From the NCBI RefSeq assembly GCF_000308215.1, contig NZ_CAJE01000004.1:1-64000 (forward strand): a DNA stretch of 64,000 nucleotides, read 5' to 3'. Position numbers and translations under genes: made by a program. This document shows positions 1 to 64,000 of the stretch, in pieces (within the stretch, counting starts at the first letter, position 1; every line of letters starts with the position of its first letter). The notes beneath the pieces were generated by a model. The model saw only the letters and a list, made by a program, of their open reading frames with translations, was not told where the DNA came from and did no database searches. Origin of the DNA: Methanomassiliicoccus luminyensis B10. Its GTDB lineage: Archaea; Thermoplasmatota; Thermoplasmata; Methanomassiliicoccales; Methanomassiliicoccaceae.

Positions 1-74
1 TCCTTTTTCTTCCCATTAATTCAACTAAGTTCCGCATCGCTCTTTTCTTTCAGGACCACGAGATCGTTTCATCA

Positions 75-127
75 TTTTTTTATAGTAGACCTCTACTTAG
101 GTAGCCGTTAACCTAGTAGACCTCTAC
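75..127 (+). promoter_or_regulatory. Promoter with two identical palindromic operators upstream of the PadR gene
   Basis: A T-rich TATA-like element (about 75-84) is followed by two copies of the 14-mer TAGTAGACCTCTAC at 83-96 and 114-127. Each contains a 12-bp inverted repeat, GTAGA-CC-TCTAC (85-96 and 116-127), and the copies are 31 bp apart, about three helical turns. The first abuts the TATA element, so a bound dimer could block TBP/TFB. PadR regulators typically bind such dyads in their own promoters, so autorepression of the regulator and the exporter operon is the likely role. The repeats are seen; the binding protein is inferred. Confidence 0.7.
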
Positions 128-152
128 CTATGGGGGCCGCGAGGGAAGGAAG

Positions 153-689
153 ATGATGTTCGGACGAGGCTACAGCTATAACGGCAATCGCATCAGCCCC
201 ATGCAGATGGTCATTCTGCTCCTTCTCAGGAAGCGGCCGATGTACGGCTACGAGGTCCTCAAGGAGCTCCGGGACCAGTTCGACCCGGTGTGGGTGCCCA
301 AGACCGGGTCGATATATCCGGCCATCAAGCGCCTGGAGGAGCACGGGCTGGTAAGCTCGGAGAGGCTCGACGGGACCGACCACTACTTCATTTCCGAGGC
401 GGGGAGGAAGTGGGTCGAGGACGAGGTGACGCGCTCTCCCCGGGACATCCGCATGGTAATCCGCTACCTGGCCATCCTCGATGACGCGGCGGCGGAGATC
501 GCGCCGGAAGAGAGCGGGTCCCGCATGGCCGGCCGGTTCCACGAGATGTTCGAGGAGGACGACCCCGATAAGGCCCGCCACGTGAAGAGGCTGAAGGACG
601 CCAGGGATCGAATGGCCAAGCATATCGAGAACATCGACCGGGAGCTGGAGGAGCTGGGATCGGAAGGACCGCAGGAAGGGTCGCCATGA
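153..689 (+). CDS. PadR family transcriptional regulator
   Basis: A 178-residue winged-helix regulator. Residues about 15-95 match the PadR N-terminal domain: a hydrophobic helix after Met-Gln-Met, then MYGYEVLKELRD, then GSIYPAIKRLEEHGLV as the recognition helix and wing. The C-terminal part, rich in Glu, Asp and Arg, fits the PadR dimerisation helices (IENIDRELEEL). Two ATGs lie in tandem at 153 and 156 behind a GGAAGGA ribosome-binding site. It overlaps the next gene by four bases (ATGA), so regulator and exporter are co-transcribed, a usual arrangement for PadR repressors that sense the exported drug. The ligand cannot be told from sequence. Confidence 0.93.
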   Translation: MMFGRGYSYNGNRISPMQMVILLLLRKRPMYGYEVLKELRDQFDPVWVPKTGSIYPAIKRLEEHGLVSSERLDGTDHYFISEAGRKWVEDEVTRSPRDIRMVIRYLAILDDAAAEIAPEESGSRMAGRFHEMFEEDDPDKARHVKRLKDARDRMAKHIENIDRELEELGSEGPQEGSP

Positions 690-1684
690 CCGCCATTGTC
701 GAAGTTAAGGACCTCACCAAGAGGTTCAGTGAGGATGTGCTCGCCGTCGACGGGGTGTCCTTCGAAGTGCATGAGGGCGAGATATTCGGGTTCCTGGGGC
801 CCAACGGGGCCGGGAAGTCGACCACCATCAACATGCTCACCACGCTGCTCAAGCCCACGGGGGGCAAGGCCCTCATCGCCGGGCTGGATATCGCCACCCA
901 GCAGGACGCGGTGCGCAAGGTCATCGGGCTGGTGCCCCAGGACCTGACGGTCGACGACGAGCTGTCCGGCCGGGAGAACATGTTCCTGCAGGCCGACCTC
1001 TACAACGTGCCGAGGGAGGAGGCCAAGAAGGACATCCAGGACCTGCTGAGGGTGGTGAACCTGGAGGACGCCGCGGACCGCCTGGTGAAGACATATTCCG
1101 GGGGCATGAGGAAGAGGCTCGAGCTCGCCGAGGGCCTCATACACCACCCCCGCATATTGTTCCTGGACGAGCCCACCCTGGGCCTGGACATCCAGACCCG
1201 CGCGGCCATCTGGGATTATATTAAGGACCTCAAGGCCAAGCACAATATCACGGTGTTCCTGACGACTCACTACCTGGAGGAGGCGGACAGCCTGTGCGAC
1301 CGCATCGGCATCATCGATCACGGCAAGATCGTCGCCCTCGACACCCCCACGATGTTGAAGAGGGCGGTGGGCGGGGACGTCATCGATCTGACGGTCGAGG
1401 GCGACAGGGACTTCACCGAGGTCCTGGGGTGCGTCGAGTCCGTAACGGACGTGAAGAGGGAGAACGGCCACTACCGCATCAAGGCCGACAAGGGAGAAGC
1501 ATCGATACCCAAAGTGCTGCTCGCCGTCACGAACAGCGGCGGCGTGGTGACCAACGTGTCCCTCCACCGCCCTTCGCTGGACCAGGCGTTCCTTGAATAC
1601 ACTGGGCGTTCCATGAGGGACGCCGAGTCGGGCGGCGGGTTCGACATCGTGGCCGCATCCCGCGCTTCGAGGAGGAGGCGATAA
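686..1684 (+). CDS. ABC transporter ATP-binding protein, DrrA family
   Basis: A 332-residue nucleotide-binding subunit of an ABC-2 type exporter. Walker A (GPNGAGKST, about residue 38), the signature YSGGMRKRLE (about 138), Walker B ILFLDEPT (about 158) and the H-loop TTHYLEEAD are all intact. The roughly 90-residue C-terminal extension ending in an Arg-rich tail is typical of the DrrA (daunorubicin resistance) branch. It follows the PadR gene by ATGA overlap and precedes its permease by one base. Expected role: energising efflux of a hydrophobic drug or lipid. Substrate unknown. Confidence 0.93.
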   Translation: MTAIVEVKDLTKRFSEDVLAVDGVSFEVHEGEIFGFLGPNGAGKSTTINMLTTLLKPTGGKALIAGLDIATQQDAVRKVIGLVPQDLTVDDELSGRENMFLQADLYNVPREEAKKDIQDLLRVVNLEDAADRLVKTYSGGMRKRLELAEGLIHHPRILFLDEPTLGLDIQTRAAIWDYIKDLKAKHNITVFLTTHYLEEADSLCDRIGIIDHGKIVALDTPTMLKRAVGGDVIDLTVEGDRDFTEVLGCVESVTDVKRENGHYRIKADKGEASIPKVLLAVTNSGGVVTNVSLHRPSLDQAFLEYTGRSMRDAESGGGFDIVAASRASRRRR

Positions 1685-1685
1685 G

Positions 1686-2519
1686 ATGCTCCGCGAGACC
1701 TGGGCGCTTACGCGCAGGGAGCTTAAGCACTGGTACAGGGTGAAGATGCAGGTCTTCATGACCATGGTCCAGCCCATCGTGTGGCTCGGGCTGTTCGGTC
1801 AGGCGTTCAATCTGCAATCGCTCATCCCGGACGTTCCGGGGGCGGAAGCGCAATTCTCCTCGCTGTTCGCCGGCGCGCCGGACTACTTCAGCTTCATGTC
1901 CGTGGGCATGCTGTCGGTGATCACGCTCTTCGCGTGCATGTTCTCCGGTATGTCCATAGTATGGGACCGCCGCTTCGGCTTCCTCAACAAGCTGAAGGTG
2001 GCCCCGATCCCCCGGGGCATCATACCGCTGTCCAGGGTCCTCTCCACCGTCATCCGGGCGATGATCCAGGCAGGCATAGTGTTCGTCATAGCCCTGCTGT
2101 TCCTCTACGTCCCCGGGCTGACCGGGCTGGGCCTGAGGCCTGACTTCGGCGTACTGGAGCTTGTCGGCATGTTCCTGGTGCTGTTCCTGCTGTCGGTCGG
2201 CTTCGCCTCGCTGTTCACCACCATCGCGCTGGGGGTGGAGAACCAGGAGGTCCTGTTTGGGGTCATCAACCTGATCAACCTCCCCATAATGTTCGCCTCC
2301 GCGGCGCTTTTCCCAACCAGCGCCATGCCGGATTGGCTCCGCGCGGTCGCCAACTTCAACCCCCTCACATGGGCATCCGACGCGCTGAGGCAGATGGCCT
2401 TCAACAATCCTGATCCCATCTGGGGTCTGGGGACCGAGATCCTGGCCCTGGCGCTCTTCGCCGGCGCGCTGGTCGGCCTGAGCGTGTGGCTGTCCGACCG
2501 GCTGCTGAGCAACAAATGA
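1686..2519 (+). CDS. ABC-2 type permease, DrrB family
   Basis: A 277-residue integral membrane subunit with about six hydrophobic segments. The ABC-2 membrane signature is visible as a loop with RRFGFLNKLKVAPIPRG between the second and third segments, and by NLPIMFASAALFPTSAMPDWL near the C-terminal third (the usual P-x-x-F-x-S-x-x-F/Y-P pattern). It lies one base after the ATPase gene and must form the 686-1684/1686-2519 transporter with it. Confidence in the family is high; the cargo is unknown. Confidence 0.92.
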   Translation: MLRETWALTRRELKHWYRVKMQVFMTMVQPIVWLGLFGQAFNLQSLIPDVPGAEAQFSSLFAGAPDYFSFMSVGMLSVITLFACMFSGMSIVWDRRFGFLNKLKVAPIPRGIIPLSRVLSTVIRAMIQAGIVFVIALLFLYVPGLTGLGLRPDFGVLELVGMFLVLFLLSVGFASLFTTIALGVENQEVLFGVINLINLPIMFASAALFPTSAMPDWLRAVANFNPLTWASDALRQMAFNNPDPIWGLGTEILALALFAGALVGLSVWLSDRLLSNK

Positions 2520-2607
2520 TCAGCATGTCGGCGGCCTCAAAACCCTTCCCGCGTCCCGCGGGCCGGGATGCCATGGACGAACATTAACTAAAGGAAAAGA
2601 ACGGAAA

Positions 2608-3405
2608 ATGAGCACGATCGAGATATCAGGACTTTCGCGCCGCTTCGGCAAGTTCACCGCGGTGGATCACCTGGACCTTCAGGTGCAGGGGACCGAGGTG
2701 TTCGGCCTGCTCGGGCCGAACGGCGCGGGGAAGACCACGACGATCAAGATGCTGACGACGCTGCTGCCGCCCAGCTCGGGAAAGGCGAGCATCGGCGGCT
2801 ACGACATCGTGGAGCGGGCCAAGGAGGTGCGCGGGGTCATAGGGTACGTGCCGCAGATGCTGTCGGCCGATCCCGCCCTCACCGGGAGGGAGAACCTCAC
2901 CATCTTCGCCAAGCTGTACGACGTGCCGAGGTCCCAGCGCGCGGACCGGGTGCAGGACGCCATCGAGAAGATGGGCCTGGTCGACTTCGGCGACAAGCAG
3001 GTGCGCACCTACTCCGGCGGCATGATCCGGCGCCTGGAGATAGCGCAGTCCACCCTGCACCGGCCCAGGGTGCTGTTCCTGGACGAGCCGACGGTGGGGC
3101 TGGACCCCATCGCCCGGAGGACGGTGTGGGAGATGGTAAAGCTCCTTCGGGACGACTACGGGACCACCATATTCCTCACCACCCACCTGATGGACGAGGC
3201 CGACCTGCTGTGTGATCGCATCGGCATAATGCACAAGGGAAAGCTGGTGGCCCTGGGCACCCCCCGGGAGCTGAAGGAGGAGGTCGGCGCGAGCACGCTG
3301 GACGACGTGTTCGTGGCCCACGCCGGAACGACCCTGGAATCGAGCAACGGAGGCAACTATCGTGAGATACAGCGGGAACGCAGGACTGCCCAGCGCCTCG
3401 GCTGA
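2608..3405 (+). CDS. ABC transporter ATP-binding protein, DrrA family (second pair)
   Basis: A 265-residue ATPase with Walker A (GPNGAGKTT), signature YSGGMIRRLEIA, Walker B VLFLDEPT and switch TTHLMDEAD. It is shorter than the first ATPase because the C-terminal extension is abbreviated; the tail after TLDDVFVAHAG keeps the DrrA-type end motif. It begins 88 bases after the first permease, behind an AGGAAAAG ribosome-binding site, and its 3' end overlaps the next permease gene. It is probably in the same PadR-controlled unit, giving two related exporters that could work as separate homodimers or as one mixed complex. Confidence 0.92.
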   Translation: MSTIEISGLSRRFGKFTAVDHLDLQVQGTEVFGLLGPNGAGKTTTIKMLTTLLPPSSGKASIGGYDIVERAKEVRGVIGYVPQMLSADPALTGRENLTIFAKLYDVPRSQRADRVQDAIEKMGLVDFGDKQVRTYSGGMIRRLEIAQSTLHRPRVLFLDEPTVGLDPIARRTVWEMVKLLRDDYGTTIFLTTHLMDEADLLCDRIGIMHKGKLVALGTPRELKEEVGASTLDDVFVAHAGTTLESSNGGNYREIQRERRTAQRLG

Positions 3406-4207
3406 TCCCACGGCCCGCGGGGGACCGCTGGCGTGCGCATGGGACTTCCTTCGGAAGATGCTCGTCATTGCCGAGCTGGACGCCCGGAAGCTGCGCCACG
3501 ACCCCGTGGAACTGCTGACCCGCGCGGTGCAGCCGGCACTGTGGCTCCTGATCTTCGGCTCGGTCATGAACCAGGTGCGGATCATCCCCACCGGCAGCAT
3601 ACCGTACCTGGACTTCATGACCCCGGGGGTCCTGGCCCAGAGCGTGCTGTTCATCTCGATATTCTACGGCATATCGATCATCTTCGAGCGGGACCTGGGA
3701 ATGGTGCACAAGTTCCTGGTCAGCCCCATCTCCAGGACGGCGATAGTGGCCGGGAAGGCGCTCTCCGCCGGCACCAGGAGCCTGAGCCAGGCGGTCATCA
3801 TCTACATCCTGGCGCTGGTCATCGGCGTGCACCTGGTCCTCGACCCCGTCTCCATCGCGGTGGTGGTGATCGTGACGCTGCTGGGCGCGGCGATATTCGC
3901 CCTGATGTCCATGACCATCGCGTCCATAGTGAGGTCCAGGGACCGCTTCATGGGCATCGGGCAGATGATCACCATGCCCCTGTTCTTCGCCAGCAACGCC
4001 ATCTATCCCATCTCCCTGATGCCCGACTGGCTGAAGGTCATCGCCTGGGCCAACCCGCTGACCTATGTCGTCGACGCGCTTAGGGGGGCCATGATCGTCG
4101 GCGGCGTGAGCGAGTATGGGGTCCTGACGAACCTGGCTATCCTCGGCACCATGGCAGTGGTCCTGCTGCTCATCAGCGGGAGGCTGTACCCGCGGATAGG
4201 GACGTGA
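3362..4207 (+). CDS. ABC-2 type permease, DrrB family (second pair)
   Basis: A membrane protein of 281 residues from the GTG at 3362, or 249 from the ATG at 3458. The GTG start overlaps the preceding ATPase by 44 bases. The hydrophilic, low-complexity first 32 residues make the ATG at 3458 a serious alternative. About six membrane segments follow. ERDLGMVHKFLVSPISRTA and MPLFFASNAIYPISLMPDWL are the two ABC-2 landmarks and align with those of the first permease. Function: transmembrane half of the second exporter. Confidence 0.9.
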   Translation: MRYSGNAGLPSASADPTARGGPLACAWDFLRKMLVIAELDARKLRHDPVELLTRAVQPALWLLIFGSVMNQVRIIPTGSIPYLDFMTPGVLAQSVLFISIFYGISIIFERDLGMVHKFLVSPISRTAIVAGKALSAGTRSLSQAVIIYILALVIGVHLVLDPVSIAVVVIVTLLGAAIFALMSMTIASIVRSRDRFMGIGQMITMPLFFASNAIYPISLMPDWLKVIAWANPLTYVVDALRGAMIVGGVSEYGVLTNLAILGTMAVVLLLISGRLYPRIGT

Positions 4208-4375
4208 GCTCAGCTGCATCCCGCAGAGGCGGCGAACGAACGGGCGGTCCCGTGACGGTCTTTCTGGGACTCTCTGGGGAATGGGCCAAAGGGGACACGC
4301 GTGTGCTGGCCAGGTATGCCCTGGTCCTTCACATCATCGATCGGAATTCACCCACTCCCTGAAATGCGGTTGAAT

Positions 4376-4425
4376 GTTCTTAAATATCACATATTTCAAT
4401 ACGATATTTGTGGTTTTACCACAAA
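4376..4425 (+). promoter_or_regulatory. AT-rich promoter with hairpin/dyad upstream of the RloA-like gene
   Basis: An AT-rich block interrupts GC-rich DNA. It contains a TATA-like CTTAAATATC (about 4379-4388) and a perfect 8-bp inverted repeat with a 3-nt centre: TTTGTGGT at 4407-4414 and ACCACAAA at 4418-4425. The dyad sits about 35 bases before the preferred start at 4458. It could be an operator or an RNA hairpin in the leader; the sequence does not say which. Confidence 0.45.
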
Positions 4426-4457
4426 ATCATGAAAAATATTCGTATGGATGTGGTGGA

Positions 4458-5744
4458 ATGCTCATCGAATTCTCCGTCAAGAACTTTCGTTCGATAAAAA
4501 ATGAGATACACTTCAGCATGTTGGCATCCTCGGACGAGTCGCTGATGGAAAATACTTTTGAAGTCCCCGCGCTCCCGAAGCACCGGCTTCTGAGGATGGC
4601 GGCAATCTATGGCCCCAACGCCTCTGGAAAAACCAACATCATTTATGCTTTTGATAATCTCAGAAGGCTGGTATTGACGTCCCATTCATTTCAGAAAGGA
4701 ACAAAAATGGGACATGCTCCATTCGCATTGGATGAGAACTGGGCGGGTAAGCCGACAAAATATGAAGTATCGTTCATAAGGAACAATATCAGGTACAAAT
4801 ACGGCCTGGAATATAATAATGAAGAGGTCGTTTCCGAGTTCCTTTATTATTATCCTAACAACAAGAAGTCGACCATATTCGAGAGAAATATGAACGATAA
4901 TAAATGGTCATTTACTGTCGATAAAAAGGAGCAGGAGCTCGCTTCCAAGCAAACGCTCGAGAATACATTGTACCTGTCGAGATCGACGCAACTGAATTAC
5001 TCGAAGACCGGTGAGGCCTTCATGTGGTTCAGGGACAATGCCGGATTGATCTTGCCCTCTACCCAGCCTGATCTTGAGGATTGGACCGCCCGAATGCTTT
5101 CGAAAGATGAGGAGACGAAAAAAACGATATTATCGGGTCTGGCCGAAGCTGATCTGGGGATAGTCGATGTCAATGCGGTAATCAAGAAGTACAAAGATCT
5201 TGAGAAAGAGCAGCCTGGATCGATACCAGCTCAATTAAAGCAGTTGCTGGAGCTTAACAAGGAAGCGGAACCGGAACTCATCTCCATAAGGACAGGACAT
5301 AAAGGGATCGATAAAAAAGGGAAGCCGAAGATCGTGACATTTGATTTCCAACAGGGGGAATCAGAGGGAACGAAGAGAATGTTCTCGCTCATAGGCCCAT
5401 GGGTCGATGCGCTGAAGACAGGCCGGATGATATTCGTCGACGAATTGGATGTCAAATTGCACCCATCGTTGATAAGGTTCCTTCTAGGGATGTTCAATGA
5501 TCCAGGTCAGAACCGGAAAGGGGCCCAATTGATCTTTACCACCCATGACACTGGCCTCCTCAATCTGGGACTCTTCAGACGCGACCAGATATGGTTCACT
5601 CAGCGCGATCACAAGCTCGGGGACACTGAGCTGTTCTCCCTGGTCGAATTCGGCCCTCGAAAGGACTCCAACCTTGAAAAGGGCTATCTCGCCGGAAGGT
5701 ATGGCGCCTTGCCGTTCATCAAAGGGAAAAAGGTCCTCCAATGA
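4458..5744 (+). CDS. rloA: AAA family ATPase, RloA/AbiL(i)-like defence protein
   Basis: A 428-residue ABC/SMC-like ATPase with an N-terminal strand-loop MLIEFSVKNFRSIKNE and Walker A YGPNASGKTN (about residue 50). Late in the protein are a Walker B region RMIFVDELDVKLHP and a switch His in FTTHDTGLL, as in OLD/RloA-type ATPases. An upstream in-frame ATG at 4374 exists. The start at 4458 is preferred because it has a GGTGGA ribosome-binding site and begins at the conserved strand. It overlaps the RloB gene by ATGA. This ATPase plus RloB pairing is the layout of the lactococcal AbiL abortive-infection system (known for the family; function here is inferred). Base composition is visibly more AT-rich than the flanks, suggesting transfer. 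Confidence 0.82.
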   Translation: MLIEFSVKNFRSIKNEIHFSMLASSDESLMENTFEVPALPKHRLLRMAAIYGPNASGKTNIIYAFDNLRRLVLTSHSFQKGTKMGHAPFALDENWAGKPTKYEVSFIRNNIRYKYGLEYNNEEVVSEFLYYYPNNKKSTIFERNMNDNKWSFTVDKKEQELASKQTLENTLYLSRSTQLNYSKTGEAFMWFRDNAGLILPSTQPDLEDWTARMLSKDEETKKTILSGLAEADLGIVDVNAVIKKYKDLEKEQPGSIPAQLKQLLELNKEAEPELISIRTGHKGIDKKGKPKIVTFDFQQGESEGTKRMFSLIGPWVDALKTGRMIFVDELDVKLHPSLIRFLLGMFNDPGQNRKGAQLIFTTHDTGLLNLGLFRRDQIWFTQRDHKLGDTELFSLVEFGPRKDSNLEKGYLAGRYGALPFIKGKKVLQ

Positions 5745-6358
5745 ACGGGCTTAGGCGAAGGAAACAGAGCGGAAGAGAAAGAAGAAAGCTGCTGTATCTG
5801 GTGTGCGAGGGGGAGAGAACGGAACCGATCTATTTCAATAATTTCAGGACCCCCGAATGCGATTTCAGAATAATCATCCTGTCCGACCACAACAATGACC
5901 CCATCGGGCTGGTCTCCCGGGCCATTAAGGTCATAGACGACGAGGTGTTCGATTCCGAGTATGGCGACCAGGTCTGGTGCGTTTTCGACGTGGATCAGAA
6001 CAGTGACGAGAAGCTACAGGCCGCCTTGGGAATGGCCACGGATCGCGGAATATCCATTGCTCTTTCCAACCCGTGTTTTGAGATATGGTACTACATCCAT
6101 TTCACATTCTGTTCATCAAAGCTTTCGAGGCAGGACCTATTGGTCAAATTGGACAATTATATAAAAGACTACAATAAAACCATGAACGTGTTCGAATGCA
6201 CCAAGGACATGTTGCCAATGGCGATCAAGAACGCGAAGAAATTGAACAAGATGCATGAGGGGGCTGCAGTTGCGCTTATCGGCACAGGGAGCAACCCATC
6301 ATCTCAGGTGTATCGGGTCATTGAAACAATCAACAGGATGATGCAGCACGACGCCTAG
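5741..6358 (+). CDS. rloB: RloB family protein (AbiL(ii)-like, putative TOPRIM-type nuclease)
   Basis: A 205-residue protein. After a basic N-terminus come the family hallmarks: YLVCEGERTEPIYFNNF (catalytic Glu of a TOPRIM-like fold), VFDVDQNSD (DxD), and SNPCFEIWYYIHF. The last motif is the most recognisable RloB signature. RloB proteins accompany RloA ATPases and are thought to be the nuclease effector that the ATPase gates. The gene starts inside the last codon of its partner, so the two are translationally coupled. It ends in TAG. I am confident in the family and moderately so in the nuclease role. Confidence 0.85.
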   Translation: MNGLRRRKQSGRERRKLLYLVCEGERTEPIYFNNFRTPECDFRIIILSDHNNDPIGLVSRAIKVIDDEVFDSEYGDQVWCVFDVDQNSDEKLQAALGMATDRGISIALSNPCFEIWYYIHFTFCSSKLSRQDLLVKLDNYIKDYNKTMNVFECTKDMLPMAIKNAKKLNKMHEGAAVALIGTGSNPSSQVYRVIETINRMMQHDA

Positions 6359-6511
6359 GCTCGGGCACATTTTTCTTTGGACCTTAGCTCGAGAGACGAC
6401 AGCAGGCGCTGCGATCCAGGAGCCTCAGCGACCTCCCGATGTTAGGGCATTTCGAACGAATAAACGTGAATCGCTAGCCATTCAGCCACGTGAACTCCAC
6501 TCCAGAGCACG

Positions 6512-6972
6512 GTCCGGGACGCCGATACCGAACAGGTCATCGGAGGAGCGGCGATCTCTCCCGGCGACGGCCTACTGGCAAGACGGACCCCAACGGCGCC
6601 TGCCGCATCGAGAGACGTCCCGCTCGGCGAATACGCCACGACCGTGGCCAAGGGCGGCTACCATTGCCGTGTACTGAGCGGTGCCGCGATCACGATCGGA
6701 GCGTCCATGAACATCGAAACACTCGCCATGCAGGTTTAATGCAGTGGGGCCTCAGGCTGGCTCTATCTCCGGCGTCGTCAAGGACGATAACGGCGACCAC
6801 ATCGTCTGCGCCGTTGTCAGGCCCAACAGCACCGTGCCCACGGCGACCTAGGCCCGCGGCTACTTCGGGATCGGCAGCGCTGACGCCGGAACGTACACGC
6901 TGAACGTATCCATGGATGGCAATATGCCGATCGAGAAGAGCAGGACGCCAGCGGCCGGTGAGTGCAAGAGTC
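6512..6972 (+). pseudogene. Decayed carboxypeptidase-regulatory-like repeat protein
   Basis: Two adjacent stretches still read as carboxypeptidase-regulatory-like (beta-sandwich) repeats but cannot be one intact gene. The first (6512-6739) gives a VRDADTEQVIGGA ... DVPLGEYATTVAKGGY ... ITIGASMNIETLAMQV pattern and then a TAA. The second, in another frame from 6759, gives SGVVKDDNGDHIV ... ARGYFGIGSADAGTYTLNVSMDG and is cut by an in-frame TAG at 6849. Such repeats are common in archaeal surface proteins. A frameshift plus a stop, with no start or signal peptide, marks this as a relic, perhaps left when the preceding defence pair was inserted. Confidence 0.65.
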
Positions 6973-7112
6973 CATCTGCCCGGTAAGCCTGCAGGCCGCG
7001 CTGTTCCTGCGCAGTAAGAAGTGAGCTCGAACGGGGGGGGGAGGCCGCCCCCTTCGCTCCTTCTCATTCATCGTGCGGGACGGAGCATGCGCTCGTCATC
7101 GCGAGCTCGCGT

Positions 7113-7304
7113 TCACGCCTTCCTGAACACCAGGCCGTGGCCGAGCAGGTTTGCTTCCTTGAGATCGACCCCTTCCAAAATGAGCTGCCGGCCCACGATG
7201 TCGATGCACACGGCGTCCCTGTCGTGCATGGTTATCCTGGCCACGTCCCTCATGGCCTCGCGGACCTCCCCGCCCTCCTCGATGAACACCGTGGACTCGC
7301 ACAT
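7113..7304 (-). CDS. cooT: CooT family nickel-binding protein
   Basis: A 63-residue protein starting Met-Cys-Glu, the invariant N-terminus of CooT-type proteins, in which Cys2 helps bind Ni(II). The rest follows the family plan of a small beta-barrel: VFIEEGGEV, a middle DVARITMHDRDAVCIDIVG, then a second strand block with LILEGVDLKEANLLGHGLVFRK. In bacteria CooT supports nickel insertion into CO dehydrogenase; in methanogens small homologues may serve other nickel enzymes. It is monocistronic. A TATA-like AATATATC lies about 25-30 bases upstream on the minus strand (about 7325-7335), so the message is short-leadered or leaderless. Confidence 0.8.
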   Translation of the reverse strand: MCESTVFIEEGGEVREAMRDVARITMHDRDAVCIDIVGRQLILEGVDLKEANLLGHGLVFRKA

Positions 7305-7543
7305 GCATATGGCATGGGCCGGGGCGATATATTAACGGTTCTTCGATGGGGGCGCAGGCGAATGAGGAGCGAGGCACGCGCCGGGACATTGCCGAAGCAA
7401 CATGGGGACAACGGCACGGCTTCCATCGGCGTGATCGAGGAAAGTCATCTGACGCATCCGCCCCCATCGGGCCTTGGCGATCGCGTTAATATCGTTGTAG
7501 TCCGCACCGACTTAAATCGGCACTGTCTCCCAGCCTCGAGACA

Positions 7544-8158
7544 ATGGCTGAGCCGCCGCAGGACACGTACGAAGGAGGGCCAGAGGAACGCCGGAAGGCG
7601 GCTATCAGGAGTATTGCTTCCCGCGGGGTCAGGGTCGAGGAGAAAGAGCCTGCCCACTTTGCCGTGTTGGAGAACGTGGATGCCGGGCTTGAAGAATCCA
7701 TCAAGTGCGGCGCCCCCTTGCCGGTCGCCATCGTGGTGGACTCAAGGTACTTCGAAGGGAGGGATGATCTGACGCACTTTGCGAGGTACAGCGCGGAGAA
7801 GAACATCATATCCCTCAATCAGAGGTCCAAGATATTCCGAGTAGGTATGGCTGACGCTCATTTTTTTATGAAACGGTACAGGGAAATAGAGTATACTTCG
7901 ACGGGCAGCGTCATGCATGCGATCAGGCACGAGCTGAGCCATTGCACCCATTGGCATCATGATCGAAAGAGCTATGCGATAAATGATTTCGAAGACCCAT
8001 CCCACCGAGAACTGGCAATATCGCAGGTGAGCAGATACGCCAGCGAGGCTCCCCCTGAGCTCGTGGCAGAGGTCAGGGCCGCCCTCCTCGACGGCAGGCA
8101 CTTCTCCGATGAGGTTATGAATCTCTATCTCCATTACTCTGGAGGGTTGACCCGATGA
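7544..8158 (+). CDS. HExxH (zincin-like) putative metallopeptidase
   Basis: A 204-residue protein of no family I can name with certainty. Its central feature is AIRHELSHCTHWHHD (about residues 127-141), an HExxH zinc site inside a predicted helix, preceded by a strand-rich region (APLPVAIVVDSRYF, KNIISLNQRSKIF). The C-terminus is helical and acidic. It resembles zincin domains appended to phage head-morphogenesis or toxin proteins, but the downstream third zinc ligand is not obvious. A TATA-like ACTTAAATC sits about 30 bases upstream. It overlaps the following Cys-rich gene by ATGA, so the two act together. Confidence 0.6.
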   Translation: MAEPPQDTYEGGPEERRKAAIRSIASRGVRVEEKEPAHFAVLENVDAGLEESIKCGAPLPVAIVVDSRYFEGRDDLTHFARYSAEKNIISLNQRSKIFRVGMADAHFFMKRYREIEYTSTGSVMHAIRHELSHCTHWHHDRKSYAINDFEDPSHRELAISQVSRYASEAPPELVAEVRAALLDGRHFSDEVMNLYLHYSGGLTR

Positions 8159-8391
8159 GCGAACAGATGTTCAAGGTTCCATTGTGCTTCTCCTGTAAGA
8201 GGTTTCATTGGGATAAGGATATGAGATGTGAGGCGTACCCTGACGGCATCCCGAACGAAATAATCTGGAGCAAAGTTTACCACACCGAGCCGTACAAGGG
8301 CGATCACGGCCTGACGTTCTTGGATGAGGATGCTCCGTCCGACCGACAGGACAGCACTCTCTCCGAGGAAGTGCCGTCCGCCGGAAACTGA
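8155..8391 (+). CDS. Small Cys-rich protein with a CxxC and AYPDGIP motif
   Basis: A 78-residue protein with CFSCKRFHWDKDMRCEAYPDGIP, a HT-P/E-P segment and GDHGLTF. Together the spaced cysteines (C-x2-C-x9-C) and the PxGIPxEI turn define a small widespread family, often of phage or accessory origin, that I recognise as a pattern but cannot assign a function. The three Cys and nearby His could bind one metal ion. It is translationally coupled to the HExxH gene, so it may be its substrate, chaperone or inhibitor (inference). Confidence 0.7.
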   Translation: MSEQMFKVPLCFSCKRFHWDKDMRCEAYPDGIPNEIIWSKVYHTEPYKGDHGLTFLDEDAPSDRQDSTLSEEVPSAGN

Positions 8392-8416
8392 CCTCTGCCT
8401 TCTCGCAGGCCTATCT

Positions 8417-8422
8417 TTTTTA
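8417..8422 (+). terminator. T-run after the HExxH/Cys-rich pair
   Basis: A run of six T follows the end of the Cys-rich gene by about 25 bases and lies just before the end of the convergent Zn-ribbon gene. This is the usual form of an archaeal intrinsic terminator. No strong stem precedes it. Confidence 0.35.
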
Positions 8423-8458
8423 GCATCAGAATGCTGCCTCGAACTCGCCGAGGGCGGT

Positions 8459-8896
8459 TCAAAGCGTGCTCTGCCCCTCGTCCCTCTTGTATTTCCTGGC
8501 CCGCGGCAGGGCACTGTGGAACACGTACCTGGTCGGTATCCGTCTCGTCGACCCGGTGGAGTAGGGGCACTTCTCGCACCGATATCCCAGCGTGGTGGTC
8601 CCGCCGGACAGCGTCCGGTTCCTCTTCTTGAGCATGCGGCCGCCGCAGACGGGGCACACTTTCATCCTGCCCCTCTTCCCGCTGTCGCGGGACTGCACCT
8701 CCATCCTCACCATGTCGAGCTGGACGGCGGTCCTGCGCACCCTCTCCTCCGCGACAGTGTACTCCGGGTCGAGGTCCCGGAGCTTCTCCCGGACCAGGGC
8801 GGTGAACAGCGCCTGCGAGCCCACCGACTCGTGCTCCCGCAGGACGTCGGCGATGGCTACCGCCAGGACCTCGGCCGAGGGGACGCGATAGCTCAT
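8459..8896 (-). CDS. Archaeal zinc-ribbon protein of unknown function
   Basis: From the ATG at 8896 this is a 145-residue protein; a longer in-frame start exists at 8935. The N-terminal half is helical (VPSAEVLAVAIADVLREH ... ALVREKLRDLDPEY) and resembles a winged-helix or DNA-binding module. The middle contains CPVCGGRM and 27 residues later YRCEKCPY, a four-Cys zinc ribbon. The basic tail (RARKYKRDEG) could touch nucleic acid. It is divergent from cpgS, with under 100 bases between the start codons. A role in transcription or RNA binding is plausible but unproven. Confidence 0.7.
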   Translation of the reverse strand: MSYRVPSAEVLAVAIADVLREHESVGSQALFTALVREKLRDLDPEYTVAEERVRRTAVQLDMVRMEVQSRDSGKRGRMKVCPVCGGRMLKKRNRTLSGGTTTLGYRCEKCPYSTGSTRRIPTRYVFHSALPRARKYKRDEGQSTL

Positions 8897-8979
8897 GCCA
8901 GGGAAATGCGTGGACCTGCTAAAGATGTTTTTCATTGCAGCACAGTGAATAAGTATCCTCGGAGGCCATCATCACCACG

Positions 8980-10326
8980 GTGAGAGAAGTGAGGACCAAG
9001 GTCATCATCATGGGCGCGGCGGGACGGGACTTCCACGACTTCAACACCTTCTTCAGGGACAACGAGGACTACGAGGTGGTGGCGTTCACCGCGGCGCAGA
9101 TACCGAACATCGACGACCGCAGGTACCCCCCGGAGCTGGCCGGGCGGCTGTACCCGGAGGGGATACCCATCCGCCCGGAAGCGGAGCTGGAGGCACTGAT
9201 ACGCGAGAACGGGGTGCAGCAGGTGGTGTTCGCCTATTCGGACGTGCCGCACCTGGAGCTGATGCACACCGCCTCCAAGGTGCTGGGGTGGGGCGCGGAC
9301 TTCCGGCTCATGGGGAACCAGTACATCCGCTGCAGATCGTCGGTCCCGGTGGTCAGCGTGTGCGCCGTGAGGACCGGGTCCGGAAAGAGCCCCGCCACCA
9401 GGAAGGTGTGCGCCATACTCAAGGGCATGGGGCTGAAGGTGGTGGCCATCCGGCACCCCATGCCCTACGGGGACCTGGTGAAGCAGGAGTGCCAGCGCTT
9501 CGCCGAGCACAAGGATCTGGACAAATACGAAACGACCATCGAGGAGCGGGAGGAGTACGAGCCGCTCATCGACAACGGCATCGTGGTATACGCCGGGGTG
9601 GACTACGGCAAGATCCTGAAGGCGGCGGAGAAGGAGGCCGACGTCATCGTGTGGGACGGCGGCAACAACGACTTCCCGTTCTACCGGAGCGACCTGCAGA
9701 TCGTCATCGCCGACCCCCACCGGCCGGGGCACGAGCTGACCTACTATCCCGGCGAGACCAACGCCCGCACCGCCGACGTGGTCATCATCAACAAGGTGCA
9801 GACCGCCGACCGGAAGGACATCCTGACGGTCCGGGAGAACATCAAGCTATTGAACCCTGAAGCGCTGATCATCGACGCGGCCTCGCCGATAACCGCGGAC
9901 CGTCCGGAGCTGGTCACGGGCAAGAGGGTGCTGGTGGTGGAGGACGGCCCCACGGTGACGCACGGCGGGATGGCCTTCGGGGCCGGCCTGATCGCGGCGG
10001 AGGACCTGCGGGCCGCGGAGATCGTGGACCCGAGGAAGTACGCGGTCGGGTCGATCGCCGAGACGTACGAGAGATACCCCCACATCGGCAGGGTGCTGCC
10101 GGCCATGGGCTACTCCCCCGAGCAGGTCAGGGAGCTGAAGGAGACCATCGACCGCGCCGACTGCGACGCAGTGGTCACCGGCACCCCCATTGACATCCGC
10201 AGAGTGGTGGAGGTCAACAAGCCGGTCGTCAGGGCCCGCTACGAGGTGGCGGAGGTGGGTCGCCCGAACCTCCAGGACATCATCACGCAGTGGTACGCGG
10301 GGCTGAGAAGGGACAGGCCACAGTAA
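8980..10326 (+). CDS. cpgS: Cyclic 2,3-diphosphoglycerate synthetase (cPGS)
   Basis: A 448-residue P-loop protein of the cPGS family, which closes 2,3-bisphosphoglycerate to the cyclic anhydride in an ATP-dependent reaction; the product is a thermolyte or phosphate store in some methanogens. Visible landmarks are the N-terminal MGAAGRDFHDFNTFFRD, SVCAVRTGSGKSPATRKVC (the phosphate-binding loop), VIVWDGGNNDFPFYR and VVEDGPTVTHGGM. The GTG at 8980 is 15 bases after GGAGG; a second GTG at 8989 is possible. It is monocistronic, with its own T-rich terminator. Family members are sometimes just called GTPases, so activity should be checked, but length and motifs fit throughout. Confidence 0.9.
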   Translation: MREVRTKVIIMGAAGRDFHDFNTFFRDNEDYEVVAFTAAQIPNIDDRRYPPELAGRLYPEGIPIRPEAELEALIRENGVQQVVFAYSDVPHLELMHTASKVLGWGADFRLMGNQYIRCRSSVPVVSVCAVRTGSGKSPATRKVCAILKGMGLKVVAIRHPMPYGDLVKQECQRFAEHKDLDKYETTIEEREEYEPLIDNGIVVYAGVDYGKILKAAEKEADVIVWDGGNNDFPFYRSDLQIVIADPHRPGHELTYYPGETNARTADVVIINKVQTADRKDILTVRENIKLLNPEALIIDAASPITADRPELVTGKRVLVVEDGPTVTHGGMAFGAGLIAAEDLRAAEIVDPRKYAVGSIAETYERYPHIGRVLPAMGYSPEQVRELKETIDRADCDAVVTGTPIDIRRVVEVNKPVVRARYEVAEVGRPNLQDIITQWYAGLRRDRPQ

Positions 10327-10412
10327 CGGCAAGTGCCGTTCTGGGGGATCTCCTCCGAGGCCCGGCGAGGACGTGCGGCCCACGGGGTGGAACGCCAGGA
10401 GGCACGATCCAA

Positions 10413-10448
10413 TTTTTTTTGTATTTTTTTTATACAAAATTTATATAA
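10413..10448 (+). promoter_or_regulatory. T-rich terminator/hairpin of cpgS merging into the next promoter
   Basis: About 90 bases after cpgS, two poly-T runs (10413-10420 and 10424-10431) form part of a perfect 8-bp inverted repeat: TTTTGTAT at 10417-10424 and ATACAAAA at 10432-10439. It is followed at once by TTTATATAA (10440-10448), a good TATA box about 50 bases before the beta-helix gene start at 10498. The stretch can end cpgS transcription and start the next message. The dyad next to the TATA box could also be an operator. Confidence 0.55.
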
Positions 10449-10497
10449 CTTCTCAATCTCCTCCTGGGTGGCATAATCGAACGTGGGGAAAAGGACC

Positions 10498-12783
10498 ATG
10501 AGTCATGCATCCAGAGCTTTTGTCATCGCCATCGCATCGATAATAATATCCGTTGGGCCGATGTCGGCGTCCATGAGCGTCCTGGCCGCGGATGGGCCAT
10601 CGGACCCTCCAATATCCATCGACGGGAATGTGGACCTCGCGGCCCAGGCGGCCCTGAACGGCTGGGAAGGGGACGGGAGCAAGAACAAGCCCTATGTCAT
10701 CTCCGGCCTCAGCATCAAGACCGACTCGCCCCAGCCAGCCATAATAGTCAACAACACTACCGCTCATTTAATCATCGCCGATTGCTTGATAGCGCCGAAC
10801 GACCCCAGCGCAACAGGCGATGGGTACTTCTACTACCCTGGGATCAGATTCTTCAATGTCACCAATACGAGGATCAGTGGCCTGACGGCGACGGGGTTCG
10901 ATCATAGCATCGTTCTCGACTCATGCCGTGATGTGACGATCGACAACAGCACGATGTCGGAAGCGCACATGCAAGGGTTTCTGGTCAGTTCGTCCACCCA
11001 TCTGACCATCGAGAACAACACCATATGCGGCATGCACGGCAACGGCCTGAGCCTTCAATCTACCGATCTCTCGCTCATCCAGCTCAACAACGTATCCTTC
11101 AACAAAGGTATTGGCCTCGACCTTGACTTCGTCAACTCGAACAACGTTATAAGGTGGAACCTGGCATCGACCAACGGAGGCTACAGCTACGGCCATGGCA
11201 TGTACCTCGCCGGGAACGGCAACGTGATCTATGGCAACGTATTCATTGGCGCCGGGGGCAAGAACTCAGCGCCGGTCAGGGTCGGGGTCTACGTCACCAA
11301 CACCTGGAGCTCTCCTGAAGGCGTCGGCAACTACTATGGGATCAATTACGACAGCAAGACCGGACTGTTCGGCAACCTAACAGGGAGGCCCGTGGCATCA
11401 CTCACAGATGCGGACTCCAACGGCATAGCTGATGGGGCATACGTGATCTCATCCGATGCGCCGAACGATGCCGACCATAATCCTCTGATGAGCCCGGCCT
11501 TTCCCCCCAGGGACCTTAGGGCCGCCGTGTCGGGGGACATGGTCACGCTGACTTGGAGCGAGCCCCTGTACACCACCTGCCCGATCGGGCATTACGTCGT
11601 CTCCATTGACAACGGGGGGAGAGTATCTCAGCATGCCGTATCCGGAACATCGTTCGTGGACCAGGTCGAGGACCCCGACAGCTGGACCGCCATAACGTAC
11701 ACCGTCAGATGGGTGGGCAAGTTCCTGAGCAGCGGGCCGAGCAACGAAGCCATCGGCCGCAACCCGGACCGTCCCGCCGTAGAGATAGTATCCGACATGG
11801 GTGTCGGCAAGACCACGCTCGGTGGGATCACCATCTGGTCCAACCGCTCGCTGGACCCTCGCTCCGTGCTCGTCGCGTGGGCCGGGTTCGATTCCAACTC
11901 TGACGAGATGAACTACTTCCTGAAGGTGGATAATGGGCCCTGGATGGAAATGGGGCATGCCACAAACCGAACGTTCAGTGGCCTTGCCGAAGGGGGCCAC
12001 ATAATCACGGTCAGAGCGATCGACGACGACGGGAACCAGATCGAGGACTCCAAGACCTTCTCCGTGTACCAATACATCGAGATGTCCCTCTTCTGCTCCC
12101 CGTTCCTCGATGATGGGAAGGAGCGCCTGCGGGTGCGGGGAACGGCCTGGGACACCGTCGCAGGAGATCCTATGGCTGGCCTCCCCATAGTACTGAGCTA
12201 TACCGTCGACGGAGGTCAGAGCTGGACCTTCAGAACAGTGACCACAGGGCCCGACGGCAGCTTCCAGTCCGACTTCGGCCTCGAGAAGGGGGCCATCATG
12301 GGGGTGACGCTCGTCACCGAGACGTTCGACCAGAACTGGGCGTACCACACCTTCTTCGAGAACGTGACGTACGTCGCGATGACACTTCAGGACAGGGACG
12401 GGATATTCCTGACCCAATCGACATCCATGCTGTCCGAGTTCACCTATTCGTCGACCATGCTCAGGTTCACTGTTGATGGGGATAGCGGGACTTCCGGCTC
12501 TACCTCCATAATAATCCCCAAGAGTGCGGTGAACGGGGTCGACGGCATAAGGATGACCCTGGACGGCGAGCCGGTTGATCATTCTGTCTCTGAAGAGGGC
12601 GATTACTGGATCCTGACGTTCAACTACTCTCACAGCGCGCACCAAGTGGTCGTGGAGATACCGTCGAACAGAATCTTCGGCATCCTGCCCCCGGACCTCG
12701 TGCCCCTGATCGTGCTGGCCATGGTCGGGGCAGTGGTGGCAGCCGGTGTTGGCGTGTTCCTGTTCAGGAGGAAGAGAGCCTAA
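10498..12783 (+). CDS. Secreted NosD-like right-handed beta-helix surface protein, membrane anchored
   Basis: A 761-residue exported protein. The ATG at 10498 follows GGGGAAAAGG and begins a signal peptide (residues about 1-31, ending ASMSVLAADG). Residues about 60-330 have parallel beta-helix repeats rich in N-N-x-I and S-x-N-x-I turns (NVTNTRISGLTATGFDHS; TIENNTICGMHGNGLSLQS), as in NosD/pectate-lyase-like proteins. A fibronectin type III-like domain follows (PRDLRAAVSGDMVTLTWSEP), then two further beta-sandwich regions. The C-terminus is a single membrane helix (about 730-755) with an FRRKRA stop-transfer end. Likely a cell-surface binding or scaffold protein; ligand unknown. Confidence 0.85.
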   Translation: MSHASRAFVIAIASIIISVGPMSASMSVLAADGPSDPPISIDGNVDLAAQAALNGWEGDGSKNKPYVISGLSIKTDSPQPAIIVNNTTAHLIIADCLIAPNDPSATGDGYFYYPGIRFFNVTNTRISGLTATGFDHSIVLDSCRDVTIDNSTMSEAHMQGFLVSSSTHLTIENNTICGMHGNGLSLQSTDLSLIQLNNVSFNKGIGLDLDFVNSNNVIRWNLASTNGGYSYGHGMYLAGNGNVIYGNVFIGAGGKNSAPVRVGVYVTNTWSSPEGVGNYYGINYDSKTGLFGNLTGRPVASLTDADSNGIADGAYVISSDAPNDADHNPLMSPAFPPRDLRAAVSGDMVTLTWSEPLYTTCPIGHYVVSIDNGGRVSQHAVSGTSFVDQVEDPDSWTAITYTVRWVGKFLSSGPSNEAIGRNPDRPAVEIVSDMGVGKTTLGGITIWSNRSLDPRSVLVAWAGFDSNSDEMNYFLKVDNGPWMEMGHATNRTFSGLAEGGHIITVRAIDDDGNQIEDSKTFSVYQYIEMSLFCSPFLDDGKERLRVRGTAWDTVAGDPMAGLPIVLSYTVDGGQSWTFRTVTTGPDGSFQSDFGLEKGAIMGVTLVTETFDQNWAYHTFFENVTYVAMTLQDRDGIFLTQSTSMLSEFTYSSTMLRFTVDGDSGTSGSTSIIIPKSAVNGVDGIRMTLDGEPVDHSVSEEGDYWILTFNYSHSAHQVVVEIPSNRIFGILPPDLVPLIVLAMVGAVVAAGVGVFLFRRKRA

Positions 12784-12867
12784 ATCCGTTCCGTTCGCGA
12801 CGGCCCGGACCGGGACTGAGTCGGTAGCGGCATACTCTTGCTGTCGACCCTTTGACGCTAGGTCGGC

Positions 12868-14043
12868 TCACAGCACCTCGTAGAGCATGATCCCGCCGAT
12901 GGCCATCATCACCACGCCGAGCAGGAGCCTCAGCCACCGCCTCTTCTCCAGGCGCCAGGTGTTGAGCTTGTCCGCCGTGGTCCCTCTGTAGAACACTCCC
13001 AGTATGATGCCCAGCGGCAGCACGAATATGGCGTTGTACAGCGCCAGGTACGGTATGCCCTCCCACATGGTCATGCTGTTGCTCAGCAGGCTCAGGATGG
13101 CGAGGTACACCCCCCCGGTGCAGGGCAGCTCGAACAGGCTGACCACGATGCCGAGCACTATGGCCGCGGGGATGCTGGCCTTCTCTATGTATTTCTTGAT
13201 CAGCGGCTTCCTCGATTCGGGGATGGCCAGGGTGGCCTTCTCATCGCTCTTCCTGCCCATGAGGAAGAAGTCCTTGATGTTGATGAGGCCCAGAGCTATG
13301 GACAGCGAGGCGGCGATGTAGTAGACCGCCCGGGTCATGGAGGTGGAGTGCAGGAACGTCAGGAGCCCCAGGCCGGCGATGAAGTACACCAGGAACACCG
13401 CCACGATATAGGCGACGCCGACGTAGAGGACCTTCTTGCGGTCCCCGAGATTGCTCATGAACATCAGCAGGAAGACCATCACGCTGATGGCACAGGGGTT
13501 GATGCTGTCGGCCAGAGAGGCCCCGATGACCATGGCGATGGTGAGGTCCTTGGACGGGCCGGGGCCCACGCTCCCGGTGGTGTTGTCGCCGCCCGGGACC
13601 GGCTCGGGCGGGGCGATGGTGTAGTCGGAGTCGATGATGCGCTGGATGGTCGGTTCCAGCAGCTCCTCTATCTCGTCCTCGGCTATCATGGCCACGTCCG
13701 CCAGGAACACCGCGGGGATCTTGGGATCCTTGACGCCGTAGCGCTGGCTGAACTCGTAGAACAGCTGCTGGTTGGTGCTGTTGTGGTATATCTCCAGCTC
13801 CACCAGGGTGAACTGGGGGCACTTCTCGGCGACGCTGTGTATGTACGGCTCTATCAGCGCGCAGTGGGGGCAGCCGATCCCGTGGAAATAGTAGATGGTG
13901 TAGTTGTCGCTCGAGCCTGTTGTGCTGGCGGCCTCCCCCCCCAGGACGGGCGCGGCGGTCCGGTCCGCGCCGCTGTCGGCGGCCCCGGGGGCGATGAACA
14001 GCGCTGACGCTAGCAGCAGCGCGAGGACTATGAACGAGAGAAT
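12868..14043 (-). CDS. Thioredoxin-like domain fused to a CcdA/DsbD-type membrane protein
   Basis: The frame reads through a signal-like helix (SFIVLALLLASALFIAPGA), a CxxC redox site (YYFHGIGCPHC), a thioredoxin-like region and then six membrane segments. The latter contain DSINPCAISVMVFLL and FELPCTGGVYLAIL, the paired proline-cysteine motifs of CcdA/DsbD electron conduits. Function: carrying reducing equivalents across the membrane to an extracellular thioredoxin domain. The first GTG in this frame, at 13803, would cut the redox domain in half. Upstream, the frame has no ATG, GTG or TTG. I set the start at an ATT (14043) as a placeholder. A non-canonical start or a frameshift near 14050-14093, where an ATG opens another frame, must be considered. 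Confidence 0.75.
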   Translation of the reverse strand: MLSFIVLALLLASALFIAPGAADSGADRTAAPVLGGEAASTTGSSDNYTIYYFHGIGCPHCALIEPYIHSVAEKCPQFTLVELEIYHNSTNQQLFYEFSQRYGVKDPKIPAVFLADVAMIAEDEIEELLEPTIQRIIDSDYTIAPPEPVPGGDNTTGSVGPGPSKDLTIAMVIGASLADSINPCAISVMVFLLMFMSNLGDRKKVLYVGVAYIVAVFLVYFIAGLGLLTFLHSTSMTRAVYYIAASLSIALGLINIKDFFLMGRKSDEKATLAIPESRKPLIKKYIEKASIPAAIVLGIVVSLFELPCTGGVYLAILSLLSNSMTMWEGIPYLALYNAIFVLPLGIILGVFYRGTTADKLNTWRLEKRRWLRLLLGVVMMAIGGIMLYEVL

Positions 14044-14236
14044 CGAGGCTCTTGACTTCGGATTCGTAGGACCGCTTTTGGAGCACCCCCCATATAATGT
14101 TGGCGGGAACGACGCTGGCCCGGGAAGAGCGGTCGAACTGGCGTGTCCAGATGTCTGAAAAGCATGCCGTCGCGGCGGGTTTCGATCGGTTTTATCGATG
14201 TTTAAAAAATGAAGTAAGAAAAATTGGAAGGCACGG

Positions 14237-14428
14237 TCACTTGTAGGCGATGACCGTGGAGTTGAGGGTTTTTTCGACCTTCTGGAGGTCCTTGAGCTGC
14301 TTGTCGTTGAGATCGGCGAACTCCATCGGCTGGTAGGCGATGAGCACTATGCCGAGGTTCTTCTCCAGTTCCTTCACCTTGTTCAAGTTCCCAACCGAGA
14401 GCTGGGCGGTTTGCGGTAGGCAGACCAT
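14237..14428 (-). CDS. Small conserved-looking hypothetical protein
   Basis: A 63-residue protein from the ATG at 14428, which follows AGGTGA; a GTG lies three codons upstream. It has a short hydrophobic centre (LGIVLIAYQP) between two charged helices (KVKELEKN; DLNDKQLKDLQKVEKTL). A TATA-like AATAATATTA lies about 30-38 bases upstream (14457-14466). Good codon usage and signals suggest a real gene. No family is recognised; it may be a small regulatory or coiled-coil protein. Confidence 0.55.
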   Translation of the reverse strand: MVCLPQTAQLSVGNLNKVKELEKNLGIVLIAYQPMEFADLNDKQLKDLQKVEKTLNSTVIAYK

Positions 14429-14614
14429 ATTATTCACCTGGACCCTGGTAGCCCTCTAATATTATTTGTAATTCTCCGATATTGGAGGGGTCATCCAGTA
14501 TAGCTCGGGGATGGGACGAGGGGGCCAATCGATAGACACTGTCCCGGTCCTTGGTATATTGGATGGTCACTTACGCTCCCAGATCCTCAGGGGCCACTTT
14601 TCGAAAAATATCCT

Positions 14615-14622
14615 ATTTATAA
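14615..14622 (+). promoter_or_regulatory. TATA box of the small winged-helix gene
   Basis: TTTATAAT lies 21-28 bases before the GTG at 14643, the spacing expected for a leaderless archaeal transcript, and supports that start. Confidence 0.55.
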
Positions 14623-14642
14623 TCTAAGATCGATCATCCCTT

Positions 14643-14897
14643 GTGCCACAGAAACCCTGGGTTGATGATGTCGTGTCCGCTTTTGTTGAGCTAGGGGGCA
14701 CCGCCCACCTCTCTTCTGTCTATGATCACATTGAGAGGCACAGGACTGACCTGTCAAGGACCTGGAAGGGGACGGTGAGGAGGACGATAGAGAACCATTC
14801 GTCCGATTCGGAAGCTTTCCTCGGCAAGGAGGACCTGTTCTATAAGATCGGCGAGCTCGGCAGCGGGATGTGGGGGCTCAGGGGCTTCAAGAAATAG
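14643..14897 (+). CDS. Stand-alone winged-helix protein (restriction-associated HTH type)
   Basis: An 84-residue protein starting at GTG. The pattern HLSSVYDHIERHRTDL, TWKGTVRRTIENHSSDS, EDLFYKIGELGSGMWGL matches a small winged-helix module usually found at the N-terminus of restriction endonucleases and other mobile nucleases. There it reads DNA next to the nuclease domain. Here no nuclease domain follows: the gene ends with GFKK and is followed by the tRNA-Leu. It may be a regulator, or the remaining part of a larger enzyme. Position just before the tRNA and the island fits an accessory origin. Confidence 0.7.
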   Translation: MPQKPWVDDVVSAFVELGGTAHLSSVYDHIERHRTDLSRTWKGTVRRTIENHSSDSEAFLGKEDLFYKIGELGSGMWGLRGFKK

Positions 14898-14961
14898 GAC
14901 CCAAGCCTCTCGTTTGAGATCGTCTTACGCCTGAGGGCCGGATCGACAAGCTCAAAAAGGT

Positions 14962-14969
14962 GATATATC
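14962..14969 (+). promoter_or_regulatory. TATA box of the tRNA-Leu gene
   Basis: GATATATC is centred about 28 bases upstream of the tRNA 5' end, correct for an archaeal tRNA promoter, with a purine-rich AAAAAGG BRE-like stretch just before it. Confidence 0.6.
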
Positions 14970-14993
14970 TGCCCGAACATGGTCCGGGCATAT

Positions 14994-15077
14994 GCGGGGG
15001 TAGTCAAGCCTGGCCAACGGCGCGGGACTTAAGATCCCGTCCTTAGTGGTTCGTGGGTTCGAATCCCTCCCCCCGCA
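14994..15077 (+). tRNA. tRNA-Leu (anticodon UAA)
   Basis: An 84-nt cloverleaf can be folded by hand. The acceptor GCGGGGG (14994-15000) pairs with CCCCCGC (15070-15076) before discriminator A (15077). The anticodon stem CGGGA/TCCCG encloses the loop CTTAAGA with TAA at 15030-15032. A long variable arm follows, as leucine tRNAs have, and the T-arm carries GGTTCGAATCC. No CCA is encoded. The accessory island starts just beyond its 3' end, the classic side for integration. No integrase or second copy of the 3' end was seen. Confidence 0.97.
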
Positions 15078-15094
15078 CTCAAAATCCAACAAAT

Positions 15095-15412
15095 TCAGTG
15101 CCTCCTTCTTATTGCGGCTATTGCACCAATGAGAAGGTCTCCGATAAAGAAAGCAGGCAGTAAGCTAGCAAGCGTTTCCAGCGAACCAAACGCAATGATT
15201 GTACCGAAAAAGAACAGAATGACTGTTACTACTATGCCATTCTTTTCGCCACTATTTATGATTGCCAGCAGGGATAGTGCTCCCGCTACAAAGAAACAGA
15301 CGGCAAATATGTCTGAGATTTCAATACCGTATATCATGGGTTGGGGTTCGATTGTAGCGATGGCTAAAAGGACGCTACCGATCACAATGGACCCAACAGC
15401 AGATTCTAGCAA
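15095..15412 (-). CDS. Small multi-pass membrane protein
   Basis: A 105-residue, almost wholly hydrophobic protein with four predicted membrane helices: SIVIGSVLLAIATI, ISDIFAVCFFVAGALSLLAII, GIVVTVILFFFGTIIAFG, and ASLLPAFFIGDLLIGAIAAI. It ends in RRRH. The start is TTG at 15412, with AAGGAGG about 18-24 bases before it; this is a weak point. The DNA is markedly AT-richer than the surroundings. It is convergent with the tRNA, leaving only 17 bases between them, so it may be the first gene of the integrated segment. Function unknown. Confidence 0.55.
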   Translation of the reverse strand: MLESAVGSIVIGSVLLAIATIEPQPMIYGIEISDIFAVCFFVAGALSLLAIINSGEKNGIVVTVILFFFGTIIAFGSLETLASLLPAFFIGDLLIGAIAAIRRRH

Positions 15413-15746
15413 ATCGCTCGTTTGCTTGGCCTCCTTAGTTTATTCTCATGGATGCAGATTGTCTGCCTTTATAAAACATGCAATATGGTGGCTGAAAGTG
15501 GTGCAACCGAAATCTTCAGATCTTCTGGAAATACATTCTATTACGGGCTCAGTATATCCCTCTTACCGGTTCTCGCTGTATCGTGCCCTACAAGCGAGTT
15601 ATTCAACCGTTAGCTTGCATCCTACGCGTATTCTTGCGTAAGAATATACCTTTTGATGTTTGCCTAATTAATCAGGATGCAACCTATTTAAATCCTTTAT
15701 ATATCGTCGGAATCATACTTCGATGTATTCCACAAAACCCGAAGAT
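15413..15746. other. AT-rich intergenic stretch with nested inverted repeats
   Basis: No convincing gene. Two inverted repeats are nested here. TTGCATCCT (15615-15623) faces AGGATGCAA (15674-15682). Inside it, TATTCTT (15629-15635) faces AAGAATA (15640-15646). They lie beside the IS21 relic and could be old transposon ends or a regulatory cruciform. A TATA-like TTTAAATCC (about 15688-15696) and TTATATATC (about 15700) are also present. Confidence 0.4.
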
Positions 15747-15980
15747 CTATGTCGATCTCGCGGTATGGCTTGGCGGTGAACCTGAGGTGGGAGGTCGGGC
15801 GAAATCTCGGGTGGTCCTTGCACGGGTCCAGGACGTTACCCCCCTCTTCTGAACTATGTTCGGGGAAGCGTCCTCCCGGACATACTCCCTTACCGTCTTC
15901 CTATCGCATCCCATGCCTCGAGATATCTGGTTTATCGACATCCCGCTCCGATGCATTTCCTTCATTTCTGACCAGTCCAT
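15747..15980 (-). pseudogene. IS21-type transposase IstA, N-terminal relic
   Basis: The first 37 residues, beginning DWSEMKEMHRSGMSINQIS and CDRKTVREYV, are the helix-turn-helix N-terminus of IS21 IstA. After about residue 45 the frame loses the family pattern. The neighbouring frame then resumes with VLDPCKDHPRFRPTS ... PYREIDIDLRVLW, matching the LDPYKDYI region that normally follows. So the gene carries a frameshift and is truncated. No istB or intact terminal repeats are seen. It marks past insertion next to tRNA-Leu. Confidence 0.75.
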
Positions 15981-16088
15981 GACGTTCTTAACCTCCCCCC
16001 CCCTCGCGGTGATATCAACAGGAGGTGGGAATTTTCGATGGTCGAAATTGGAGAAAAATCAGTGGACCATGACAGTTCGTCTACCAAT

Positions 16089-19000
16089 CTATGTTTTAGA
16101 TACATCATTTAGATGTTGTATCGCCGTAGCCACATCTTTCGATGTCGTGCGGTACGCCTGTATCCTCATCGTGCTCGTCTGCGTTTTCACAATCATGTCC
16201 CCAGCACCAGCTAGGTCTTCCGCTCCCGCTTCGTCCAGTATTACTACCGAGTCACGTGAGGAGGGCAAGCGGAATGCGATCCGGCATGGGAAGTTAGCCT
16301 TGATCTTGCCCGACACGATGTCCGCGGACGGCCTCTGAGTCGATAAGATTATGATGTAGCCGAGGGCGCGGCCGATCTGGGCAAGACGGGTCACAGAGTC
16401 CTCGAATTCATCCTTCCCCTTCGTAAGGGACATGATCAGATCGGCGTACTCGTCGATCATGATGACATGGAACGGCATTTGGGCATTCATCTCACCGGTC
16501 CCTTCTTGTCTCATCTCATAGATCGACGAGTATCCAGAGGACTTCAACATGTTCTGCCGTTTCGGTAGGTCTTCCTCAATTATCTTGCGAAGGAACTCGA
16601 TACAATCAGACGCATTATCAATATAGCCTCCAGCGACTACGTGGGGTAGACTTGCGAGTTTTCGGAAATCGACACCTTTGGGATCCAGGATACTGATCTT
16701 CAAATCGTTCGGAGTCATGGATAAGGCCAGACTGATAATCGTCGTGGTAAGGAAGTTGGATTTACCAGAACCAGTAGTCCCCCCGATTAGAACATGTCTC
16801 TCCTCCGGAAGGCTAAGCAGGCGATGCCGGTTCCTGGTATCGATACCGAGCGGAATCGTAAGGAGTGAAGATATTAGCTTCTCCCCTAGATTTTCAAAGG
16901 CTTCTCTTATCCGGATGTCTCTCGGCTCACCAGTCGGAATGGAGAGCCTTATGGCACCGGACGCGGGCTCGAGGTCCGCCTGTATCTTCCCCTTCGCTTT
17001 TATCGACACGCTCAGGGTATCGAGCGATTTCATTACTTTCTCTACCCTCTGCCCCTCTTTCGGGACGATGTCCACGGACACTCTCCTTGGGCCGATCGTT
17101 ACCGTGGAGGGCGATGGGCTGTATATCTCCACACCCAGCGAGTCGAAACCCCTCTTGAGATCAGCCAATAGTGGTCCGATATCCATCTGCGTTTCCGCAG
17201 GTGGCGACATCTCCAGGAATTCCCATTTCGTAGCTGGAGGGCCATTTAACTTGATAACTGACGATTCTGTCCCGGGCGCTGTTGGAGGGCTCGAGGGAGG
17301 AGCTACCAGCGGTACAGCGAGAACCTGTGCAATCTCTTTGGGTACATCTGAGATGATTTCTTGTGCCTTCACAGCGGGAGATTCTGTCTTCACCGCCACA
17401 TCAGCCACATTGGCAGGAGGAAGTTCTAGCTCGGTAGGCAACTTCACCTCTTCTGGGCGCCTTTCATTCTCCGTAGTCATCTCGTAGCGAATAAGGCTCC
17501 TGATGTCTAGGTCCGGCACCAATTCGTCTAGTTTTTTATTTTTCAACACTTCGATGACCCTTATTGGAGCATGTATGACGCGTACCTGCTCGTCATGTTC
17601 AACACTGGCACTGTTGGTCATTGAGCTGATCTGAACAACCTCTCCATATTGTCCGCTCGACGTCTTGAGACTGTCGAGCTCGTATTCGCCTTCGATGAGG
17701 CGGCGGCCGTGGGCGGAAATGTTGCCCCAATCTTCCTTTGAGATGACTTCATAATGCGCCATGCGTCTAGCCACGTCGACGACAACCCTTCCGAACAATC
17801 CTCGGGCAATCTCAATGTCGGAGTTGCCCTTCGGGGGATCCAGCAGATCGAGTATCTGCCTATGGGCACCGATAACTTGGTCCTTGCCCTTACTTGTCTT
17901 GCTGGTACCACCCTTTGCTTCCACTATCCACAGACGGACCTTGTAGTTGCCTGATGAATCCCGGGGGCAACCGACGAAGCAGAAGTCGTCGCACGCTTCT
18001 CCTGGTGACTGATACTGAAGTATGCCTGAGCCCTCACTGCCGTCTGAATGAGTCTGCCTCACTAGCTCAGAGAGGCTCAGCGGAACCCATATGTGGTCGG
18101 GCATTCCTCTGTTTAACAGGTTCCTGCTAAGGGCGAGGGCGCCGATGAACCCCATGTACTCGACGGCGTACTTCTTGTCGGCCTTCTGCAATTTGAGAGC
18201 TAGCTCTCCATCGATCGATACGAGATTCTTCAGCACAATTTCGGCATCAAGAACATCACTCAAGTGCGAGGTTTGAATGGCGTGATTTAAAGCTGCCAGG
18301 TAGTGATTGCGATGGATGGTGGAGGTTATCACATCGTAGCTGGGCGAGGATGGGTCATATTGGTCGCTGTAGTGGATAATTATTCTAGGATCATTGCGTT
18401 TTCCGGCCCCCGGAACATTCAGGTAGAACTCCAGGCTCACGTTCGGCTGGACGTGGATAACCCAAAGGGAGCCTTCCCAGATGTGACTGAGGTCGCCGGA
18501 GAGGTGCTGAGATTCCACAGTCTGTTTTATGAATGCTCCTCTTTGGAAGGTACGGAATATGCTGCTGGCTTCTAGGGCGTTGGAAGCTCTGGCAACCTCA
18601 ATGACAAGGCCATGGTCATTATCATCCGAACCGAACCCAACGGTATATACTGATCCATCAGTATCCGTTCCCACATCAATGGATTTAGAGGGGTACAAGC
18701 CCTGGCAATACATTCCCGATTTCAGACCGGAATTTTCAGGCTGTCCCCATCCCGGTTTTTCTTTCAGGATGCCTCGAAAGAATGTGATATGGGCCGGCTC
18801 GAGATCTCCTTCATACTCTCCAGCCCTTACATAAGATAAACGCAATAACAGGAGGTCCACGATCTCATCGTCGTACTTCCTCATCTGTGTCCTGAGGCGG
18901 GAGTAAGCGTTGTCGGAAAAGAAGCTGTCAAGCTCTATGCCATCAGAGTAGGGACCATAGATCCTCAGAAGAATCCTTGGGATAGCATGCTTGTTTTCCT

Positions 19001-21419
19001 TTAGAATTTTCTTGAAAAATGTCGATATGCCCTTGATGATGGGCCCTAGGTTCCCCAGGTTCACCAAGTTAATGACCAAAGTACGCTCGGGATGGATGTC
19101 GAAGAGGATCTGGTATGAATTGCAGAAGGACTCCAGTTTGTCGGATATTACTCGCGACATGAAATCGGGCGTGGTTGAGCCAGGCCGATTCACCGCGCTG
19201 TAGACTACCCAGAGGCGGGAAAATTCCTGCGTTCCGCCGGTCAGCACAGAATCTGTCCTGCTGAAGTGACGGAAGGGTAGCAAGCCTGCGGTATTGAACC
19301 GGGCGAGGAAGTGGTCCTCTCTGAACCCCTCTGTGCGCCCATGTGGAAGCAGTTCATTATCTCTCCACTCCACCAGCCGCAGGGCGTAAGCTAGCATAAG
19401 GGGGTGATATGCAGTGACCCAGGATCGATCTAGAGTTCTGGAGTTAATTGTTCCTATAACTGACAGTATTTTTAGAGACGAGGTTTTGTCCACTGCCGTT
19501 AGGTACGCATCGACAACATTTCTGGCTAGCTCCTGTATATCCTCTCCCCATGGATCGGTGGACGGGGTGGTTCCGGAGCATCTGAAATGATTGAATAATG
19601 CCGAATATGCCTGTTTCAAACCATCATCAAGGCTCTGCTCATGTTGCCGTTCGAGCCTAGCCTCTTTCAGCTCCGATCCTTCCACACTTCTGGGAAGTAT
19701 GCTATCCTCCTTGGCTATGAGGTATTCTAGGTTCAACAGTTCGGTAATTTCGTCTGTGAGCCTGAGCTTCCGGCCGTTTGGGATATAGATCTCTCCTCTG
19801 CTGTACTCGACGGTCAGCCCTTTTATCAGTCTAAGCTTCCCATCGGACCAGACTCCGGGAGCAGATATGGCCTGCAACAGGAGTGGAAAAATCACTTCGT
19901 CCCTTTCCTCCTCCCCCCCATCCATGGTGAACAAGATGGGCACCTTGGGCATGTTTTGATGGCCGATATACACTTTGACATTGTCCTTGCCGCCCTTAAC
20001 CTCAGGCTGGATTTCCACGGGTCCGGTTAGGTCTAGGATTTCCTCGTCAACCATAGTAATCTTCTCGAAGACGACCGAACCGCAGGATTGCTGAAGGTCA
20101 TCTAGGGAGATTGGTCCGCTGCCTATACACACCAAGCTCTCGGTTAAAGCGTCGACCTCCAGGGCACAAGCATCAGAAGCGCTGAAGAACCATGGGGGGA
20201 CAAATGCGACCTTGACTTCCTTGTCTGGTTTTCCTTTCGGGGTCAAAGTGGTGGTCCAAATCTGGACCCTATAGAACTTTGGCTCGTTCGGGGGAATACT
20301 CTCGAAGTTTAACTTCAACGACGTCTCCGACTTCTCCATCCTAGGTTTGTAGCCTTTGCTGCCGGTTACACGATGTGAAGAGTTCTTAATCTCTCCCAGG
20401 AACTGAATGTTGATGGTGCTTGCTCCCTCGGAACAAACGATCACCGATATCATTCCACCATCGGTATCGCTGTCGGGAGGAGCATAGAAACGATGCTTCG
20501 AAGATACATCGATCAGTTCGATGCCCACAGGAGGCGTTCGGGTAATGCTCCTTCTAGCCTGGGCATGACCAAGCTGGTGCCACTGGTCCGGATCATTCGC
20601 GACTTGCTCTACGAATTCTTCCGAATAATAAGACGGCAATGTGGAACGCGCGTTCTTTCGCAAGGCCTTCTCGATACGGTCAGCATGGCGAGCGTTATCC
20701 GCCATCATATCTGCGATTGCTTTGTTGAGTTCGTCCTCGCCCCTGCTGTCTCTGAAGAAATCTTCGGTTATGAGGTCTTCACGCAGTAGGCCCGGCAATC
20801 TCCCAATCAAATGAGGTATTTCGTCGGGCTTCTCATCGATGAGTGCCGATCTCAATGAGATCAACGCTTCAGTACTATCCTCGGTCAAAGTGTTTCTGGT
20901 CAAGTAAGGCTTCAGGGCATCTATGAGTATCCTGCACTGGGGTTTCGTGTAGGCAGATACGTCCAGAAGATCGTTGACTATGTTATTCGTATTTAGGACG
21001 CCACCCGGTTTGAAGAGATCTTCGGTTGCCTTTAACGTATCTAGGTCCGAGTCGGTGATTATCACAATTGCCAGTCCTTGATCCCTATAAATGGAGTCAG
21101 CGACATAATCTCGAAGAGCTCCGGCAAAGTTAGAAGTAACCACGTGCAGGGGTGCATCCGTTCCTACTGGTCGTGATGTAGCTCGGACGAAAATAAATTT
21201 TATCCCATTCGAAAGATCGATGCAGGGCAGCATGTATTCGCGATTCTCAATATGGACCCTAACTTGGCTTACCTGGCCCTGGAGGAGGCTTTCGGCAACC
21301 TCATCAGCTAAGGAGGTGCGGGGGAAGCGTGCTAGGAATAGCTGGCCGGCTCGTGGAGGGCTCCCGCTTGCCATGCCTCTGATGCGGCTGGCTAGATGAT
21401 CACTGTAGAGCCCGGACAT
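16089..21419 (-). CDS. dptH: DptH-like FtsK-type translocase (phosphorothioation-dependent restriction family)
   Basis: A 1,776-residue protein from the ATG at 21419; a GTG seven codons upstream is possible. The C-terminal 240 residues are an FtsK/SpoIIIE-type motor. They carry Walker A IGGTTGSGKSNFL (about residue 1545), ILDPKGVDF, Walker B MIDEYADL (about 1660), sensor STQRPSADIVSG, and the conserved DEAGAEDLAGAGDM segment. The long N-terminal part is beta-rich, with one region (LRLWIVEAKGG-like, in KVRLWIVEAKGGTSKT) that resembles a nuclease-type E-x-K strand. A Pro-rich linker joins them. Size, motor position and the DptF-DptG gene order match DptH. No phosphorothioate-writing genes are nearby, so its DNA signal is unknown. 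Confidence 0.75.
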   Translation of the reverse strand: MSGLYSDHLASRIRGMASGSPPRAGQLFLARFPRTSLADEVAESLLQGQVSQVRVHIENREYMLPCIDLSNGIKFIFVRATSRPVGTDAPLHVVTSNFAGALRDYVADSIYRDQGLAIVIITDSDLDTLKATEDLFKPGGVLNTNNIVNDLLDVSAYTKPQCRILIDALKPYLTRNTLTEDSTEALISLRSALIDEKPDEIPHLIGRLPGLLREDLITEDFFRDSRGEDELNKAIADMMADNARHADRIEKALRKNARSTLPSYYSEEFVEQVANDPDQWHQLGHAQARRSITRTPPVGIELIDVSSKHRFYAPPDSDTDGGMISVIVCSEGASTINIQFLGEIKNSSHRVTGSKGYKPRMEKSETSLKLNFESIPPNEPKFYRVQIWTTTLTPKGKPDKEVKVAFVPPWFFSASDACALEVDALTESLVCIGSGPISLDDLQQSCGSVVFEKITMVDEEILDLTGPVEIQPEVKGGKDNVKVYIGHQNMPKVPILFTMDGGEEERDEVIFPLLLQAISAPGVWSDGKLRLIKGLTVEYSRGEIYIPNGRKLRLTDEITELLNLEYLIAKEDSILPRSVEGSELKEARLERQHEQSLDDGLKQAYSALFNHFRCSGTTPSTDPWGEDIQELARNVVDAYLTAVDKTSSLKILSVIGTINSRTLDRSWVTAYHPLMLAYALRLVEWRDNELLPHGRTEGFREDHFLARFNTAGLLPFRHFSRTDSVLTGGTQEFSRLWVVYSAVNRPGSTTPDFMSRVISDKLESFCNSYQILFDIHPERTLVINLVNLGNLGPIIKGISTFFKKILKENKHAIPRILLRIYGPYSDGIELDSFFSDNAYSRLRTQMRKYDDEIVDLLLLRLSYVRAGEYEGDLEPAHITFFRGILKEKPGWGQPENSGLKSGMYCQGLYPSKSIDVGTDTDGSVYTVGFGSDDNDHGLVIEVARASNALEASSIFRTFQRGAFIKQTVESQHLSGDLSHIWEGSLWVIHVQPNVSLEFYLNVPGAGKRNDPRIIIHYSDQYDPSSPSYDVITSTIHRNHYLAALNHAIQTSHLSDVLDAEIVLKNLVSIDGELALKLQKADKKYAVEYMGFIGALALSRNLLNRGMPDHIWVPLSLSELVRQTHSDGSEGSGILQYQSPGEACDDFCFVGCPRDSSGNYKVRLWIVEAKGGTSKTSKGKDQVIGAHRQILDLLDPPKGNSDIEIARGLFGRVVVDVARRMAHYEVISKEDWGNISAHGRRLIEGEYELDSLKTSSGQYGEVVQISSMTNSASVEHDEQVRVIHAPIRVIEVLKNKKLDELVPDLDIRSLIRYEMTTENERRPEEVKLPTELELPPANVADVAVKTESPAVKAQEIISDVPKEIAQVLAVPLVAPPSSPPTAPGTESSVIKLNGPPATKWEFLEMSPPAETQMDIGPLLADLKRGFDSLGVEIYSPSPSTVTIGPRRVSVDIVPKEGQRVEKVMKSLDTLSVSIKAKGKIQADLEPASGAIRLSIPTGEPRDIRIREAFENLGEKLISSLLTIPLGIDTRNRHRLLSLPEERHVLIGGTTGSGKSNFLTTTIISLALSMTPNDLKISILDPKGVDFRKLASLPHVVAGGYIDNASDCIEFLRKIIEEDLPKRQNMLKSSGYSSIYEMRQEGTGEMNAQMPFHVIMIDEYADLIMSLTKGKDEFEDSVTRLAQIGRALGYIIILSTQRPSADIVSGKIKANFPCRIAFRLPSSRDSVVILDEAGAEDLAGAGDMIVKTQTSTMRIQAYRTTSKDVATAIQHLNDVSKT

Positions 21420-22824
21420 AGATCGACTCCCCGCTGTCACTTTGCTTTTCTATCATACCTAATGCCTCAAGCTTACTCAGGACTACGGACTGTGACTCCT
21501 CGTCCAACTTCATGCCTCTGTATTGGAGAAACTGAACAAACTCAGCATAACTGCCAGACAGGCCCTTATGCATATTGAATATCTTGGCAAAGAAGATGAT
21601 GGCCGGCGTGTCCAGGCGCAACGTCACTCCGACTTTGTTTTGTCTCCGTATAAACTGCTTGCTGCTGCCATTTCCGAGTTGAAAGACAACGTTGATGCCC
21701 ATGGTTGCAGGGCTCTGGAGGCTCGGCTGCTTGCTCTCATAGTGTTTTGTTACCTCAGTCGCTAACTGCCAAGATAACTCTCCTATGTCTTCAGAGGACG
21801 ATCGGACATCGAAGCGATTGAGGGCATCAATAAGTCCATTTTTTACAGCAGTATGGATAGTCACATCCGGTAGATCGGTTGCCTCACTCAGAGTGTTAGA
21901 ATATTTGGCCCATCTAGCCGACCTTGCGGAATCGGAAACAACCCTTAGAGCAACCAACCTTCCCCAGCTGTCAAATAGCTCCCTCTCCAGACCATTTCTT
22001 CCCTCCCAGCTACGTGCAAATTCTCTATTCTGAGAGGCGGCTTCATCCCACTCGCCGAAATGCATCGGGATCAACTCGGCCCGATATTTCTTGCCATTGC
22101 GCACTGCCTCGAACTCCTGATGTACATTTCTGGAGAATTGTACTATCGACATCATCATGTAGTAACTAAGCAGGTCGCTGACGCCTTGCAGCCACCTCGA
22201 CGATGATTCGATGTTGTAATTAATCCAGCATTCCAGATCCTCCTGGAAACACAGAGACAATTGCTCAACATATGGCCTTATCGGGGTTGTGTCTATACTG
22301 GCGACCTTTTCATAACCGACCACGCCAGCAGCCTCGACCGCAATCTTTTCCAACAAGTTTGAAGGGGCTAGATCTCTGAGCCTAGCGACAAATTTGTCAT
22401 GGAGATGGCCATTGAATGTTGGCGGATCTCCGCTCGACATTAGCATGATGTACCATTTTCCGAAAGGACGGCTCTCTTTGGGTTTCATTGCCTTTGCGAT
22501 CTCGGGGTGGAACGGCACGACGTAACGCTTGGGATCCTTTCCTCGGGCTCCCCGCTCTCCAGTAATTGTGTATGAGGCCACAAACGCGGCCCATAGTAGC
22601 TCCGCTGCTTCCGGACTATCAGTCATATAACTTAGGCTCATGAATGCGTCCTTTAGTTGGCTGATGTCCTTTCCCCGCGGCCGAGCCCCCAGTATCTCCG
22701 CCAGGAAGTCAGAAAAGATGGCTTCCCTGGTGGTTGCAGCAGGCGAGGAGGGGAAGAAAGCATCCGCTATGACTCTGTCCAGAGGTGGGTCGGATCTTTT
22801 CGCGGGCATGAGAGTTTCGTCCAT
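21400..22824 (-). CDS. dptG: DptG-like protein
   Basis: A 474-residue protein with no catalytic motif. It is predicted mostly helical and ends in a winged-helix-like segment: FVQFLQYRGMKLDEESQSVVLSKLEALGMIEKQSDSGES then a YVRAL end. That tail is characteristic of DptG, the middle component of the DptFGH restriction trio. It starts nine bases after the DptF gene and overlaps the DptH start by about 20 bases, so the three are one translational unit. Probably a scaffold or adaptor between the DptF ATPase and the DptH motor (inference). Confidence 0.72.
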   Translation of the reverse strand: MDETLMPAKRSDPPLDRVIADAFFPSSPAATTREAIFSDFLAEILGARPRGKDISQLKDAFMSLSYMTDSPEAAELLWAAFVASYTITGERGARGKDPKRYVVPFHPEIAKAMKPKESRPFGKWYIMLMSSGDPPTFNGHLHDKFVARLRDLAPSNLLEKIAVEAAGVVGYEKVASIDTTPIRPYVEQLSLCFQEDLECWINYNIESSSRWLQGVSDLLSYYMMMSIVQFSRNVHQEFEAVRNGKKYRAELIPMHFGEWDEAASQNREFARSWEGRNGLERELFDSWGRLVALRVVSDSARSARWAKYSNTLSEATDLPDVTIHTAVKNGLIDALNRFDVRSSSEDIGELSWQLATEVTKHYESKQPSLQSPATMGINVVFQLGNGSSKQFIRRQNKVGVTLRLDTPAIIFFAKIFNMHKGLSGSYAEFVQFLQYRGMKLDEESQSVVLSKLEALGMIEKQSDSGESIYVRALQ

Positions 22825-22833
22825 ATTCTCACC

Positions 22834-24552
22834 TTATTCTATCCTTATGGTGTCAAACTCGTCCACCTTGATGACAACACCGTGGTCGCCATCTTTCTTA
22901 ACGACCCTGACGAAATCATTCTTAGCCGTGAAGTCTGATAATCTCGATGCAATCAGCTGGATGCCCTCGGATCTATTCAGGTCAATGCTGCTGGGATTGT
23001 AACCCTTGATGACCTTTTGCATCAATAGATAGATGTCAAATGTGAGCGGTATGGCTATCTCTCTGCCTCCCTGGCTCCGGAGTTCCAGTACCACCCAGAC
23101 CATGCCGATAGTATGCGATTCCTTTGTTTTTTGGGCAGATTTTCTAAGCGAGAATGTGGGAGCTTCCCATCTCGACATAAACTCATATTCTGGCGTTTTA
23201 TATCCGTCTGAAAATTTCACCAGGTGGCTCTCATCCACTGAACCAGCCCAGCATCTCAGGGCAGTTTTAAGGGTATCATTGACATTGCTTGCTGCTCCCT
23301 TGTATTGATCCATATCGTATCTGAGCAGGCAATAGAGGCTGATGAACTCCCTGAACTCTTTGGACTCGATAGCAGTATCGTTCGGATCGTTGCCAGTTAG
23401 GTACTTCTGGCGGAGGAGGGTTGAAATGAACACTTCCTGCCTCTCTTTTTTACTAGTTTTAATTAGGCCATTAATGTCCTGCATTTTCTTTCTCAGCTCC
23501 TTCGGTGAAGAAGCCAGGTCTAAGATCCAAAAGTCGAGTGAAAAGTTCACTTGGGCAGTGGGATCTATGAGCCCTGCTAGGGATGCGTTAGCTGTCGTTT
23601 CGTTGTCGAACAGAGCATTCCATAAAATATGTTCAGGCCCGACCTTTTGCTTGGCACCCTCGCCGCTCTGGCAAAGCGGGCATCGTCCGTCGACGACTTC
23701 CATGTGCCTTAGCCATGGGTGGAGCAGTATGGATGAGACCTGATGGATTATCAGCCTTGGATTGAGGTGAGTATTTGTGATTAGGCTACGCGCAGCCAGC
23801 ACTCGGGCCACTCGTTTCCGGACAGTCGGGTCTGTAAACTTGGAGGCGTTGTAATAAAGTATGCACCCAGACTCATCCTTGCAGCTTTCCTTCTCCTTCT
23901 GATATGCATCATGGAATGGGGAGTTTGGATTAGAAAAATCGAATTTATTTATGATGTCAAGCAGGAATCCTTCACCCATATGGTCCGGGCGAACGTCGAA
24001 CATATCTCTCCTGCTCAGGTTGATAATGACCATATTGTCCAGTTCGGCGGACTCCTTGGTCCTGACTTCGTTTATGGCATCCCATATGGCTGGAAACCTA
24101 TTCTTATAGCCTCTCGTCTCGAAGAAGTTGATGGCCAGCCCCAGGTTTATTGCGAAAGCGTTACGCGGTCCCTGCCTGTTGACGAAGTTCTCCAAAGCAA
24201 CCTCTAAGAAATTGTTTAGCGTGATGTCGTATTGTTCATGGGGATTGAACGAGGCGGTGGCATCGAGATGCACTTTGGGCAGGGGAGTCACTCCCGATGC
24301 CTTTGCCCTCTTGGTCCAATTCATGAGTAGGGCACTTTTCCCATCCCCTGCGCTTCCTAATATTATCAATAATTTACCGTCTGGTTTGTAATCGTCCACG
24401 AAAAATGTTCTAACTATCTTATCGAGGTTGGTCTCCACATAGAGGCCCTCTCGCATCGGATCTGATTCCTCGGAACCACCAACTATGAGGCCCGCTTCTC
24501 CCAACTGGCAGTTCCTCAATTGTTCGTACAATGTAAGGTTGTTTGCTCCCAT
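22834..24552 (-). CDS. dptF: DptF-like P-loop ATPase
   Basis: A 572-residue protein with Walker A LIILGSAGDGKSALL (about residue 61) and the Walker B-like MVIINLSRRDMFD. The unusual GSAGDGKS loop is typical of DptF. A Cys pair (CKDESGC) and a CPLC motif followed by EHILWNALFDNE are further DptF-type signs. The C-terminus is beta-rich (RVVKKDGDHGVVIKVDEFDTIRI). It is the first gene of the dpt trio, 153 bases downstream of the AddA-like gene. In known systems DptF-H attack DNA that lacks the phosphorothioate mark. Confidence 0.75.
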   Translation of the reverse strand: MGANNLTLYEQLRNCQLGEAGLIVGGSEESDPMREGLYVETNLDKIVRTFFVDDYKPDGKLLIILGSAGDGKSALLMNWTKRAKASGVTPLPKVHLDATASFNPHEQYDITLNNFLEVALENFVNRQGPRNAFAINLGLAINFFETRGYKNRFPAIWDAINEVRTKESAELDNMVIINLSRRDMFDVRPDHMGEGFLLDIINKFDFSNPNSPFHDAYQKEKESCKDESGCILYYNASKFTDPTVRKRVARVLAARSLITNTHLNPRLIIHQVSSILLHPWLRHMEVVDGRCPLCQSGEGAKQKVGPEHILWNALFDNETTANASLAGLIDPTAQVNFSLDFWILDLASSPKELRKKMQDINGLIKTSKKERQEVFISTLLRQKYLTGNDPNDTAIESKEFREFISLYCLLRYDMDQYKGAASNVNDTLKTALRCWAGSVDESHLVKFSDGYKTPEYEFMSRWEAPTFSLRKSAQKTKESHTIGMVWVVLELRSQGGREIAIPLTFDIYLLMQKVIKGYNPSSIDLNRSEGIQLIASRLSDFTAKNDFVRVVKKDGDHGVVIKVDEFDTIRIE

Positions 24553-24705
24553 CCATCAACCATCCATCACATTTATCCGCATTGTGTTCTAAGACTTAAC
24601 TTTTATCAGATTATTTAGGCGATGCCAGTGGCAATTTCCACTTATTTCCTCTTCAATCAGTGATTCCCTTATGATGGTCCCCTGATTCTGAGTGGAAAGC
24701 TACGT

Positions 24706-27700
24706 TTATGCCACCGAATCGATCGTCGTATTCGGTCCCACTTCAGTTTCCTCGTCCATCTTCTCCGAGCTCGATTCGAAAGGTACCTCCCGCACCATCT
24801 CGTTCCCGGTGAAGTAGAGGAACAGCCTAGGTTTCATGCCCACAATACCCTCAACCGCGCGGCCGTAGTCCTGGAGCTGCTTTGCGTAGCGCCCCACGTA
24901 CTCGCCGATATTGGCCTTAGTCGGTGTCCCAGTCTTGAAGTCGATCAGGCTGTAGCTGCCATCCGTGTTCTCGACCAGCAGGTCCATCCGTCCGTTCACC
25001 CTCTGGTCCTTTTTCATCATCTGGAACGATATCTCGGGATGAGTCCTAGCAGCGTTCTTCATCAGGTCTGAGGCGAAGAAGCGGTCCCTCTGCGCCTCGA
25101 TCTTGCGGGCCATCTCCTCATCAACCACGCCGTGTTCCTTCAGCACCACGCGGGCCGGGCGGCCCTGGAACACCGCGTGGACGACGAGGCCCCGGGTGCG
25201 GCTGTCGGAGAGATCATCCCACCCGTGCCAATCAAGCTCCGGCCGGCCGTTTAGGCGCATTATCCCGCCCTCCCGGGAATGCGACCTGGATGGGGACAGA
25301 TCCTCCTCGATCTCCACAGCCTTAGAGGCAGGCCTCTCGGGCATTGATCTCAGCGCGCCCGGGACGCGGCGCTCCTCCGGCGCTCTCTTCTTCAAGCCTC
25401 TCTCCGGCTCGTGCACCTGGATCCCGAACCAAGTCTTGTTACCACAGGAATCGGCAAGTTCCATCCCACCCGCGGCCACAGCATCCGCCTTCACATCCAG
25501 GCTGCGCAGCAGGTAGTGGAGCCAGCAGTTGCCGCCGCATCTCTCTTCCACCTTCTCCGGATCTTTGCAATATGCCGTCATGACCAAGCGATCCATCGCC
25601 CTGGTGGCGGCGACATAGAACAGCCGGCGGTTTTCCGCCTCATGCTTGGCGTCACCCACCTTCTTCATCCGCTCCATAGCCGCGTTAGGTTGCTTGTCCA
25701 TGGTCCTGGGGTCCGTGAGCTGCACTCCGATGCCCATATGCCGATCCACCTCTATGCGCTCATAGTTCGCGGACCGCTCCCTATCGATTTCCGGCACGAT
25801 GACGATGGGGAACTCCAGCCCCTTGGCCGCGTGCACGGTCATGATGTGGACAGCGTTGGCATCGTCATTCTCGATCTGGGCCTCGCCCTCCCGCGCCTCC
25901 CCCCAGATGTTCTCTTCGAGATCCGAAACAACATCATGGAGCGTGATGAATCCGGTCGACTGCCTCGATCTAACGCGTTGCTGGAGTTTCTCCAAGTTGG
26001 CGATCATCTCGTCTCCCTGAGTGAGGCCGCCGTAAACGGCGTAGATGCCGCTCTCGGAAATGACCCTCATCAGCAGGTCCGCCACCGGCTCCCATCGAGC
26101 ATAGTGGAGCCACCTCTCCAGGCGGACGCAGGCGGCATTAGCCCTCGCGTCCGTTGCCCCCTCCCTCTTCAGCCTAGAGAACCACGGCCCCCGCCGCCCG
26201 TTGCCGATGCGAAACAGCTCCTCCTCGTTGAACCCGAAGTAAGGAGATCTAAGTAGGCCGTAGAGGGCGGCGTCATCGCTGCGGTCCAGCAGGAACCGCA
26301 GCAGCTGATAGGCATCGATCACCTCCCTTTGGGAATAGTAGCCCTGCCCCCGGTGGACGCGGTATGGGATGCCAGCCTTCTTCAGAGCCTGCTCGAAGTG
26401 GGGCAAGTTGGTCCTGGCCCGCATCAGGATGGTGATGTCCGAGAACCGCGCCGCCCTGCCCTCTTCCAGGCGCTCCCCCTGCTCATCATGATATACGACA
26501 TCTCCCTGGTCCACGATGTTCCTGATGAGCTTCGCCACCATCTCGCCCTCGGCCACTTTGCGGTCATCGCCGTTCTCGGTGTCGGTCAGAAGGTGTAGCT
26601 CCACAGCGCCTCGGTCATTCCTCCTGTGGTCGCTCACGGAGACCGGCTCATATTTGAAATCCCAAGCGTTGGCCTCGCTGGAAAAGAGGCGGCTGAACAG
26701 AGAATTAACGAAGCATATGATGTCTGGAGTGCTGCGATAATTTATATTCAGGGCCCGATGGGTCCCGCCCATCTCCTCGACATACCTGCGGGCGTCTTTG
26801 AACAGGGCGACGTCGGCCTCGCGAAACAGGTAGATGGATTGTTTCGGGTCGCCGACCACGAAAAGCCGGTGGCATGGCCGTTCATCGCCTATGATGGCCT
26901 TGATGATCTCCAGCTGCAGGACGTCAGTGTCCTGCATCTCGTCCACCAGGACGTAGCGGTACCTGGAGCCCAGGCGGCGGGCGAACTCCTTGTCCCCGGT
27001 GACCTGGTCCCGCATCATGATTAGCATGTCCTCGAAGTCCAGGGCATTGCGCTCGTCCTTTCTCCTCTGGACCATTCGGGCAAAAGCATCGCTCACCACA
27101 TCAAGGGAGATGAGAAACTCGCCGACTCGGCTCCCCAGGGCGGGATTGTCGCGGGTCCTGGCGAGATCGTAGCCCGAGGACTCGAACCCCTCCTTCAGCG
27201 AAGCTATCGAATGGTTAAGCATCTCCTTCTCTTCAGTGGTGAACACATCTTTAGAGCCTATGCCGCTTCTGCTGCCCCGCACGATGCGATGCACCTCGGC
27301 CAGTGCCTCCTCGGGCTTCAGCTCTGAGGATAGCGAACTCAGAGGCTTCCTGAGTTCGATGAGCACTTCGCTCCCTTTGTCCGTGCCCAGGTTTGGCTTG
27401 GCAGCGAGGTCTTTGAGAGTGTGCAGTGAGTTGGCAAAGTCATCGTTCCTAGCCAAAGCGCCGATAGCGCTGGTAAGAAGCTCGGTACACACCTTTTTCG
27501 TCAGCTCGTCCAAACCTCCCTGGCAGGCCTGCTTGAACAAGGGACCCGTGATGTGCCTCGATTTGTAGATGGACGGGAGGTTCTCTTCCAAACGCCAGCC
27601 TTCAACCTCCGTCATCACGTCAAGCAGAGCCTTCCTCACCGACTGGTCCTCTGTTCGCATCAGGTCTTCGAAGGCACTCTCCATCAGGGCCCTGGACCCC

Positions 27701-28053
27701 CCCTCCTCCAGCAGGACGAAATCTGGATTGACTCCTGTCTCCAGGGGATTGTCCCTCAGCACCTGAGCGCAGAAGGAGTGAAAGGTCATGATGGTCGACC
27801 AGTTGAAGTCCTCCAGGGCCTCTTCGGACCCATGGCTCAGCTTGGACAGCTCCTTCCTGATCTTCTCCTTCATGGATGCGGCGGCCTTGTCTGTAAAAGT
27901 CAGCGCAAGGATGCTGGATGAAGTCTTCGTCTTATCCAGCAGTTTCAGGTATTTGGCGGCCAGCGTGGTGGTCTTGCCGGTCCCCGCTCCCGCTGAAACG
28001 CATTGGGAGGCCTCACAGTCCAGCGTATCTTTCTGGCGCCCCGCGAGATTCAT
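24706..28053 (-). CDS. AddA-like UvrD helicase fused to PD-(D/E)XK nuclease
   Basis: A 1,115-residue superfamily 1 helicase-nuclease. The helicase motifs are intact: Q-motif LAGRQKDTLD, Walker A VSAGAGTGKTTT (about residue 27), motif II VDEMQDTDVLQ, motif III GDPKQSIYLFREAD, motif V TVHAAKGLEFPIVIVPE and motif VI YVAATRAMDRLV. The C-terminal RecB-family nuclease shows GRMDLLVENTDGSYSLIDFKTGT (the D...D-x-K site), then YAKQLQDYGRAV. This is the domain order of AddA, a recombination enzyme of bacteria that degrades and processes double-strand ends. It overlaps its AddB-like partner by ATGA. Archaea normally use HerA-NurA, so acquisition and a defence use are likely. Confidence 0.88.
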   Translation of the reverse strand: MNLAGRQKDTLDCEASQCVSAGAGTGKTTTLAAKYLKLLDKTKTSSSILALTFTDKAAASMKEKIRKELSKLSHGSEEALEDFNWSTIMTFHSFCAQVLRDNPLETGVNPDFVLLEEGGSRALMESAFEDLMRTEDQSVRKALLDVMTEVEGWRLEENLPSIYKSRHITGPLFKQACQGGLDELTKKVCTELLTSAIGALARNDDFANSLHTLKDLAAKPNLGTDKGSEVLIELRKPLSSLSSELKPEEALAEVHRIVRGSRSGIGSKDVFTTEEKEMLNHSIASLKEGFESSGYDLARTRDNPALGSRVGEFLISLDVVSDAFARMVQRRKDERNALDFEDMLIMMRDQVTGDKEFARRLGSRYRYVLVDEMQDTDVLQLEIIKAIIGDERPCHRLFVVGDPKQSIYLFREADVALFKDARRYVEEMGGTHRALNINYRSTPDIICFVNSLFSRLFSSEANAWDFKYEPVSVSDHRRNDRGAVELHLLTDTENGDDRKVAEGEMVAKLIRNIVDQGDVVYHDEQGERLEEGRAARFSDITILMRARTNLPHFEQALKKAGIPYRVHRGQGYYSQREVIDAYQLLRFLLDRSDDAALYGLLRSPYFGFNEEELFRIGNGRRGPWFSRLKREGATDARANAACVRLERWLHYARWEPVADLLMRVISESGIYAVYGGLTQGDEMIANLEKLQQRVRSRQSTGFITLHDVVSDLEENIWGEAREGEAQIENDDANAVHIMTVHAAKGLEFPIVIVPEIDRERSANYERIEVDRHMGIGVQLTDPRTMDKQPNAAMERMKKVGDAKHEAENRRLFYVAATRAMDRLVMTAYCKDPEKVEERCGGNCWLHYLLRSLDVKADAVAAGGMELADSCGNKTWFGIQVHEPERGLKKRAPEERRVPGALRSMPERPASKAVEIEEDLSPSRSHSREGGIMRLNGRPELDWHGWDDLSDSRTRGLVVHAVFQGRPARVVLKEHGVVDEEMARKIEAQRDRFFASDLMKNAARTHPEISFQMMKKDQRVNGRMDLLVENTDGSYSLIDFKTGTPTKANIGEYVGRYAKQLQDYGRAVEGIVGMKPRLFLYFTGNEMVREVPFESSSEKMDEETEVGPNTTIDSVA

Positions 28054-31000
28054 TCGCCACCCTCCTCATATTCTTCGGCATCGATTGCGACAGGGGATTC
28101 GTCCCGTTCGCCACCTGCCATATCCAGCAGGCGGGAGCTGTCGAAGCGGCATAGGCAGTAGTAGTCGCATGACGGGCCACACTCCCGGCCCATGCCTGCC
28201 CGCCCATTATGGCTGAGGCTGAACTTCCCGCTCTCGATATCCTCGACCAGGGTCGCCACTCTCTTCCTCGCCGCGTCCATCTGTTCGACGAAGGGCGGCA
28301 GCCCCTCGATGCGGCCCTTCAGGTGCGCCACTTCGGGAGCGTTGAAGTCCAGTATCGAGGGGACCATGCGCGCCGTCCCTGAAGTGGTGAGCACGTAGTA
28401 TCCGCCCCCGATTGATTTCATGCCGGGGTTCGACGCCTCCATGGCCATAATGTAAAGCGGGATCTGCAGGTCTTCAGCCGCGTCGGGCCTACTTACTGAG
28501 CCAGTCTTGTAGTCGATGACGAAGAAGCGGCCGTCCGCGGCCGCGTCCACCCGATCGATCCGCCCGGCAAGATTGATGAATGACGCCCCATCGCCTCTGA
28601 GGGGCACTCTGACATGATGCTGTTGATCATCATCAGTCGGAGCTATCCAGTGCTCCAGAAAGAGTGGGTTCATCCCATTGAGCCCCTTCTTTACTTCCCT
28701 CTCAATGAAGATGGCCAGGGCGCCTCTCACCGGGCCGAAGCCCACCAGACGGTTCAGCGAAGCCCTCAACCGCTGGCTTTCCCACTCGGCGGTCTGCTCC
28801 AGGGCGATTGCCCTAATCTTTTCCAGTGCTTCTGCCTCCTCCGGCGCGGTGACCCTGCCCTTCCCGGACGCAATCCGCTCAGAGTAGAACTTCTCCAGTA
28901 TCGAGTGAACCTTGGATCCGATGATCATGACGTCCCTGCTGACCGATTTCCCCTGCAGCATCATGACGTACTTCAGGTAGTACTGGAACGGGCAGTAGGA
29001 GTATGTGCAGATCTGGCTGGGAGAATACGTTTTGCCCTCATGAATGAGCTTGAGCGCTTCGACCACGTCCTGGGCTTCCATGATGCCGTCGTACGCGCTG
29101 CGATACGTTCCCCTCCTGTAAATTTCCTCCATGTTGATGCAACGGCAGGCGGCCTCGATGGCTTCAAGGCCGATATGCTCGGTGAGATTGTGGTCCTGCA
29201 AAGTGATCGCCCTGCCGACCTGGCGCTGCGTCTCCAACAGCGAGTGGAGGTCAGGAGAGACTTCCAGTTCAGTCGTTCGAAGCGCATCCTGAACCGCCTT
29301 GAGGAATGGGGAGGCCAGGGCGGTCTTGTCCCGATCGGAGTTGTGGTGAGAGAGATAAATATGCCCGGTGCTAGACAGGAGCGCGCTCAGGAAGTAGTAT
29401 TTCTCCTGCCTCAGCAGCTCGCGGTCCACCAGCACGCCCATCCGCTCGACCTCCTCGGGAGTGGCGAACGGATAGCTCACATGGATCCTCGGAAGGTCGC
29501 CGTCCACCATGGCCGGGATGAAGACGTGCTTCCTCTCTACCAGCTGGCCGGCACGAAGGCCGGTGACCTCGATCGCACCGGCGCCCGCTCTCTCCGGAAT
29601 GTACGTCTCGGAGACAACCTGGGTTCGGTGGATCTCCACGAATTCGTCGAGGGAGAGCAACTGATCGCTCAGCACCATGCTGCCCCGCCCGAGTTCATTG
29701 AGCAGGCCCGAGTACAGAGCGAGCGCGCGGCGCTCACGCTCGGCGATTCTCTTGTCGTCGAGCCGGTCCAACTCCGCCCCGATCTTCATTTGCTTGAGCA
29801 CGTTTCTCAGCGAACTCACGTGCTGGAAAAGGGTCTTTTTGCCCTCCAAAACCTCAAGGGTTTTGACGAGCGTCCGCACCCCCTCGTGAGCACTGCGGAC
29901 CTGCAGGCTGGCAGAAACGTCAATGGTCGGCAGCGTGTCATCCCGGTCGGGGTCCGGCACCGTTCGAGGCAGGTCGGAGAGAAGCTCATCCTTTCCCACA
30001 CTGGCCGACAGTACTTGTGCCAGCTCCCGGACGTCCCAGGAATGCAGGAGCTTCCTCCGCCCCTCGAAGTCGAAGTAGTGCTTGATCAGGGGGAGGGACA
30101 GAAGGTCGATGATGTCCTTGGTCCGGTAACCGTTTTGCACTACCGACAACAGGTCGAAGATTGCTTGGATCGACGGGGATTCAGAGAAGCCAACCCCTAT
30201 GCTGAAGCTGGCAGGGATGCCGTGGTCGGCCATGACCTCCCGGACCATCGGCGCGAACTTCTCCCTCATGGGAAGCAGCACCGATATCGAGGAGGGGTCC
30301 TCGCCCTCATCCAGCAGTCGCCTGATGTTGGCGGCCATCTGGCGCAGCTCGGTGAGGGGGTTGGCGTAACTGGAGGCGTATACGGTCACTGCGTCCTGGG
30401 ACTCCTTCTTTCCGCAGAAGACGCCGACCATGGCCTTGTCCCGTTCATCGAGATCGATCGCAATCTCTGAAGATGGCGTGAGCCAGGATATGTCCTCAGC
30501 GAACACGGGATGGCCGGGGATATGAATCTGGTAGTAAGTAGCGTCGGGACACGCCTGGCACAGCGCGGTGATCATCTCCCTCTCTGACGGCGTCGGAGCG
30601 AACAGGCCGAAGAAGAACAGCTTGCGGGTTTCCTTGACTCCATGCTCGCGAATATCTCCGATAGCCCAGTCCAGGACGCCCCGCTGATCCAGCACATCAA
30701 GTTCGCCAAGCTCGCGGCGATACTCGGATAGAATGAACGCCAGCTGGTTCGATTTTGCCGATTGAAGCTCGCCCAGGACGGCCGGGTAATCGACTCGATA
30801 GTCGCCAAGGGTGGAGATGAACGCGTGTATGGAATGGACCAGACCCAGGCGGGGCCGGCCGTCCCTGTAGAATAGGGGCAGTTCCTCGGGATGATTTACA
30901 ACGATCTTCCGGATCAACAGTTGCGATTCCAGATCAGAGATGACGGGCTTAGCCCTCGGGGACGAACTCATTCTCTCGTCAGCCAGCTGGCGCAGGGTGA

Positions 31001-31181
31001 GCGCAACAGAGCTTCGGATCGCCGCGGCGTCGCCCATTATCTTCGAGCGGGTGTGATCTGCCAGGGCCGAGGTGGGCACGATGGCCCTGGTTCCGAACTT
31101 GTCGACAGCATATGCTGTCGACAGCTCATTCAAGAAGTGTCCCATGCATCCGCGGGGGCTTCCTCTCACCACCACGACCAT
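28050..31181 (-). CDS. AddB-like helicase-nuclease subunit (Fe-S, PD-(D/E)XK)
   Basis: A 1,043-residue partner of the AddA-like protein. The N-terminal helicase-like region starts VVVVRGSPRGCMGHFL and lacks a good Walker A Lys, as in inactivated subunits. Helicase relics such as VTGLRAGQLVERKHVFIPAM and VYASSYANPLTELRQMAANI follow. The C-terminal RecB-type nuclease keeps FFVIDYKTGS and LQIPLYIMAM. An AddB-type iron-sulphur staple is suggested by ICTYSYCPFQYYLKYV before the nuclease and a final CGPSCDYYCLCRF after it. It lies 68 bases downstream of the SNF2-type gene on the same strand. Confidence 0.82.
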   Translation of the reverse strand: MVVVVRGSPRGCMGHFLNELSTAYAVDKFGTRAIVPTSALADHTRSKIMGDAAAIRSSVALTLRQLADERMSSSPRAKPVISDLESQLLIRKIVVNHPEELPLFYRDGRPRLGLVHSIHAFISTLGDYRVDYPAVLGELQSAKSNQLAFILSEYRRELGELDVLDQRGVLDWAIGDIREHGVKETRKLFFFGLFAPTPSEREMITALCQACPDATYYQIHIPGHPVFAEDISWLTPSSEIAIDLDERDKAMVGVFCGKKESQDAVTVYASSYANPLTELRQMAANIRRLLDEGEDPSSISVLLPMREKFAPMVREVMADHGIPASFSIGVGFSESPSIQAIFDLLSVVQNGYRTKDIIDLLSLPLIKHYFDFEGRRKLLHSWDVRELAQVLSASVGKDELLSDLPRTVPDPDRDDTLPTIDVSASLQVRSAHEGVRTLVKTLEVLEGKKTLFQHVSSLRNVLKQMKIGAELDRLDDKRIAERERRALALYSGLLNELGRGSMVLSDQLLSLDEFVEIHRTQVVSETYIPERAGAGAIEVTGLRAGQLVERKHVFIPAMVDGDLPRIHVSYPFATPEEVERMGVLVDRELLRQEKYYFLSALLSSTGHIYLSHHNSDRDKTALASPFLKAVQDALRTTELEVSPDLHSLLETQRQVGRAITLQDHNLTEHIGLEAIEAACRCINMEEIYRRGTYRSAYDGIMEAQDVVEALKLIHEGKTYSPSQICTYSYCPFQYYLKYVMMLQGKSVSRDVMIIGSKVHSILEKFYSERIASGKGRVTAPEEAEALEKIRAIALEQTAEWESQRLRASLNRLVGFGPVRGALAIFIEREVKKGLNGMNPLFLEHWIAPTDDDQQHHVRVPLRGDGASFINLAGRIDRVDAAADGRFFVIDYKTGSVSRPDAAEDLQIPLYIMAMEASNPGMKSIGGGYYVLTTSGTARMVPSILDFNAPEVAHLKGRIEGLPPFVEQMDAARKRVATLVEDIESGKFSLSHNGRAGMGRECGPSCDYYCLCRFDSSRLLDMAGGERDESPVAIDAEEYEEGGE

Positions 31182-31249
31182 TATCCACCCACTGCCGTCG
31201 AATTGCCCTCCTTGTTGATATTGATATCTTCAGTGTTCATTCTTGTGAC

Positions 31250-33232
31250 TCATCTCGTTTTGTGGTTCATGGGTCGCCTGACTGGCCCCTTGTTGCCGCT
31301 GTCTTCTAACGTCCGCTCGATCTCCTCATCAAAGGCCTCGTCAGCGCTCCGGAGGACCTCCAGGCCGCCGATCCCCCTGCGGCCGAGGAACTCTCCGATC
31401 CTCCGGACCGCCTCTATGCTGTCCTCGGCGTCTAGCTCGTCGATGCCCTCGGTCAGGAGAGCGGGAAGTTCACCCACGGAACGGTCAGCGGTACGGGACA
31501 CTGCCTGGAGCATCCGATGGATGCCCTCGTCGACCGATCCCGACGTTACGAGATCGACCACATGGACGACGTCATCGGCCTGGCCGACCCGGTCTACCCT
31601 GCCTATGCGCCGCTCGATCTTCCGGGGGTCGTAGGGCAGATCGTAGTTGACGATGCAGTTGGCCGTCCGGAGGTCCGCTCCCTCGGACAGGATGTCGGTG
31701 GCCAGGAGCACGCAGAACCCCTCGTGCTCCTGGAATCGCCTCATCTCTGAGATCTGCACCTCCTCATCCTCCTCCCCCGAAGCGGCGAACAGCTTGTAGC
31801 CCTCTCCGTCCGATCGGCCGCAGAGGTACCGGTACGTGGGAAGCCACTGCGTGAATATGATGATCTTCTTCGCCGCCCCGGATGCCCTGAGGTCCTCGAT
31901 GGCCTTGTGGAGCACATCCCATTTGCTGTCGGCCCCGAGCCCCCTCAGGCGATCGGTGATGTTCCTGCACCGATCCGCGGTCGCGCCGCTCACCGACGAC
32001 TCGACCGAAGTGATCCCCTCCCCGCTGCAGAACCCGAAGCGCGCCATGCCGTCATCGAGCAGGCCCGCCATGGCAGGCATCGACGAGCTCAGCTGCCTCC
32101 TGTGAAGATGGGTGAACTCCTCGGCGAACAGCCGGTCAAGCTCCCGAAAGATGCCCCGCTCGGTCGCGTCAGGCGTCGATGCGGCCGAGCTCAGATCGCC
32201 GTCGCTCATCTTGACCTCGAGGTCCAGGAACTCCCTCCGCCTCATTTCTCCGACCTCCTCCCGCCTCGTCATGGTCATGAGGGGATAGAGAAAGCTCAGC
32301 CGGCCGAGGACCACCCGCAGACGGGCTACATCAGGATCGGAGGGCCATCGTTCGGCCATCGTTCCGAGCTCGCGCGAGATGGCATCCTCGCCACCGGGCC
32401 CGGCCGCGGCGGCTTCCTTCGCGATCTCCGATGCCTCACCGATAATGCCCCTCGCCTCCAAAGCCGGGATGTCATCTCCCCTGAGCCTCTCGGCCAGCCT
32501 GCTCAGCCGGGCAGTACTGCGCATCTCCCTCTTGAACGCCGCATAGGGCAGCCTGCCGGGATCGATGGCCTCGATGATCTGGAAGAGGTCATCGTCCTCC
32601 AGGCGGTCCGGGGACACGGATATGCCCACCACTTTCCTGGAGCGGCCGGACAGCTCCATGCAGGCTTTTCTCCTCCGAGCCCCTTCCTCGCCCCAGGCGA
32701 CATTGTGCACCTCGTCGATCACCAGGAGGTCGAGGTCCGGCCCGGCGGCGGGGGCTAGGCAATCGAGGTTGGCCTCCATGGAATCGAGGGACACGATGTG
32801 CCTGAACTGCCGCTCCTTGTCAGCGATATCTCTCATCGCCTCGGCCCCGCTCACCACGTTGAAGGAGAGGCCGAACCTGCTCTCCATCTCGCTCCTCCAT
32901 TTGTGCATCAGATGCGAGGGGCACGCCACCAGCAGCCTGGCGGCGCTGTTCCTCAGGACCTCGTCCAGGATGATGCAGCCTGCCTCCACGGTCTTCCCCA
33001 GGCCGGTCTCGTCGGCGATGAGCAGACGGCCGTCCGATCTGGTGAACTTGAGCAGCGGACGGAGCTGATACGGCCTGAAGAAAGTTCTGCGACGGAGCGG
33101 CCCGGAGGGCGCATCGTCACCGCTCGCGCTCACATGGTCGAGAACGGCTCTGATCATGCCAGTCCCGCTGGCATTATCAGCCTTCCTCGGCGAGATATCG
33201 TGGCGAGGCGCTCCGTTCTGCTGTCCGGGCAT
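31250..33232 (-). CDS. SNF2/RapA-family DEAD-like ATPase
   Basis: A 660-residue superfamily 2 motor. Motif I is LLIADETGLGKTVEAG (about residue 70), motif II VIDEVH instead of DEAH, a third motif ISVSP in place of the usual TATP, motif IV KIIIFTQWLPTYRYL, motif V LLATDILSEGADLRTA and motif VI ERRIGRVDRVGQ. This last form is typical of SNF2/RapA translocases. There is no nuclease or methylase domain. It starts one base after the stop of a small upstream gene and heads the Add-Dpt run, so a role in remodelling or moving along target DNA is likely. Confidence 0.85.
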   Translation of the reverse strand: MPGQQNGAPRHDISPRKADNASGTGMIRAVLDHVSASGDDAPSGPLRRRTFFRPYQLRPLLKFTRSDGRLLIADETGLGKTVEAGCIILDEVLRNSAARLLVACPSHLMHKWRSEMESRFGLSFNVVSGAEAMRDIADKERQFRHIVSLDSMEANLDCLAPAAGPDLDLLVIDEVHNVAWGEEGARRRKACMELSGRSRKVVGISVSPDRLEDDDLFQIIEAIDPGRLPYAAFKREMRSTARLSRLAERLRGDDIPALEARGIIGEASEIAKEAAAAGPGGEDAISRELGTMAERWPSDPDVARLRVVLGRLSFLYPLMTMTRREEVGEMRRREFLDLEVKMSDGDLSSAASTPDATERGIFRELDRLFAEEFTHLHRRQLSSSMPAMAGLLDDGMARFGFCSGEGITSVESSVSGATADRCRNITDRLRGLGADSKWDVLHKAIEDLRASGAAKKIIIFTQWLPTYRYLCGRSDGEGYKLFAASGEEDEEVQISEMRRFQEHEGFCVLLATDILSEGADLRTANCIVNYDLPYDPRKIERRIGRVDRVGQADDVVHVVDLVTSGSVDEGIHRMLQAVSRTADRSVGELPALLTEGIDELDAEDSIEAVRRIGEFLGRRGIGGLEVLRSADEAFDEEIERTLEDSGNKGPVRRPMNHKTR

Positions 33233-33233
33233 C

Positions 33234-33506
33234 TCAACGCGCCTCCCGGTCGGATGATGCTGTTCCGATGTACCAACTGAGCAGCTCAGCGGGGCAGTGC
33301 TCCTCGGGAGCGGCCCCTGCGGTCCTCGCCGCCCCGTGCCGGGGCTGGCGCCTCTTCCTGGTGAAGCGTTCAGGCTTCAGGCGCTCCTCCATGACAGGCC
33401 TGATGCCCTGGCCCCACGCATACTCATAGATGGTCTGGTTCGTCACTGCCGGTACATCCCCGTTCGAGATCAGGTACTGGGTCATGCGGTCTATCTGCGG
33501 TGTCAT
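33234..33506 (-). CDS. Small hypothetical protein heading the SNF2-Add-Dpt run
   Basis: A 90-residue protein from the ATG at 33506; a TTG at 33563 would add 19 residues but lies inside the promoter palindrome. Sequence MTPQIDRMTQYLISNGDVP ... TNQTIYEYAWGQGIRPVM suggests a helical, perhaps HTH-like, N-terminus, then a very basic stretch (KPERFTRKRRQPRH) and a C-terminal CPAELLSWYIG. It is directly joined to the SNF2 gene with a 1-base gap, so it is likely a subunit or adaptor. Family not recognised. Confidence 0.55.
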   Translation of the reverse strand: MTPQIDRMTQYLISNGDVPAVTNQTIYEYAWGQGIRPVMEERLKPERFTRKRRQPRHGAARTAGAAPEEHCPAELLSWYIGTASSDREAR

Positions 33507-33539
33507 CGGACCGAGAGCCGCACGTCGATACAAAATCAT

Positions 33540-33562
33540 TATAACGTTATATTTGTTATACA
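33540..33562. promoter_or_regulatory. Divergent promoter with 12-bp palindrome (SNF2-Add-Dpt versus CARF regulator)
   Basis: TATAACGTTATA at 33540-33551 is a perfect palindrome lying between the two divergent starts. It merges into TATTTGTTATAC, which gives TATA elements for both directions: one about 25-30 bases before the ATG at 33579, the other about 35 bases before the ATG at 33506. Placement over both TATA boxes makes it a natural operator for the CARF-wHTH protein encoded beside it (inference). Confidence 0.55.
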
Positions 33563-33578
33563 AGTGACGACGGTTATT

Positions 33579-34502
33579 ATGGTGAGAGATGTGGGAGCGA
33601 CCTCAGGAGACAGCAGGGACCGTGGACCGGCCCCCTCGAAGAGCAGCAGCGCATACGACCGTATGATCCCCCGCCTGAGGGTGGTGATATGCTGCGTGAC
33701 CTTCGAGACAGTGAAGGTGGTCAACCCCATCAAGGACCTGCGGGCAGAAAAGGTCCACATCCTGCACTGGGACGGAGGGGACCAGGCCAAGAAGGCCACA
33801 GTGTATGCGGACTTCTACCAGGAGGTCGTCGACCAGCTGCACGCTCTCGGACTTGAGGACGCGAGCATCGTGGAAAAGAGGGTCAAGGTGTACCGGTTCA
33901 AGGACGTCCTGAGATCCCTCATCTCGATCATGTCCGAGGAGCGCCGGAACGGGAACGATGTCTACATCAACGTATCGGCGGGGACCACCGAGTTCGCTGC
34001 CGCTGCCACATTGGCATCCATGATGGTCGAGGGGGTAAAGCCGTTCACCGTCCACGCCCGCGCCTACACGATATCCGGCGAGGAGAGGATAAGGGAGGTG
34101 TTCAGCGTCGACGGTAAGCTGGTCGGTCAGACCAAAGCGGTGGCCGAGCCCGTGGAGCTGCCGACCTTCCAGATCGATCTGCCGCCGAGGGACCTGGTCC
34201 TGGCCCTAAGGGAGTTCAGGAAAAGGAAGGAGAACAAGCAGCCCACGAGGTACACGGCTCTGATCAAGGCGATAAAGGACGCCGGCGCGTGGACCTATGA
34301 GCCGGGACAGACGGGCAGCGTGAAGGACAGCGATGCCCGTGTAGGGGATCGAGTCGTGCAGGCTGAGAAGATGTACTACTCGCGGCACTACATCGATGGA
34401 TGGATCAAGAACGGGTGGGTCGACGGGAGGAGCGGCAGAGGCCGGGAGCTCAGGATCACCGAGTCCGGCATCAACGTGACCGACATATTCTATCTTGATT
34501 GA
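33579..34502 (+). CDS. CARF-domain winged-helix regulator (HFX_2341/DUF6293-like)
   Basis: A 307-residue protein from the ATG at 33579, which sits about 25-30 bases after a TATA element; the ATG at 33663, just before the first strand RLRVVICCVTFETVKV, is the alternative. The Rossmann-like CARF core is visible: the first strand, KVHILHWDGGDQAKK, and the hallmark VYINVSAGTTEFAAAATLASMM (about residue 127), where CARF proteins contact a cyclic oligonucleotide. The C-terminal 110 residues are helical with a wing (YYSRHYIDGWIKNGWVDG ... LRITESG), a DNA-binding wHTH. No CRISPR array or cas gene is in the window. It is divergent from the SNF2-Add-Dpt run and likely controls it. Confidence 0.8.
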   Translation: MVRDVGATSGDSRDRGPAPSKSSSAYDRMIPRLRVVICCVTFETVKVVNPIKDLRAEKVHILHWDGGDQAKKATVYADFYQEVVDQLHALGLEDASIVEKRVKVYRFKDVLRSLISIMSEERRNGNDVYINVSAGTTEFAAAATLASMMVEGVKPFTVHARAYTISGEERIREVFSVDGKLVGQTKAVAEPVELPTFQIDLPPRDLVLALREFRKRKENKQPTRYTALIKAIKDAGAWTYEPGQTGSVKDSDARVGDRVVQAEKMYYSRHYIDGWIKNGWVDGRSGRGRELRITESGINVTDIFYLD

Positions 34503-34623
34503 CGTGAGTGATCAACGACAACGAATCGCACTCCCGGTCGCATCCTCATGGCTGACCGCTTGCTATCGGGGGTGTCGCTACGAATGTGATATGAGGGGCG
34601 AGCACGGCGTCCCGTTCGCTGAT

Positions 34624-34635
34624 CTTTTTTCCTTT
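34624..34635. terminator. T-rich tract between convergent genes
   Basis: CTTTTTTCCTTT lies after the CARF gene and just before the end of the convergent gene at 34647, a plausible shared archaeal terminator without a clear stem. Confidence 0.3.
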
Positions 34636-34646
34636 CCGTCCTGTCT

Positions 34647-35753
34647 TCACGATGGGAGCTTGTTGAAACCGTTCACTGCGTTCTGCCCGATGATCTTGTC
34701 CACGGTGGAGCGCTCAGCTATGAACGCGCCCCCTATGCAATATATGGGCGCCCCGTGCTCGATCAGCAGGGCTCTCAGCCTCTGCTGGTCCAATCCCAGG
34801 GCCCGGGAGGCGTCCTGTACCTCCACCAGCTCGTTGATCACCGAGCCGATGTCGATGGGAGGGATAGTGAACTCGTACCAGCCGACATGGTCCGCGGCAA
34901 TGCCGTTCGCGGCCATGCTGTATCTCTGCGCGACTGCCTTCAAGTGTTCTCTCTGGAAGTGGGCTTGCTTGCTCCGCAACAGCTGCTTCTCCAGGCGATT
35001 TATTTTCAAGTTAGTCAGCCAGTTCTTGAACTTGGCCATCATGCCGTTAGGCGGGGCTATCTTCTGGGCCTTTTCCTTCCTCTTGTCTGCCAAATCCTTT
35101 ATCTTGCTCAGCGATTCCATTTCAGCTAGTCTCATCTGGCCGATGTGCCAGTTAAGATTGGAGGCCAGCGCCGCGTCCAAGGTAGGATTCTTCTTGGGGC
35201 CGAGCACGGACTTGGCGGCCACGTAGCTCGCCAGGAACCCCATGTTGAAATCCGCCTTGGGGCTGGCGATGGAATGCTCGTCCTTCTTTTGCCCGTTCAT
35301 CGTGGTGAGCCTCAAAGTCTCCTTTCGGCCGCTCGCCCCACTGGAGAGTGCCACGGCCTGCTGAGCATACGAATCCGCGACAACCTGATTCCTGATTGAG
35401 GTTTGAATAGCTCCTTGTATGTTAGGCACGAAATAGCAGTTCTCTATCCATTCCTCCCACTGCTGATGCTTAGGAAGGTAGGACGGATACGTGGTGTACG
35501 AATCCTGAATGTAGTGGAAGGCCACCCCGAGGTTGTAGTACGTGTTGGGCTTGTCGTCTCGAAGGAAGTCAGACCTTGCCAGGTTCAGATAGTTACGGAT
35601 CTTATCTTCCTTGCCAAAGTGGTGCGGGTAATCCTTCCATTGATCTGGAGCTATGGCGCCATCCTTCAGATTGGAAAATTCCTTGTCAGTAAGAAAGATC
35701 CCAAGCTGGTCTATCACTTGCCTGCTGATCCGGATATGGGTCTTCCACAACAT
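34647..35753 (-). CDS. Zinc-dependent phospholipase C/S1-P1-fold-like protein
   Basis: A 368-residue protein. The N-terminal 120 residues resemble the helical zinc phospholipase C fold: LWKTHIRISRQVIDQLG, a DGAIAPDQWKDYPHHFG segment, LGVAFHYIQDSYTTYPSYL and KHQQWEEWIE. Their Trp-x-x-His, Asp, His-His and His-x-x-x-Asp sets fit zinc ligands. A charged, Lys-rich helical region (about 215-275) and a C-terminal domain of unknown type follow. There is no signal peptide, unlike secreted phospholipases, so it would act inside the cell. It lies in the island alone on the minus strand. Membrane attack as part of a defence response is possible but speculative. Confidence 0.6.
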   Translation of the reverse strand: MLWKTHIRISRQVIDQLGIFLTDKEFSNLKDGAIAPDQWKDYPHHFGKEDKIRNYLNLARSDFLRDDKPNTYYNLGVAFHYIQDSYTTYPSYLPKHQQWEEWIENCYFVPNIQGAIQTSIRNQVVADSYAQQAVALSSGASGRKETLRLTTMNGQKKDEHSIASPKADFNMGFLASYVAAKSVLGPKKNPTLDAALASNLNWHIGQMRLAEMESLSKIKDLADKRKEKAQKIAPPNGMMAKFKNWLTNLKINRLEKQLLRSKQAHFQREHLKAVAQRYSMAANGIAADHVGWYEFTIPPIDIGSVINELVEVQDASRALGLDQQRLRALLIEHGAPIYCIGGAFIAERSTVDKIIGQNAVNGFNKLPS

Positions 35754-35943
35754 TGCTTCACAAGGCCGACAGGGCGAGGTACCTCTGACCCTGAATGACC
35801 ACCCAGATGCTCTCTATAGGCTATAAAATTCCTACTGCCATAATGAGCGAAATGATGAATGAGATCGATTAGATTCCGATGAAAGATGAGCTAGTGGTCA
35901 GAAGAATCCTAAACTAGCGTGAGCAATATACTTGAAACGGCTT

Positions 35944-36150
35944 ATGATGGAACACCACCTAGACGAGCTTCTCGGAGATACGAGCGAGGCGACGAGGGAG
36001 AGGATAGCTGACGCGGTGCAAGAGTTCGTCCATCATCACAATTACGACTGCCCCCACGAAGGCTAGCTGGAGTACGCATGCGGGGGACTGGATGAAGAAA
36101 CAAAGATTCACTTCCTGCCGTTCATGTGGTTCGCCAACCACAGGAGGTGT
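35944..36150 (+). pseudogene. Transposase (rve/IS481-like) C-terminal relic
   Basis: Within an otherwise gene-free 511-base gap, a short frame reads HLDELLGDTSEATRERIAD then VQEFVHHHNYDCPHEG, an in-frame TAG at 36064, and LEYACGGLDEETKI. The F-V-x-x-x-N-Y-x-x-P-H-E-G-L pattern is the end of DDE (rve) integrase domains of IS481-like transposases. The stop, the missing catalytic core and the loss of frame mark it as a relic. The rest of 35754-36264 shows no feature. Confidence 0.55.
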
Positions 36151-36264
36151 GCTCATGGAATGATGCGTCCGCTCGAACGAGGTCTGGAAGCATCTCCTCG
36201 AACAGAACAGGTGATGTCGCCGGAGTATGTTGTTTGGCGTGTGCCTAACAAAGTCTAGATCTGG

Positions 36265-37119
36265 ATGGATGGCACTAATCTTATAATAAACAACAATAGT
36301 ACATGCCCGACTGTCATGGCAGGGACCGAACCGAATTTCTGGGGAAGCTACAAGGGCACGATGATTAAGGCGATAGCCGTAGATGGAGCGAGGACCTGGG
36401 ATGACCTGCAGGAACTGACCGGTTTCCCCCCGAAAACGATTAACACGGTGCTGAGCGAGCTCTTCGGCATTGATGCCATATACAAGACCAACAGCGGAGA
36501 GTACAGGGTCGCCAAGGACCTGTATGTCGAATACAGGAACTACTTCGTCGACGACCGCAAGGGGGATAACCCATCCGTCCTGAAGCTGAAGAAAGAGGAT
36601 CAGACCAATATTATCAGAGCGTTCCAGGGCTGGCTCACTCTAAAGAACATATCGCTCGTTGACCACCACTTGTTTGTCGACGGTAGCAGGCTGAACGACC
36701 TGACCAACCATCTAGTAGAGAACGTCCGAACTGAGCTCCTCATCGTCAACCCCTACGTCGACAAGGGGAACATCATGGATCAGTTAAAGATCCTCGCGCA
36801 GAACAAGAGCCTAAAGATTAAGATACTCACTAGGCCGCCTGAGACTGGTGACAAGCAGGAATTCATGGACGTTCTTCGCAGGTATGGAATCGAGGTATTC
36901 ACCAACAAGAACATCCATGCCAAGATTATGGTGTTCGATCGAGGTGTGGCGATAGTGTCTTCAATGAACCTCATAGCCTACTCGGCCGGCGGCGGGAGTT
37001 GGGAGGCGGGGATCGCCACCTCGTCCGAAGACGTTGTGAGCGAAGTTGTGAACAAGATCAACCTGAAGTTCGATGAAAGGGAGGCCAGCGGCTGGGGAGA
37101 GAATATCAGGGCCGCATAA
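36265..37119 (+). CDS. Winged-helix protein with a phospholipase D-like (HKD) domain
   Basis: A 284-residue protein. Residues about 25-80 look like a winged helix (MIKAIAVDGARTWDDLQELTG, FPPKTINTVLSELF). Residues about 120-275 form one PLD-like domain with LLIVNPYVDKGNIMDQL and the HKD motif HAKIMVFDRG (about 218), then SSMNLIAYSAGGGSWEAGI. One HKD motif per chain implies a dimer. Such proteins act as nucleases or DNA-binding regulators in accessory loci. It starts the second plus-strand cluster, 419 bases ahead of the coiled-coil nuclease-like gene. Confidence 0.75.
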   Translation: MDGTNLIINNNSTCPTVMAGTEPNFWGSYKGTMIKAIAVDGARTWDDLQELTGFPPKTINTVLSELFGIDAIYKTNSGEYRVAKDLYVEYRNYFVDDRKGDNPSVLKLKKEDQTNIIRAFQGWLTLKNISLVDHHLFVDGSRLNDLTNHLVENVRTELLIVNPYVDKGNIMDQLKILAQNKSLKIKILTRPPETGDKQEFMDVLRRYGIEVFTNKNIHAKIMVFDRGVAIVSSMNLIAYSAGGGSWEAGIATSSEDVVSEVVNKINLKFDEREASGWGENIRAA

Positions 37120-37538
37120 TGGAGATCACACCAATGTCTACATCTGGATGAATGGGGTTTCATGCCCCGTCACATCCTCCCCGTATCTTGGAATCGGCCT
37201 TCTCGGCGACCATTGCCTCGGCGAGACTGACGGCGTCTCTGCCCTTCTTTCCGTTAACCTCTCAACATGAATGATGCGGCTTCCCACCTTAGTGCCTCGT
37301 AAAATTCATAGGGCCAGTGAGCACCCTGTCTAAGAAGAGCTTCATAATCGTCAGATGCTCATCTACGCAGATAATTTTTGTATGCGATACTATTAATTCC
37401 ACGTCGCGATCTTTGAGGCAGGAGTATATATCTCTCACTTTTCAAGATGAATGATGTATCTGTAAGCCTTGCTGAATGGTAAGCTAATGATCAAAACCAG
37501 GCTGTCAAAGCTGGAATCAATATCTTGGGCTCTTAAGT
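37120..37538. other. Gap of 419 bases without a recognised gene
   Basis: No credible coding frame. There is a small GGGG/CCCC hairpin (about 37153-37168), a TATA-like GTATATATC (about 37420-37428) over 100 bases before the next gene, and two copies of ATGAATGATG about 180 bases apart. The lower GC in its right half suggests a regulatory or inserted segment. Confidence 0.35.
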
Positions 37539-38855
37539 GTGATTGAATTTCCAGGATGGAATAATTCAAAACCGTTAAAAGCGCCCGGCCCCATCCCCAC
37601 CCCGGAGCGTTGGGGGATGCACACCGTATCGGATGGGACCGGATACTTGGAAACGTTCTTCGAGGAAGTGAGATCGGCGGGGTTCTTCAGGAGGCTGTTC
37701 TCCTGGCGCCATATCCAGGCGCTCGGCTACGAGGCCTACAAGGAGTACGGCCTGCTGCTCCGAGATCAGCAGTCGCACAATGCGAGGGTCCAGGACCTCC
37801 TGCGGCAACTGGAGGAGGAATGGAGCAAGGACCGCTTCAACATCAAAGAGATCGACCGCCTCAAGGCCGAGCTCATCGATGCGCGGGCCTCATTGAACGT
37901 CCTGAACGATAAGGTCACCGAGTGCGAGAAGACCATCACCGAGTTCAGGACCACCGAGCGGTCGCGCCAGGAGGACTACCTGTCCAAGGTCACCTCCCTG
38001 AACACGCTGGTCGAGAAGGTGAATGAGGACGAGCGGCAGCTCCAGGAGGAAAAGGAGCAGGCCATCAGGTCGCACATCGAGGAGATGAAGAGGACCTGGT
38101 CGGTCCACGAGGCCAAGGTGGAGGAGACCATCAAGAACCTGTGCAAGAAGCACCAGGTCGGGTATCTCGACAAGGAAAAGGTCCCCTTCAAGGGCAAGCC
38201 GGACAACACCATCCTCGTCTGCCAGGAGTATGTGGTCTTCGACGCCAAGAGCCCCGAGGGCGAGGACCTCTCCAACTTCCCCGACTACGTGAAGAGCCAG
38301 GCCGAGAAGGCGTCCAAGTACGTTCGGGAGAAGGACGTCCGCAAGGAGGTGTTCCTGGTGGTCCCGTCGAACACCGTGCACGTGTTCCGGGAGCACTGCA
38401 TAAACCTCGGCGATTACAAAGCGTACATCATCACCCTCGATTCGCTGGAACCGATCATCCTCAGCCTGAAGAAGATCGAGGACTACGAGTTCGTGGAGCA
38501 GCTCAGCCCGGAGCAGAGGGACGATATCTGCCGCGTCATCGGCCGACTCAGCCATCTCACCAAGAGGAGGATACAGATCGACACCTTCTTCTGCGAGGAG
38601 TTCTCTGACGCCCTCAAATCGTGCCGGTGCCTGCCCGACGACCTGGCGCAGAAGGCTCTTGAATACGAGCGGTCGAGCAAGGTGAACCCTCCCGTGGAGC
38701 AGCGGACCAAGCTGATATCGGACAAGGAGCTGGAGAGGGCCCTCGAATCGGCCCGCAAGGAAGCGGCGTACCTGGAGCTGGACACTTCGGACGAGGCCGC
38801 CGGGATCATGCAGGCCATGCCGCTGCTGAAGGAGAAGAGCGGCGGGAAAGGCTGA
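37539..38855 (+). CDS. Coiled-coil protein with a PD-(D/E)XK/RmuC-like nuclease motif
   Basis: A 438-residue protein from GTG 37539; an ATG at 37617, after GGGGG, is a reasonable alternative that removes 26 residues. Residues about 75-210 are a long coiled coil. The following domain has GKPDNTILVCQEYVVFDAKSP (about 218-238), in which PD, then D-x-K on a following strand, is the catalytic signature of PD-(D/E)XK enzymes and recalls RmuC. A helical C-terminus follows. It sits 61 bases before the PLD-helicase gene on the same strand. Likely a DNA-end nuclease serving that helicase (inference). Confidence 0.65.
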   Translation: MIEFPGWNNSKPLKAPGPIPTPERWGMHTVSDGTGYLETFFEEVRSAGFFRRLFSWRHIQALGYEAYKEYGLLLRDQQSHNARVQDLLRQLEEEWSKDRFNIKEIDRLKAELIDARASLNVLNDKVTECEKTITEFRTTERSRQEDYLSKVTSLNTLVEKVNEDERQLQEEKEQAIRSHIEEMKRTWSVHEAKVEETIKNLCKKHQVGYLDKEKVPFKGKPDNTILVCQEYVVFDAKSPEGEDLSNFPDYVKSQAEKASKYVREKDVRKEVFLVVPSNTVHVFREHCINLGDYKAYIITLDSLEPIILSLKKIEDYEFVEQLSPEQRDDICRVIGRLSHLTKRRIQIDTFFCEEFSDALKSCRCLPDDLAQKALEYERSSKVNPPVEQRTKLISDKELERALESARKEAAYLELDTSDEAAGIMQAMPLLKEKSGGKG

Positions 38856-38916
38856 GATCCTGCCTGGAACGCCGGCAAGATTAAGGCTCAACAACGCGCT
38901 GCACGGGAGGATTCAG

Positions 38917-41900
38917 ATGGTCAAGGCGGGCATATATGAGCAGGTTGTCAACAAGGACCTCTCCGCCGCCCTGGACAATGAGCCAAGCCTGCTGCCCTTC
39001 AAAGAACCGATCGACGATGCCGAAGCCCCCAAGATACTCTCCGACTACCTGGCGTCGGTCCTGCAAAAAGGCCTGTCGTCCTCTCGCCTCGAAGGCGATC
39101 TGGATAAGCAGGTCAGGATCGTCAACGGCATCGTTCAGGCCATCGTCCAGGCGACGGGGGAAGAAGCCCTTTCCGGTCTGACCGTGGACATGAGCGCCGA
39201 AAAGGCCGAGCAGTTACTGGCTCTGGTCGACAAGAAGAACTCGATTCATTCCATCAACGAAAGGGCGGAGATCACCAGGCCCGAGACCTCGATATCTCAG
39301 AGTTCGCTGTTCACCGGGGCCGCCCACGAGCCCAGCATGGTGGCTGAACTGAAGAGGGAGATCGCCTCGTCCGACCGCGTCGACATGCTGGTATCGTTCA
39401 TCAAGTGGAGCGGGCTGAGGCTCCTGATGGAGGAGCTCTCTGACTTCACCAGCAAAGGCGGAAAATTGCGAGTCATAACGACCTCGTACATGGGAGCGAC
39501 CGATGTCAAGGCGGTAACTTGGCTATCTCGCCTCCCCAACACCGAAGTGAAGATATCTTACGATACCAAGCGCACCCGGCTGCATGCCAAAACCTATGTC
39601 TTCTACCGCGACACCGGCTTCAGCACAGCGTATGTCGGTTCATCGAACCTTTCCAACGCCGCCATATCCAACGGGCTGGAATGGAACGTCAAGGTGACGA
39701 TGCAGGACCTCCCTGACACCATGAGGAAGATCGACGCTACCTTCGAGAGCTACTGGAACTCCCCGGAGTTCGAGGTCTTCACCGAAAAGGAAACGGACCG
39801 CCTGAGCCGAGCCTTGCGGGCCGAGCGCGTGAAGGGCGATACCGGCCCCGTCATGCTCTTTGACATCGCCCCATACCCGTTCCAGCAAGAGATCTTGGAT
39901 AAACTGGCCGCGGAGCGGGAGATCCGGCATTCGTACAAGAACCTGGTGGTGGCGGCGACAGGCACAGGCAAGACCGTGATCTCCGCGTTCGACTACAAAC
40001 GGTTCTGCAAAGAGAACCCCGGCAGGCCCAATCGGCTTTTGTTCGTTGCCCACAGAAAGGAGATCCTCGAGCAGAGCTTATCCTGCTTCCGGAACGTGCT
40101 CAGGAACCAGAATTTTGGCGATACATTTTACGATGGCTCCATCCCCGGGAGCCTGGATCATTTGTTCATATCGATCCAAACATTCCAATCTCAAAGCTTT
40201 GATGAGAGGACCACGCCGGACTTTTATGACTTCATCATCGTGGACGAGTTCCACCATGCCGCCGCGCCGACCTACCAGAGGCTCCTCGAACACTACAAAC
40301 CGAAGGTGCTGCTGGGCCTGACCGCCACCCCGGAGCGCATGGACGGAAAAAGTGTGCTGACGTACTTCGACGATCGCATAGCGGCCGAATCACGTCTGCC
40401 GGAGGCCATCGAGAGAAAACTCCTATGTCCCTTTCACTACTTCGGGGTCACCGACACGGCGGACCTGACCGGACTAAGGTGGACTCGGGGCGGCTACGAC
40501 CGGACGGAGCTGTCCAACCTCTATACCTATGAATGGTTGGGAGCGGACCGGAGAGCGGACCTGATCCTTCAGTCGGTCATCCGCTACATCACCGATATCG
40601 ACGAGGTCAAGGGCCTGGGATTTTGCGTCTCGGTCGCCCACGCCCAGTTCATGGCCGACCATTTTAATGAACGAGGAATTCCCTCGATCAGCGTAACCGC
40701 CGACACGCCCGATGACGTGCGCGTAAGCGCCAAGCAGAAGCTGGTCAACGGCGATATCAAGATCATCTTCACCGTGGACATCTTCAATGAGGGCGTGGAC
40801 ATCCCCGAGGTAAACACCGTTCTCTTATTGAGGCCCACCGAGAGCCTGACCATCTTCCTCCAGCAGCTGGGGCGCGGGCTGAGACTTTCGGAAGGCAAAG
40901 AATGCCTCACCGTGCTTGATTTCATCGGGCAGGCCAACCGGCAGTACCGCTTCGAGGAGAAGTTCGCCGCCCTTCTGGGCGAAAGCGCCAAGAGCGTGCA
41001 GAACGAGATCAAGAACGGCTTCAGCTCCCTGCCTAAAGGCTGCTACATCCAGCTCGAACGCAAGGCCAAGGAGATAATTTACAACAACATCAGGAACGCG
41101 CTCGGCTGCAGGGCGGGCATTATATCCCGGATCGCGTCGTTCGAGGAGAACAGCCAGCTGCCCCTCACGCTCGACAATTTCCTGTCATATTACCACATGG
41201 ATATTCGGAGCGTGTACATCAATGGCAGCTTCTCCAGGCTCTGCGCCCTTGCCGGAATAAAAGCAGACTTCTCGGAACCGGACGAAGAGGTCTTGACCAA
41301 GGCGTTCTACCGCATCTGCTCGATCGATTCCCGGCGGTGGATCGACTTCCTGCTTCGCGTACTTCCCAGCATCGATGATCTAGATGAGGCTCAGATGAAT
41401 GAATCGGAACGCCTGATGCTGCAGATGTTGCAATTCACCATTTGGCAGAAGTCCGCGGAGGATTGCGGGTTCTCCAGCACCGTGGACGGCTTACGCCGCC
41501 TGAAACAAAACAAGACCCTGTACACTGAGATGCAGGAGATCCTGAGGTATCAGTTGGACCACATTGATATAGTCGATAAGCCGAACGACCTGGACTTCGA
41601 GTGCCCCCTGGACCTGTACTGCACCTACTCCCGAGATCAGATCATGGCAGCCATGGGGTCCACGAATCCGAGCTCGGTGAGGGAAGGCGTCAAGCACCTG
41701 CCGGACAAGAAGTCTGATCTGTTCTTTATCACTCTCAACAAATCGGACAAGGACTATTCGCCCACCACGATGTACAACGATTACTCCATCAACGAGCGGC
41801 TATTCCACTGGCAGAGCCAAAGCACCACGCCCTCAAGATCGGCGACAGGCCGGAGATACATTCATCATCAGGAGACGGGCGATCACATCCTGCTGTTCGT

Positions 41901-42069
41901 CCGTGAGAGCAAGAAAGACTCTTTCGGAAAGACCGCAGGATACACCTTCCTCGGAACCGCCGACTATGTCCGGCACGAAGGCGACCGGCCGATGAATATA
42001 ATCTGGAAGCTGCACCAGCCGACGCCGGCCAAATTCCTGAAGAAGACCAACCAGATGAGCGGCGGATGA
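38917..42069 (+). CDS. PLD-domain SF2 helicase with DUF3427
   Basis: A 1,050-residue multidomain protein. Residues about 120-300 are a PLD-like nuclease domain with RLHAKTYVFYRDTGF and SSNLSNAA (HKD at about 220). From about 320, a superfamily 2 helicase shows Walker A VVAATGTGKTVIS (about 347), motif II IVDEFHHA (about 440), motif III GLTATPERMDG, motif V IIFTVDIFNEGVDIPE and motif VI LQQLGRGLRLSEGK (about 648). The C-terminal 350 residues match DUF3427 in position and in the SDLFFITLNKSDKDYSPTTMY region. This architecture is frequent in defence islands. ATG 38917 follows GGGAGG. Confidence 0.88.
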   Translation: MVKAGIYEQVVNKDLSAALDNEPSLLPFKEPIDDAEAPKILSDYLASVLQKGLSSSRLEGDLDKQVRIVNGIVQAIVQATGEEALSGLTVDMSAEKAEQLLALVDKKNSIHSINERAEITRPETSISQSSLFTGAAHEPSMVAELKREIASSDRVDMLVSFIKWSGLRLLMEELSDFTSKGGKLRVITTSYMGATDVKAVTWLSRLPNTEVKISYDTKRTRLHAKTYVFYRDTGFSTAYVGSSNLSNAAISNGLEWNVKVTMQDLPDTMRKIDATFESYWNSPEFEVFTEKETDRLSRALRAERVKGDTGPVMLFDIAPYPFQQEILDKLAAEREIRHSYKNLVVAATGTGKTVISAFDYKRFCKENPGRPNRLLFVAHRKEILEQSLSCFRNVLRNQNFGDTFYDGSIPGSLDHLFISIQTFQSQSFDERTTPDFYDFIIVDEFHHAAAPTYQRLLEHYKPKVLLGLTATPERMDGKSVLTYFDDRIAAESRLPEAIERKLLCPFHYFGVTDTADLTGLRWTRGGYDRTELSNLYTYEWLGADRRADLILQSVIRYITDIDEVKGLGFCVSVAHAQFMADHFNERGIPSISVTADTPDDVRVSAKQKLVNGDIKIIFTVDIFNEGVDIPEVNTVLLLRPTESLTIFLQQLGRGLRLSEGKECLTVLDFIGQANRQYRFEEKFAALLGESAKSVQNEIKNGFSSLPKGCYIQLERKAKEIIYNNIRNALGCRAGIISRIASFEENSQLPLTLDNFLSYYHMDIRSVYINGSFSRLCALAGIKADFSEPDEEVLTKAFYRICSIDSRRWIDFLLRVLPSIDDLDEAQMNESERLMLQMLQFTIWQKSAEDCGFSSTVDGLRRLKQNKTLYTEMQEILRYQLDHIDIVDKPNDLDFECPLDLYCTYSRDQIMAAMGSTNPSSVREGVKHLPDKKSDLFFITLNKSDKDYSPTTMYNDYSINERLFHWQSQSTTPSRSATGRRYIHHQETGDHILLFVRESKKDSFGKTAGYTFLGTADYVRHEGDRPMNIIWKLHQPTPAKFLKKTNQMSGG

Positions 42070-42182
42070 TCCTTCCCGCGTTATTGAGAACTGTGATGCT
42101 GCAGAGAGATAAAGAGAGGGGGCGAGAGCCGAGTTCGGTCCTTGTTGGCGCACCGTCGGATGGAGGCCAGCGAGCATTCACC

Positions 42183-42934
42183 TTAGCTCCCCCTCCTCAG
42201 CAGTTGACATTTGATCCAAGCCACCTTTCCCGGGTGATCGCTGATCATGGCCGGCATGACCGTGCTCACTGCCTTTTCCAACCTCCTGTCGACAGTAACG
42301 AACGTTAGGTCCGCGAGACCCTTTCGGGAGGAAATCGCCAGTATCTCCGCCACGATCCTGAGATCGTGCTCGCTCTTCGGCCTGTCGAAGAACGCGCAAT
42401 GTGACGGCAGGTACTTTTCCAGATCGTTCTTGAGTCCAGTCTCGTCATCGGTAGCGCATTGCAGACAATCCCTCAGTGGATCATATACCCTGAAGACCGA
42501 CCTCATCCGCTGATTGTTGTAGTTGGCCCAGACTTCCATGGCCTCGGCGAAGGTGCGCCGGAACGGGTCCTTGCTCAGTAGGCATGAGATCCTGAGCTGA
42601 TATTTTACCAGGCATAGAACCCCTCATTCCTACGGGCCTTTGAGAAAGCCAGATCGACAACCGGATCGATATGGTCTGGACCGAGGTCCTCGATGCTCAG
42701 CCGCCGATGTGTCGCCACCCCGCTCATCGCCTCTTTTAAGAGGGGGAGCATCTGCTCTGCGTTGTCCTTGAACTTCTTTACGGATTCAAGGTACACCTCG
42801 TAGGACAACTTGACCTGTTTGGGAGGTATCTCCACCAGATATGCGTCGACCGCACTGAAGTGGTCGTCCTCCTCGAACAATCTAGCTATCACTACTCCTG
42901 TGTCGGGTAGAAACGCGGCCATTCCGAACACCAC
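42183..42934 (-). pseudogene. PIN-like nuclease gene interrupted by a frameshift
   Basis: Two consecutive minus-strand frames together spell one PIN-like protein. The first (42934 to a TAA at 42605) begins AAFLPDTGVVIARLFEEDD, giving the first PIN Asp. The second is open from about 42620 to 42183 and carries SEHDLRIVAEILAIS and LTFVTVDRRLEKA, the typical later acidic residues. The join lies in GGTAAAATA at about 42605-42615, where the two frames overlap by one base shift. The second half also has its own ATG at 42539. It could be a decayed gene, a sequencing error or a programmed shift. It follows the 42936-43649 gene by one base. Confidence 0.6.
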
Positions 42935-42935
42935 T

Positions 42936-43649
42936 TCAATCGTCGCTCGGGATGGGATCCATCTTGAACCCGTGCGTGCTCAGGTCCGAGGGCCTGATGG
43001 TCAACATGATCATGTAGGTGTACCCGAGGTCATCAAGGGTGATCTTGCCTCTCCGGAACGCCTCCACCCTCAGTAGAGCGAATATGGCCAAGATGTATAA
43101 GTCCAGCAGGTCCTTGTCGAGGTCCTTGCCTTTGCGCAGGTCCGCCACGACCTCGTCCAGGATCTTCTTCGACTTGAGGAACACGGCCTGTGCTTCGACC
43201 AAATACCTGAACTTATCCATGTCCCGGGTCGACAGTACATCGTCCCCGATGAGGTCGACCATCTCATCGACCTTGGCGGCGGCGCTGGCGATGGATTCGC
43301 GGACGAACACCCTTCGCTGGTGATCACTCAGTGACCTCATGCTCCTCTCGATGCTGCCCAGGACGCCGCCGACCGTGCCCATAGTGTCTATCCGCCCCTT
43401 GTACTCGCTTGCCTTTCCGGGGTAAGGCCCTTTTTTAACAAGGTCCGTGATCGAGTCCATGAACGTTTCGATGTCCTGAGGCGGCATGCTCAGCACTTTA
43501 TCCATAAGGAACCGGACCGCTTGGTGGGCCTTTCTCGCGGCATCTATCGCCCCAGCCGACGGGACCCCCAGGCCGACGGACACGAGGAACAGGTCCTCGT
43601 AGTTCTTCTCAATGGCGTCGATGGGGTTCTTCTGGGTGTCCTCGATCAT
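42936..43649 (-). CDS. Hypothetical helical protein upstream of the PIN-like gene
   Basis: A 237-residue protein, predicted all alpha-helical and charged (e.g. SSIERSMRSL-type amphipathic helices, KSKKILDEVVADLRKGKDL). There are no Cys clusters, membrane segments or nucleotide loops, and no family is recognised. Its stop is one base before the GTG of the PIN-like gene, so the two are an operon, in the manner of a toxin-antitoxin or nuclease-partner pair. The size is large for an antitoxin. Confidence 0.6.
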   Translation of the reverse strand: MIEDTQKNPIDAIEKNYEDLFLVSVGLGVPSAGAIDAARKAHQAVRFLMDKVLSMPPQDIETFMDSITDLVKKGPYPGKASEYKGRIDTMGTVGGVLGSIERSMRSLSDHQRRVFVRESIASAAAKVDEMVDLIGDDVLSTRDMDKFRYLVEAQAVFLKSKKILDEVVADLRKGKDLDKDLLDLYILAIFALLRVEAFRRGKITLDDLGYTYMIMLTIRPSDLSTHGFKMDPIPSDD

Positions 43650-43803
43650 ATCAACGGTCCCCTCTCATGCTCGTTGCTCATCGCGCGAACAGCGGTGTGA
43701 TAGATGATCTCGTCTTGTGCTGATAGTAGTATGCGTCGAGGGCTATTTGGGATATTGATGAACGATTGGGAGTCAGGCGTTCGGGCGGCAGGACCAGGGT
43801 AGA

Positions 43804-44028
43804 TTAGATGACCATCTGTTGCATATCTTCCATCGGGCCCAGGAGGGAGCGGAGGTCCGGGGCAAAGAAGCTCCAAGCGTTGTCGATCGACGCATCCACG
43901 CTAAGAGGGGCTTCGTCCATCGCACCGCCCGGAGAGGTGTGCAGTACTTCTGTGAGGGCCGCGTGACCGGACTCGTCTTCAACGCCGAAAAAAATGAAGG
44001 CCGATCTCACGGCCCAGCCCAAGGACAT
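43804..44028 (-). CDS. Possible small protein, weak
   Basis: A 74-residue frame beginning MSLGWAVRSAFIFFGVEDE. It has a mixed alpha/beta appearance and ends DMQQMVI. No family, no clear promoter and no partner. It fills part of the gap 43650-44194 between the island and the next core gene. It is included because the frame is open and composition is gene-like, but it may be non-coding. Confidence 0.3.
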   Translation of the reverse strand: MSLGWAVRSAFIFFGVEDESGHAALTEVLHTSPGGAMDEAPLSVDASIDNAWSFFAPDLRSLLGPMEDMQQMVI

Positions 44029-44161
44029 GGTGTCCGCTCCGGATCCATGCTCCTGAGCGAGAGTACCCCTATCTCTGCCTAGGGCCTCGCGCCGTATAAA
44101 AAGATGGCCAGCAAGTGGGACCCCTGCCTGAGCCCTGACGGTCTGGGCCTATTTTCCCAAA

Positions 44162-44169
44162 GTATATAA
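44162..44169 (+). promoter_or_regulatory. TATA box of the 44195 membrane protein gene
   Basis: GTATATAA lies 26-33 bases before the ATG at 44195, matching a leaderless transcript and fixing that start. Confidence 0.6.
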
Positions 44170-44194
44170 GCCTCATAAAGGTCATCCTGCCTCA

Positions 44195-44800
44195 ATGGCC
44201 GACCTGGGGACCATACTGATCGAGCTGTTCCAGCCATTGGGGGTGGGAGGCATGCTCCTGGCCCTGTTCGTGGTGTTATACGTCAACGCGCTGGGAGTGC
44301 CCACGCTGCCCGAGGTGTTCCTGGTGATCGCCTACACCACCGGGTACGGCATCGACCCCGTCACCCTGGCCGTCCTGATGCTGACAGTGGCCACGATAAG
44401 CGAGGCCGCCGGGCTGCTGACCCTGTACCTTCTGGTGAAGCGGGTCCGGGTCCCCCGCGTCATCGAACGGGCCTTCGATAAATATCACAACTTCCTGCTG
44501 CTGCGCGACGAACGCATGATACTGCTCGGGCGGATAGCCCCGCTGCTGTTCTTCATCGGAGCGTTCGTCGCGCTCGCCAAATGGGACCTCAAGCGCTCGC
44601 TCATCTACCAGGCCGTAGGCGGGCTGGCCAAGTACGGCCTCATCCTGGCGCTGGGGGAGCTGTTCCTGCAGTACACCGAGCAGGGCACCGCCACAACGGT
44701 CACGCTGGCCATCGTCGTCGTGGTGCTGGCCGTGTCCTTCCTGGCCTCCGTCCTGCGGCGGAGGAATATGGAAGAGCATGAGGAAGGCCGCCCGGCCTGA
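44195..44800 (+). CDS. Membrane protein, possibly DedA/VTT-like
   Basis: A 201-residue protein with about five membrane helices. The segment between helices two and three carries ALGVPTLPEVFLVIAYTTGYG, and the middle has RMILLGRIAPLLFFIGAFVAL. Arg-x-x-P within a re-entrant-like stretch recalls DedA/SNARE-associated (VTT) lipid scramblases. The match is partial, so the family name is tentative. The tail (RRRNMEEHEEGRPA) is cytoplasmic. It is convergent with the DUF1638 gene (3-base gap) and marks the return to core-like, GC-rich sequence. Confidence 0.6.
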   Translation: MADLGTILIELFQPLGVGGMLLALFVVLYVNALGVPTLPEVFLVIAYTTGYGIDPVTLAVLMLTVATISEAAGLLTLYLLVKRVRVPRVIERAFDKYHNFLLLRDERMILLGRIAPLLFFIGAFVALAKWDLKRSLIYQAVGGLAKYGLILALGELFLQYTEQGTATTVTLAIVVVVLAVSFLASVLRRRNMEEHEEGRPA

Positions 44801-44803
44801 GGC

Positions 44804-45493
44804 TCACTGTGCCGGGGTGCAGCTTTTCGGGGCCTCGGCCGGAGCGGGGCTTCCCGTGCGCGTTTCGTACTTCTCCCGGGCCAGCTCCTTGGTCCTCGCC
44901 AGCGCGTCCCTCAGCACTTCCAGCGTTCCGGCCCTGCACTCGTGCCTCAGCTTCAGCTCCTGGGCGGTCTTTTCGGACATCTTTATGAGCGCTTCCGTGT
45001 CGCACAGCCCGTCGTCGATGAACAGCACTCTGGAGTAGCCGTCGAACAGCTTGTCCAGGTACCACTCCATGTCGAAGCCCAGCTCCTCGTAGTTGGGGAC
45101 CTTCTCCTTGAGCTCCAGCTTTATCCGGTCCAGGCCCCTCTGGGCGAAGTAGGGGGTGTTGTACAGCGTCCCCGCGCACTTCCTCCTCTCCTTTGCGTAC
45201 TCCTCGGTGGTGAGGAGGACCCCGATGCAGTCGTCGGCATCCAATCTGACCGCGGGGACCCTGAGATCGTCCGTGATGTCCCGAAGCGAGCTGCAGATGC
45301 CATAGCCCAGCAGAACGGCGTCGACCCTGCCTTCCAGCGCATCGACCTTCTCCCGGACCGTCCTCTTGAGGTCATCCGGATAGATGTGCAGCCCGAACTC
45401 CAGGTATTCCTTGTAACCGATGTCCGGATCGTTCTCGGTCAGCACGTCCAGCTCTTTCTTGAACGACTCGCATGCAATGATCCCGATCTTCAT
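44804..45493 (-). CDS. DUF1638 domain-containing protein
   Basis: A 229-residue protein from ATG 45493 (MKIGIIACESFKKELDVL). It has the DUF1638 pattern: an N-terminal strand with IIACESF, VDAVLLGYGICSSL, RLDADDCIGVLLTTEEY and VLFIDDGLCDTEALI. In methanogens such proteins are often encoded near methylamine or other methyl-transfer genes and may handle corrinoid proteins; the biochemical role is not established. No such genes lie beside it here. A TATA-like AATATTA sits about 37-43 bases upstream (about 45530-45536). The C-terminal 20 residues are Pro/Ala-rich and unlikely to be structured. Confidence 0.85.
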   Translation of the reverse strand: MKIGIIACESFKKELDVLTENDPDIGYKEYLEFGLHIYPDDLKRTVREKVDALEGRVDAVLLGYGICSSLRDITDDLRVPAVRLDADDCIGVLLTTEEYAKERRKCAGTLYNTPYFAQRGLDRIKLELKEKVPNYEELGFDMEWYLDKLFDGYSRVLFIDDGLCDTEALIKMSEKTAQELKLRHECRAGTLEVLRDALARTKELAREKYETRTGSPAPAEAPKSCTPAQ

Positions 45494-45601
45494 GCTCTCA
45501 TCCCTTGTCGTTCTAACCACTACTTGCATAATATTTAGGTATTATGACGTAACATAATTCTATTACGAAAAGGGACCGACACGATCTCTGGACCTATGAT
45601 C

Positions 45602-46221
45602 TCATTTCCTCCCCACCTCCTCGGTATAGAGGTCCAGCGCTCTCCTGCTGGAGCGCCATTCGCTCTTCGCCCTGGTGGCGGGCGGCTCCCTTGCTTGGCC
45701 CGGAGGGCCAGGTACTTTGCTGAGTATGAGCCGTTCCCCTCCAGCTCCGCAAGGGGCTTGAGCTCGTCACGCTCCGTGCCCATGCAGGACGAGAAGTTCA
45801 GAAGCGACGCGGCCATGGCCATCCCGAGAAGGTCGGTCAGCGGGCCCAGGTTCCCGGCGTTCGCTCTGCTGAGGGCATCGAGATAACGATCCCTGTCCGC
45901 CGGCAGTATGTTCGCCAGCGGCCAATTGCGCTTCAGGAAATGCAGGTTCAGCAGCAGCCTCCCTATCCTCCCGTTGCCGTCGCTGAAGGGATGGATGCGA
46001 TCGAGACCATGATGCCGCCACGCTCCCAGGGTTAAAGCGTCCTCGCCGGCGAGGTCGCGCCGGTCGTACTCTCCGATGAGCTCGTCCATCGGGGGGACCA
46101 CTTTCTCTGGCCTCGGCGGTGCGAACGGTGCTCCCCCTATCACAACGTTCGCTCGCCTCCACTGCCCGGCGTCCGCCTTCAGTCCCTTGAACGCCTCTTC
46201 ATGCAGCTCGAGGACCGTCAC
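45602..46221 (-). pseudogene. Fic family protein, frameshifted and N-terminally short
   Basis: The Fic core is intact: IHPFSDGNGRIGRLLLN, the AMP-transfer motif HPFxDGNGR, with WRRANVVIGGAPFAPPRPEKV before it. The reading frame starts at GTG 46221 and lacks the N-terminal inhibitory helix region normally found. At the C-terminus the family's recognition segment is broken. After YSAKYLALRAKQGSRPP the frame drifts into PGRRANGAPAGERW. A one-base shift restores RAKSEWRSSRRALDLYTEEV, ending GRK and a TGA at 45602. Left as it is, the drifted frame runs on to 45535. So the DNA-binding tail is lost by a single-base indel at about 45665-45690. Either a pseudogene or a sequencing error. Confidence 0.75.
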
Positions 46222-46306
46222 GAGGTCGATGGCCCTGCCGCGCCGCCCGAGGAGACCTCTGCGCTTCTGGACGGGCCCGCGACGCCGAACGGGTCCTGGT
46301 CGGCAA

Positions 46307-46318
46307 AATAAAAATGGA
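46307..46318 (-). terminator. T-rich tract after the PQY-rich membrane protein gene
   Basis: On the minus strand CATTTTTATTTT lies about 25-35 bases after the stop of the 46342-46905 gene, a plausible archaeal terminator. Confidence 0.4.
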
Positions 46319-46341
46319 CGGAAAGGGGTTTGCGGCGCGGC

Positions 46342-46905
46342 TTATTGCGTGAACCACGTCTTGGCCTCTGGCATGTACAGGTACACCACCACTATCACAG
46401 GGATGACGATCCCTAGGCCCAGAGTGACGATGTCGAACGACGCGATCGCGCCGGCCGCCGCGGTGATCACGGAGAACGCCAGGAGGATGATGGCCACTAT
46501 GCGGGCCCAGCTCTTGCCCTTGAAGAACGCCCAGGCCAGCACGAAGAACAGGACCATGACGACCAGGAACATGATGCCGAGCGCCCCGAACAATGCGGCG
46601 CCGATGTCCAGCAGCTCCTCGGGAATGGTCACGCCCGTCTGCTGCTCGATCTCCGCTATGGTCGAGGCCGAGCCGAGGACCGCGGAGACGATGAAGAATA
46701 TCCCCGCCAGCGCCAGCGAGCCCAGGCCCCCCAGTATCTCCAGGATGGCCAGGATGGTGACCCCGAGAGGCCTCTGGCGGACCGGGGGCTGCGGGTACTG
46801 CTGCGGGTATTGGGGATACTGCTGGTACGCCGGCTGGTCGGCCGGGTACTGCGGAGGATATTGTTCCGGGAGCGGCTGCTCCGGATACTTTTGATCATCG
46901 GTCAT
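46342..46905 (-). CDS. Membrane protein with a Pro/Gln/Tyr-rich N-terminus
   Basis: A 187-residue protein starting at ATG 46905. The first 45 residues are a low-complexity P-Q-Y tract with repeated QYP triplets. RPLGVTILAILEILGG then opens four membrane helices. The R-P-x-G-V-T opening recurs in the 49608-50072 protein, so the two are distant paralogues of a small membrane family common in methanogens. The P-Q-Y tail is probably cytoplasmic and may bind proteins. A TATA (ATATATAAATA at 46928-46938) lies 23-33 bases upstream, making the message leaderless. Confidence 0.75.
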   Translation of the reverse strand: MTDDQKYPEQPLPEQYPPQYPADQPAYQQYPQYPQQYPQPPVRQRPLGVTILAILEILGGLGSLALAGIFFIVSAVLGSASTIAEIEQQTGVTIPEELLDIGAALFGALGIMFLVVMVLFFVLAWAFFKGKSWARIVAIILLAFSVITAAAGAIASFDIVTLGLGIVIPVIVVVYLYMPEAKTWFTQ

Positions 46906-46925
46906 GCGGTCCCTATCGCCCGCCC

Positions 46926-46940
46926 GAATATTTATATATT
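46926..46940 (-). promoter_or_regulatory. TATA box of the PQY-rich membrane protein
   Basis: On the minus strand the AT block GAATATATAAATATT lies about 25-35 bases before ATG 46905; this rules out the longer frame that opens at 46977. Confidence 0.6.
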
Positions 46941-47036
46941 CATCAGCAAAACTATTGCTCTCACGTTCCCCGGACAACTTCAGTGAGAACTGGGGCCATC
47001 ATGGTCAGTCCTTTCCTCGCCCTGGTTCGATCCCTT

Positions 47037-48926
47037 TCAGGCATCGCCTTTCGTATCCTGCCGCAGGGGGAGCCGCATCACGAACCTCGCTCCTTTGGTG
47101 TGGTCCCCGGGCATGCGGTCCTCCGCCCACACCTCGCCTCCCAGGTCCTCCACCAGCCTCTTCACGAAGTACAGGCCGAGCCCCCTGCTCACCGTCCTCG
47201 TCAGCCCCATCAGGCTCCGGTCGAAGATGACCTTCTTCCTTTCGTCCGGGATGCCCGGCCCGTTATCCTCGATGCTGATCCTGATCCCGTCCTCGCCGCG
47301 CACCGGCTCGAAATCCATGCGGATGTTCACGTCCAGAGGCCCGGCGGAGTGCTTTATGGCATTGCTGACGATGTTGGAGAAGGCGTTACGCAGCAGGCCC
47401 GAGGTCATCGCCGGGCAGTGGTCCGGAGCATCGAGGGTTATCACCACCTCCCTGCCAGGCGGGTCCTCGAACGCTTCCTTGACCTCCTTGAGCATCCGGC
47501 ACACGTCCACGGTCCCGGCGCCGTTCCTACCCGCTTCCAGCCTTTGCAGGTCCCGCACGTTGGCGATCAGCTCGGTGCTGTCCTCCAGCACCTCCAGCGG
47601 CTTGGTGATGTACTTCATATCGTCCTCTTCCAGATGGAGCCGCATCTCCGCCAGCTGCAGGTACCCCATGGCGGCGGTGTTGTAGTTGTTCACATCATGC
47701 GTCAGGACGTCCACGTACGTCTCCGCCCTCGACTTCGCTTCCGCCAGGTCCTTCTCCAGCGCCCTCCGCTCGGTGATGTCCACCACCGTGGACAGCGCAC
47801 CGATGATCTTCCCCCGCGGGTCCATGATGGGCGCCGCCGAGGAGATGATGGTCCCCACGCTCCCGTCGCCCCGTTCGATGTCGTACTCCTCGTTGATGAC
47901 CGTCTCCCCCTTGAGCGCCCTGGCCAGCTGGCGGTCCCGCTCTGTCTGGGGGCGTTCCGCCCCCGCTTTCCGCGGCCCCTGTCCTCCCCCATCCATGTCC
48001 CCCGGCCCGACTCCCCAGATCTGCTCGGTCATCCGGTTCACCTCCACGATGCGCCCCTCAGTGTCGGCGATGGCGACCCCCACCGGCAGGTTGTCGACGA
48101 TCGCTCTCAGCCGGGCCCGCTTCTCCTCCAATCTCCTTTGCGCGGTCTTGATCTCGGTGATGTCCGTCGCGGTGAGGATGAACCGCCCCCTCTCCAGGGG
48201 GATGAACGTCAGGATGTAATCTTTGGAGATCCCCTCGATGTGGCGGCCGTGGATGAAAGGGGCGCTTTTCATCCTCACGAGATCGGTGATGTCCATTAGC
48301 GGGGGCAGGTCCCAGGTCCTCGCCACCTCGGACATCCTCTTCCCCGCGACCTCGCTCAGCGACCCCGCTCCCAGGGCCTTCAGCGCGGGAGGGTTGGCGT
48401 CCTCCAAGGTCCAGTCCGCTACCTTGCCCCGGTCGTCCAGCTCGTACCTGAGCACCGCCGCGATGTCCTGGGTGTTCTCGAACAGGCCGCGGTACTTGGC
48501 CTCGCTCTCCTTCAGCGCCTCCTCGGCCCTCTTCCGGTCGGTGATGTCCCTGGCCGTGCCGGTCAGGCCGATGACCCTGCCGCGCTCGTCGTGCAGCGGC
48601 GCCCTGGTGGTCTGGAAGGTACGGCAGCCCTCCCGCGTCCTAACAACCTCTTCTACGGTGAGGTCGCTGTTGGCGTCCATGACCTGGCGGTCCATGGCCA
48701 TGATCTCCCTGCCCGTGGCGGGGTCGAACTGCAACTCGACGTCGGACCGCCCCACCACGTCCTCCAGGTCCCTGCCGAGGATGCGCAGCAGAGCTGGATT
48801 GGCCACCATGTAGCGGCCTTCCCGGTCCTTCATGAACATGGGGTCGCTGGTGGTCCTCATGATGGCCAGGAGCCTTTCGTCCATGGCCCTCAGCTCCTCC
48901 ACCCGCCCTTCCTGTGATCTTACCAT
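47037..48926 (-). CDS. PAS-domain sensor histidine kinase
   Basis: A 629-residue cytoplasmic sensor kinase with no membrane segment. Three PAS domains occur at about 15-130 (TSDPMFMKDREGRYMVANPA, then DITDRKRAEEAL), 140-265 (ending TDITEIKTAQRRL) and 275-395 (VDNLPVGVAIADTEGRIVEVN). The phosphoacceptor helix has VDVLTHDVNNYNTAAMGYL, a form of H-box common in archaeal kinases. The ATPase domain shows NIVSNAIKHS (N-box), EDNGPGI (G1) and SRGLGLYFVKRLVED (G2). No response regulator is next to it, as is usual for archaea, so its partner is elsewhere. The ligand of the PAS domains is unknown. Confidence 0.93.
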   Translation of the reverse strand: MVRSQEGRVEELRAMDERLLAIMRTTSDPMFMKDREGRYMVANPALLRILGRDLEDVVGRSDVELQFDPATGREIMAMDRQVMDANSDLTVEEVVRTREGCRTFQTTRAPLHDERGRVIGLTGTARDITDRKRAEEALKESEAKYRGLFENTQDIAAVLRYELDDRGKVADWTLEDANPPALKALGAGSLSEVAGKRMSEVARTWDLPPLMDITDLVRMKSAPFIHGRHIEGISKDYILTFIPLERGRFILTATDITEIKTAQRRLEEKRARLRAIVDNLPVGVAIADTEGRIVEVNRMTEQIWGVGPGDMDGGGQGPRKAGAERPQTERDRQLARALKGETVINEEYDIERGDGSVGTIISSAAPIMDPRGKIIGALSTVVDITERRALEKDLAEAKSRAETYVDVLTHDVNNYNTAAMGYLQLAEMRLHLEEDDMKYITKPLEVLEDSTELIANVRDLQRLEAGRNGAGTVDVCRMLKEVKEAFEDPPGREVVITLDAPDHCPAMTSGLLRNAFSNIVSNAIKHSAGPLDVNIRMDFEPVRGEDGIRISIEDNGPGIPDERKKVIFDRSLMGLTRTVSRGLGLYFVKRLVEDLGGEVWAEDRMPGDHTKGARFVMRLPLRQDTKGDA

Positions 48927-49080
48927 CCTGCCTCAGCCTGACGACCTTGTGAACAACGGTAGTTAATAATTTGCCAGGGGAGGCGTCCCGGGACGCCGGG
49001 CGAAACGTTCATAGGCGGGGAGGTCATGAAAGGAAATCCTGGCCGGGGGTCGGCCCGGCCTCATCACGGAAGGGTTTGGG

Positions 49081-49410
49081 ATGATCGTAAGGTTCCGCAT
49101 GTCCAAGGACGCGCCGGAGGCGAAGGAGCTGGCATCGAAGCTCCGCAGCGACCACTACTGCCCCCTGGGCGGCCCGGACGGACTGATAGGGTTCGTCAGG
49201 AAGGTGGAGGAGCAGGACGGTCAGGCCTACATCACTGCGGAGATCGGCGACCCCGATACCGTTGACCAGATCACCAGGGGGTACGGTTACGCCGAGCCGG
49301 TGGAGGTGGACCTGGACGCCAAGGGGGCCAACCCCCTCCTCAGCTACATGCGCTCCCGCTTCCCCCGGTGCGCGCCCCAGCTCCGGCTGCACATCGCCGG
49401 GGAGCGGTGA
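49081..49410 (+). CDS. Small hypothetical protein
   Basis: A 109-residue soluble protein with alternating strands and helices (MIVRFRMSKDAPEAKELASKL; GLIGFVRKVEEQDGQAYITAEI). No catalytic motif, metal ligands or family seen. The ATG at 49081 directly follows GGGTTTGGG. It stands alone between the histidine kinase (divergent) and the 49608 gene (convergent). Codon use is typical of the core genes, so it is likely real. Confidence 0.55.
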   Translation: MIVRFRMSKDAPEAKELASKLRSDHYCPLGGPDGLIGFVRKVEEQDGQAYITAEIGDPDTVDQITRGYGYAEPVEVDLDAKGANPLLSYMRSRFPRCAPQLRLHIAGER

Positions 49411-49607
49411 ACGCGCCCTACGCAGAATATATTATATTGTCTTTCTGCATTATAAGAACAGAAAGTATTTATCCTAGGGCATCAGTTAGTGGTCGTACAT
49501 CTGAAAGCACCGTTGTCCCCGCTGGGGGACTAGCCCGAACAGCAGACGGGAGCTTTCCGATGCTATCCCCACCTTATTCTCGCCTACCATTTCGGCATGG
49601 GCCACGC

Positions 49608-50072
49608 TCATTTCTTCCGGAAGAACCGCCTGACCTTCCCGGTGCTCAGGTACGCCAGCACCATGACGGGCGGGATGGAGCTGATCAGCGCCGCCCTCGC
49701 CGCTTCCGAGGAGAACCCCTCGATGTAGGCGTTGTACGCCGAGAGAATGATGTTCAGCACGGCGAACAGGAACACCCAGGTCCACACCCAGCCCCAGCCG
49801 CGGAAGCACCCCACCGCGATGGCGGCATAGGTCACCGCGACCAGGAAGGTGAACAGCCCCAGCACCGAGAGGGCGATGGCCACGATCACCACCAGCCAGA
49901 TCGGGCCGGTCGGCAGCAGAGCGGGCAGCCTGCCCGCGCTCATCCCGGCCCACTGCATGAAGCCGGTCGCGGTCATAAGCGCCACTGCCGCCAGCACCAG
50001 GTACATGGCACCGACGACGGTCACGCCGAAAGGTCTCTTCCTCTTGCGCGACCGGCGCGGCCTCCTGCGCAT
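49608..50072 (-). CDS. Four-helix membrane protein, paralogue of the PQY-rich protein
   Basis: A 154-residue protein with a very basic N-terminus (MRRRPRRSRKRKRPFG) and then RPFGVTVVGAMYLVLAAVA, similar in pattern to the 46342-46905 membrane domain. Four membrane helices follow, and it ends with RRFFRKK, so both ends are cytoplasmic and positively charged. It is divergent from pgk with about 110 bases between starts. No specific function can be given. Confidence 0.7.
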   Translation of the reverse strand: MRRRPRRSRKRKRPFGVTVVGAMYLVLAAVALMTATGFMQWAGMSAGRLPALLPTGPIWLVVIVAIALSVLGLFTFLVAVTYAAIAVGCFRGWGWVWTWVFLFAVLNIILSAYNAYIEGFSSEAARAALISSIPPVMVLAYLSTGKVRRFFRKK

Positions 50073-50188
50073 GCCCGCTCATCCGGGTATGCGTTTTTAG
50101 CTCTTCCCTTTCATTCTCGCGGCGCGCGGGCGCGCCGACCGCCGCACAAGATATTACCCTCCTGCTCCAAAGCTGTACGACGGTGGTC

Positions 50189-51388
50189 ATGAGGTACATC
50201 GACGAGATGGACATCGATGGGAAACGCGTTCTGCTCAGAGTGGACTATAACGTGCCCATGGAGAACGGCAGGGTAGAGGACGACGCGCGCATTAAGGCAT
50301 CATTGCCGACCATCCGATACGCTCTGGACCGGGGCTGTTCGCTGGTCATCATCTCCCACATGGGCAGGCCCAAGGGGAAGGCGGTGCCGGAGCTGTCGCT
50401 GGCGCCGGTGAGCGAGCATCTCTCCCGGCTGCTCGGCCGGAGCGTGCGCTTCGTCGGCGACATAGTGGGACCGAAGGCCCGGCAGGCCGCGGAGGAGCTG
50501 TGGCCAGGAGAGATGCTCATGCTGGAGAACCTGAGGTTCGACCCGCGGGAAGAGGAGAACGACAAGGAGTTCTCCAGGGAGCTGGCGTCGTATGGCCAAG
50601 TATACATCGACGACGCCTTCTCCAACGCCCACCGGGCCCACGCCTCCAACGTGGGGGTGGTGAGGTACCTGCCCGAGAGCGGGGGCGGGCTGCAGATGAA
50701 GACCGAGCTAAGCTCGCTGCAGAGGGCCCTGGACCTTCCCCGGAGGCCGCTGGTCGCGGTGATCGGGGGGGCCAAGGTAGCCGGGAAGATAGCGGCGTTG
50801 GAGAACCTGCACGGCAGGGTCGACAAGATGCTCCTGGGCGGGGGCATGGCCTACCCGTTCCTGGCGGCGCAGGGGAGGCCGGTGGACGGCGCCTCCCCGG
50901 ACGAGGCGACGGTCGAGCGGGCCAGGGGGATGCTGGAAAGGGACCGGGACCACAAGCTGGTGTTCCCGGTGGACATGGTCGCGGCGGACAGGAAGAGCGA
51001 GGACGCCTTTGCCGAAGTGGTGCCCATCGACGAGCTGGGTAACAGGCTGGGGCTGGACATCGGCCCGAGGACCGCCCAGATCTTCAGGGAGGAGATAGCC
51101 AGGGCGGGGACGGTCATCTGGAACGGGCCCATGGGCGTGTTCGAGATGGAGCCGTTCAGCCATGGGACCAGGACGGTGGCGGAGGCCATCGCGGCGTCCC
51201 CGGCGTTCTCCCTGGTGGGCGGCGGGGACACCGGCTCCGCGCTGGACCAGTACGGCCTGAGGGACCGGACGTCCTACGTATCCACGGGAGGAGGGGCCTT
51301 CCTGGAGGCGCTGACCGGACGGGAGCTCCCGGCGGTGGAAGCTCTGGACACCGACAAGGGAATGATAACCACCCGGACCATCGCGTGA
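50189..51388 (+). CDS. pgk: Phosphoglycerate kinase
   Basis: A 399-residue enzyme from ATG 50189 (GTG 50183 would add two residues). It converts 1,3-bisphosphoglycerate and ADP to 3-phosphoglycerate and ATP. The signatures are present in order: KRVLLRVDYNVPM, VIISHMGRPKGK, MLENLRFDPREEENDKEF, AHRAHASNVGVV, AVIGGAKVAGKI, WNGPMGVFEMEPFSHGT and SLVGGGDTGSAL. It lies next to the aldolase-PfkB-GAPDH operon but on the opposite strand, ending one base before its end, so the two units face each other. In this cell it is both glycolytic and gluconeogenic, and its product feeds cpgS. Confidence 0.97.
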   Translation: MRYIDEMDIDGKRVLLRVDYNVPMENGRVEDDARIKASLPTIRYALDRGCSLVIISHMGRPKGKAVPELSLAPVSEHLSRLLGRSVRFVGDIVGPKARQAAEELWPGEMLMLENLRFDPREEENDKEFSRELASYGQVYIDDAFSNAHRAHASNVGVVRYLPESGGGLQMKTELSSLQRALDLPRRPLVAVIGGAKVAGKIAALENLHGRVDKMLLGGGMAYPFLAAQGRPVDGASPDEATVERARGMLERDRDHKLVFPVDMVAADRKSEDAFAEVVPIDELGNRLGLDIGPRTAQIFREEIARAGTVIWNGPMGVFEMEPFSHGTRTVAEAIAASPAFSLVGGGDTGSALDQYGLRDRTSYVSTGGGAFLEALTGRELPAVEALDTDKGMITTRTIA

Positions 51389-52276
51389 TCATCCGTCCCG
51401 GTAGATGCGCATCGCCTCTTCCGCCGTGGCGTCGTCGACGGTGACCGCATAAACAGCGTTGCAGAACCGCACCGCCTCGTCCAGGGACTTCTGGTGGACG
51501 TTCCGCCCGGTGGCGTTCCCCACCGCCCCGGAGATGTGGACCTGATCGTGCAGCCTCTGCAGGAACGCCTCCACTCCCATGCGCTCCCCGCCTGAGCAGA
51601 TCAGACCGGTCCTTCCGGCCGCCCGCACCGCCTCGCGCAGGCGTTCCGCGGCGTCCTCCCCCCGGGGATAGTTCACCTTGACGAAATCCGCCCCCAGGGC
51701 CGCTCCCACCCCGGCGGCGCCGGCGATCAGGTGGGGGTCCTTCTCGTCCGCCACCCCCTTCCCGCGCGGGTACATCCATAGTATCGTGACGAGCCCGTGC
51801 CGGTGAGCTCGGCGCACCAGCTGCGCCGCCTCCCTCAGCATCACCGCCTCGTGCTCGCTGCCCAGGTACACGGTGTATCCGACCCCCATGATCCTGAGGC
51901 CGTTCTCGGCCTTCAGCTCCGCTACCTGGTCGACCTCCATCCATTGCAGGCTCAGAGGCTCGGCCTGCTCCGTCCTTACCAGGTGCGTCTTGGAGTTCAG
52001 CTTGACGATGTAGGGGACGTCCGGATGGTCCATGGCGTACCTGGCCACCAGCCCGAACTGGGTGGCGAACGCTCCGATGCGGGCGCGGTCGGCGATGCGG
52101 AACAGGTGCTCGGGGCCCCCGTCCTCCTCAGAGATCCCCTCGCCGTGGAAGTCGTCGTTGAGGTGCTCCACCTTTTGGTCGCCGGCGAACAGCATCAGGC
52201 GGCCCTTGCCCCCGGTGAGCGAGGAGTAGTTGTCCATGAACTCCCGCCTCTCCGCCGGGGGGACGTCCAGCGGCAC
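51389..52276 (-). CDS. fba: Class I fructose-1,6-bisphosphate aldolase, archaeal type
   Basis: A 295-residue enzyme of the DhnA/archaeal class I family, splitting fructose 1,6-bisphosphate into dihydroxyacetone phosphate and glyceraldehyde 3-phosphate. Seen: GRLMLFAGDQKVEHLNDDF near the N-terminus, PYIVKLNSKTHLV, LWMYPRGKGVADEKDPHLIAG, and GADFVKVNYP with the Schiff-base Lys. The start is set at a GTG that overlaps the TAG of the PfkB gene (TAGTG). It matches the N-terminus VPLDVPPAERREF usual in this group and sits 16-21 bases after AGGAGG. Final gene of a three-gene glycolytic operon. Confidence 0.93.
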   Translation of the reverse strand: MPLDVPPAERREFMDNYSSLTGGKGRLMLFAGDQKVEHLNDDFHGEGISEEDGGPEHLFRIADRARIGAFATQFGLVARYAMDHPDVPYIVKLNSKTHLVRTEQAEPLSLQWMEVDQVAELKAENGLRIMGVGYTVYLGSEHEAVMLREAAQLVRRAHRHGLVTILWMYPRGKGVADEKDPHLIAGAAGVGAALGADFVKVNYPRGEDAAERLREAVRAAGRTGLICSGGERMGVEAFLQRLHDQVHISGAVGNATGRNVHQKSLDEAVRFCNAVYAVTVDDATAEEAMRIYRDG

Positions 52277-53265
52277 TATCGTCCTGGCGCCGACAGTACC
52301 ACCTCCTTCGAGATGTCCCTTAGCTCGACCCGCGGCACCATATCCATCACGTCCCTCTTGCCCGCTCTGGCCGTTCCGGGCTTCAGCGCAGTGGCGGTGC
52401 CCGCGGCCGCGGCGTGAACGAGGCACTCCCTCTCCCCCATGCCGTTCGCCAGGCCGTAGATGAACCCGGCCACGGACGAATCCCCCACGCCCACGCTGTT
52501 CACCGCGTCCACCTTGGGAGGGATGGCCCAATATCTCTTCCCCTCGCCGACCAGCACGATCCCGTCGGGGCCCATGGACACCAGCGCGGTCGAGGCCCCC
52601 ATATCCCTCGCTTCCTCGGCCGCCTCCAGGACATCCTCCACGCTCCCCAGCTCCCGGCCCACCAGGCCGGCCAGCTCGCGCCGGTTCGGCTTGATGTAGT
52701 CGGGCCCCGCCTCGATCCCCACCTTCAGCGCCTCCCCGTCCGCGTCCAGGAGGGTGGGCACCCCCTTCCGCTTCATCGTCGCTATGATGCGGCGGTACGT
52801 CTCCGGATGCACTCCCTGGGGAAGGCTGCCCCCCATGGACATGAAGGAAGCGTCCTCGATGCCGTCGACCTTCTTCAATAAAGCCCCCAGTTCGTACGGC
52901 GATACCTCCGGCCCGCTGGTGGACAGCAGCATCTGCCTCCCTCCGCCGCGGTCATTGACGATGATGTTCGTTCGCGTCTCCCCGGAGATGCGGATGAACT
53001 CGCATCTCACCCCCTCGTTGATGAGGCGGCACTCCAGCTCGTCCCCGGCGAAGCCGCCGGTGAAGCCGAGGGCCTTGTTGGGCACCCCCATGTTGGTGAG
53101 CACCCGGGAGACGTCGATGCCCTTGCCCCCGGCGTAGCGGCACTCCTTGCCCACCCGGTTGGTCTCCCCGAACTCTATCCTGTCGACCCAGAAGGTGCGG
53201 TCGATGGCCGGGTTCAGGGCCAGTGTGCAGATCGTGCGCCCCTTTCCCGGGGCCGCGGCCCTCAC
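52276..53265 (-). CDS. PfkB-family sugar kinase (1-phosphofructokinase-like)
   Basis: A 329-residue ribokinase-fold kinase. TLALNPAIDRTFWVDRIEFGE and AGGKGIDVSRVLTNMGV define the FruK/LacC branch, which phosphorylates fructose 1-phosphate or similar. SVGVGDSSVAGFIYG holds the catalytic Asp and anion hole; the usual GAGD is GVGD here. It starts with GTG overlapping the TGA of the GAPDH gene and is followed by aldolase, so its product is probably fructose 1,6-bisphosphate. It may therefore be this organism's glycolytic phosphofructokinase, using ATP rather than ADP; this is inference, and fructose 1-phosphate or tagatose 6-phosphate remain possible substrates. Confidence 0.85.
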   Translation of the reverse strand: MRAAAPGKGRTICTLALNPAIDRTFWVDRIEFGETNRVGKECRYAGGKGIDVSRVLTNMGVPNKALGFTGGFAGDELECRLINEGVRCEFIRISGETRTNIIVNDRGGGRQMLLSTSGPEVSPYELGALLKKVDGIEDASFMSMGGSLPQGVHPETYRRIIATMKRKGVPTLLDADGEALKVGIEAGPDYIKPNRRELAGLVGRELGSVEDVLEAAEEARDMGASTALVSMGPDGIVLVGEGKRYWAIPPKVDAVNSVGVGDSSVAGFIYGLANGMGERECLVHAAAAGTATALKPGTARAGKRDVMDMVPRVELRDISKEVVLSAPGR

Positions 53266-54308
53266 GTCCGCACCGGCGCCTCCAGCCGGGCCTCTCCCTT
53301 CATCCCGCCCTTCCCGGCGATGTATGCCGCCAGGTCGAGCATGCGGCAGGAGAACCCATACTCGTTATCGTACCATGCCAGCACTTTAACGGTCCTGCCG
53401 ACCACCTTGGTGGACAAGGAGTCGATGATGGAGGACGCGGGATCGGTGATGATGTCCGCCGACACCAGCTCGTCCTCGCTGTACTCCATCACTCCCTTCA
53501 TGCGGCCGAAGGAAGCGGCCTTCAGGGCGTCATTGACGGCCTCCGCGGTCACGTCCTTCTTCACCAGCGCGGTGATGTCGGTGATCGCGCCATCCGGCAC
53601 CGGGGCGCGGATGGCCACGGCGTGCATCTTGCCCTCCAGCTCGGGGATGGCCTTCGCGGTGGCCCTGGCCGCACCGGTGCTGGTCGGCACCAATGACACC
53701 GACGCGGCCCGCCCCCTTCTCCTTTTTCGGGCCGGGGAGTCCACCAGCTTCTGGCTGCTGGTGTACGCGTGCACCGTCGTGGCCATCAGGTTCTCGATGC
53801 CGAACTGATCGTTGAGCACCTTGGCCACCGGGGCCAGGGAGTTGGTGGTGCACGATGTCGCCGATACGATGTCGTGCTTCTTGGGTTCATACATCTCCTC
53901 GTTGACGCCCATCACGATGCTGAGGTCGGCGTTATCCGAGGGGGCGCTGAGGATGACCTTGGACGCTCCTGCCTTGAGGTGCTTGGCCGCCTTGTCCCGG
54001 TCGCGGAACAGGCCGGTGCACTCCAGGACGATGTCCACGCCCTGCTCCTTCCAGGGTATGTCGGCGGGGTCCTGCTCCCTGAACAGCTCGATCTCGCGGT
54101 CCCCGACCTTGATGGAGCCCTCTCCGGCCGCCACCTCGAAGGGGGCCCGGCCGTGGACGGAATCGTAGCGCATGAGGTAGGCAAGATCCTCCGGCGGGAA
54201 CAGGTCGTTCGCCGCCACCAGCTCGATGTTCTCAGGCGGGTCGGTGGCGAAGCGCCTGGTGATTATCCTTCCGATGCGTCCCATGCCGTTGATGCCTATC
54301 TTGACCAT
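53262..54308 (-). CDS. gap: Glyceraldehyde-3-phosphate dehydrogenase, bacterial (GapA) type
   Basis: A 348-residue dehydrogenase, phosphorylating, NAD(P)-dependent. It has the classical bacterial/eukaryal pattern: KIGINGMGRIGRIITRR, catalytic SATSCTTNSLAPVAKVLND, and ATTVHAYTSSQKLVD ... ARPLLL-equivalent RRGRAASVSLVPTSTGAA. The C-terminal WYDNEYGFSCRMLDLA is also present. Archaea usually carry a quite different type II enzyme, so this gene was probably acquired from bacteria. It begins the gap-pfkB-fba operon, behind AGGTGAT and an AT-rich promoter at about 54380-54415. Confidence 0.96.
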   Translation of the reverse strand: MVKIGINGMGRIGRIITRRFATDPPENIELVAANDLFPPEDLAYLMRYDSVHGRAPFEVAAGEGSIKVGDREIELFREQDPADIPWKEQGVDIVLECTGLFRDRDKAAKHLKAGASKVILSAPSDNADLSIVMGVNEEMYEPKKHDIVSATSCTTNSLAPVAKVLNDQFGIENLMATTVHAYTSSQKLVDSPARKRRRGRAASVSLVPTSTGAARATAKAIPELEGKMHAVAIRAPVPDGAITDITALVKKDVTAEAVNDALKAASFGRMKGVMEYSEDELVSADIITDPASSIIDSLSTKVVGRTVKVLAWYDNEYGFSCRMLDLAAYIAGKGGMKGEARLEAPVRT

Positions 54309-54379
54309 TCCATCACCTCATGAACTTGCTGGGGACTAGTTGCCAAGGCGTCTTAGAAAAACGTTCCGTCGCCGGCGGA

Positions 54380-54415
54380 CTGGATTATTTATTGACATAT
54401 AATTATATTAATTTC
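54380..54415 (-). promoter_or_regulatory. Probable promoter of the gap-pfkB-fba operon
   Basis: A strongly AT-rich block (minus strand ATTAATATAATTATATG) lies 75-110 bases before the GAPDH start, between it and the end of the dehydrogenase gene. It contains TATA-like sequence and is the only such block here. It also forms a T-rich tail for the dehydrogenase direction. Confidence 0.45.
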
Positions 54416-54420
54416 CAATC

Positions 54421-55410
54421 TCAGTCCTGGGGTGCTGTTCGCACCGTCCTTTTGATGTACTCCCTGGGCACCTCGTTGGCCAGCCTTCCCTCTTTGAACC
54501 CCTGGATGGTTTGGACGGCCTCGTCGATCATCCGGTCCATGGTCTCCTCGGTGTAGAACGCGATGTGCGGGGTGACGATGACCTTGTTCGAGCCGATCAG
54601 GGGGCTTCTTTCCGGGTCATCCTCGTCCGCTATCACGTCCACCCCGGCGGCGTACAGGCGGCCGGAGTCCAGCGCTTCTCTCAGCGCTCTCTCGTCCACC
54701 ACCTTCCCCCGGGCGGTGTTGATCAGTATGCTCCCTTCCTTCATGTGCCGCAGGGCGGAGCGGTCGATGAGCCCTTCCGTATCGGGCGTCAGGGGCACGT
54801 GGACGGTAACGAAGTCGCTTCGTTCCAGCACCTCTTCCAGGGGCAGGTACTCGAACCCGTAGTCCCTGGCCAGCTTCTCGTTCTGGTAGATATCGAAGGC
54901 GATGACCTTCATATCGAACCCCTTGGCGATCCTGACGGCCTCCGCCCCGATCCGGCCGGTGCCCACCACCCCCAGGGTCTTGCCCTTCAGGTCCAGGCCC
55001 CGGAACGGCTCGAAGTCGAACTTCCTATCGGCCTTGACGGAGCGATCGGCGGGAATGACGTGCCTGGCACATGCCAGCAGCAGGCAGAAGGCGTGCTCGG
55101 CGATGGCGTGCGGCCCATAGTCCGGTATGTTCGTCACCGCGATCCCCCTGTCCAGGGCGTGGCCCGCGTCGATGTGGTCGAACCCCGCGGTCCGGGTGTT
55201 GATCATCCGCAGGCCGGGAAGAAGATCGATCTCTCCCGCCCTGATCGGCGTCCTCTTGAACACCGAGATGACCTCGGCGCCCTTCGCTTCGCTGACCAGC
55301 TCCTCCCCGTCCAACGGACCGTCGAACAGGACCAGATCATCGCTCGGGAACGCTTCCCTGAGCTTCTCCCGGTACCCTTGGACCTCTGTGAACACGATCC
55401 TCATGCCCAT
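54421..55410 (-). CDS. D-2-hydroxyacid dehydrogenase (D-lactate dehydrogenase-like)
   Basis: A 329-residue NAD-dependent enzyme. The substrate domain has INTRTAGFDHIDAGHAL and IAVTNIPDYGPHAIAEHAF. The cofactor fold has KTLGVVGTGRIGAEAVRIAKGF, followed by VIAFDIYQNE. Catalytic residues are visible as Arg in INTARGKVVDE, Glu near IADEDDPERSP and His in VIVTPHIAFYTEE. Family activity is pyruvate to D-lactate or a related 2-oxoacid reduction. It sits between the trehalose enzyme and the GAPDH operon on the same strand, so it may recycle NADH made by GAPDH. Confidence 0.9.
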   Translation of the reverse strand: MGMRIVFTEVQGYREKLREAFPSDDLVLFDGPLDGEELVSEAKGAEVISVFKRTPIRAGEIDLLPGLRMINTRTAGFDHIDAGHALDRGIAVTNIPDYGPHAIAEHAFCLLLACARHVIPADRSVKADRKFDFEPFRGLDLKGKTLGVVGTGRIGAEAVRIAKGFDMKVIAFDIYQNEKLARDYGFEYLPLEEVLERSDFVTVHVPLTPDTEGLIDRSALRHMKEGSILINTARGKVVDERALREALDSGRLYAAGVDVIADEDDPERSPLIGSNKVIVTPHIAFYTEETMDRMIDEAVQTIQGFKEGRLANEVPREYIKRTVRTAPQD

Positions 55411-55505
55411 CCCGGCCGGTTCCTTGGGCCCCGGCGTTATTTAACCATTGCCTCGGGCATGCCATGCTGCCGACGGTCGTCGGCATACCGGCACATGATG
55501 CGGCG

Positions 55506-58500
55506 TCATCGCTGGCCCTTTCTGTCCAGCTTGAACTCCAGGGTGCCGCCCGGCGCCAGCTCGTGGACGGCGCCCCTGAACCCCACCAGCACCGGGGCCA
55601 CGTCCTGGGGGCGGCTGTACACCCTGAGAACGTCCTTCCCGATGTCCACCTCCACGCGGTTGCGGCGGTACTCGATCCCGAACCTCAGCTTCCTGAGCCC
55701 TACCGGCAGCCGGGGCTCGAACCACAGCACCCCTTTCCTGACCTCCAGGCCGGAATAGCATCTCTGGACCATGTCCACCGTACCCGCCATGGCCCCCAGG
55801 TGTATGCCCTCGTGGGTGGTCCCTCCCTGGATGTCCGATACGTCGCTCCGCAGCGCCTCCAGGAACAGGCTCCACGACATGTCGCGGTTGGACCGGGACA
55901 GCACCCAGGCGTGCACCACCCTGCTCAGCGTGGAGCCGTGGGAGGTGCGCTGCATGTAGTAGTCGATGGTCTTCGGTATCGTGTTGTGCTCCATGCGGTA
56001 ACCCAGGCGGTCGAACAGCTCTCCCAGCTCGTCGGCCGAGAGGAGGTAGAAGAGCATCAGCACGTCCGCCTGCTTGGACACCTTGTAGCGGTCGGGGGTG
56101 TCGCCCCTCGCCTCCAGCACCCGGTCGAGGCGGTGGATGTCCCCCGCGCTAGCCCGCAGCGCGTCCCAGTCTAGCTCCTCCAGGTCATCGTACCCCTCGA
56201 ACTGGCTGATGATGCCGTCCCCGTGGAAGGGGACCACCATGCGGCGGCTGATGTCGTCCCACCTCTCCAGCTCGTGATCGCTGATGGACAGGCGGTCCCG
56301 CAGGTCCCCCCGGCACTCCGCCGGGAGCAGCTCCAGCGCGTCCGAGGCCCGGCACAGCGTCCACACCGCCATCACGTTGGTGTAGGCATTGTTGTCTATC
56401 CCAGGCCGGTCGGCGCCGGGGTACCGCTCATGGAACTCGTCCGGCCCCATCACCTCCAGTATCTCGTAGCGCCCCCTGGCCTCGTTGTACCGCGCCTTGC
56501 TGGCCCAGAACCGTGCTATCTCCACCAGCATCTCGGTGCCGTAGAACCGCATGAAGTCGAGGTCCGCGGTGATCTGATAGTACTGCCACACGCTGTACGC
56601 CACCGCCAGGCCGATGTGCCTTTCTAAGTAGGTGTGGTCCGGGATCCACCGTCCCGATATGGGGTTGAGGTGCATGGTCTGGGACTCCTCCCTCCCGTCG
56701 CTCCCGCTCTGCCACGGGAACATCGCGCCGTCGTACCCGGCCAGTCTCGCGGCCACCCTCGCCCGCGGAAGGCGGCGGTACCGGTACAGCAGCAGGGAGC
56801 GGACCAGGTAGGGGATGCGGAACGCCAGGAACGGGAGGACGAACACCTCGTCCCACATGATGAGCCCGCGGTACGCTTCCCCGTGCAGCCCCCGGGGAGG
56901 GACCCCCACGTCCAGATCAGAGGAGTGCACCGACGCGGTCTGGATGAGGTGGAATATGTGCAGGTCCAGTATCTGCTGGATCACCGTGTGCTCCGCTTCC
57001 ACGTCGACATGGGCGCGCTTCCAGATGCGGTCCCACGCCCTCATGTGCTCCCCCGCGAGTTCGGAGAAGTCCCCCGCATCATCCAGGTCGTTCAGGGCTT
57101 CCATCAGGCCCTCGGACACGGCGCGGTCCCGGGAGGAGTACACCGCCGCGATCTTCTCCACCCTGATCGGCCGGCCCTCCCGGGCGTCGACGACCAGCTC
57201 CTGGGACACGTACCCGGGTGACTCCGCCACCGTCCGGTCCGCCGCCACCTCCTCCTCGCCGACGAACACCCTGGTGCGGGCCGCCTCCGATATGCGGACG
57301 TGCGACTGGTTCGTCTCCGCCTGCAGCCACATCGTGTCGCCCCGGGACCCCGTCAGGACGGGCTCGAGGTGGCGGGAGCGGAGCTTTCGGTACCGCCTCA
57401 CATTGGAGTTCTCCACTCTGCCATCCAGAGCGGACAGCATGCGGATCGGGCCGGACCAGTTCTCCGGGACGATGGTCGTCTCCAGTCCTGCCAGGTGCTG
57501 CGCGTCCATGCTGACGAACCTCCTCTGGTGCAGGGAGGTCCGCCGTCCCCGCCGGTCGGTGAACCGCACCGTCCTGCTCAGGACGCCCCTCCGCATGTCC
57601 AGTTCCTGCCGGTACTCCCGGACGTCCACCCTGCAGGGGTCGAACCACTCCCCCCCGCCGACGCTGAAGACGAACGGAAGCCAGTTGGGGACGTTCACCA
57701 TGCTCTCGTTCTCCATCTCGCGGCCGTCCACCTCGCTGCGCAGGCGGTTGTACGTCCCGGCCAGGTAGGTGCCGGGATAGTGCACCCCGTCGGCGGACGA
57801 CTCCGGGGCCGCCCCTCGGGTGGCCAGGTAGCCGTTGCCGAGAGTGCACAGCGCCTCCCTGAGACCCTCCTCCTCTGGCCGGTAGCCTTCATACTCCAGG
57901 GCCCAGGTGCCCGCGGCGTTCTCCCTCTCGAACATGTCGAGCAATGCGCCGAGGAACTCCCTCACCTCGCTCACGTCCCTGAGCACGAAGTCCGCGGCGG
58001 TCTCCTGCTCGCTGTCGCTCACCAGCACGGTGATGCCGCGCCCGTCGATGGCCCGGAAGGCGTCCTCATCGGTGACGTCGTCCCCGATGTACAGCGGGAC
58101 CACGTGGGTCCCGTCGACGTGGAACTTGCCCAGGAGATAGAGCACTACCTTCCCCTTGTCCCATTCCATGTGGGGTCGCAGCTCGAACACCTTCTTGCCG
58201 CCGATCTTGCTGAGGTCGGCGTACTGGCAGGCCACCGAGTCGAACCTCCTCTCCAGCTCCGGGACGTCCCCGGGGTCGGCGTTGCGGTAGTGGACGGCGA
58301 TGGCGAACCGCTTCCTCTCCACCCGGGCCCCCTCGATGCCTCTCACCGCCTCCTTCAGCTCGGCCTCCGCCCCGTCCAGGGCGGGGAGGAACGCCGTCCC
58401 CCTGGCATGGTCGCTGAAGATGTCCTTGGGCCCGGCCATGTCGTACCCGTGGCTGCCCACATAGATGAGCCCGTCCAGGCCCATCATCGCCCTCACCTCC

Positions 58501-59540
58501 TGGAGGTCCCGCCCGCTGACGATGGATACCAGGCACTCCTCCGACAGCTCGCGCACGATGCCGCGCATGTCCTCCGAGATGATCGCCCGGGCTGGATCGT
58601 TGACGATCGGGGTCAGGGTCCCGTCGTAGTCGAGAAAGATGGCCGGCACCCCATCGCGCAGGCGCCTGAAGATGTCGCCCCGGTGCTCCAGCGCCGACGG
58701 CAGCCACTCATGCCCCGAGGCCTCCACCTTGATCTCGGAAAGGTCCTTCACCACCACGTCGGCACCGTACTTCCTCAGCTCGCTCGCCTGCCCCGCTCGG
58801 TCCACCCCCACCACCAGGGCGAACCCTCCGTCCCGGCCCGCCTCCACCCCGGCCAGGGCGTCCTCCACCACCGCCGCGCGGCCCGGCTCGGCGCCGACCC
58901 TCCTGGCCGCCTCGATGAGCACGTCGGGGGCCGGCTTTCCCGGGAGGCCCAGGTCGGCGGCGTCGCACCCGTCCACCACGGCGTCGAAGAGCCCGCTCAC
59001 GCCGGCGGCCTGCAGCACCCTCCTGGCGTTGCGGCTCGACGAGAACAGCGCTACCCTGATGCCCCTGGAGCGGAGGGCCCTGACGAATTCCACCGTCGAA
59101 GGGTATGGCTCGGCCCCGTGCTCGTCCAGCCACCGGATGAAATTGAGGTTCTTGCGGTTGCCGATCCCGCGCACCGTTTCCCTCTCCGGCGGATCGGAGG
59201 GGTCCCCGGGGTCGAGAGCGATCCCCCTCGACGCCAGGAAGTCCCTGACCCCGTCGTAGCGGGGCTTCCCGTTGACGAACCTCAGGTAGTCGATGTCCTC
59301 ATCGAAGGGCACGAACGTCTCCCCCTGCCGGCGCGCCCGGTCCTGGAGGTACTCGTCGAAGGTCAGCTTCCAGGCGGCGGCGTGGATGCGCGCGGTGTCG
59401 GTGACCACGCCGTCCAGGTCCAGGATGAAGGCGTCGAAGCCATCCAGATCGACATGGTCTCTCTCCCCTGTCCTGATCTCCAACGTCCCCGGCCGCTTCG
59501 TCCCGATCTGCCCCCATATCATCTTGGAGCTGACCAACAT
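55506..59540 (-). CDS. Tripartite beta-phosphoglucomutase, trehalose-6-phosphate phosphatase and GH65 phosphorylase
   Basis: A 1,344-residue fusion from ATG 59540, which follows GGGAAAGATTG. Residues about 30-265 are a HAD mutase (AFILDLDGVVTDTARIHAAA; FSSSRNARRVL). Residues about 300-525 are OtsB (AIFLDYDGTLTPIVNDP, SIVSGRDLQEVRAMM, YIGDDVTDEDAF). Residues about 540-1340 are a GH65 phosphorylase/hydrolase domain (MWDEVFVLPFLA; general acid Glu in MEVMGPDEFHE-like EVMGPDEFHERYPG, about 1030). Together they could dephosphorylate trehalose 6-phosphate, phosphorolyse trehalose to beta-glucose 1-phosphate, and isomerise that to glucose 6-phosphate. The order matches mycobacterial OtsB1 (about 1,327 residues). 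Unusual for an archaeon. Confidence 0.9.
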   Translation of the reverse strand: MLVSSKMIWGQIGTKRPGTLEIRTGERDHVDLDGFDAFILDLDGVVTDTARIHAAAWKLTFDEYLQDRARRQGETFVPFDEDIDYLRFVNGKPRYDGVRDFLASRGIALDPGDPSDPPERETVRGIGNRKNLNFIRWLDEHGAEPYPSTVEFVRALRSRGIRVALFSSSRNARRVLQAAGVSGLFDAVVDGCDAADLGLPGKPAPDVLIEAARRVGAEPGRAAVVEDALAGVEAGRDGGFALVVGVDRAGQASELRKYGADVVVKDLSEIKVEASGHEWLPSALEHRGDIFRRLRDGVPAIFLDYDGTLTPIVNDPARAIISEDMRGIVRELSEECLVSIVSGRDLQEVRAMMGLDGLIYVGSHGYDMAGPKDIFSDHARGTAFLPALDGAEAELKEAVRGIEGARVERKRFAIAVHYRNADPGDVPELERRFDSVACQYADLSKIGGKKVFELRPHMEWDKGKVVLYLLGKFHVDGTHVVPLYIGDDVTDEDAFRAIDGRGITVLVSDSEQETAADFVLRDVSEVREFLGALLDMFERENAAGTWALEYEGYRPEEEGLREALCTLGNGYLATRGAAPESSADGVHYPGTYLAGTYNRLRSEVDGREMENESMVNVPNWLPFVFSVGGGEWFDPCRVDVREYRQELDMRRGVLSRTVRFTDRRGRRTSLHQRRFVSMDAQHLAGLETTIVPENWSGPIRMLSALDGRVENSNVRRYRKLRSRHLEPVLTGSRGDTMWLQAETNQSHVRISEAARTRVFVGEEEVAADRTVAESPGYVSQELVVDAREGRPIRVEKIAAVYSSRDRAVSEGLMEALNDLDDAGDFSELAGEHMRAWDRIWKRAHVDVEAEHTVIQQILDLHIFHLIQTASVHSSDLDVGVPPRGLHGEAYRGLIMWDEVFVLPFLAFRIPYLVRSLLLYRYRRLPRARVAARLAGYDGAMFPWQSGSDGREESQTMHLNPISGRWIPDHTYLERHIGLAVAYSVWQYYQITADLDFMRFYGTEMLVEIARFWASKARYNEARGRYEILEVMGPDEFHERYPGADRPGIDNNAYTNVMAVWTLCRASDALELLPAECRGDLRDRLSISDHELERWDDISRRMVVPFHGDGIISQFEGYDDLEELDWDALRASAGDIHRLDRVLEARGDTPDRYKVSKQADVLMLFYLLSADELGELFDRLGYRMEHNTIPKTIDYYMQRTSHGSTLSRVVHAWVLSRSNRDMSWSLFLEALRSDVSDIQGGTTHEGIHLGAMAGTVDMVQRCYSGLEVRKGVLWFEPRLPVGLRKLRFGIEYRRNRVEVDIGKDVLRVYSRPQDVAPVLVGFRGAVHELAPGGTLEFKLDRKGQR

Positions 59541-59592
59541 CAATCTTTCCCATGGCGGGCCGAGATCGATGGGGGCTCGCGGGCGGGCACGT

Positions 59593-60405
59593 TCATTTCT
59601 GTATGGTGATGATGTCCTCCGTGGACACTTCCTCGGCGGACCGGATCAGCATCTCTATGGACTCGTGGACGAAGAAGCTCAGGATGGTCCCGTTGAAGAG
59701 GATGGCCCGGTGGTCCTCCCCCTCCCTGGTCTTCACGAGCATCTCGTCCCCGCACTTCGCGATGAACTCGATGCAGTAGTTGCCGTCGCCGGTGATGAAC
59801 CCCTTGTCGGTCATGGTGCCGTCGATGTCCACGGGGTGTGAGCTGGAAGGCCTGTTCATCTTCATCACCCTGCATTTCCCGAGAAGGCCGACGAAGGCCT
59901 CGGCCTGCCTTGTCATGAGCACGGTGATGTTCTTATGTTCTGAATTTTTGGAAAGAACGTTCACGTGCTTGATGAGACTTCTATTGTTGAAGAAAACGAG
60001 CACGACGCTCTTTTTGGTGCTCTCCAACAGTTCATCGACCTTGTGGTCTATGGCCCAATCGCCCTTGACCGTCCAAATCGGATTGTCACGTTTTTCGGCC
60101 TTCCGGCCGATCTCATTGAGCTCTTTTACGATTTCATCGTTGGCGTGCCGTATCTCGTCCATGAGCTGCTGGGACGCGACCAGTGGTTCGTTGGCGCGGT
60201 AGCAGATGGGGGTGGAGCTGCCCACTTCCACCAGCCCCTTCTCCGCCAGCTTCTCCATGACGTCATATGTTCTTGACCGGGGTACCCCGCTCTCGGCGCT
60301 GATCTCCTTGATGGTGCCCTCGCCGAGGGCGACGGTGGCGACATATGCCTTGGCCTCGTACTCATTGAGACCCAGCCGCATGAGGTGCTTTACCGCGTCA
60401 GCCAT
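59593..60405 (-). CDS. TrmB family transcriptional regulator
   Basis: A 270-residue regulator. The N-terminal winged helix is typical of TrmB (LMRLGLNEYEAKAYVATVAL; EISAESGVPRSRTYDVMEKL; EKGLVEVG). A coiled linker follows (EIVKELNEIGRKAEKRD). The C-terminal half is an alpha/beta PLD-like TrmB middle domain (SVVLVFFNNRSLIKHVNVL; NITVLMTRQAEAF), then a small strand-rich end. It lacks the long sugar-binding domain of full TrmB, so its ligand is unclear. It lies just upstream of the trehalose enzyme gene and close to the glycolytic operon, so control of sugar metabolism is plausible. Confidence 0.88.
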   Translation of the reverse strand: MADAVKHLMRLGLNEYEAKAYVATVALGEGTIKEISAESGVPRSRTYDVMEKLAEKGLVEVGSSTPICYRANEPLVASQQLMDEIRHANDEIVKELNEIGRKAEKRDNPIWTVKGDWAIDHKVDELLESTKKSVVLVFFNNRSLIKHVNVLSKNSEHKNITVLMTRQAEAFVGLLGKCRVMKMNRPSSSHPVDIDGTMTDKGFITGDGNYCIEFIAKCGDEMLVKTREGEDHRAILFNGTILSFFVHESIEMLIRSAEEVSTEDIITIQK

Positions 60406-60446
60406 GTCACTCCCGAAGTGACAACAAACCTAAGTAGCTTTTTATC
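60406..60446 (-). promoter_or_regulatory. TrmB promoter with an inverted repeat next to its start codon
   Basis: GTCACT (60406-60411) and AGTGAC (60417-60422) form a perfect 6-bp inverted repeat with a CCCGA spacer, touching the TrmB start codon at 60405. A minus-strand TATA (GATAAAAAG at about 60438-60446) is 20 bases further upstream. The repeat covers the expected transcription start, so autoregulation by TrmB is likely. Confidence 0.55.
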
Positions 60447-60494
60447 TTGGGACGCCCTGCCGTCGAAGCAACGGCTCACAGGAGAAGGCAAGGA

Positions 60495-63431
60495 ATGCTG
60501 TTCGATAAGATCGCAAATTTCGTGACCAAGCGCTACAAGCTGGTCATAGTAATATGGATCGCCGCATTGCTGATTGCGGTTCCGGCGATACTGAAAGTGA
60601 ACGAGGCCGTTCAATATTCCTCCAATTTTGGCGCGACCGGGGACTACGAGTCCACCAAGGCCCAGGAGGTCATCGATGCGAATTTCCAGGGTTCTGTGGC
60701 CAACGGGACCATGCTTATCGTGATCCAGGCCGATAATGTCACCGACGCCGAGGTAAGGGCGTTCGTGATAGCGCTGGAACAAAGCATCCGAAACGATGCG
60801 GACATCAAATACAAACAGGATGTCAGTTCGATATACACCTATTCATACGTGGTCATGGACCAGGCCATAACGCAGCTCGGCCCGGGCATGCACCAGATCA
60901 ACTCCACGGCCGCTCTGCTGTGGGGAATACCGGCGATGCACGTGCAGGCCTGGAGCACCGCGATGGGCTCCACCCCAGATCCCGCCGCCGCTGACACTGC
61001 CGCCTATCAGGCCACCATGGGCTACCTGTCCACCCTGCCCGAGGAGACCAGGCAGATGGCCGTCGGCTATTACAACGCGTTCGCAGGGGCGTGGAACGCC
61101 AGCAGCTCTATCAGCGACCCTGTGGCCAGGGCCGAGAACAGCGTGCGGACCGGCGGCCTCTCCTTCATCAACACAGCTGTCCCGGAAGGCGAGCAGAGGC
61201 AGCTGATGGTCGCCATAGTCACGAACCTCGACTTCACCACCGGTATCAACCCGGAAGCGACCAAGGCGTTCGCCATCAACACCATCGCCACCACTGCGGG
61301 GGTAACGAACACCACTTTCCTTGGGCAGGTCTATGACATGGGGCCGAACTACGACCCCGCCGCGGTGTCGGCAATGGCCAACGCCATTGTGGCGGCCACG
61401 CCGCCCAGTGATCTTCCGGTCGTGCTCCCCGAGCAGCTGACCTCCGGCTTCATCTCGCCGAACAAGCAGACCATGCTGATGATGGTCACGTTCACCCAAT
61501 CCACCACCTACACCGAGGAGGACGGGACCAAGCCCATGATGGACAACGTCGTCCTGGTGAGGGACCTCATCAGCTCCAGCCGGCCCGACGGGGTCACCGC
61601 CTACGTTACTGGTGACGCGGCCATCTCCCAGGACATGATGGAGAGCTCGGCGGACGACATGTCCATGATCGAGCCCATCACCATAATCATCATCGTGGTC
61701 CTGATGGGCGTACTGTTCCGCTCCGTCCTGGCAGAGTTCCTGCCGCTGGGCGCGGTGGGCGTGGCGGTCGGCCTCAGCCAGGCCGTGGTGTTCGTCATCG
61801 GTTCGACCTTTGTACAGGTCGACTCCATGATCCTTACGCTGCTGTTCGCCATCCTCATGGGCGTCGGCACGGACTATTCCATCTTCGTCCTCACGCGTTA
61901 CCGTGAGGAGAGGATCAGGGGCGCCACCCGGGAGCAGGCGGTCCACACCTCGGTCGCCTGGGCGGGAGAGTCCATCGTGACCAGCGGGGCGACGGTCATC
62001 ATCGCTTTCTTCGCCATGACCGCCTCCACGTTCTCCTTCGTGCAGACGATGGGGCTGGTGCTGGGCATATCCATCGTCATCGCTCTGCTGGTGGCCCTGA
62101 CCCTGGTGCCGGCGGTGCTCATGGTCGTAGGCAACCGCTTGTTCTGGCCCAATACCGGGGAGAGGTTCAAGCGCTTCGCGGCCAACATGATGGAGAAGAA
62201 GAAGGCCGGCAACCACGGCTATTTCCATCGGGCCGCCACCTTCGCCACCGACCACGCCGTGGCGGTGCTCCTGGCCGCCGTCCTGGTGTCCGTACCGGCG
62301 ACCTACATCTATCTGACCCAGGAGACCAGCTTCGACTTCATCGGGACGATGGGCGATCCGGAGAGCATCCAGGGCATGAACGCGATGACCGACGACTTCG
62401 GCGCGGGCATGCTCATGCCCACGCAGATCGTGATCACCGGCGACACCCTGGTGTACGACCCCGATACCGGCACGTATAACGCCGTGTACCTGGACGCTAT
62501 AGATAATATAACCACGGCCATCGCGGCGAACGATAATGTCCAGGAGGTCACCGGGATCACCCGCCCGTTCGGCGACCTGATCGATTACCGCGCGCTCCCG
62601 ACGATGTCCACGGAGGAACGGGTCCAGTACATGGCCGGCATGAACCAGAGCCTCGGGAGCGATGGCAAGAGCGTCCTGCTGACCGTCGTCCTGAAGGAGC
62701 AGCCTCAGAAGGCCAGCTCGGTGGACTTCATGCCGGTGCTCCGGCAGGAGCTTGCTGACGCCAAGGCCGCCGAGCCCGCCCTGGCCGACTCGACCGTTCT
62801 GGTGGGAGGCTCCACCGCGGCCCTGTACGATACCAGCCTGGATACCTCGCAGCAGTTCACCAACATCCAGATAATCGTGCTCGTCGGCATATTCGTCGTG
62901 CTGCTGATCGTGCTCGGCTCGGTGCTCCTGCCCCTGTTCGCGATAATCTCCATCGCCATGAGCATCTCCTGGGCATTCGCCATCACCTCGCTGGTGTTCG
63001 GTACCTGGCTCAGCCTGCCTATCCTGTGGATCGTCCCGCTGGTGCTCTTCGTGATGCTGATGGGCATAGGCATGGACTACAACGTGTTCATCCTCACCCG
63101 CATAAGGGAAGAGGTGCACAAGGGCAAGGACACCAAGACGGCAGTGGTGGACGCGGTCGACTGGACCGGCGGCATCATCACCGCTCTGGCGCTGATCATG
63201 GCGGGTACCTTCGGCTCTATCATGATCTCCAGCAACGCCATGCTCCAGGAGTTCGGGTTCGCCCTGGCCCTGGCGGTGCTCCTCGATGCCATGGTGGTCC
63301 GTACCTACATCGTGCCGGCGGCCCTCATGCTCATGGGCAAGTGGGCATGGTGGGCCCCCGGGCGCCTGCAGCGCGTGGGCCGCAAGGAGAAGATGGAGGC
63401 CAAGAGCGCGGAGCACGAAGAGAGCCAGTAA
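60495..63431 (+). CDS. MMPL/RND superfamily transporter
   Basis: A 978-residue transporter from ATG 60495, which follows GGAGAAGGCAAGGA; a longer frame exists upstream but lacks signals. It has two homologous halves. Each contains one N-terminal membrane helix (KLVIVIWIAALLIAVPAIL; VAVLLAAVLVSVPATYIYL), a large outside domain and five or six helices with ILMGVGTDYSIFVLTRYREE or LMGIGMDYNVFILTRIREE. The G-x-x-x-D-Y motif is the proton relay of MMPL transporters. Likely exports lipids or drugs. It is divergent from the TrmB gene across 89 bases, so TrmB may also control it. Confidence 0.92.
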   Translation: MLFDKIANFVTKRYKLVIVIWIAALLIAVPAILKVNEAVQYSSNFGATGDYESTKAQEVIDANFQGSVANGTMLIVIQADNVTDAEVRAFVIALEQSIRNDADIKYKQDVSSIYTYSYVVMDQAITQLGPGMHQINSTAALLWGIPAMHVQAWSTAMGSTPDPAAADTAAYQATMGYLSTLPEETRQMAVGYYNAFAGAWNASSSISDPVARAENSVRTGGLSFINTAVPEGEQRQLMVAIVTNLDFTTGINPEATKAFAINTIATTAGVTNTTFLGQVYDMGPNYDPAAVSAMANAIVAATPPSDLPVVLPEQLTSGFISPNKQTMLMMVTFTQSTTYTEEDGTKPMMDNVVLVRDLISSSRPDGVTAYVTGDAAISQDMMESSADDMSMIEPITIIIIVVLMGVLFRSVLAEFLPLGAVGVAVGLSQAVVFVIGSTFVQVDSMILTLLFAILMGVGTDYSIFVLTRYREERIRGATREQAVHTSVAWAGESIVTSGATVIIAFFAMTASTFSFVQTMGLVLGISIVIALLVALTLVPAVLMVVGNRLFWPNTGERFKRFAANMMEKKKAGNHGYFHRAATFATDHAVAVLLAAVLVSVPATYIYLTQETSFDFIGTMGDPESIQGMNAMTDDFGAGMLMPTQIVITGDTLVYDPDTGTYNAVYLDAIDNITTAIAANDNVQEVTGITRPFGDLIDYRALPTMSTEERVQYMAGMNQSLGSDGKSVLLTVVLKEQPQKASSVDFMPVLRQELADAKAAEPALADSTVLVGGSTAALYDTSLDTSQQFTNIQIIVLVGIFVVLLIVLGSVLLPLFAIISIAMSISWAFAITSLVFGTWLSLPILWIVPLVLFVMLMGIGMDYNVFILTRIREEVHKGKDTKTAVVDAVDWTGGIITALALIMAGTFGSIMISSNAMLQEFGFALALAVLLDAMVVRTYIVPAALMLMGKWAWWAPGRLQRVGRKEKMEAKSAEHEESQ

Positions 63432-63480
63432 ACCCTTTTCAATCCCCCTCTTTCCCATATTCTTTATTTTGCAACCATGG

Positions 63481-64000
63481 TCATCTGGCAGGCCTGTAGC
63501 TCAATAGGACGTTGCCCGACGCGAACCTGCGCACATCCACCAGCTCCAGGTCGAGCTCGCTCCCCAGACCTTTGAATATGGGGGTGCCGGCCCCCAGTAC
63601 GACAGGGTCCACCATGAACCTGAACTCGTCGATCAACCCTTCCTTTATGAACGACAAGGCAAGATCGGACCCGCCCACCCATATGCCCTTTCCTGGCTGC
63701 TCCTTCAGTAGCCTTATCTCCTCTGGGTCGAGATCATGGACGAGCGTGACGTTCTTCCAGTTCTCCTTCTCCTCCACTTCCTTGAGGGTCCGGGAGAACA
63801 CCACCTTGTTGGCGTTGTTCATCAGGCGGGCGATCTCCCGGTCGTCTTTCGACGCAGCAGGGTCCTCGGCGACCTTGGGCCAGGAAGACTCCATGAGCTG
63901 ATAGGTCCTCCGCCCGAACATGATGATGTCCGCTTCCCCGAACTGCTCGATGGCGAACCTGTTGAACTCGTCGTCAACGCGGTGCCAGGAAATATCATGC
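63481..64000 (-). CDS. Dihydrofolate reductase/RibD-like family protein (5' end cut by window)
   Basis: Only the C-terminal part is in the window; the frame runs open to the window edge. Visible: HRVDDEFNRFAIEQFGEAD then MFGRRTYQLMESSWP, NKVVFSRTLKEVEE, GKGIWVGGSDLALSFIKEGLIDEFRFMVDPVVLGAGTPIF and the final LVDVRRFASGNVLLSY. These are the hallmarks of the RibD C-terminal/DHFR-like superfamily (NADPH-binding GGS-LA loop, E-F-R-x-x-V-x-P-V-L-G strand). It could reduce a pterin or a similar substrate; the exact reaction is not known for this subfamily. Confidence 0.88.
   Translation of the reverse strand, partial: HDISWHRVDDEFNRFAIEQFGEADIIMFGRRTYQLMESSWPKVAEDPAASKDDREIARLMNNANKVVFSRTLKEVEEKENWKNVTLVHDLDPEEIRLLKEQPGKGIWVGGSDLALSFIKEGLIDEFRFMVDPVVLGAGTPIFKGLGSELDLELVDVRRFASGNVLLSYRPAR

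Follow-up and report, generated by a model that had tools for sequence, protein, structure and literature searches.

A DptFGH trio without DndC adjoins an AddBA-SNF2 gene cluster in Methanomassiliicoccus luminyensis

DptF, DptG, and DptH form a DNA-cutting defence trio that normally depends on a sulfur mark on host DNA. The bacterial complex, DndFGH, is a translocating nickase (PMC11662687). Among 5228 Dnd-bearing taxa, 7% hold all eight dnd genes, and DndFGH, which is often uncoupled from DndABCDE, has been proposed to act as a stand-alone counter-invader system, archaea included (Rakesh, Aravind and Krishnan 2024, PMC10853773). An orphan DndFGH is therefore not anomalous, and DptFGH as a stand-alone defence system without phosphorothioate (PT) genes has already been described (PMC10853773). 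However, DndFGH without PT is harmful to its host in Salmonella (PMC11662687), so a mark-free DptFGH would need another brake, and self-protection becomes the main difficulty.

We analyzed the first 64 kb of contig C4 (hereafter, the window) from the genome of the archaeon M. luminyensis B10 (G000; 2,620,233 bases in 26 contigs, rated 99.7% complete). In the ORF list, seven genes run head to tail on the minus strand from 33506 to 16089 and encode a small protein, an SNF2 ATPase, AddB, AddA, DptF, DptG, and DptH (Table 1). This is the order given in a preliminary description of the locus, as are the intergenic gaps of 1, 68, -4, 153, and 9 bases. The 20-base overlap that it placed between DptG and DptH holds if DptH begins at Met8 (21419), a start position kept in an alignment of orthologues, but not with the GTG of the longest ORF (21440). 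Directly behind DptH lies a weakly matching transposase-type remnant, which we take to resemble the start of IS21 IstA. We rejected a tRNA-Leu as an attachment site, as its 3' end has no second copy within the 64-kb window.

Table 1. Features of the locus in window coordinates
Feature	Coordinates	Strand	Basis or remarks
Transposase-type helix-turn-helix remnant, directly behind DptH	15840..15980	-	Weak HTH_7 and related matches, best E 2e-4, under cut-offs
DptH, restriction nuclease with C-terminal HerA/FtsK translocase	16089..21419	-	TIGR03237, 250 bits
DptG	21400..22824	-	TIGR03236, 48 bits (cut-off 20)
DptF, P-loop protein	22834..24552	-	TIGR03238, 112 bits (cut-off 50)
AddA-DptF gap, module boundary	24553..24705	-	153 bases; GC ~60% upstream, ~50% downstream
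AddA-like helicase-nuclease subunit	24706..28053	-	UvrD domains; addA_Gpos, 355 bits
AddB-like nuclease subunit	28050..31181	-	PDDEXK_1, 113 bits; AddB families
SNF2-type SF2 ATPase, 660 aa, DrmD/RapA-like	31250..33232	-	PF00176, PF00271
90-aa protein, no assigned fold, basic-rich around residues 60-75	33234..33506	-	ORF kept in relatives
Operator-like site CATTATAACGTTATATTTGTTATA, 24 bp with 12-bp palindrome, between divergent regulator and small-protein genes	33537..33560	.	Kept at same place in G002
CARF-like (HFX_2341_N) and winged-helix (DUF6293_C) regulator, divergent from operon	33576..34502	+	PF19810, 65.2 bits; PF22665, 30.3 bits; both over cut-off

The island holds further genes beyond the regulator. 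A zinc-dependent phospholipase C-like protein (34647-35753) lies between the regulator and a gene for a PLD-domain protein (36265-37119), and 38917-42069 encodes a ResIII helicase that has both PLD and DUF3427 domains. The PLD protein and the helicase are probably a further defence unit. The product of 37539-38855 is a coiled-coil protein with a possibly nuclease-like C-terminal part; two related genomes have homologues of 54-56% identity close to AddBA (L043:722-2203 and L129:5492-6973).

Profile searches and full-length homologues identified the trio as genuine, divergent DptFGH, as the preliminary description had proposed. Haloarchaea encode full-length homologues of all three proteins, mostly 31-44% identical outside the FtsK domain of DptH, which is better conserved than the rest of the trio; identity to the window proteins is 34-44% for DptF and 37-44% for DptG. 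DptF has the Walker A motif GSAGDGKS, and that of the FtsK domain in DptH is GTTGSGKS. DptH scored below the TIGR03237 equivalog cut-off (250 versus 620 bits), yet the model aligned over residues 51-1270. The protein is divergent, but its position in the gene order and its predicted domains fit DptH, and its C-terminal FtsK/HerA domain resembles that of FtsK structures. Conserved residues comprise E1125, D1151/D1152, and E1174-x-K1176. Of these, D1151, D1152, E1174, and K1176, which are expected of a PD-(D/E)XK nuclease, were invariant in six DptH proteins, one from Bacillota. None of the six has the methylase catalytic motif [SDN]PP[FYW], which DndH likewise lacks (PMC10853773). An AlphaFold2 (AF2) model of DptG, for which three winged helices would be expected, was of low confidence (mean pLDDT, 46). 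Thus, the trio shares with the described stand-alone DndFGH its three genes, their order, the lack of PT genes, intact restriction endonuclease and HerA/FtsK motifs, and the missing methylase motif. Unlike that system, it stands behind AddBA and SNF2 genes and is accompanied by a CARF-type regulator; the main text of PMC10853773 names neither AddA nor RecB.

If the locus were an ordinary Dnd phosphorothioation system, of which DptFGH is the restriction arm, its modification genes would have to lie elsewhere in the genome, an option that the preliminary description had entertained. DptF and DptG, which score over their curated cut-offs, suit this explanation. However, a PF01507 search, which found proteins in 14 of 14 control genomes, returned two matches in the nearly complete host genome: a long archaeal PAPS-reductase/ferredoxin protein and a second, similar frame of 656 aa. 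Neither scored above 26.6 bits with the DndC model, whose cut-off is 290. As neither search found a DndC/SspD-type sulfurtransferase in the host genome, the reported absence of dnd modification was borne out for these proteins. The locus is therefore not a PT system: without DndC there is no mark, and we rejected this explanation as extremely improbable. DndC was also not found in three haloarchaeal genomes that carry the same type of DptFGH.

Instead of a sulfur mark, DptFGH could read DNA methylation. The island was said to lack any other modification enzyme, and none was recognised among its scanned ORFs, but two PF01555 N4/N6 DNA methyltransferases are encoded elsewhere in the genome (G000:C23:19837-20550 and G000:C20:28170-28922). 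Both are apparently orphans in housekeeping surroundings. In favour of a restriction system guarded by one of them, neither enzyme has an evident nuclease partner, and DndH holds a degenerate Dam-type domain (PMC10853773). In addition, D12 adenine methylases with an intact DPPY motif occur directly beside haloarchaeal DptFGH, together with an HSP90-type ATPase, in L004, G731, and G749, with 52-88% identity among them. In Halorhabdus, both genes lie near a wrecked DptH. We recorded the D12 methylase and HSP90-type ATPase in four haloarchaea at L004:15942-19870, L058:9703-12564, L060:11531-14347, and L134:1785-4632. These arrangements may represent a methylation-coupled DptFGH system. However, D12 methylase was not found in the host or in Halorarius and Natronomonas, all of which have DptFGH, and the two haloarchaeal genomes indicate that D12 is not a general requirement. 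Moreover, neither host methyltransferase is near the island, and nothing links either one to DptFGH. We therefore regard methylation-guarded restriction as an unlikely account of this locus.

Upstream of the trio, AddA and AddB resemble the two-subunit AddAB helicase-nuclease. Their genes are adjacent, AddA contains a UvrD helicase, and each subunit has a PD-(D/E)XK nuclease, with the motif DFKT at residue 1038 of AddA and DYKT at residue 890 of AddB. In comparison with the Bacillus subtilis AddAB structure, AddA gave a strong match (3u44_A, E 8e-61) and AddB a weak one (3u44_B, E 8e-6). The AddA and AddB equivalog cut-offs were not reached, but the nearest family of AddA is AddA itself. No second AddB was found in the host genome, and window AddB is 17-29% identical to the other archaeal AddB proteins in our alignment. 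Unlike described AddAB, the window pair is archaeal, divergent, and accompanied by SNF2, a small protein, and a CARF-type regulator. The SNF2 ATPase bears a likeness to DrmD of DISARM, but at 197 bits it missed the NCBIfam DrmD cut-off of 610. We also did not recognise DrmA, DrmB, DrmC, or the DISARM methylase among the scanned ORFs of the island, and DISARM was rejected.

From the head-to-tail order and short gaps, the preliminary description concluded that the seven genes look like one functional unit and offered a dedicated defence machine as its second option. Composition speaks against this. GC3 is 0.78 for the small protein, 0.83 for SNF2, 0.76 for AddB, and 0.78 for AddA, with 0.81 for pooled flanking ORFs; it is 0.57 for DptF, 0.57 for DptG, and 0.59 for DptH. 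Codon-usage distance to flanking ORFs is 0.06-0.07 for SNF2, AddB, and AddA versus 0.13-0.17 for DptFGH. The switch falls at 24.6 kb, exactly between AddA and DptF.

The phylogenetic evidence also points to two histories. In trees of AddA and AddB, the window pair sits on a long branch and groups, at 95-100 support, with the AddAB pairs of its own order, apart from haloarchaeal AddAB, but the nearest DptFGH that we found is haloarchaeal. Six genomes of the same order encode full-length AddB relatives, as do at least six others in the phylum, and all are paired with AddA. These pairs (at least 12 in Thermoplasmatota) have neither DptFGH nor SNF2 upstream. DptF was found in none of the 389 other Thermoplasmatota genomes sampled (1 of 390 with the host). 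Of 393 Halobacteriota genomes, 3 have DptF, in each case without SNF2-AddB-AddA upstream. Across these two sets, scanned for DptF, the seven-gene order thus occurs in one genome only and is not conserved in archaea. DptFGH and SNF2-AddBA are of separate origins, and a seven-gene machine that evolved as one unit is very improbable. Relatives of DptF, AddB, and the small protein were not found in viral contigs by a method that reaches mainly close relatives. In one relative (G027, L048:2082-5339), a different SNF2 ATPase of 1085 aa lies directly downstream of AddA, so the association of SNF2 with AddBA is not confined to the window. We rejected the helicase-AddB-AddA order of Haloferax lucentense (L131) as the same SNF2 unit: the order is equal, but the helicase is PbeA-like and has no significant match to window SNF2 (E 0.14).

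The small protein belongs with the divergent regulator. In G002 and G863, its homologues (62% identity across 64 aa and 48% across 54 aa, respectively) are divergent from an HFX_2341/DUF6293 gene and have AddA as neighbour, as in the window. This arrangement rules it out as a trio-specific component and speaks further against a single seven-gene unit. A profile search of the small protein gave no family match, and its AF2 model was too poor to use (pLDDT, 51). The ORF of the regulator opens at 33297, but the gene truly begins farther downstream. The regulator is 58-60% identical to its homologue in G002 and 54% identical to one in G006. It has the same two Pfam domains as HFX_2341, a Haloferax mediterranei repressor of cas genes that is similar to the CARF regulator Csa3a (PMC11434293); unlike HFX_2341, it is divergent from a helicase-nuclease operon. 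With 3 mismatches allowed, the operator-like site had one match in the window and none in 100 shuffles. The CARF-like protein, a probable regulator, may bind this candidate site and would thereby control the operon.

AddBA and DptFGH are also linked in a second archaeon. In Halorarius litoreus, DptFGH is followed by one opposite-strand HNH gene, which lies between DptH and AddB, and then by an AddB-AddA pair of a different, haloarchaeal type. Given that the two AddBA pairs are unlike, either the linkage has two origins or AddBA was swapped, although two cases are suggestive only. On haloarchaeal plasmids (L130-L143), AddB-AddA adjoins varied defence modules (BREX, Hma-like, MADS-like, and others), as if it were an interchangeable accessory. 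Neighbours include BrxA/BrxC in L132, BrxL in L140, and Hma-like genes in L136 and L137. In a small sample judged by eye from annotation and not blind, recognisable defence genes were present in about 5 of 6 AddBA stretches; six control stretches, cut from fixed positions on six of these plasmids, had them in 1-2 cases.

It is possible that the two modules are neighbours only, with AddBA (and SNF2) serving recombination or repair, DptFGH acting as an independent defence, and their common strand reflecting an accident of insertion. The difference in composition would be expected, as would the Thermoplasmatota AddBA pairs that lack DptFGH. In relatives, AddBA pairs also often adjoin genes of metabolism, FolE2 and PRPP synthetase among them, as expected of ordinary repair enzymes. 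The lone AddB of the host and the many haloarchaeal DptFGH loci (most of those found) with no AddBA nearby point the same way. Against this stand the shared strand and 153-base gap, the Halorarius case, in which DptFGH is linked to another type of AddBA, and the patchy occurrence of AddBA within the order together with its recurrence beside defence modules. On balance, we consider mere proximity somewhat unlikely.

We favor the interpretation, at a probability of roughly one-half, that this is a composite defence locus in which a stand-alone DptFGH was recruited beside an archaeal AddBA accessory module, with AddBA degrading what DptFGH cuts. The older part would consist of the AddB-AddA helicase-nuclease with the small protein, the SNF2 motor, and the divergent CARF-like winged-helix regulator; a complete trio of foreign composition would later have been placed behind addA, perhaps cotranscribed across the 153-base gap. 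Nicks give rise to broken ends, on which AddAB-type enzymes naturally act, and SNF2 motors travel along DNA or strip it. Since DndFGH nicks DNA (PMC11662687), AddAB acts on broken ends, and SNF2 moves along DNA, joint action of the two modules in defence is plausible. An infection signal sensed by the CARF-like protein would alter transcription from the shared promoter region at 33.5 kb. DptFGH would then translocate on invading DNA and nick or cut it without a PT mark, the SNF2 motor would clear or remodel protein-bound DNA, and AddBA would degrade the broken ends. Host DNA might be spared because the system is silent in uninfected cells, with the regulator as the way to keep DptFGH and AddBA quiet; alternatively, the two orphan methyltransferases could mark host DNA, or the invader itself could be recognised, as proposed in PMC10853773.

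The composite reading retains from the preliminary description that DptFGH is genuine, is an orphan, and neighbours AddAB-like and SNF2 genes in an island where no modification genes were recognised; it gives up the single unit. As had also been stated there, we found no described system with this gene set in the published literature. Nevertheless, the locus is a novel arrangement of known modules rather than a categorically new system. What is new is the gene combination, the probable regulator, the second DptFGH/AddBA linkage in Halorarius, and the D12 methylase and HSP90-type ATPase beside several haloarchaeal DptFGH loci.

The locus bears on how DndFGH spares host DNA without PT genes, since gene content rules out the PT route here. 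It also supplies separately testable candidates for a partner (AddBA), a regulator, and an operator. The haloarchaeal arrangement of D12 methylase, HSP90-type ATPase, and DptFGH offers a second, independent route to the question of whether the complex recognises a mark and, if so, which one. More speculatively, and with considerable doubt, archaeal DptFGH might be a mark-agnostic core that is coupled to a D12 methylase and HSP90-type ATPase in haloarchaea or, without a modification gene, to AddBA; the M. luminyensis locus would then be a modification-free version switched by a CARF-type sensor.
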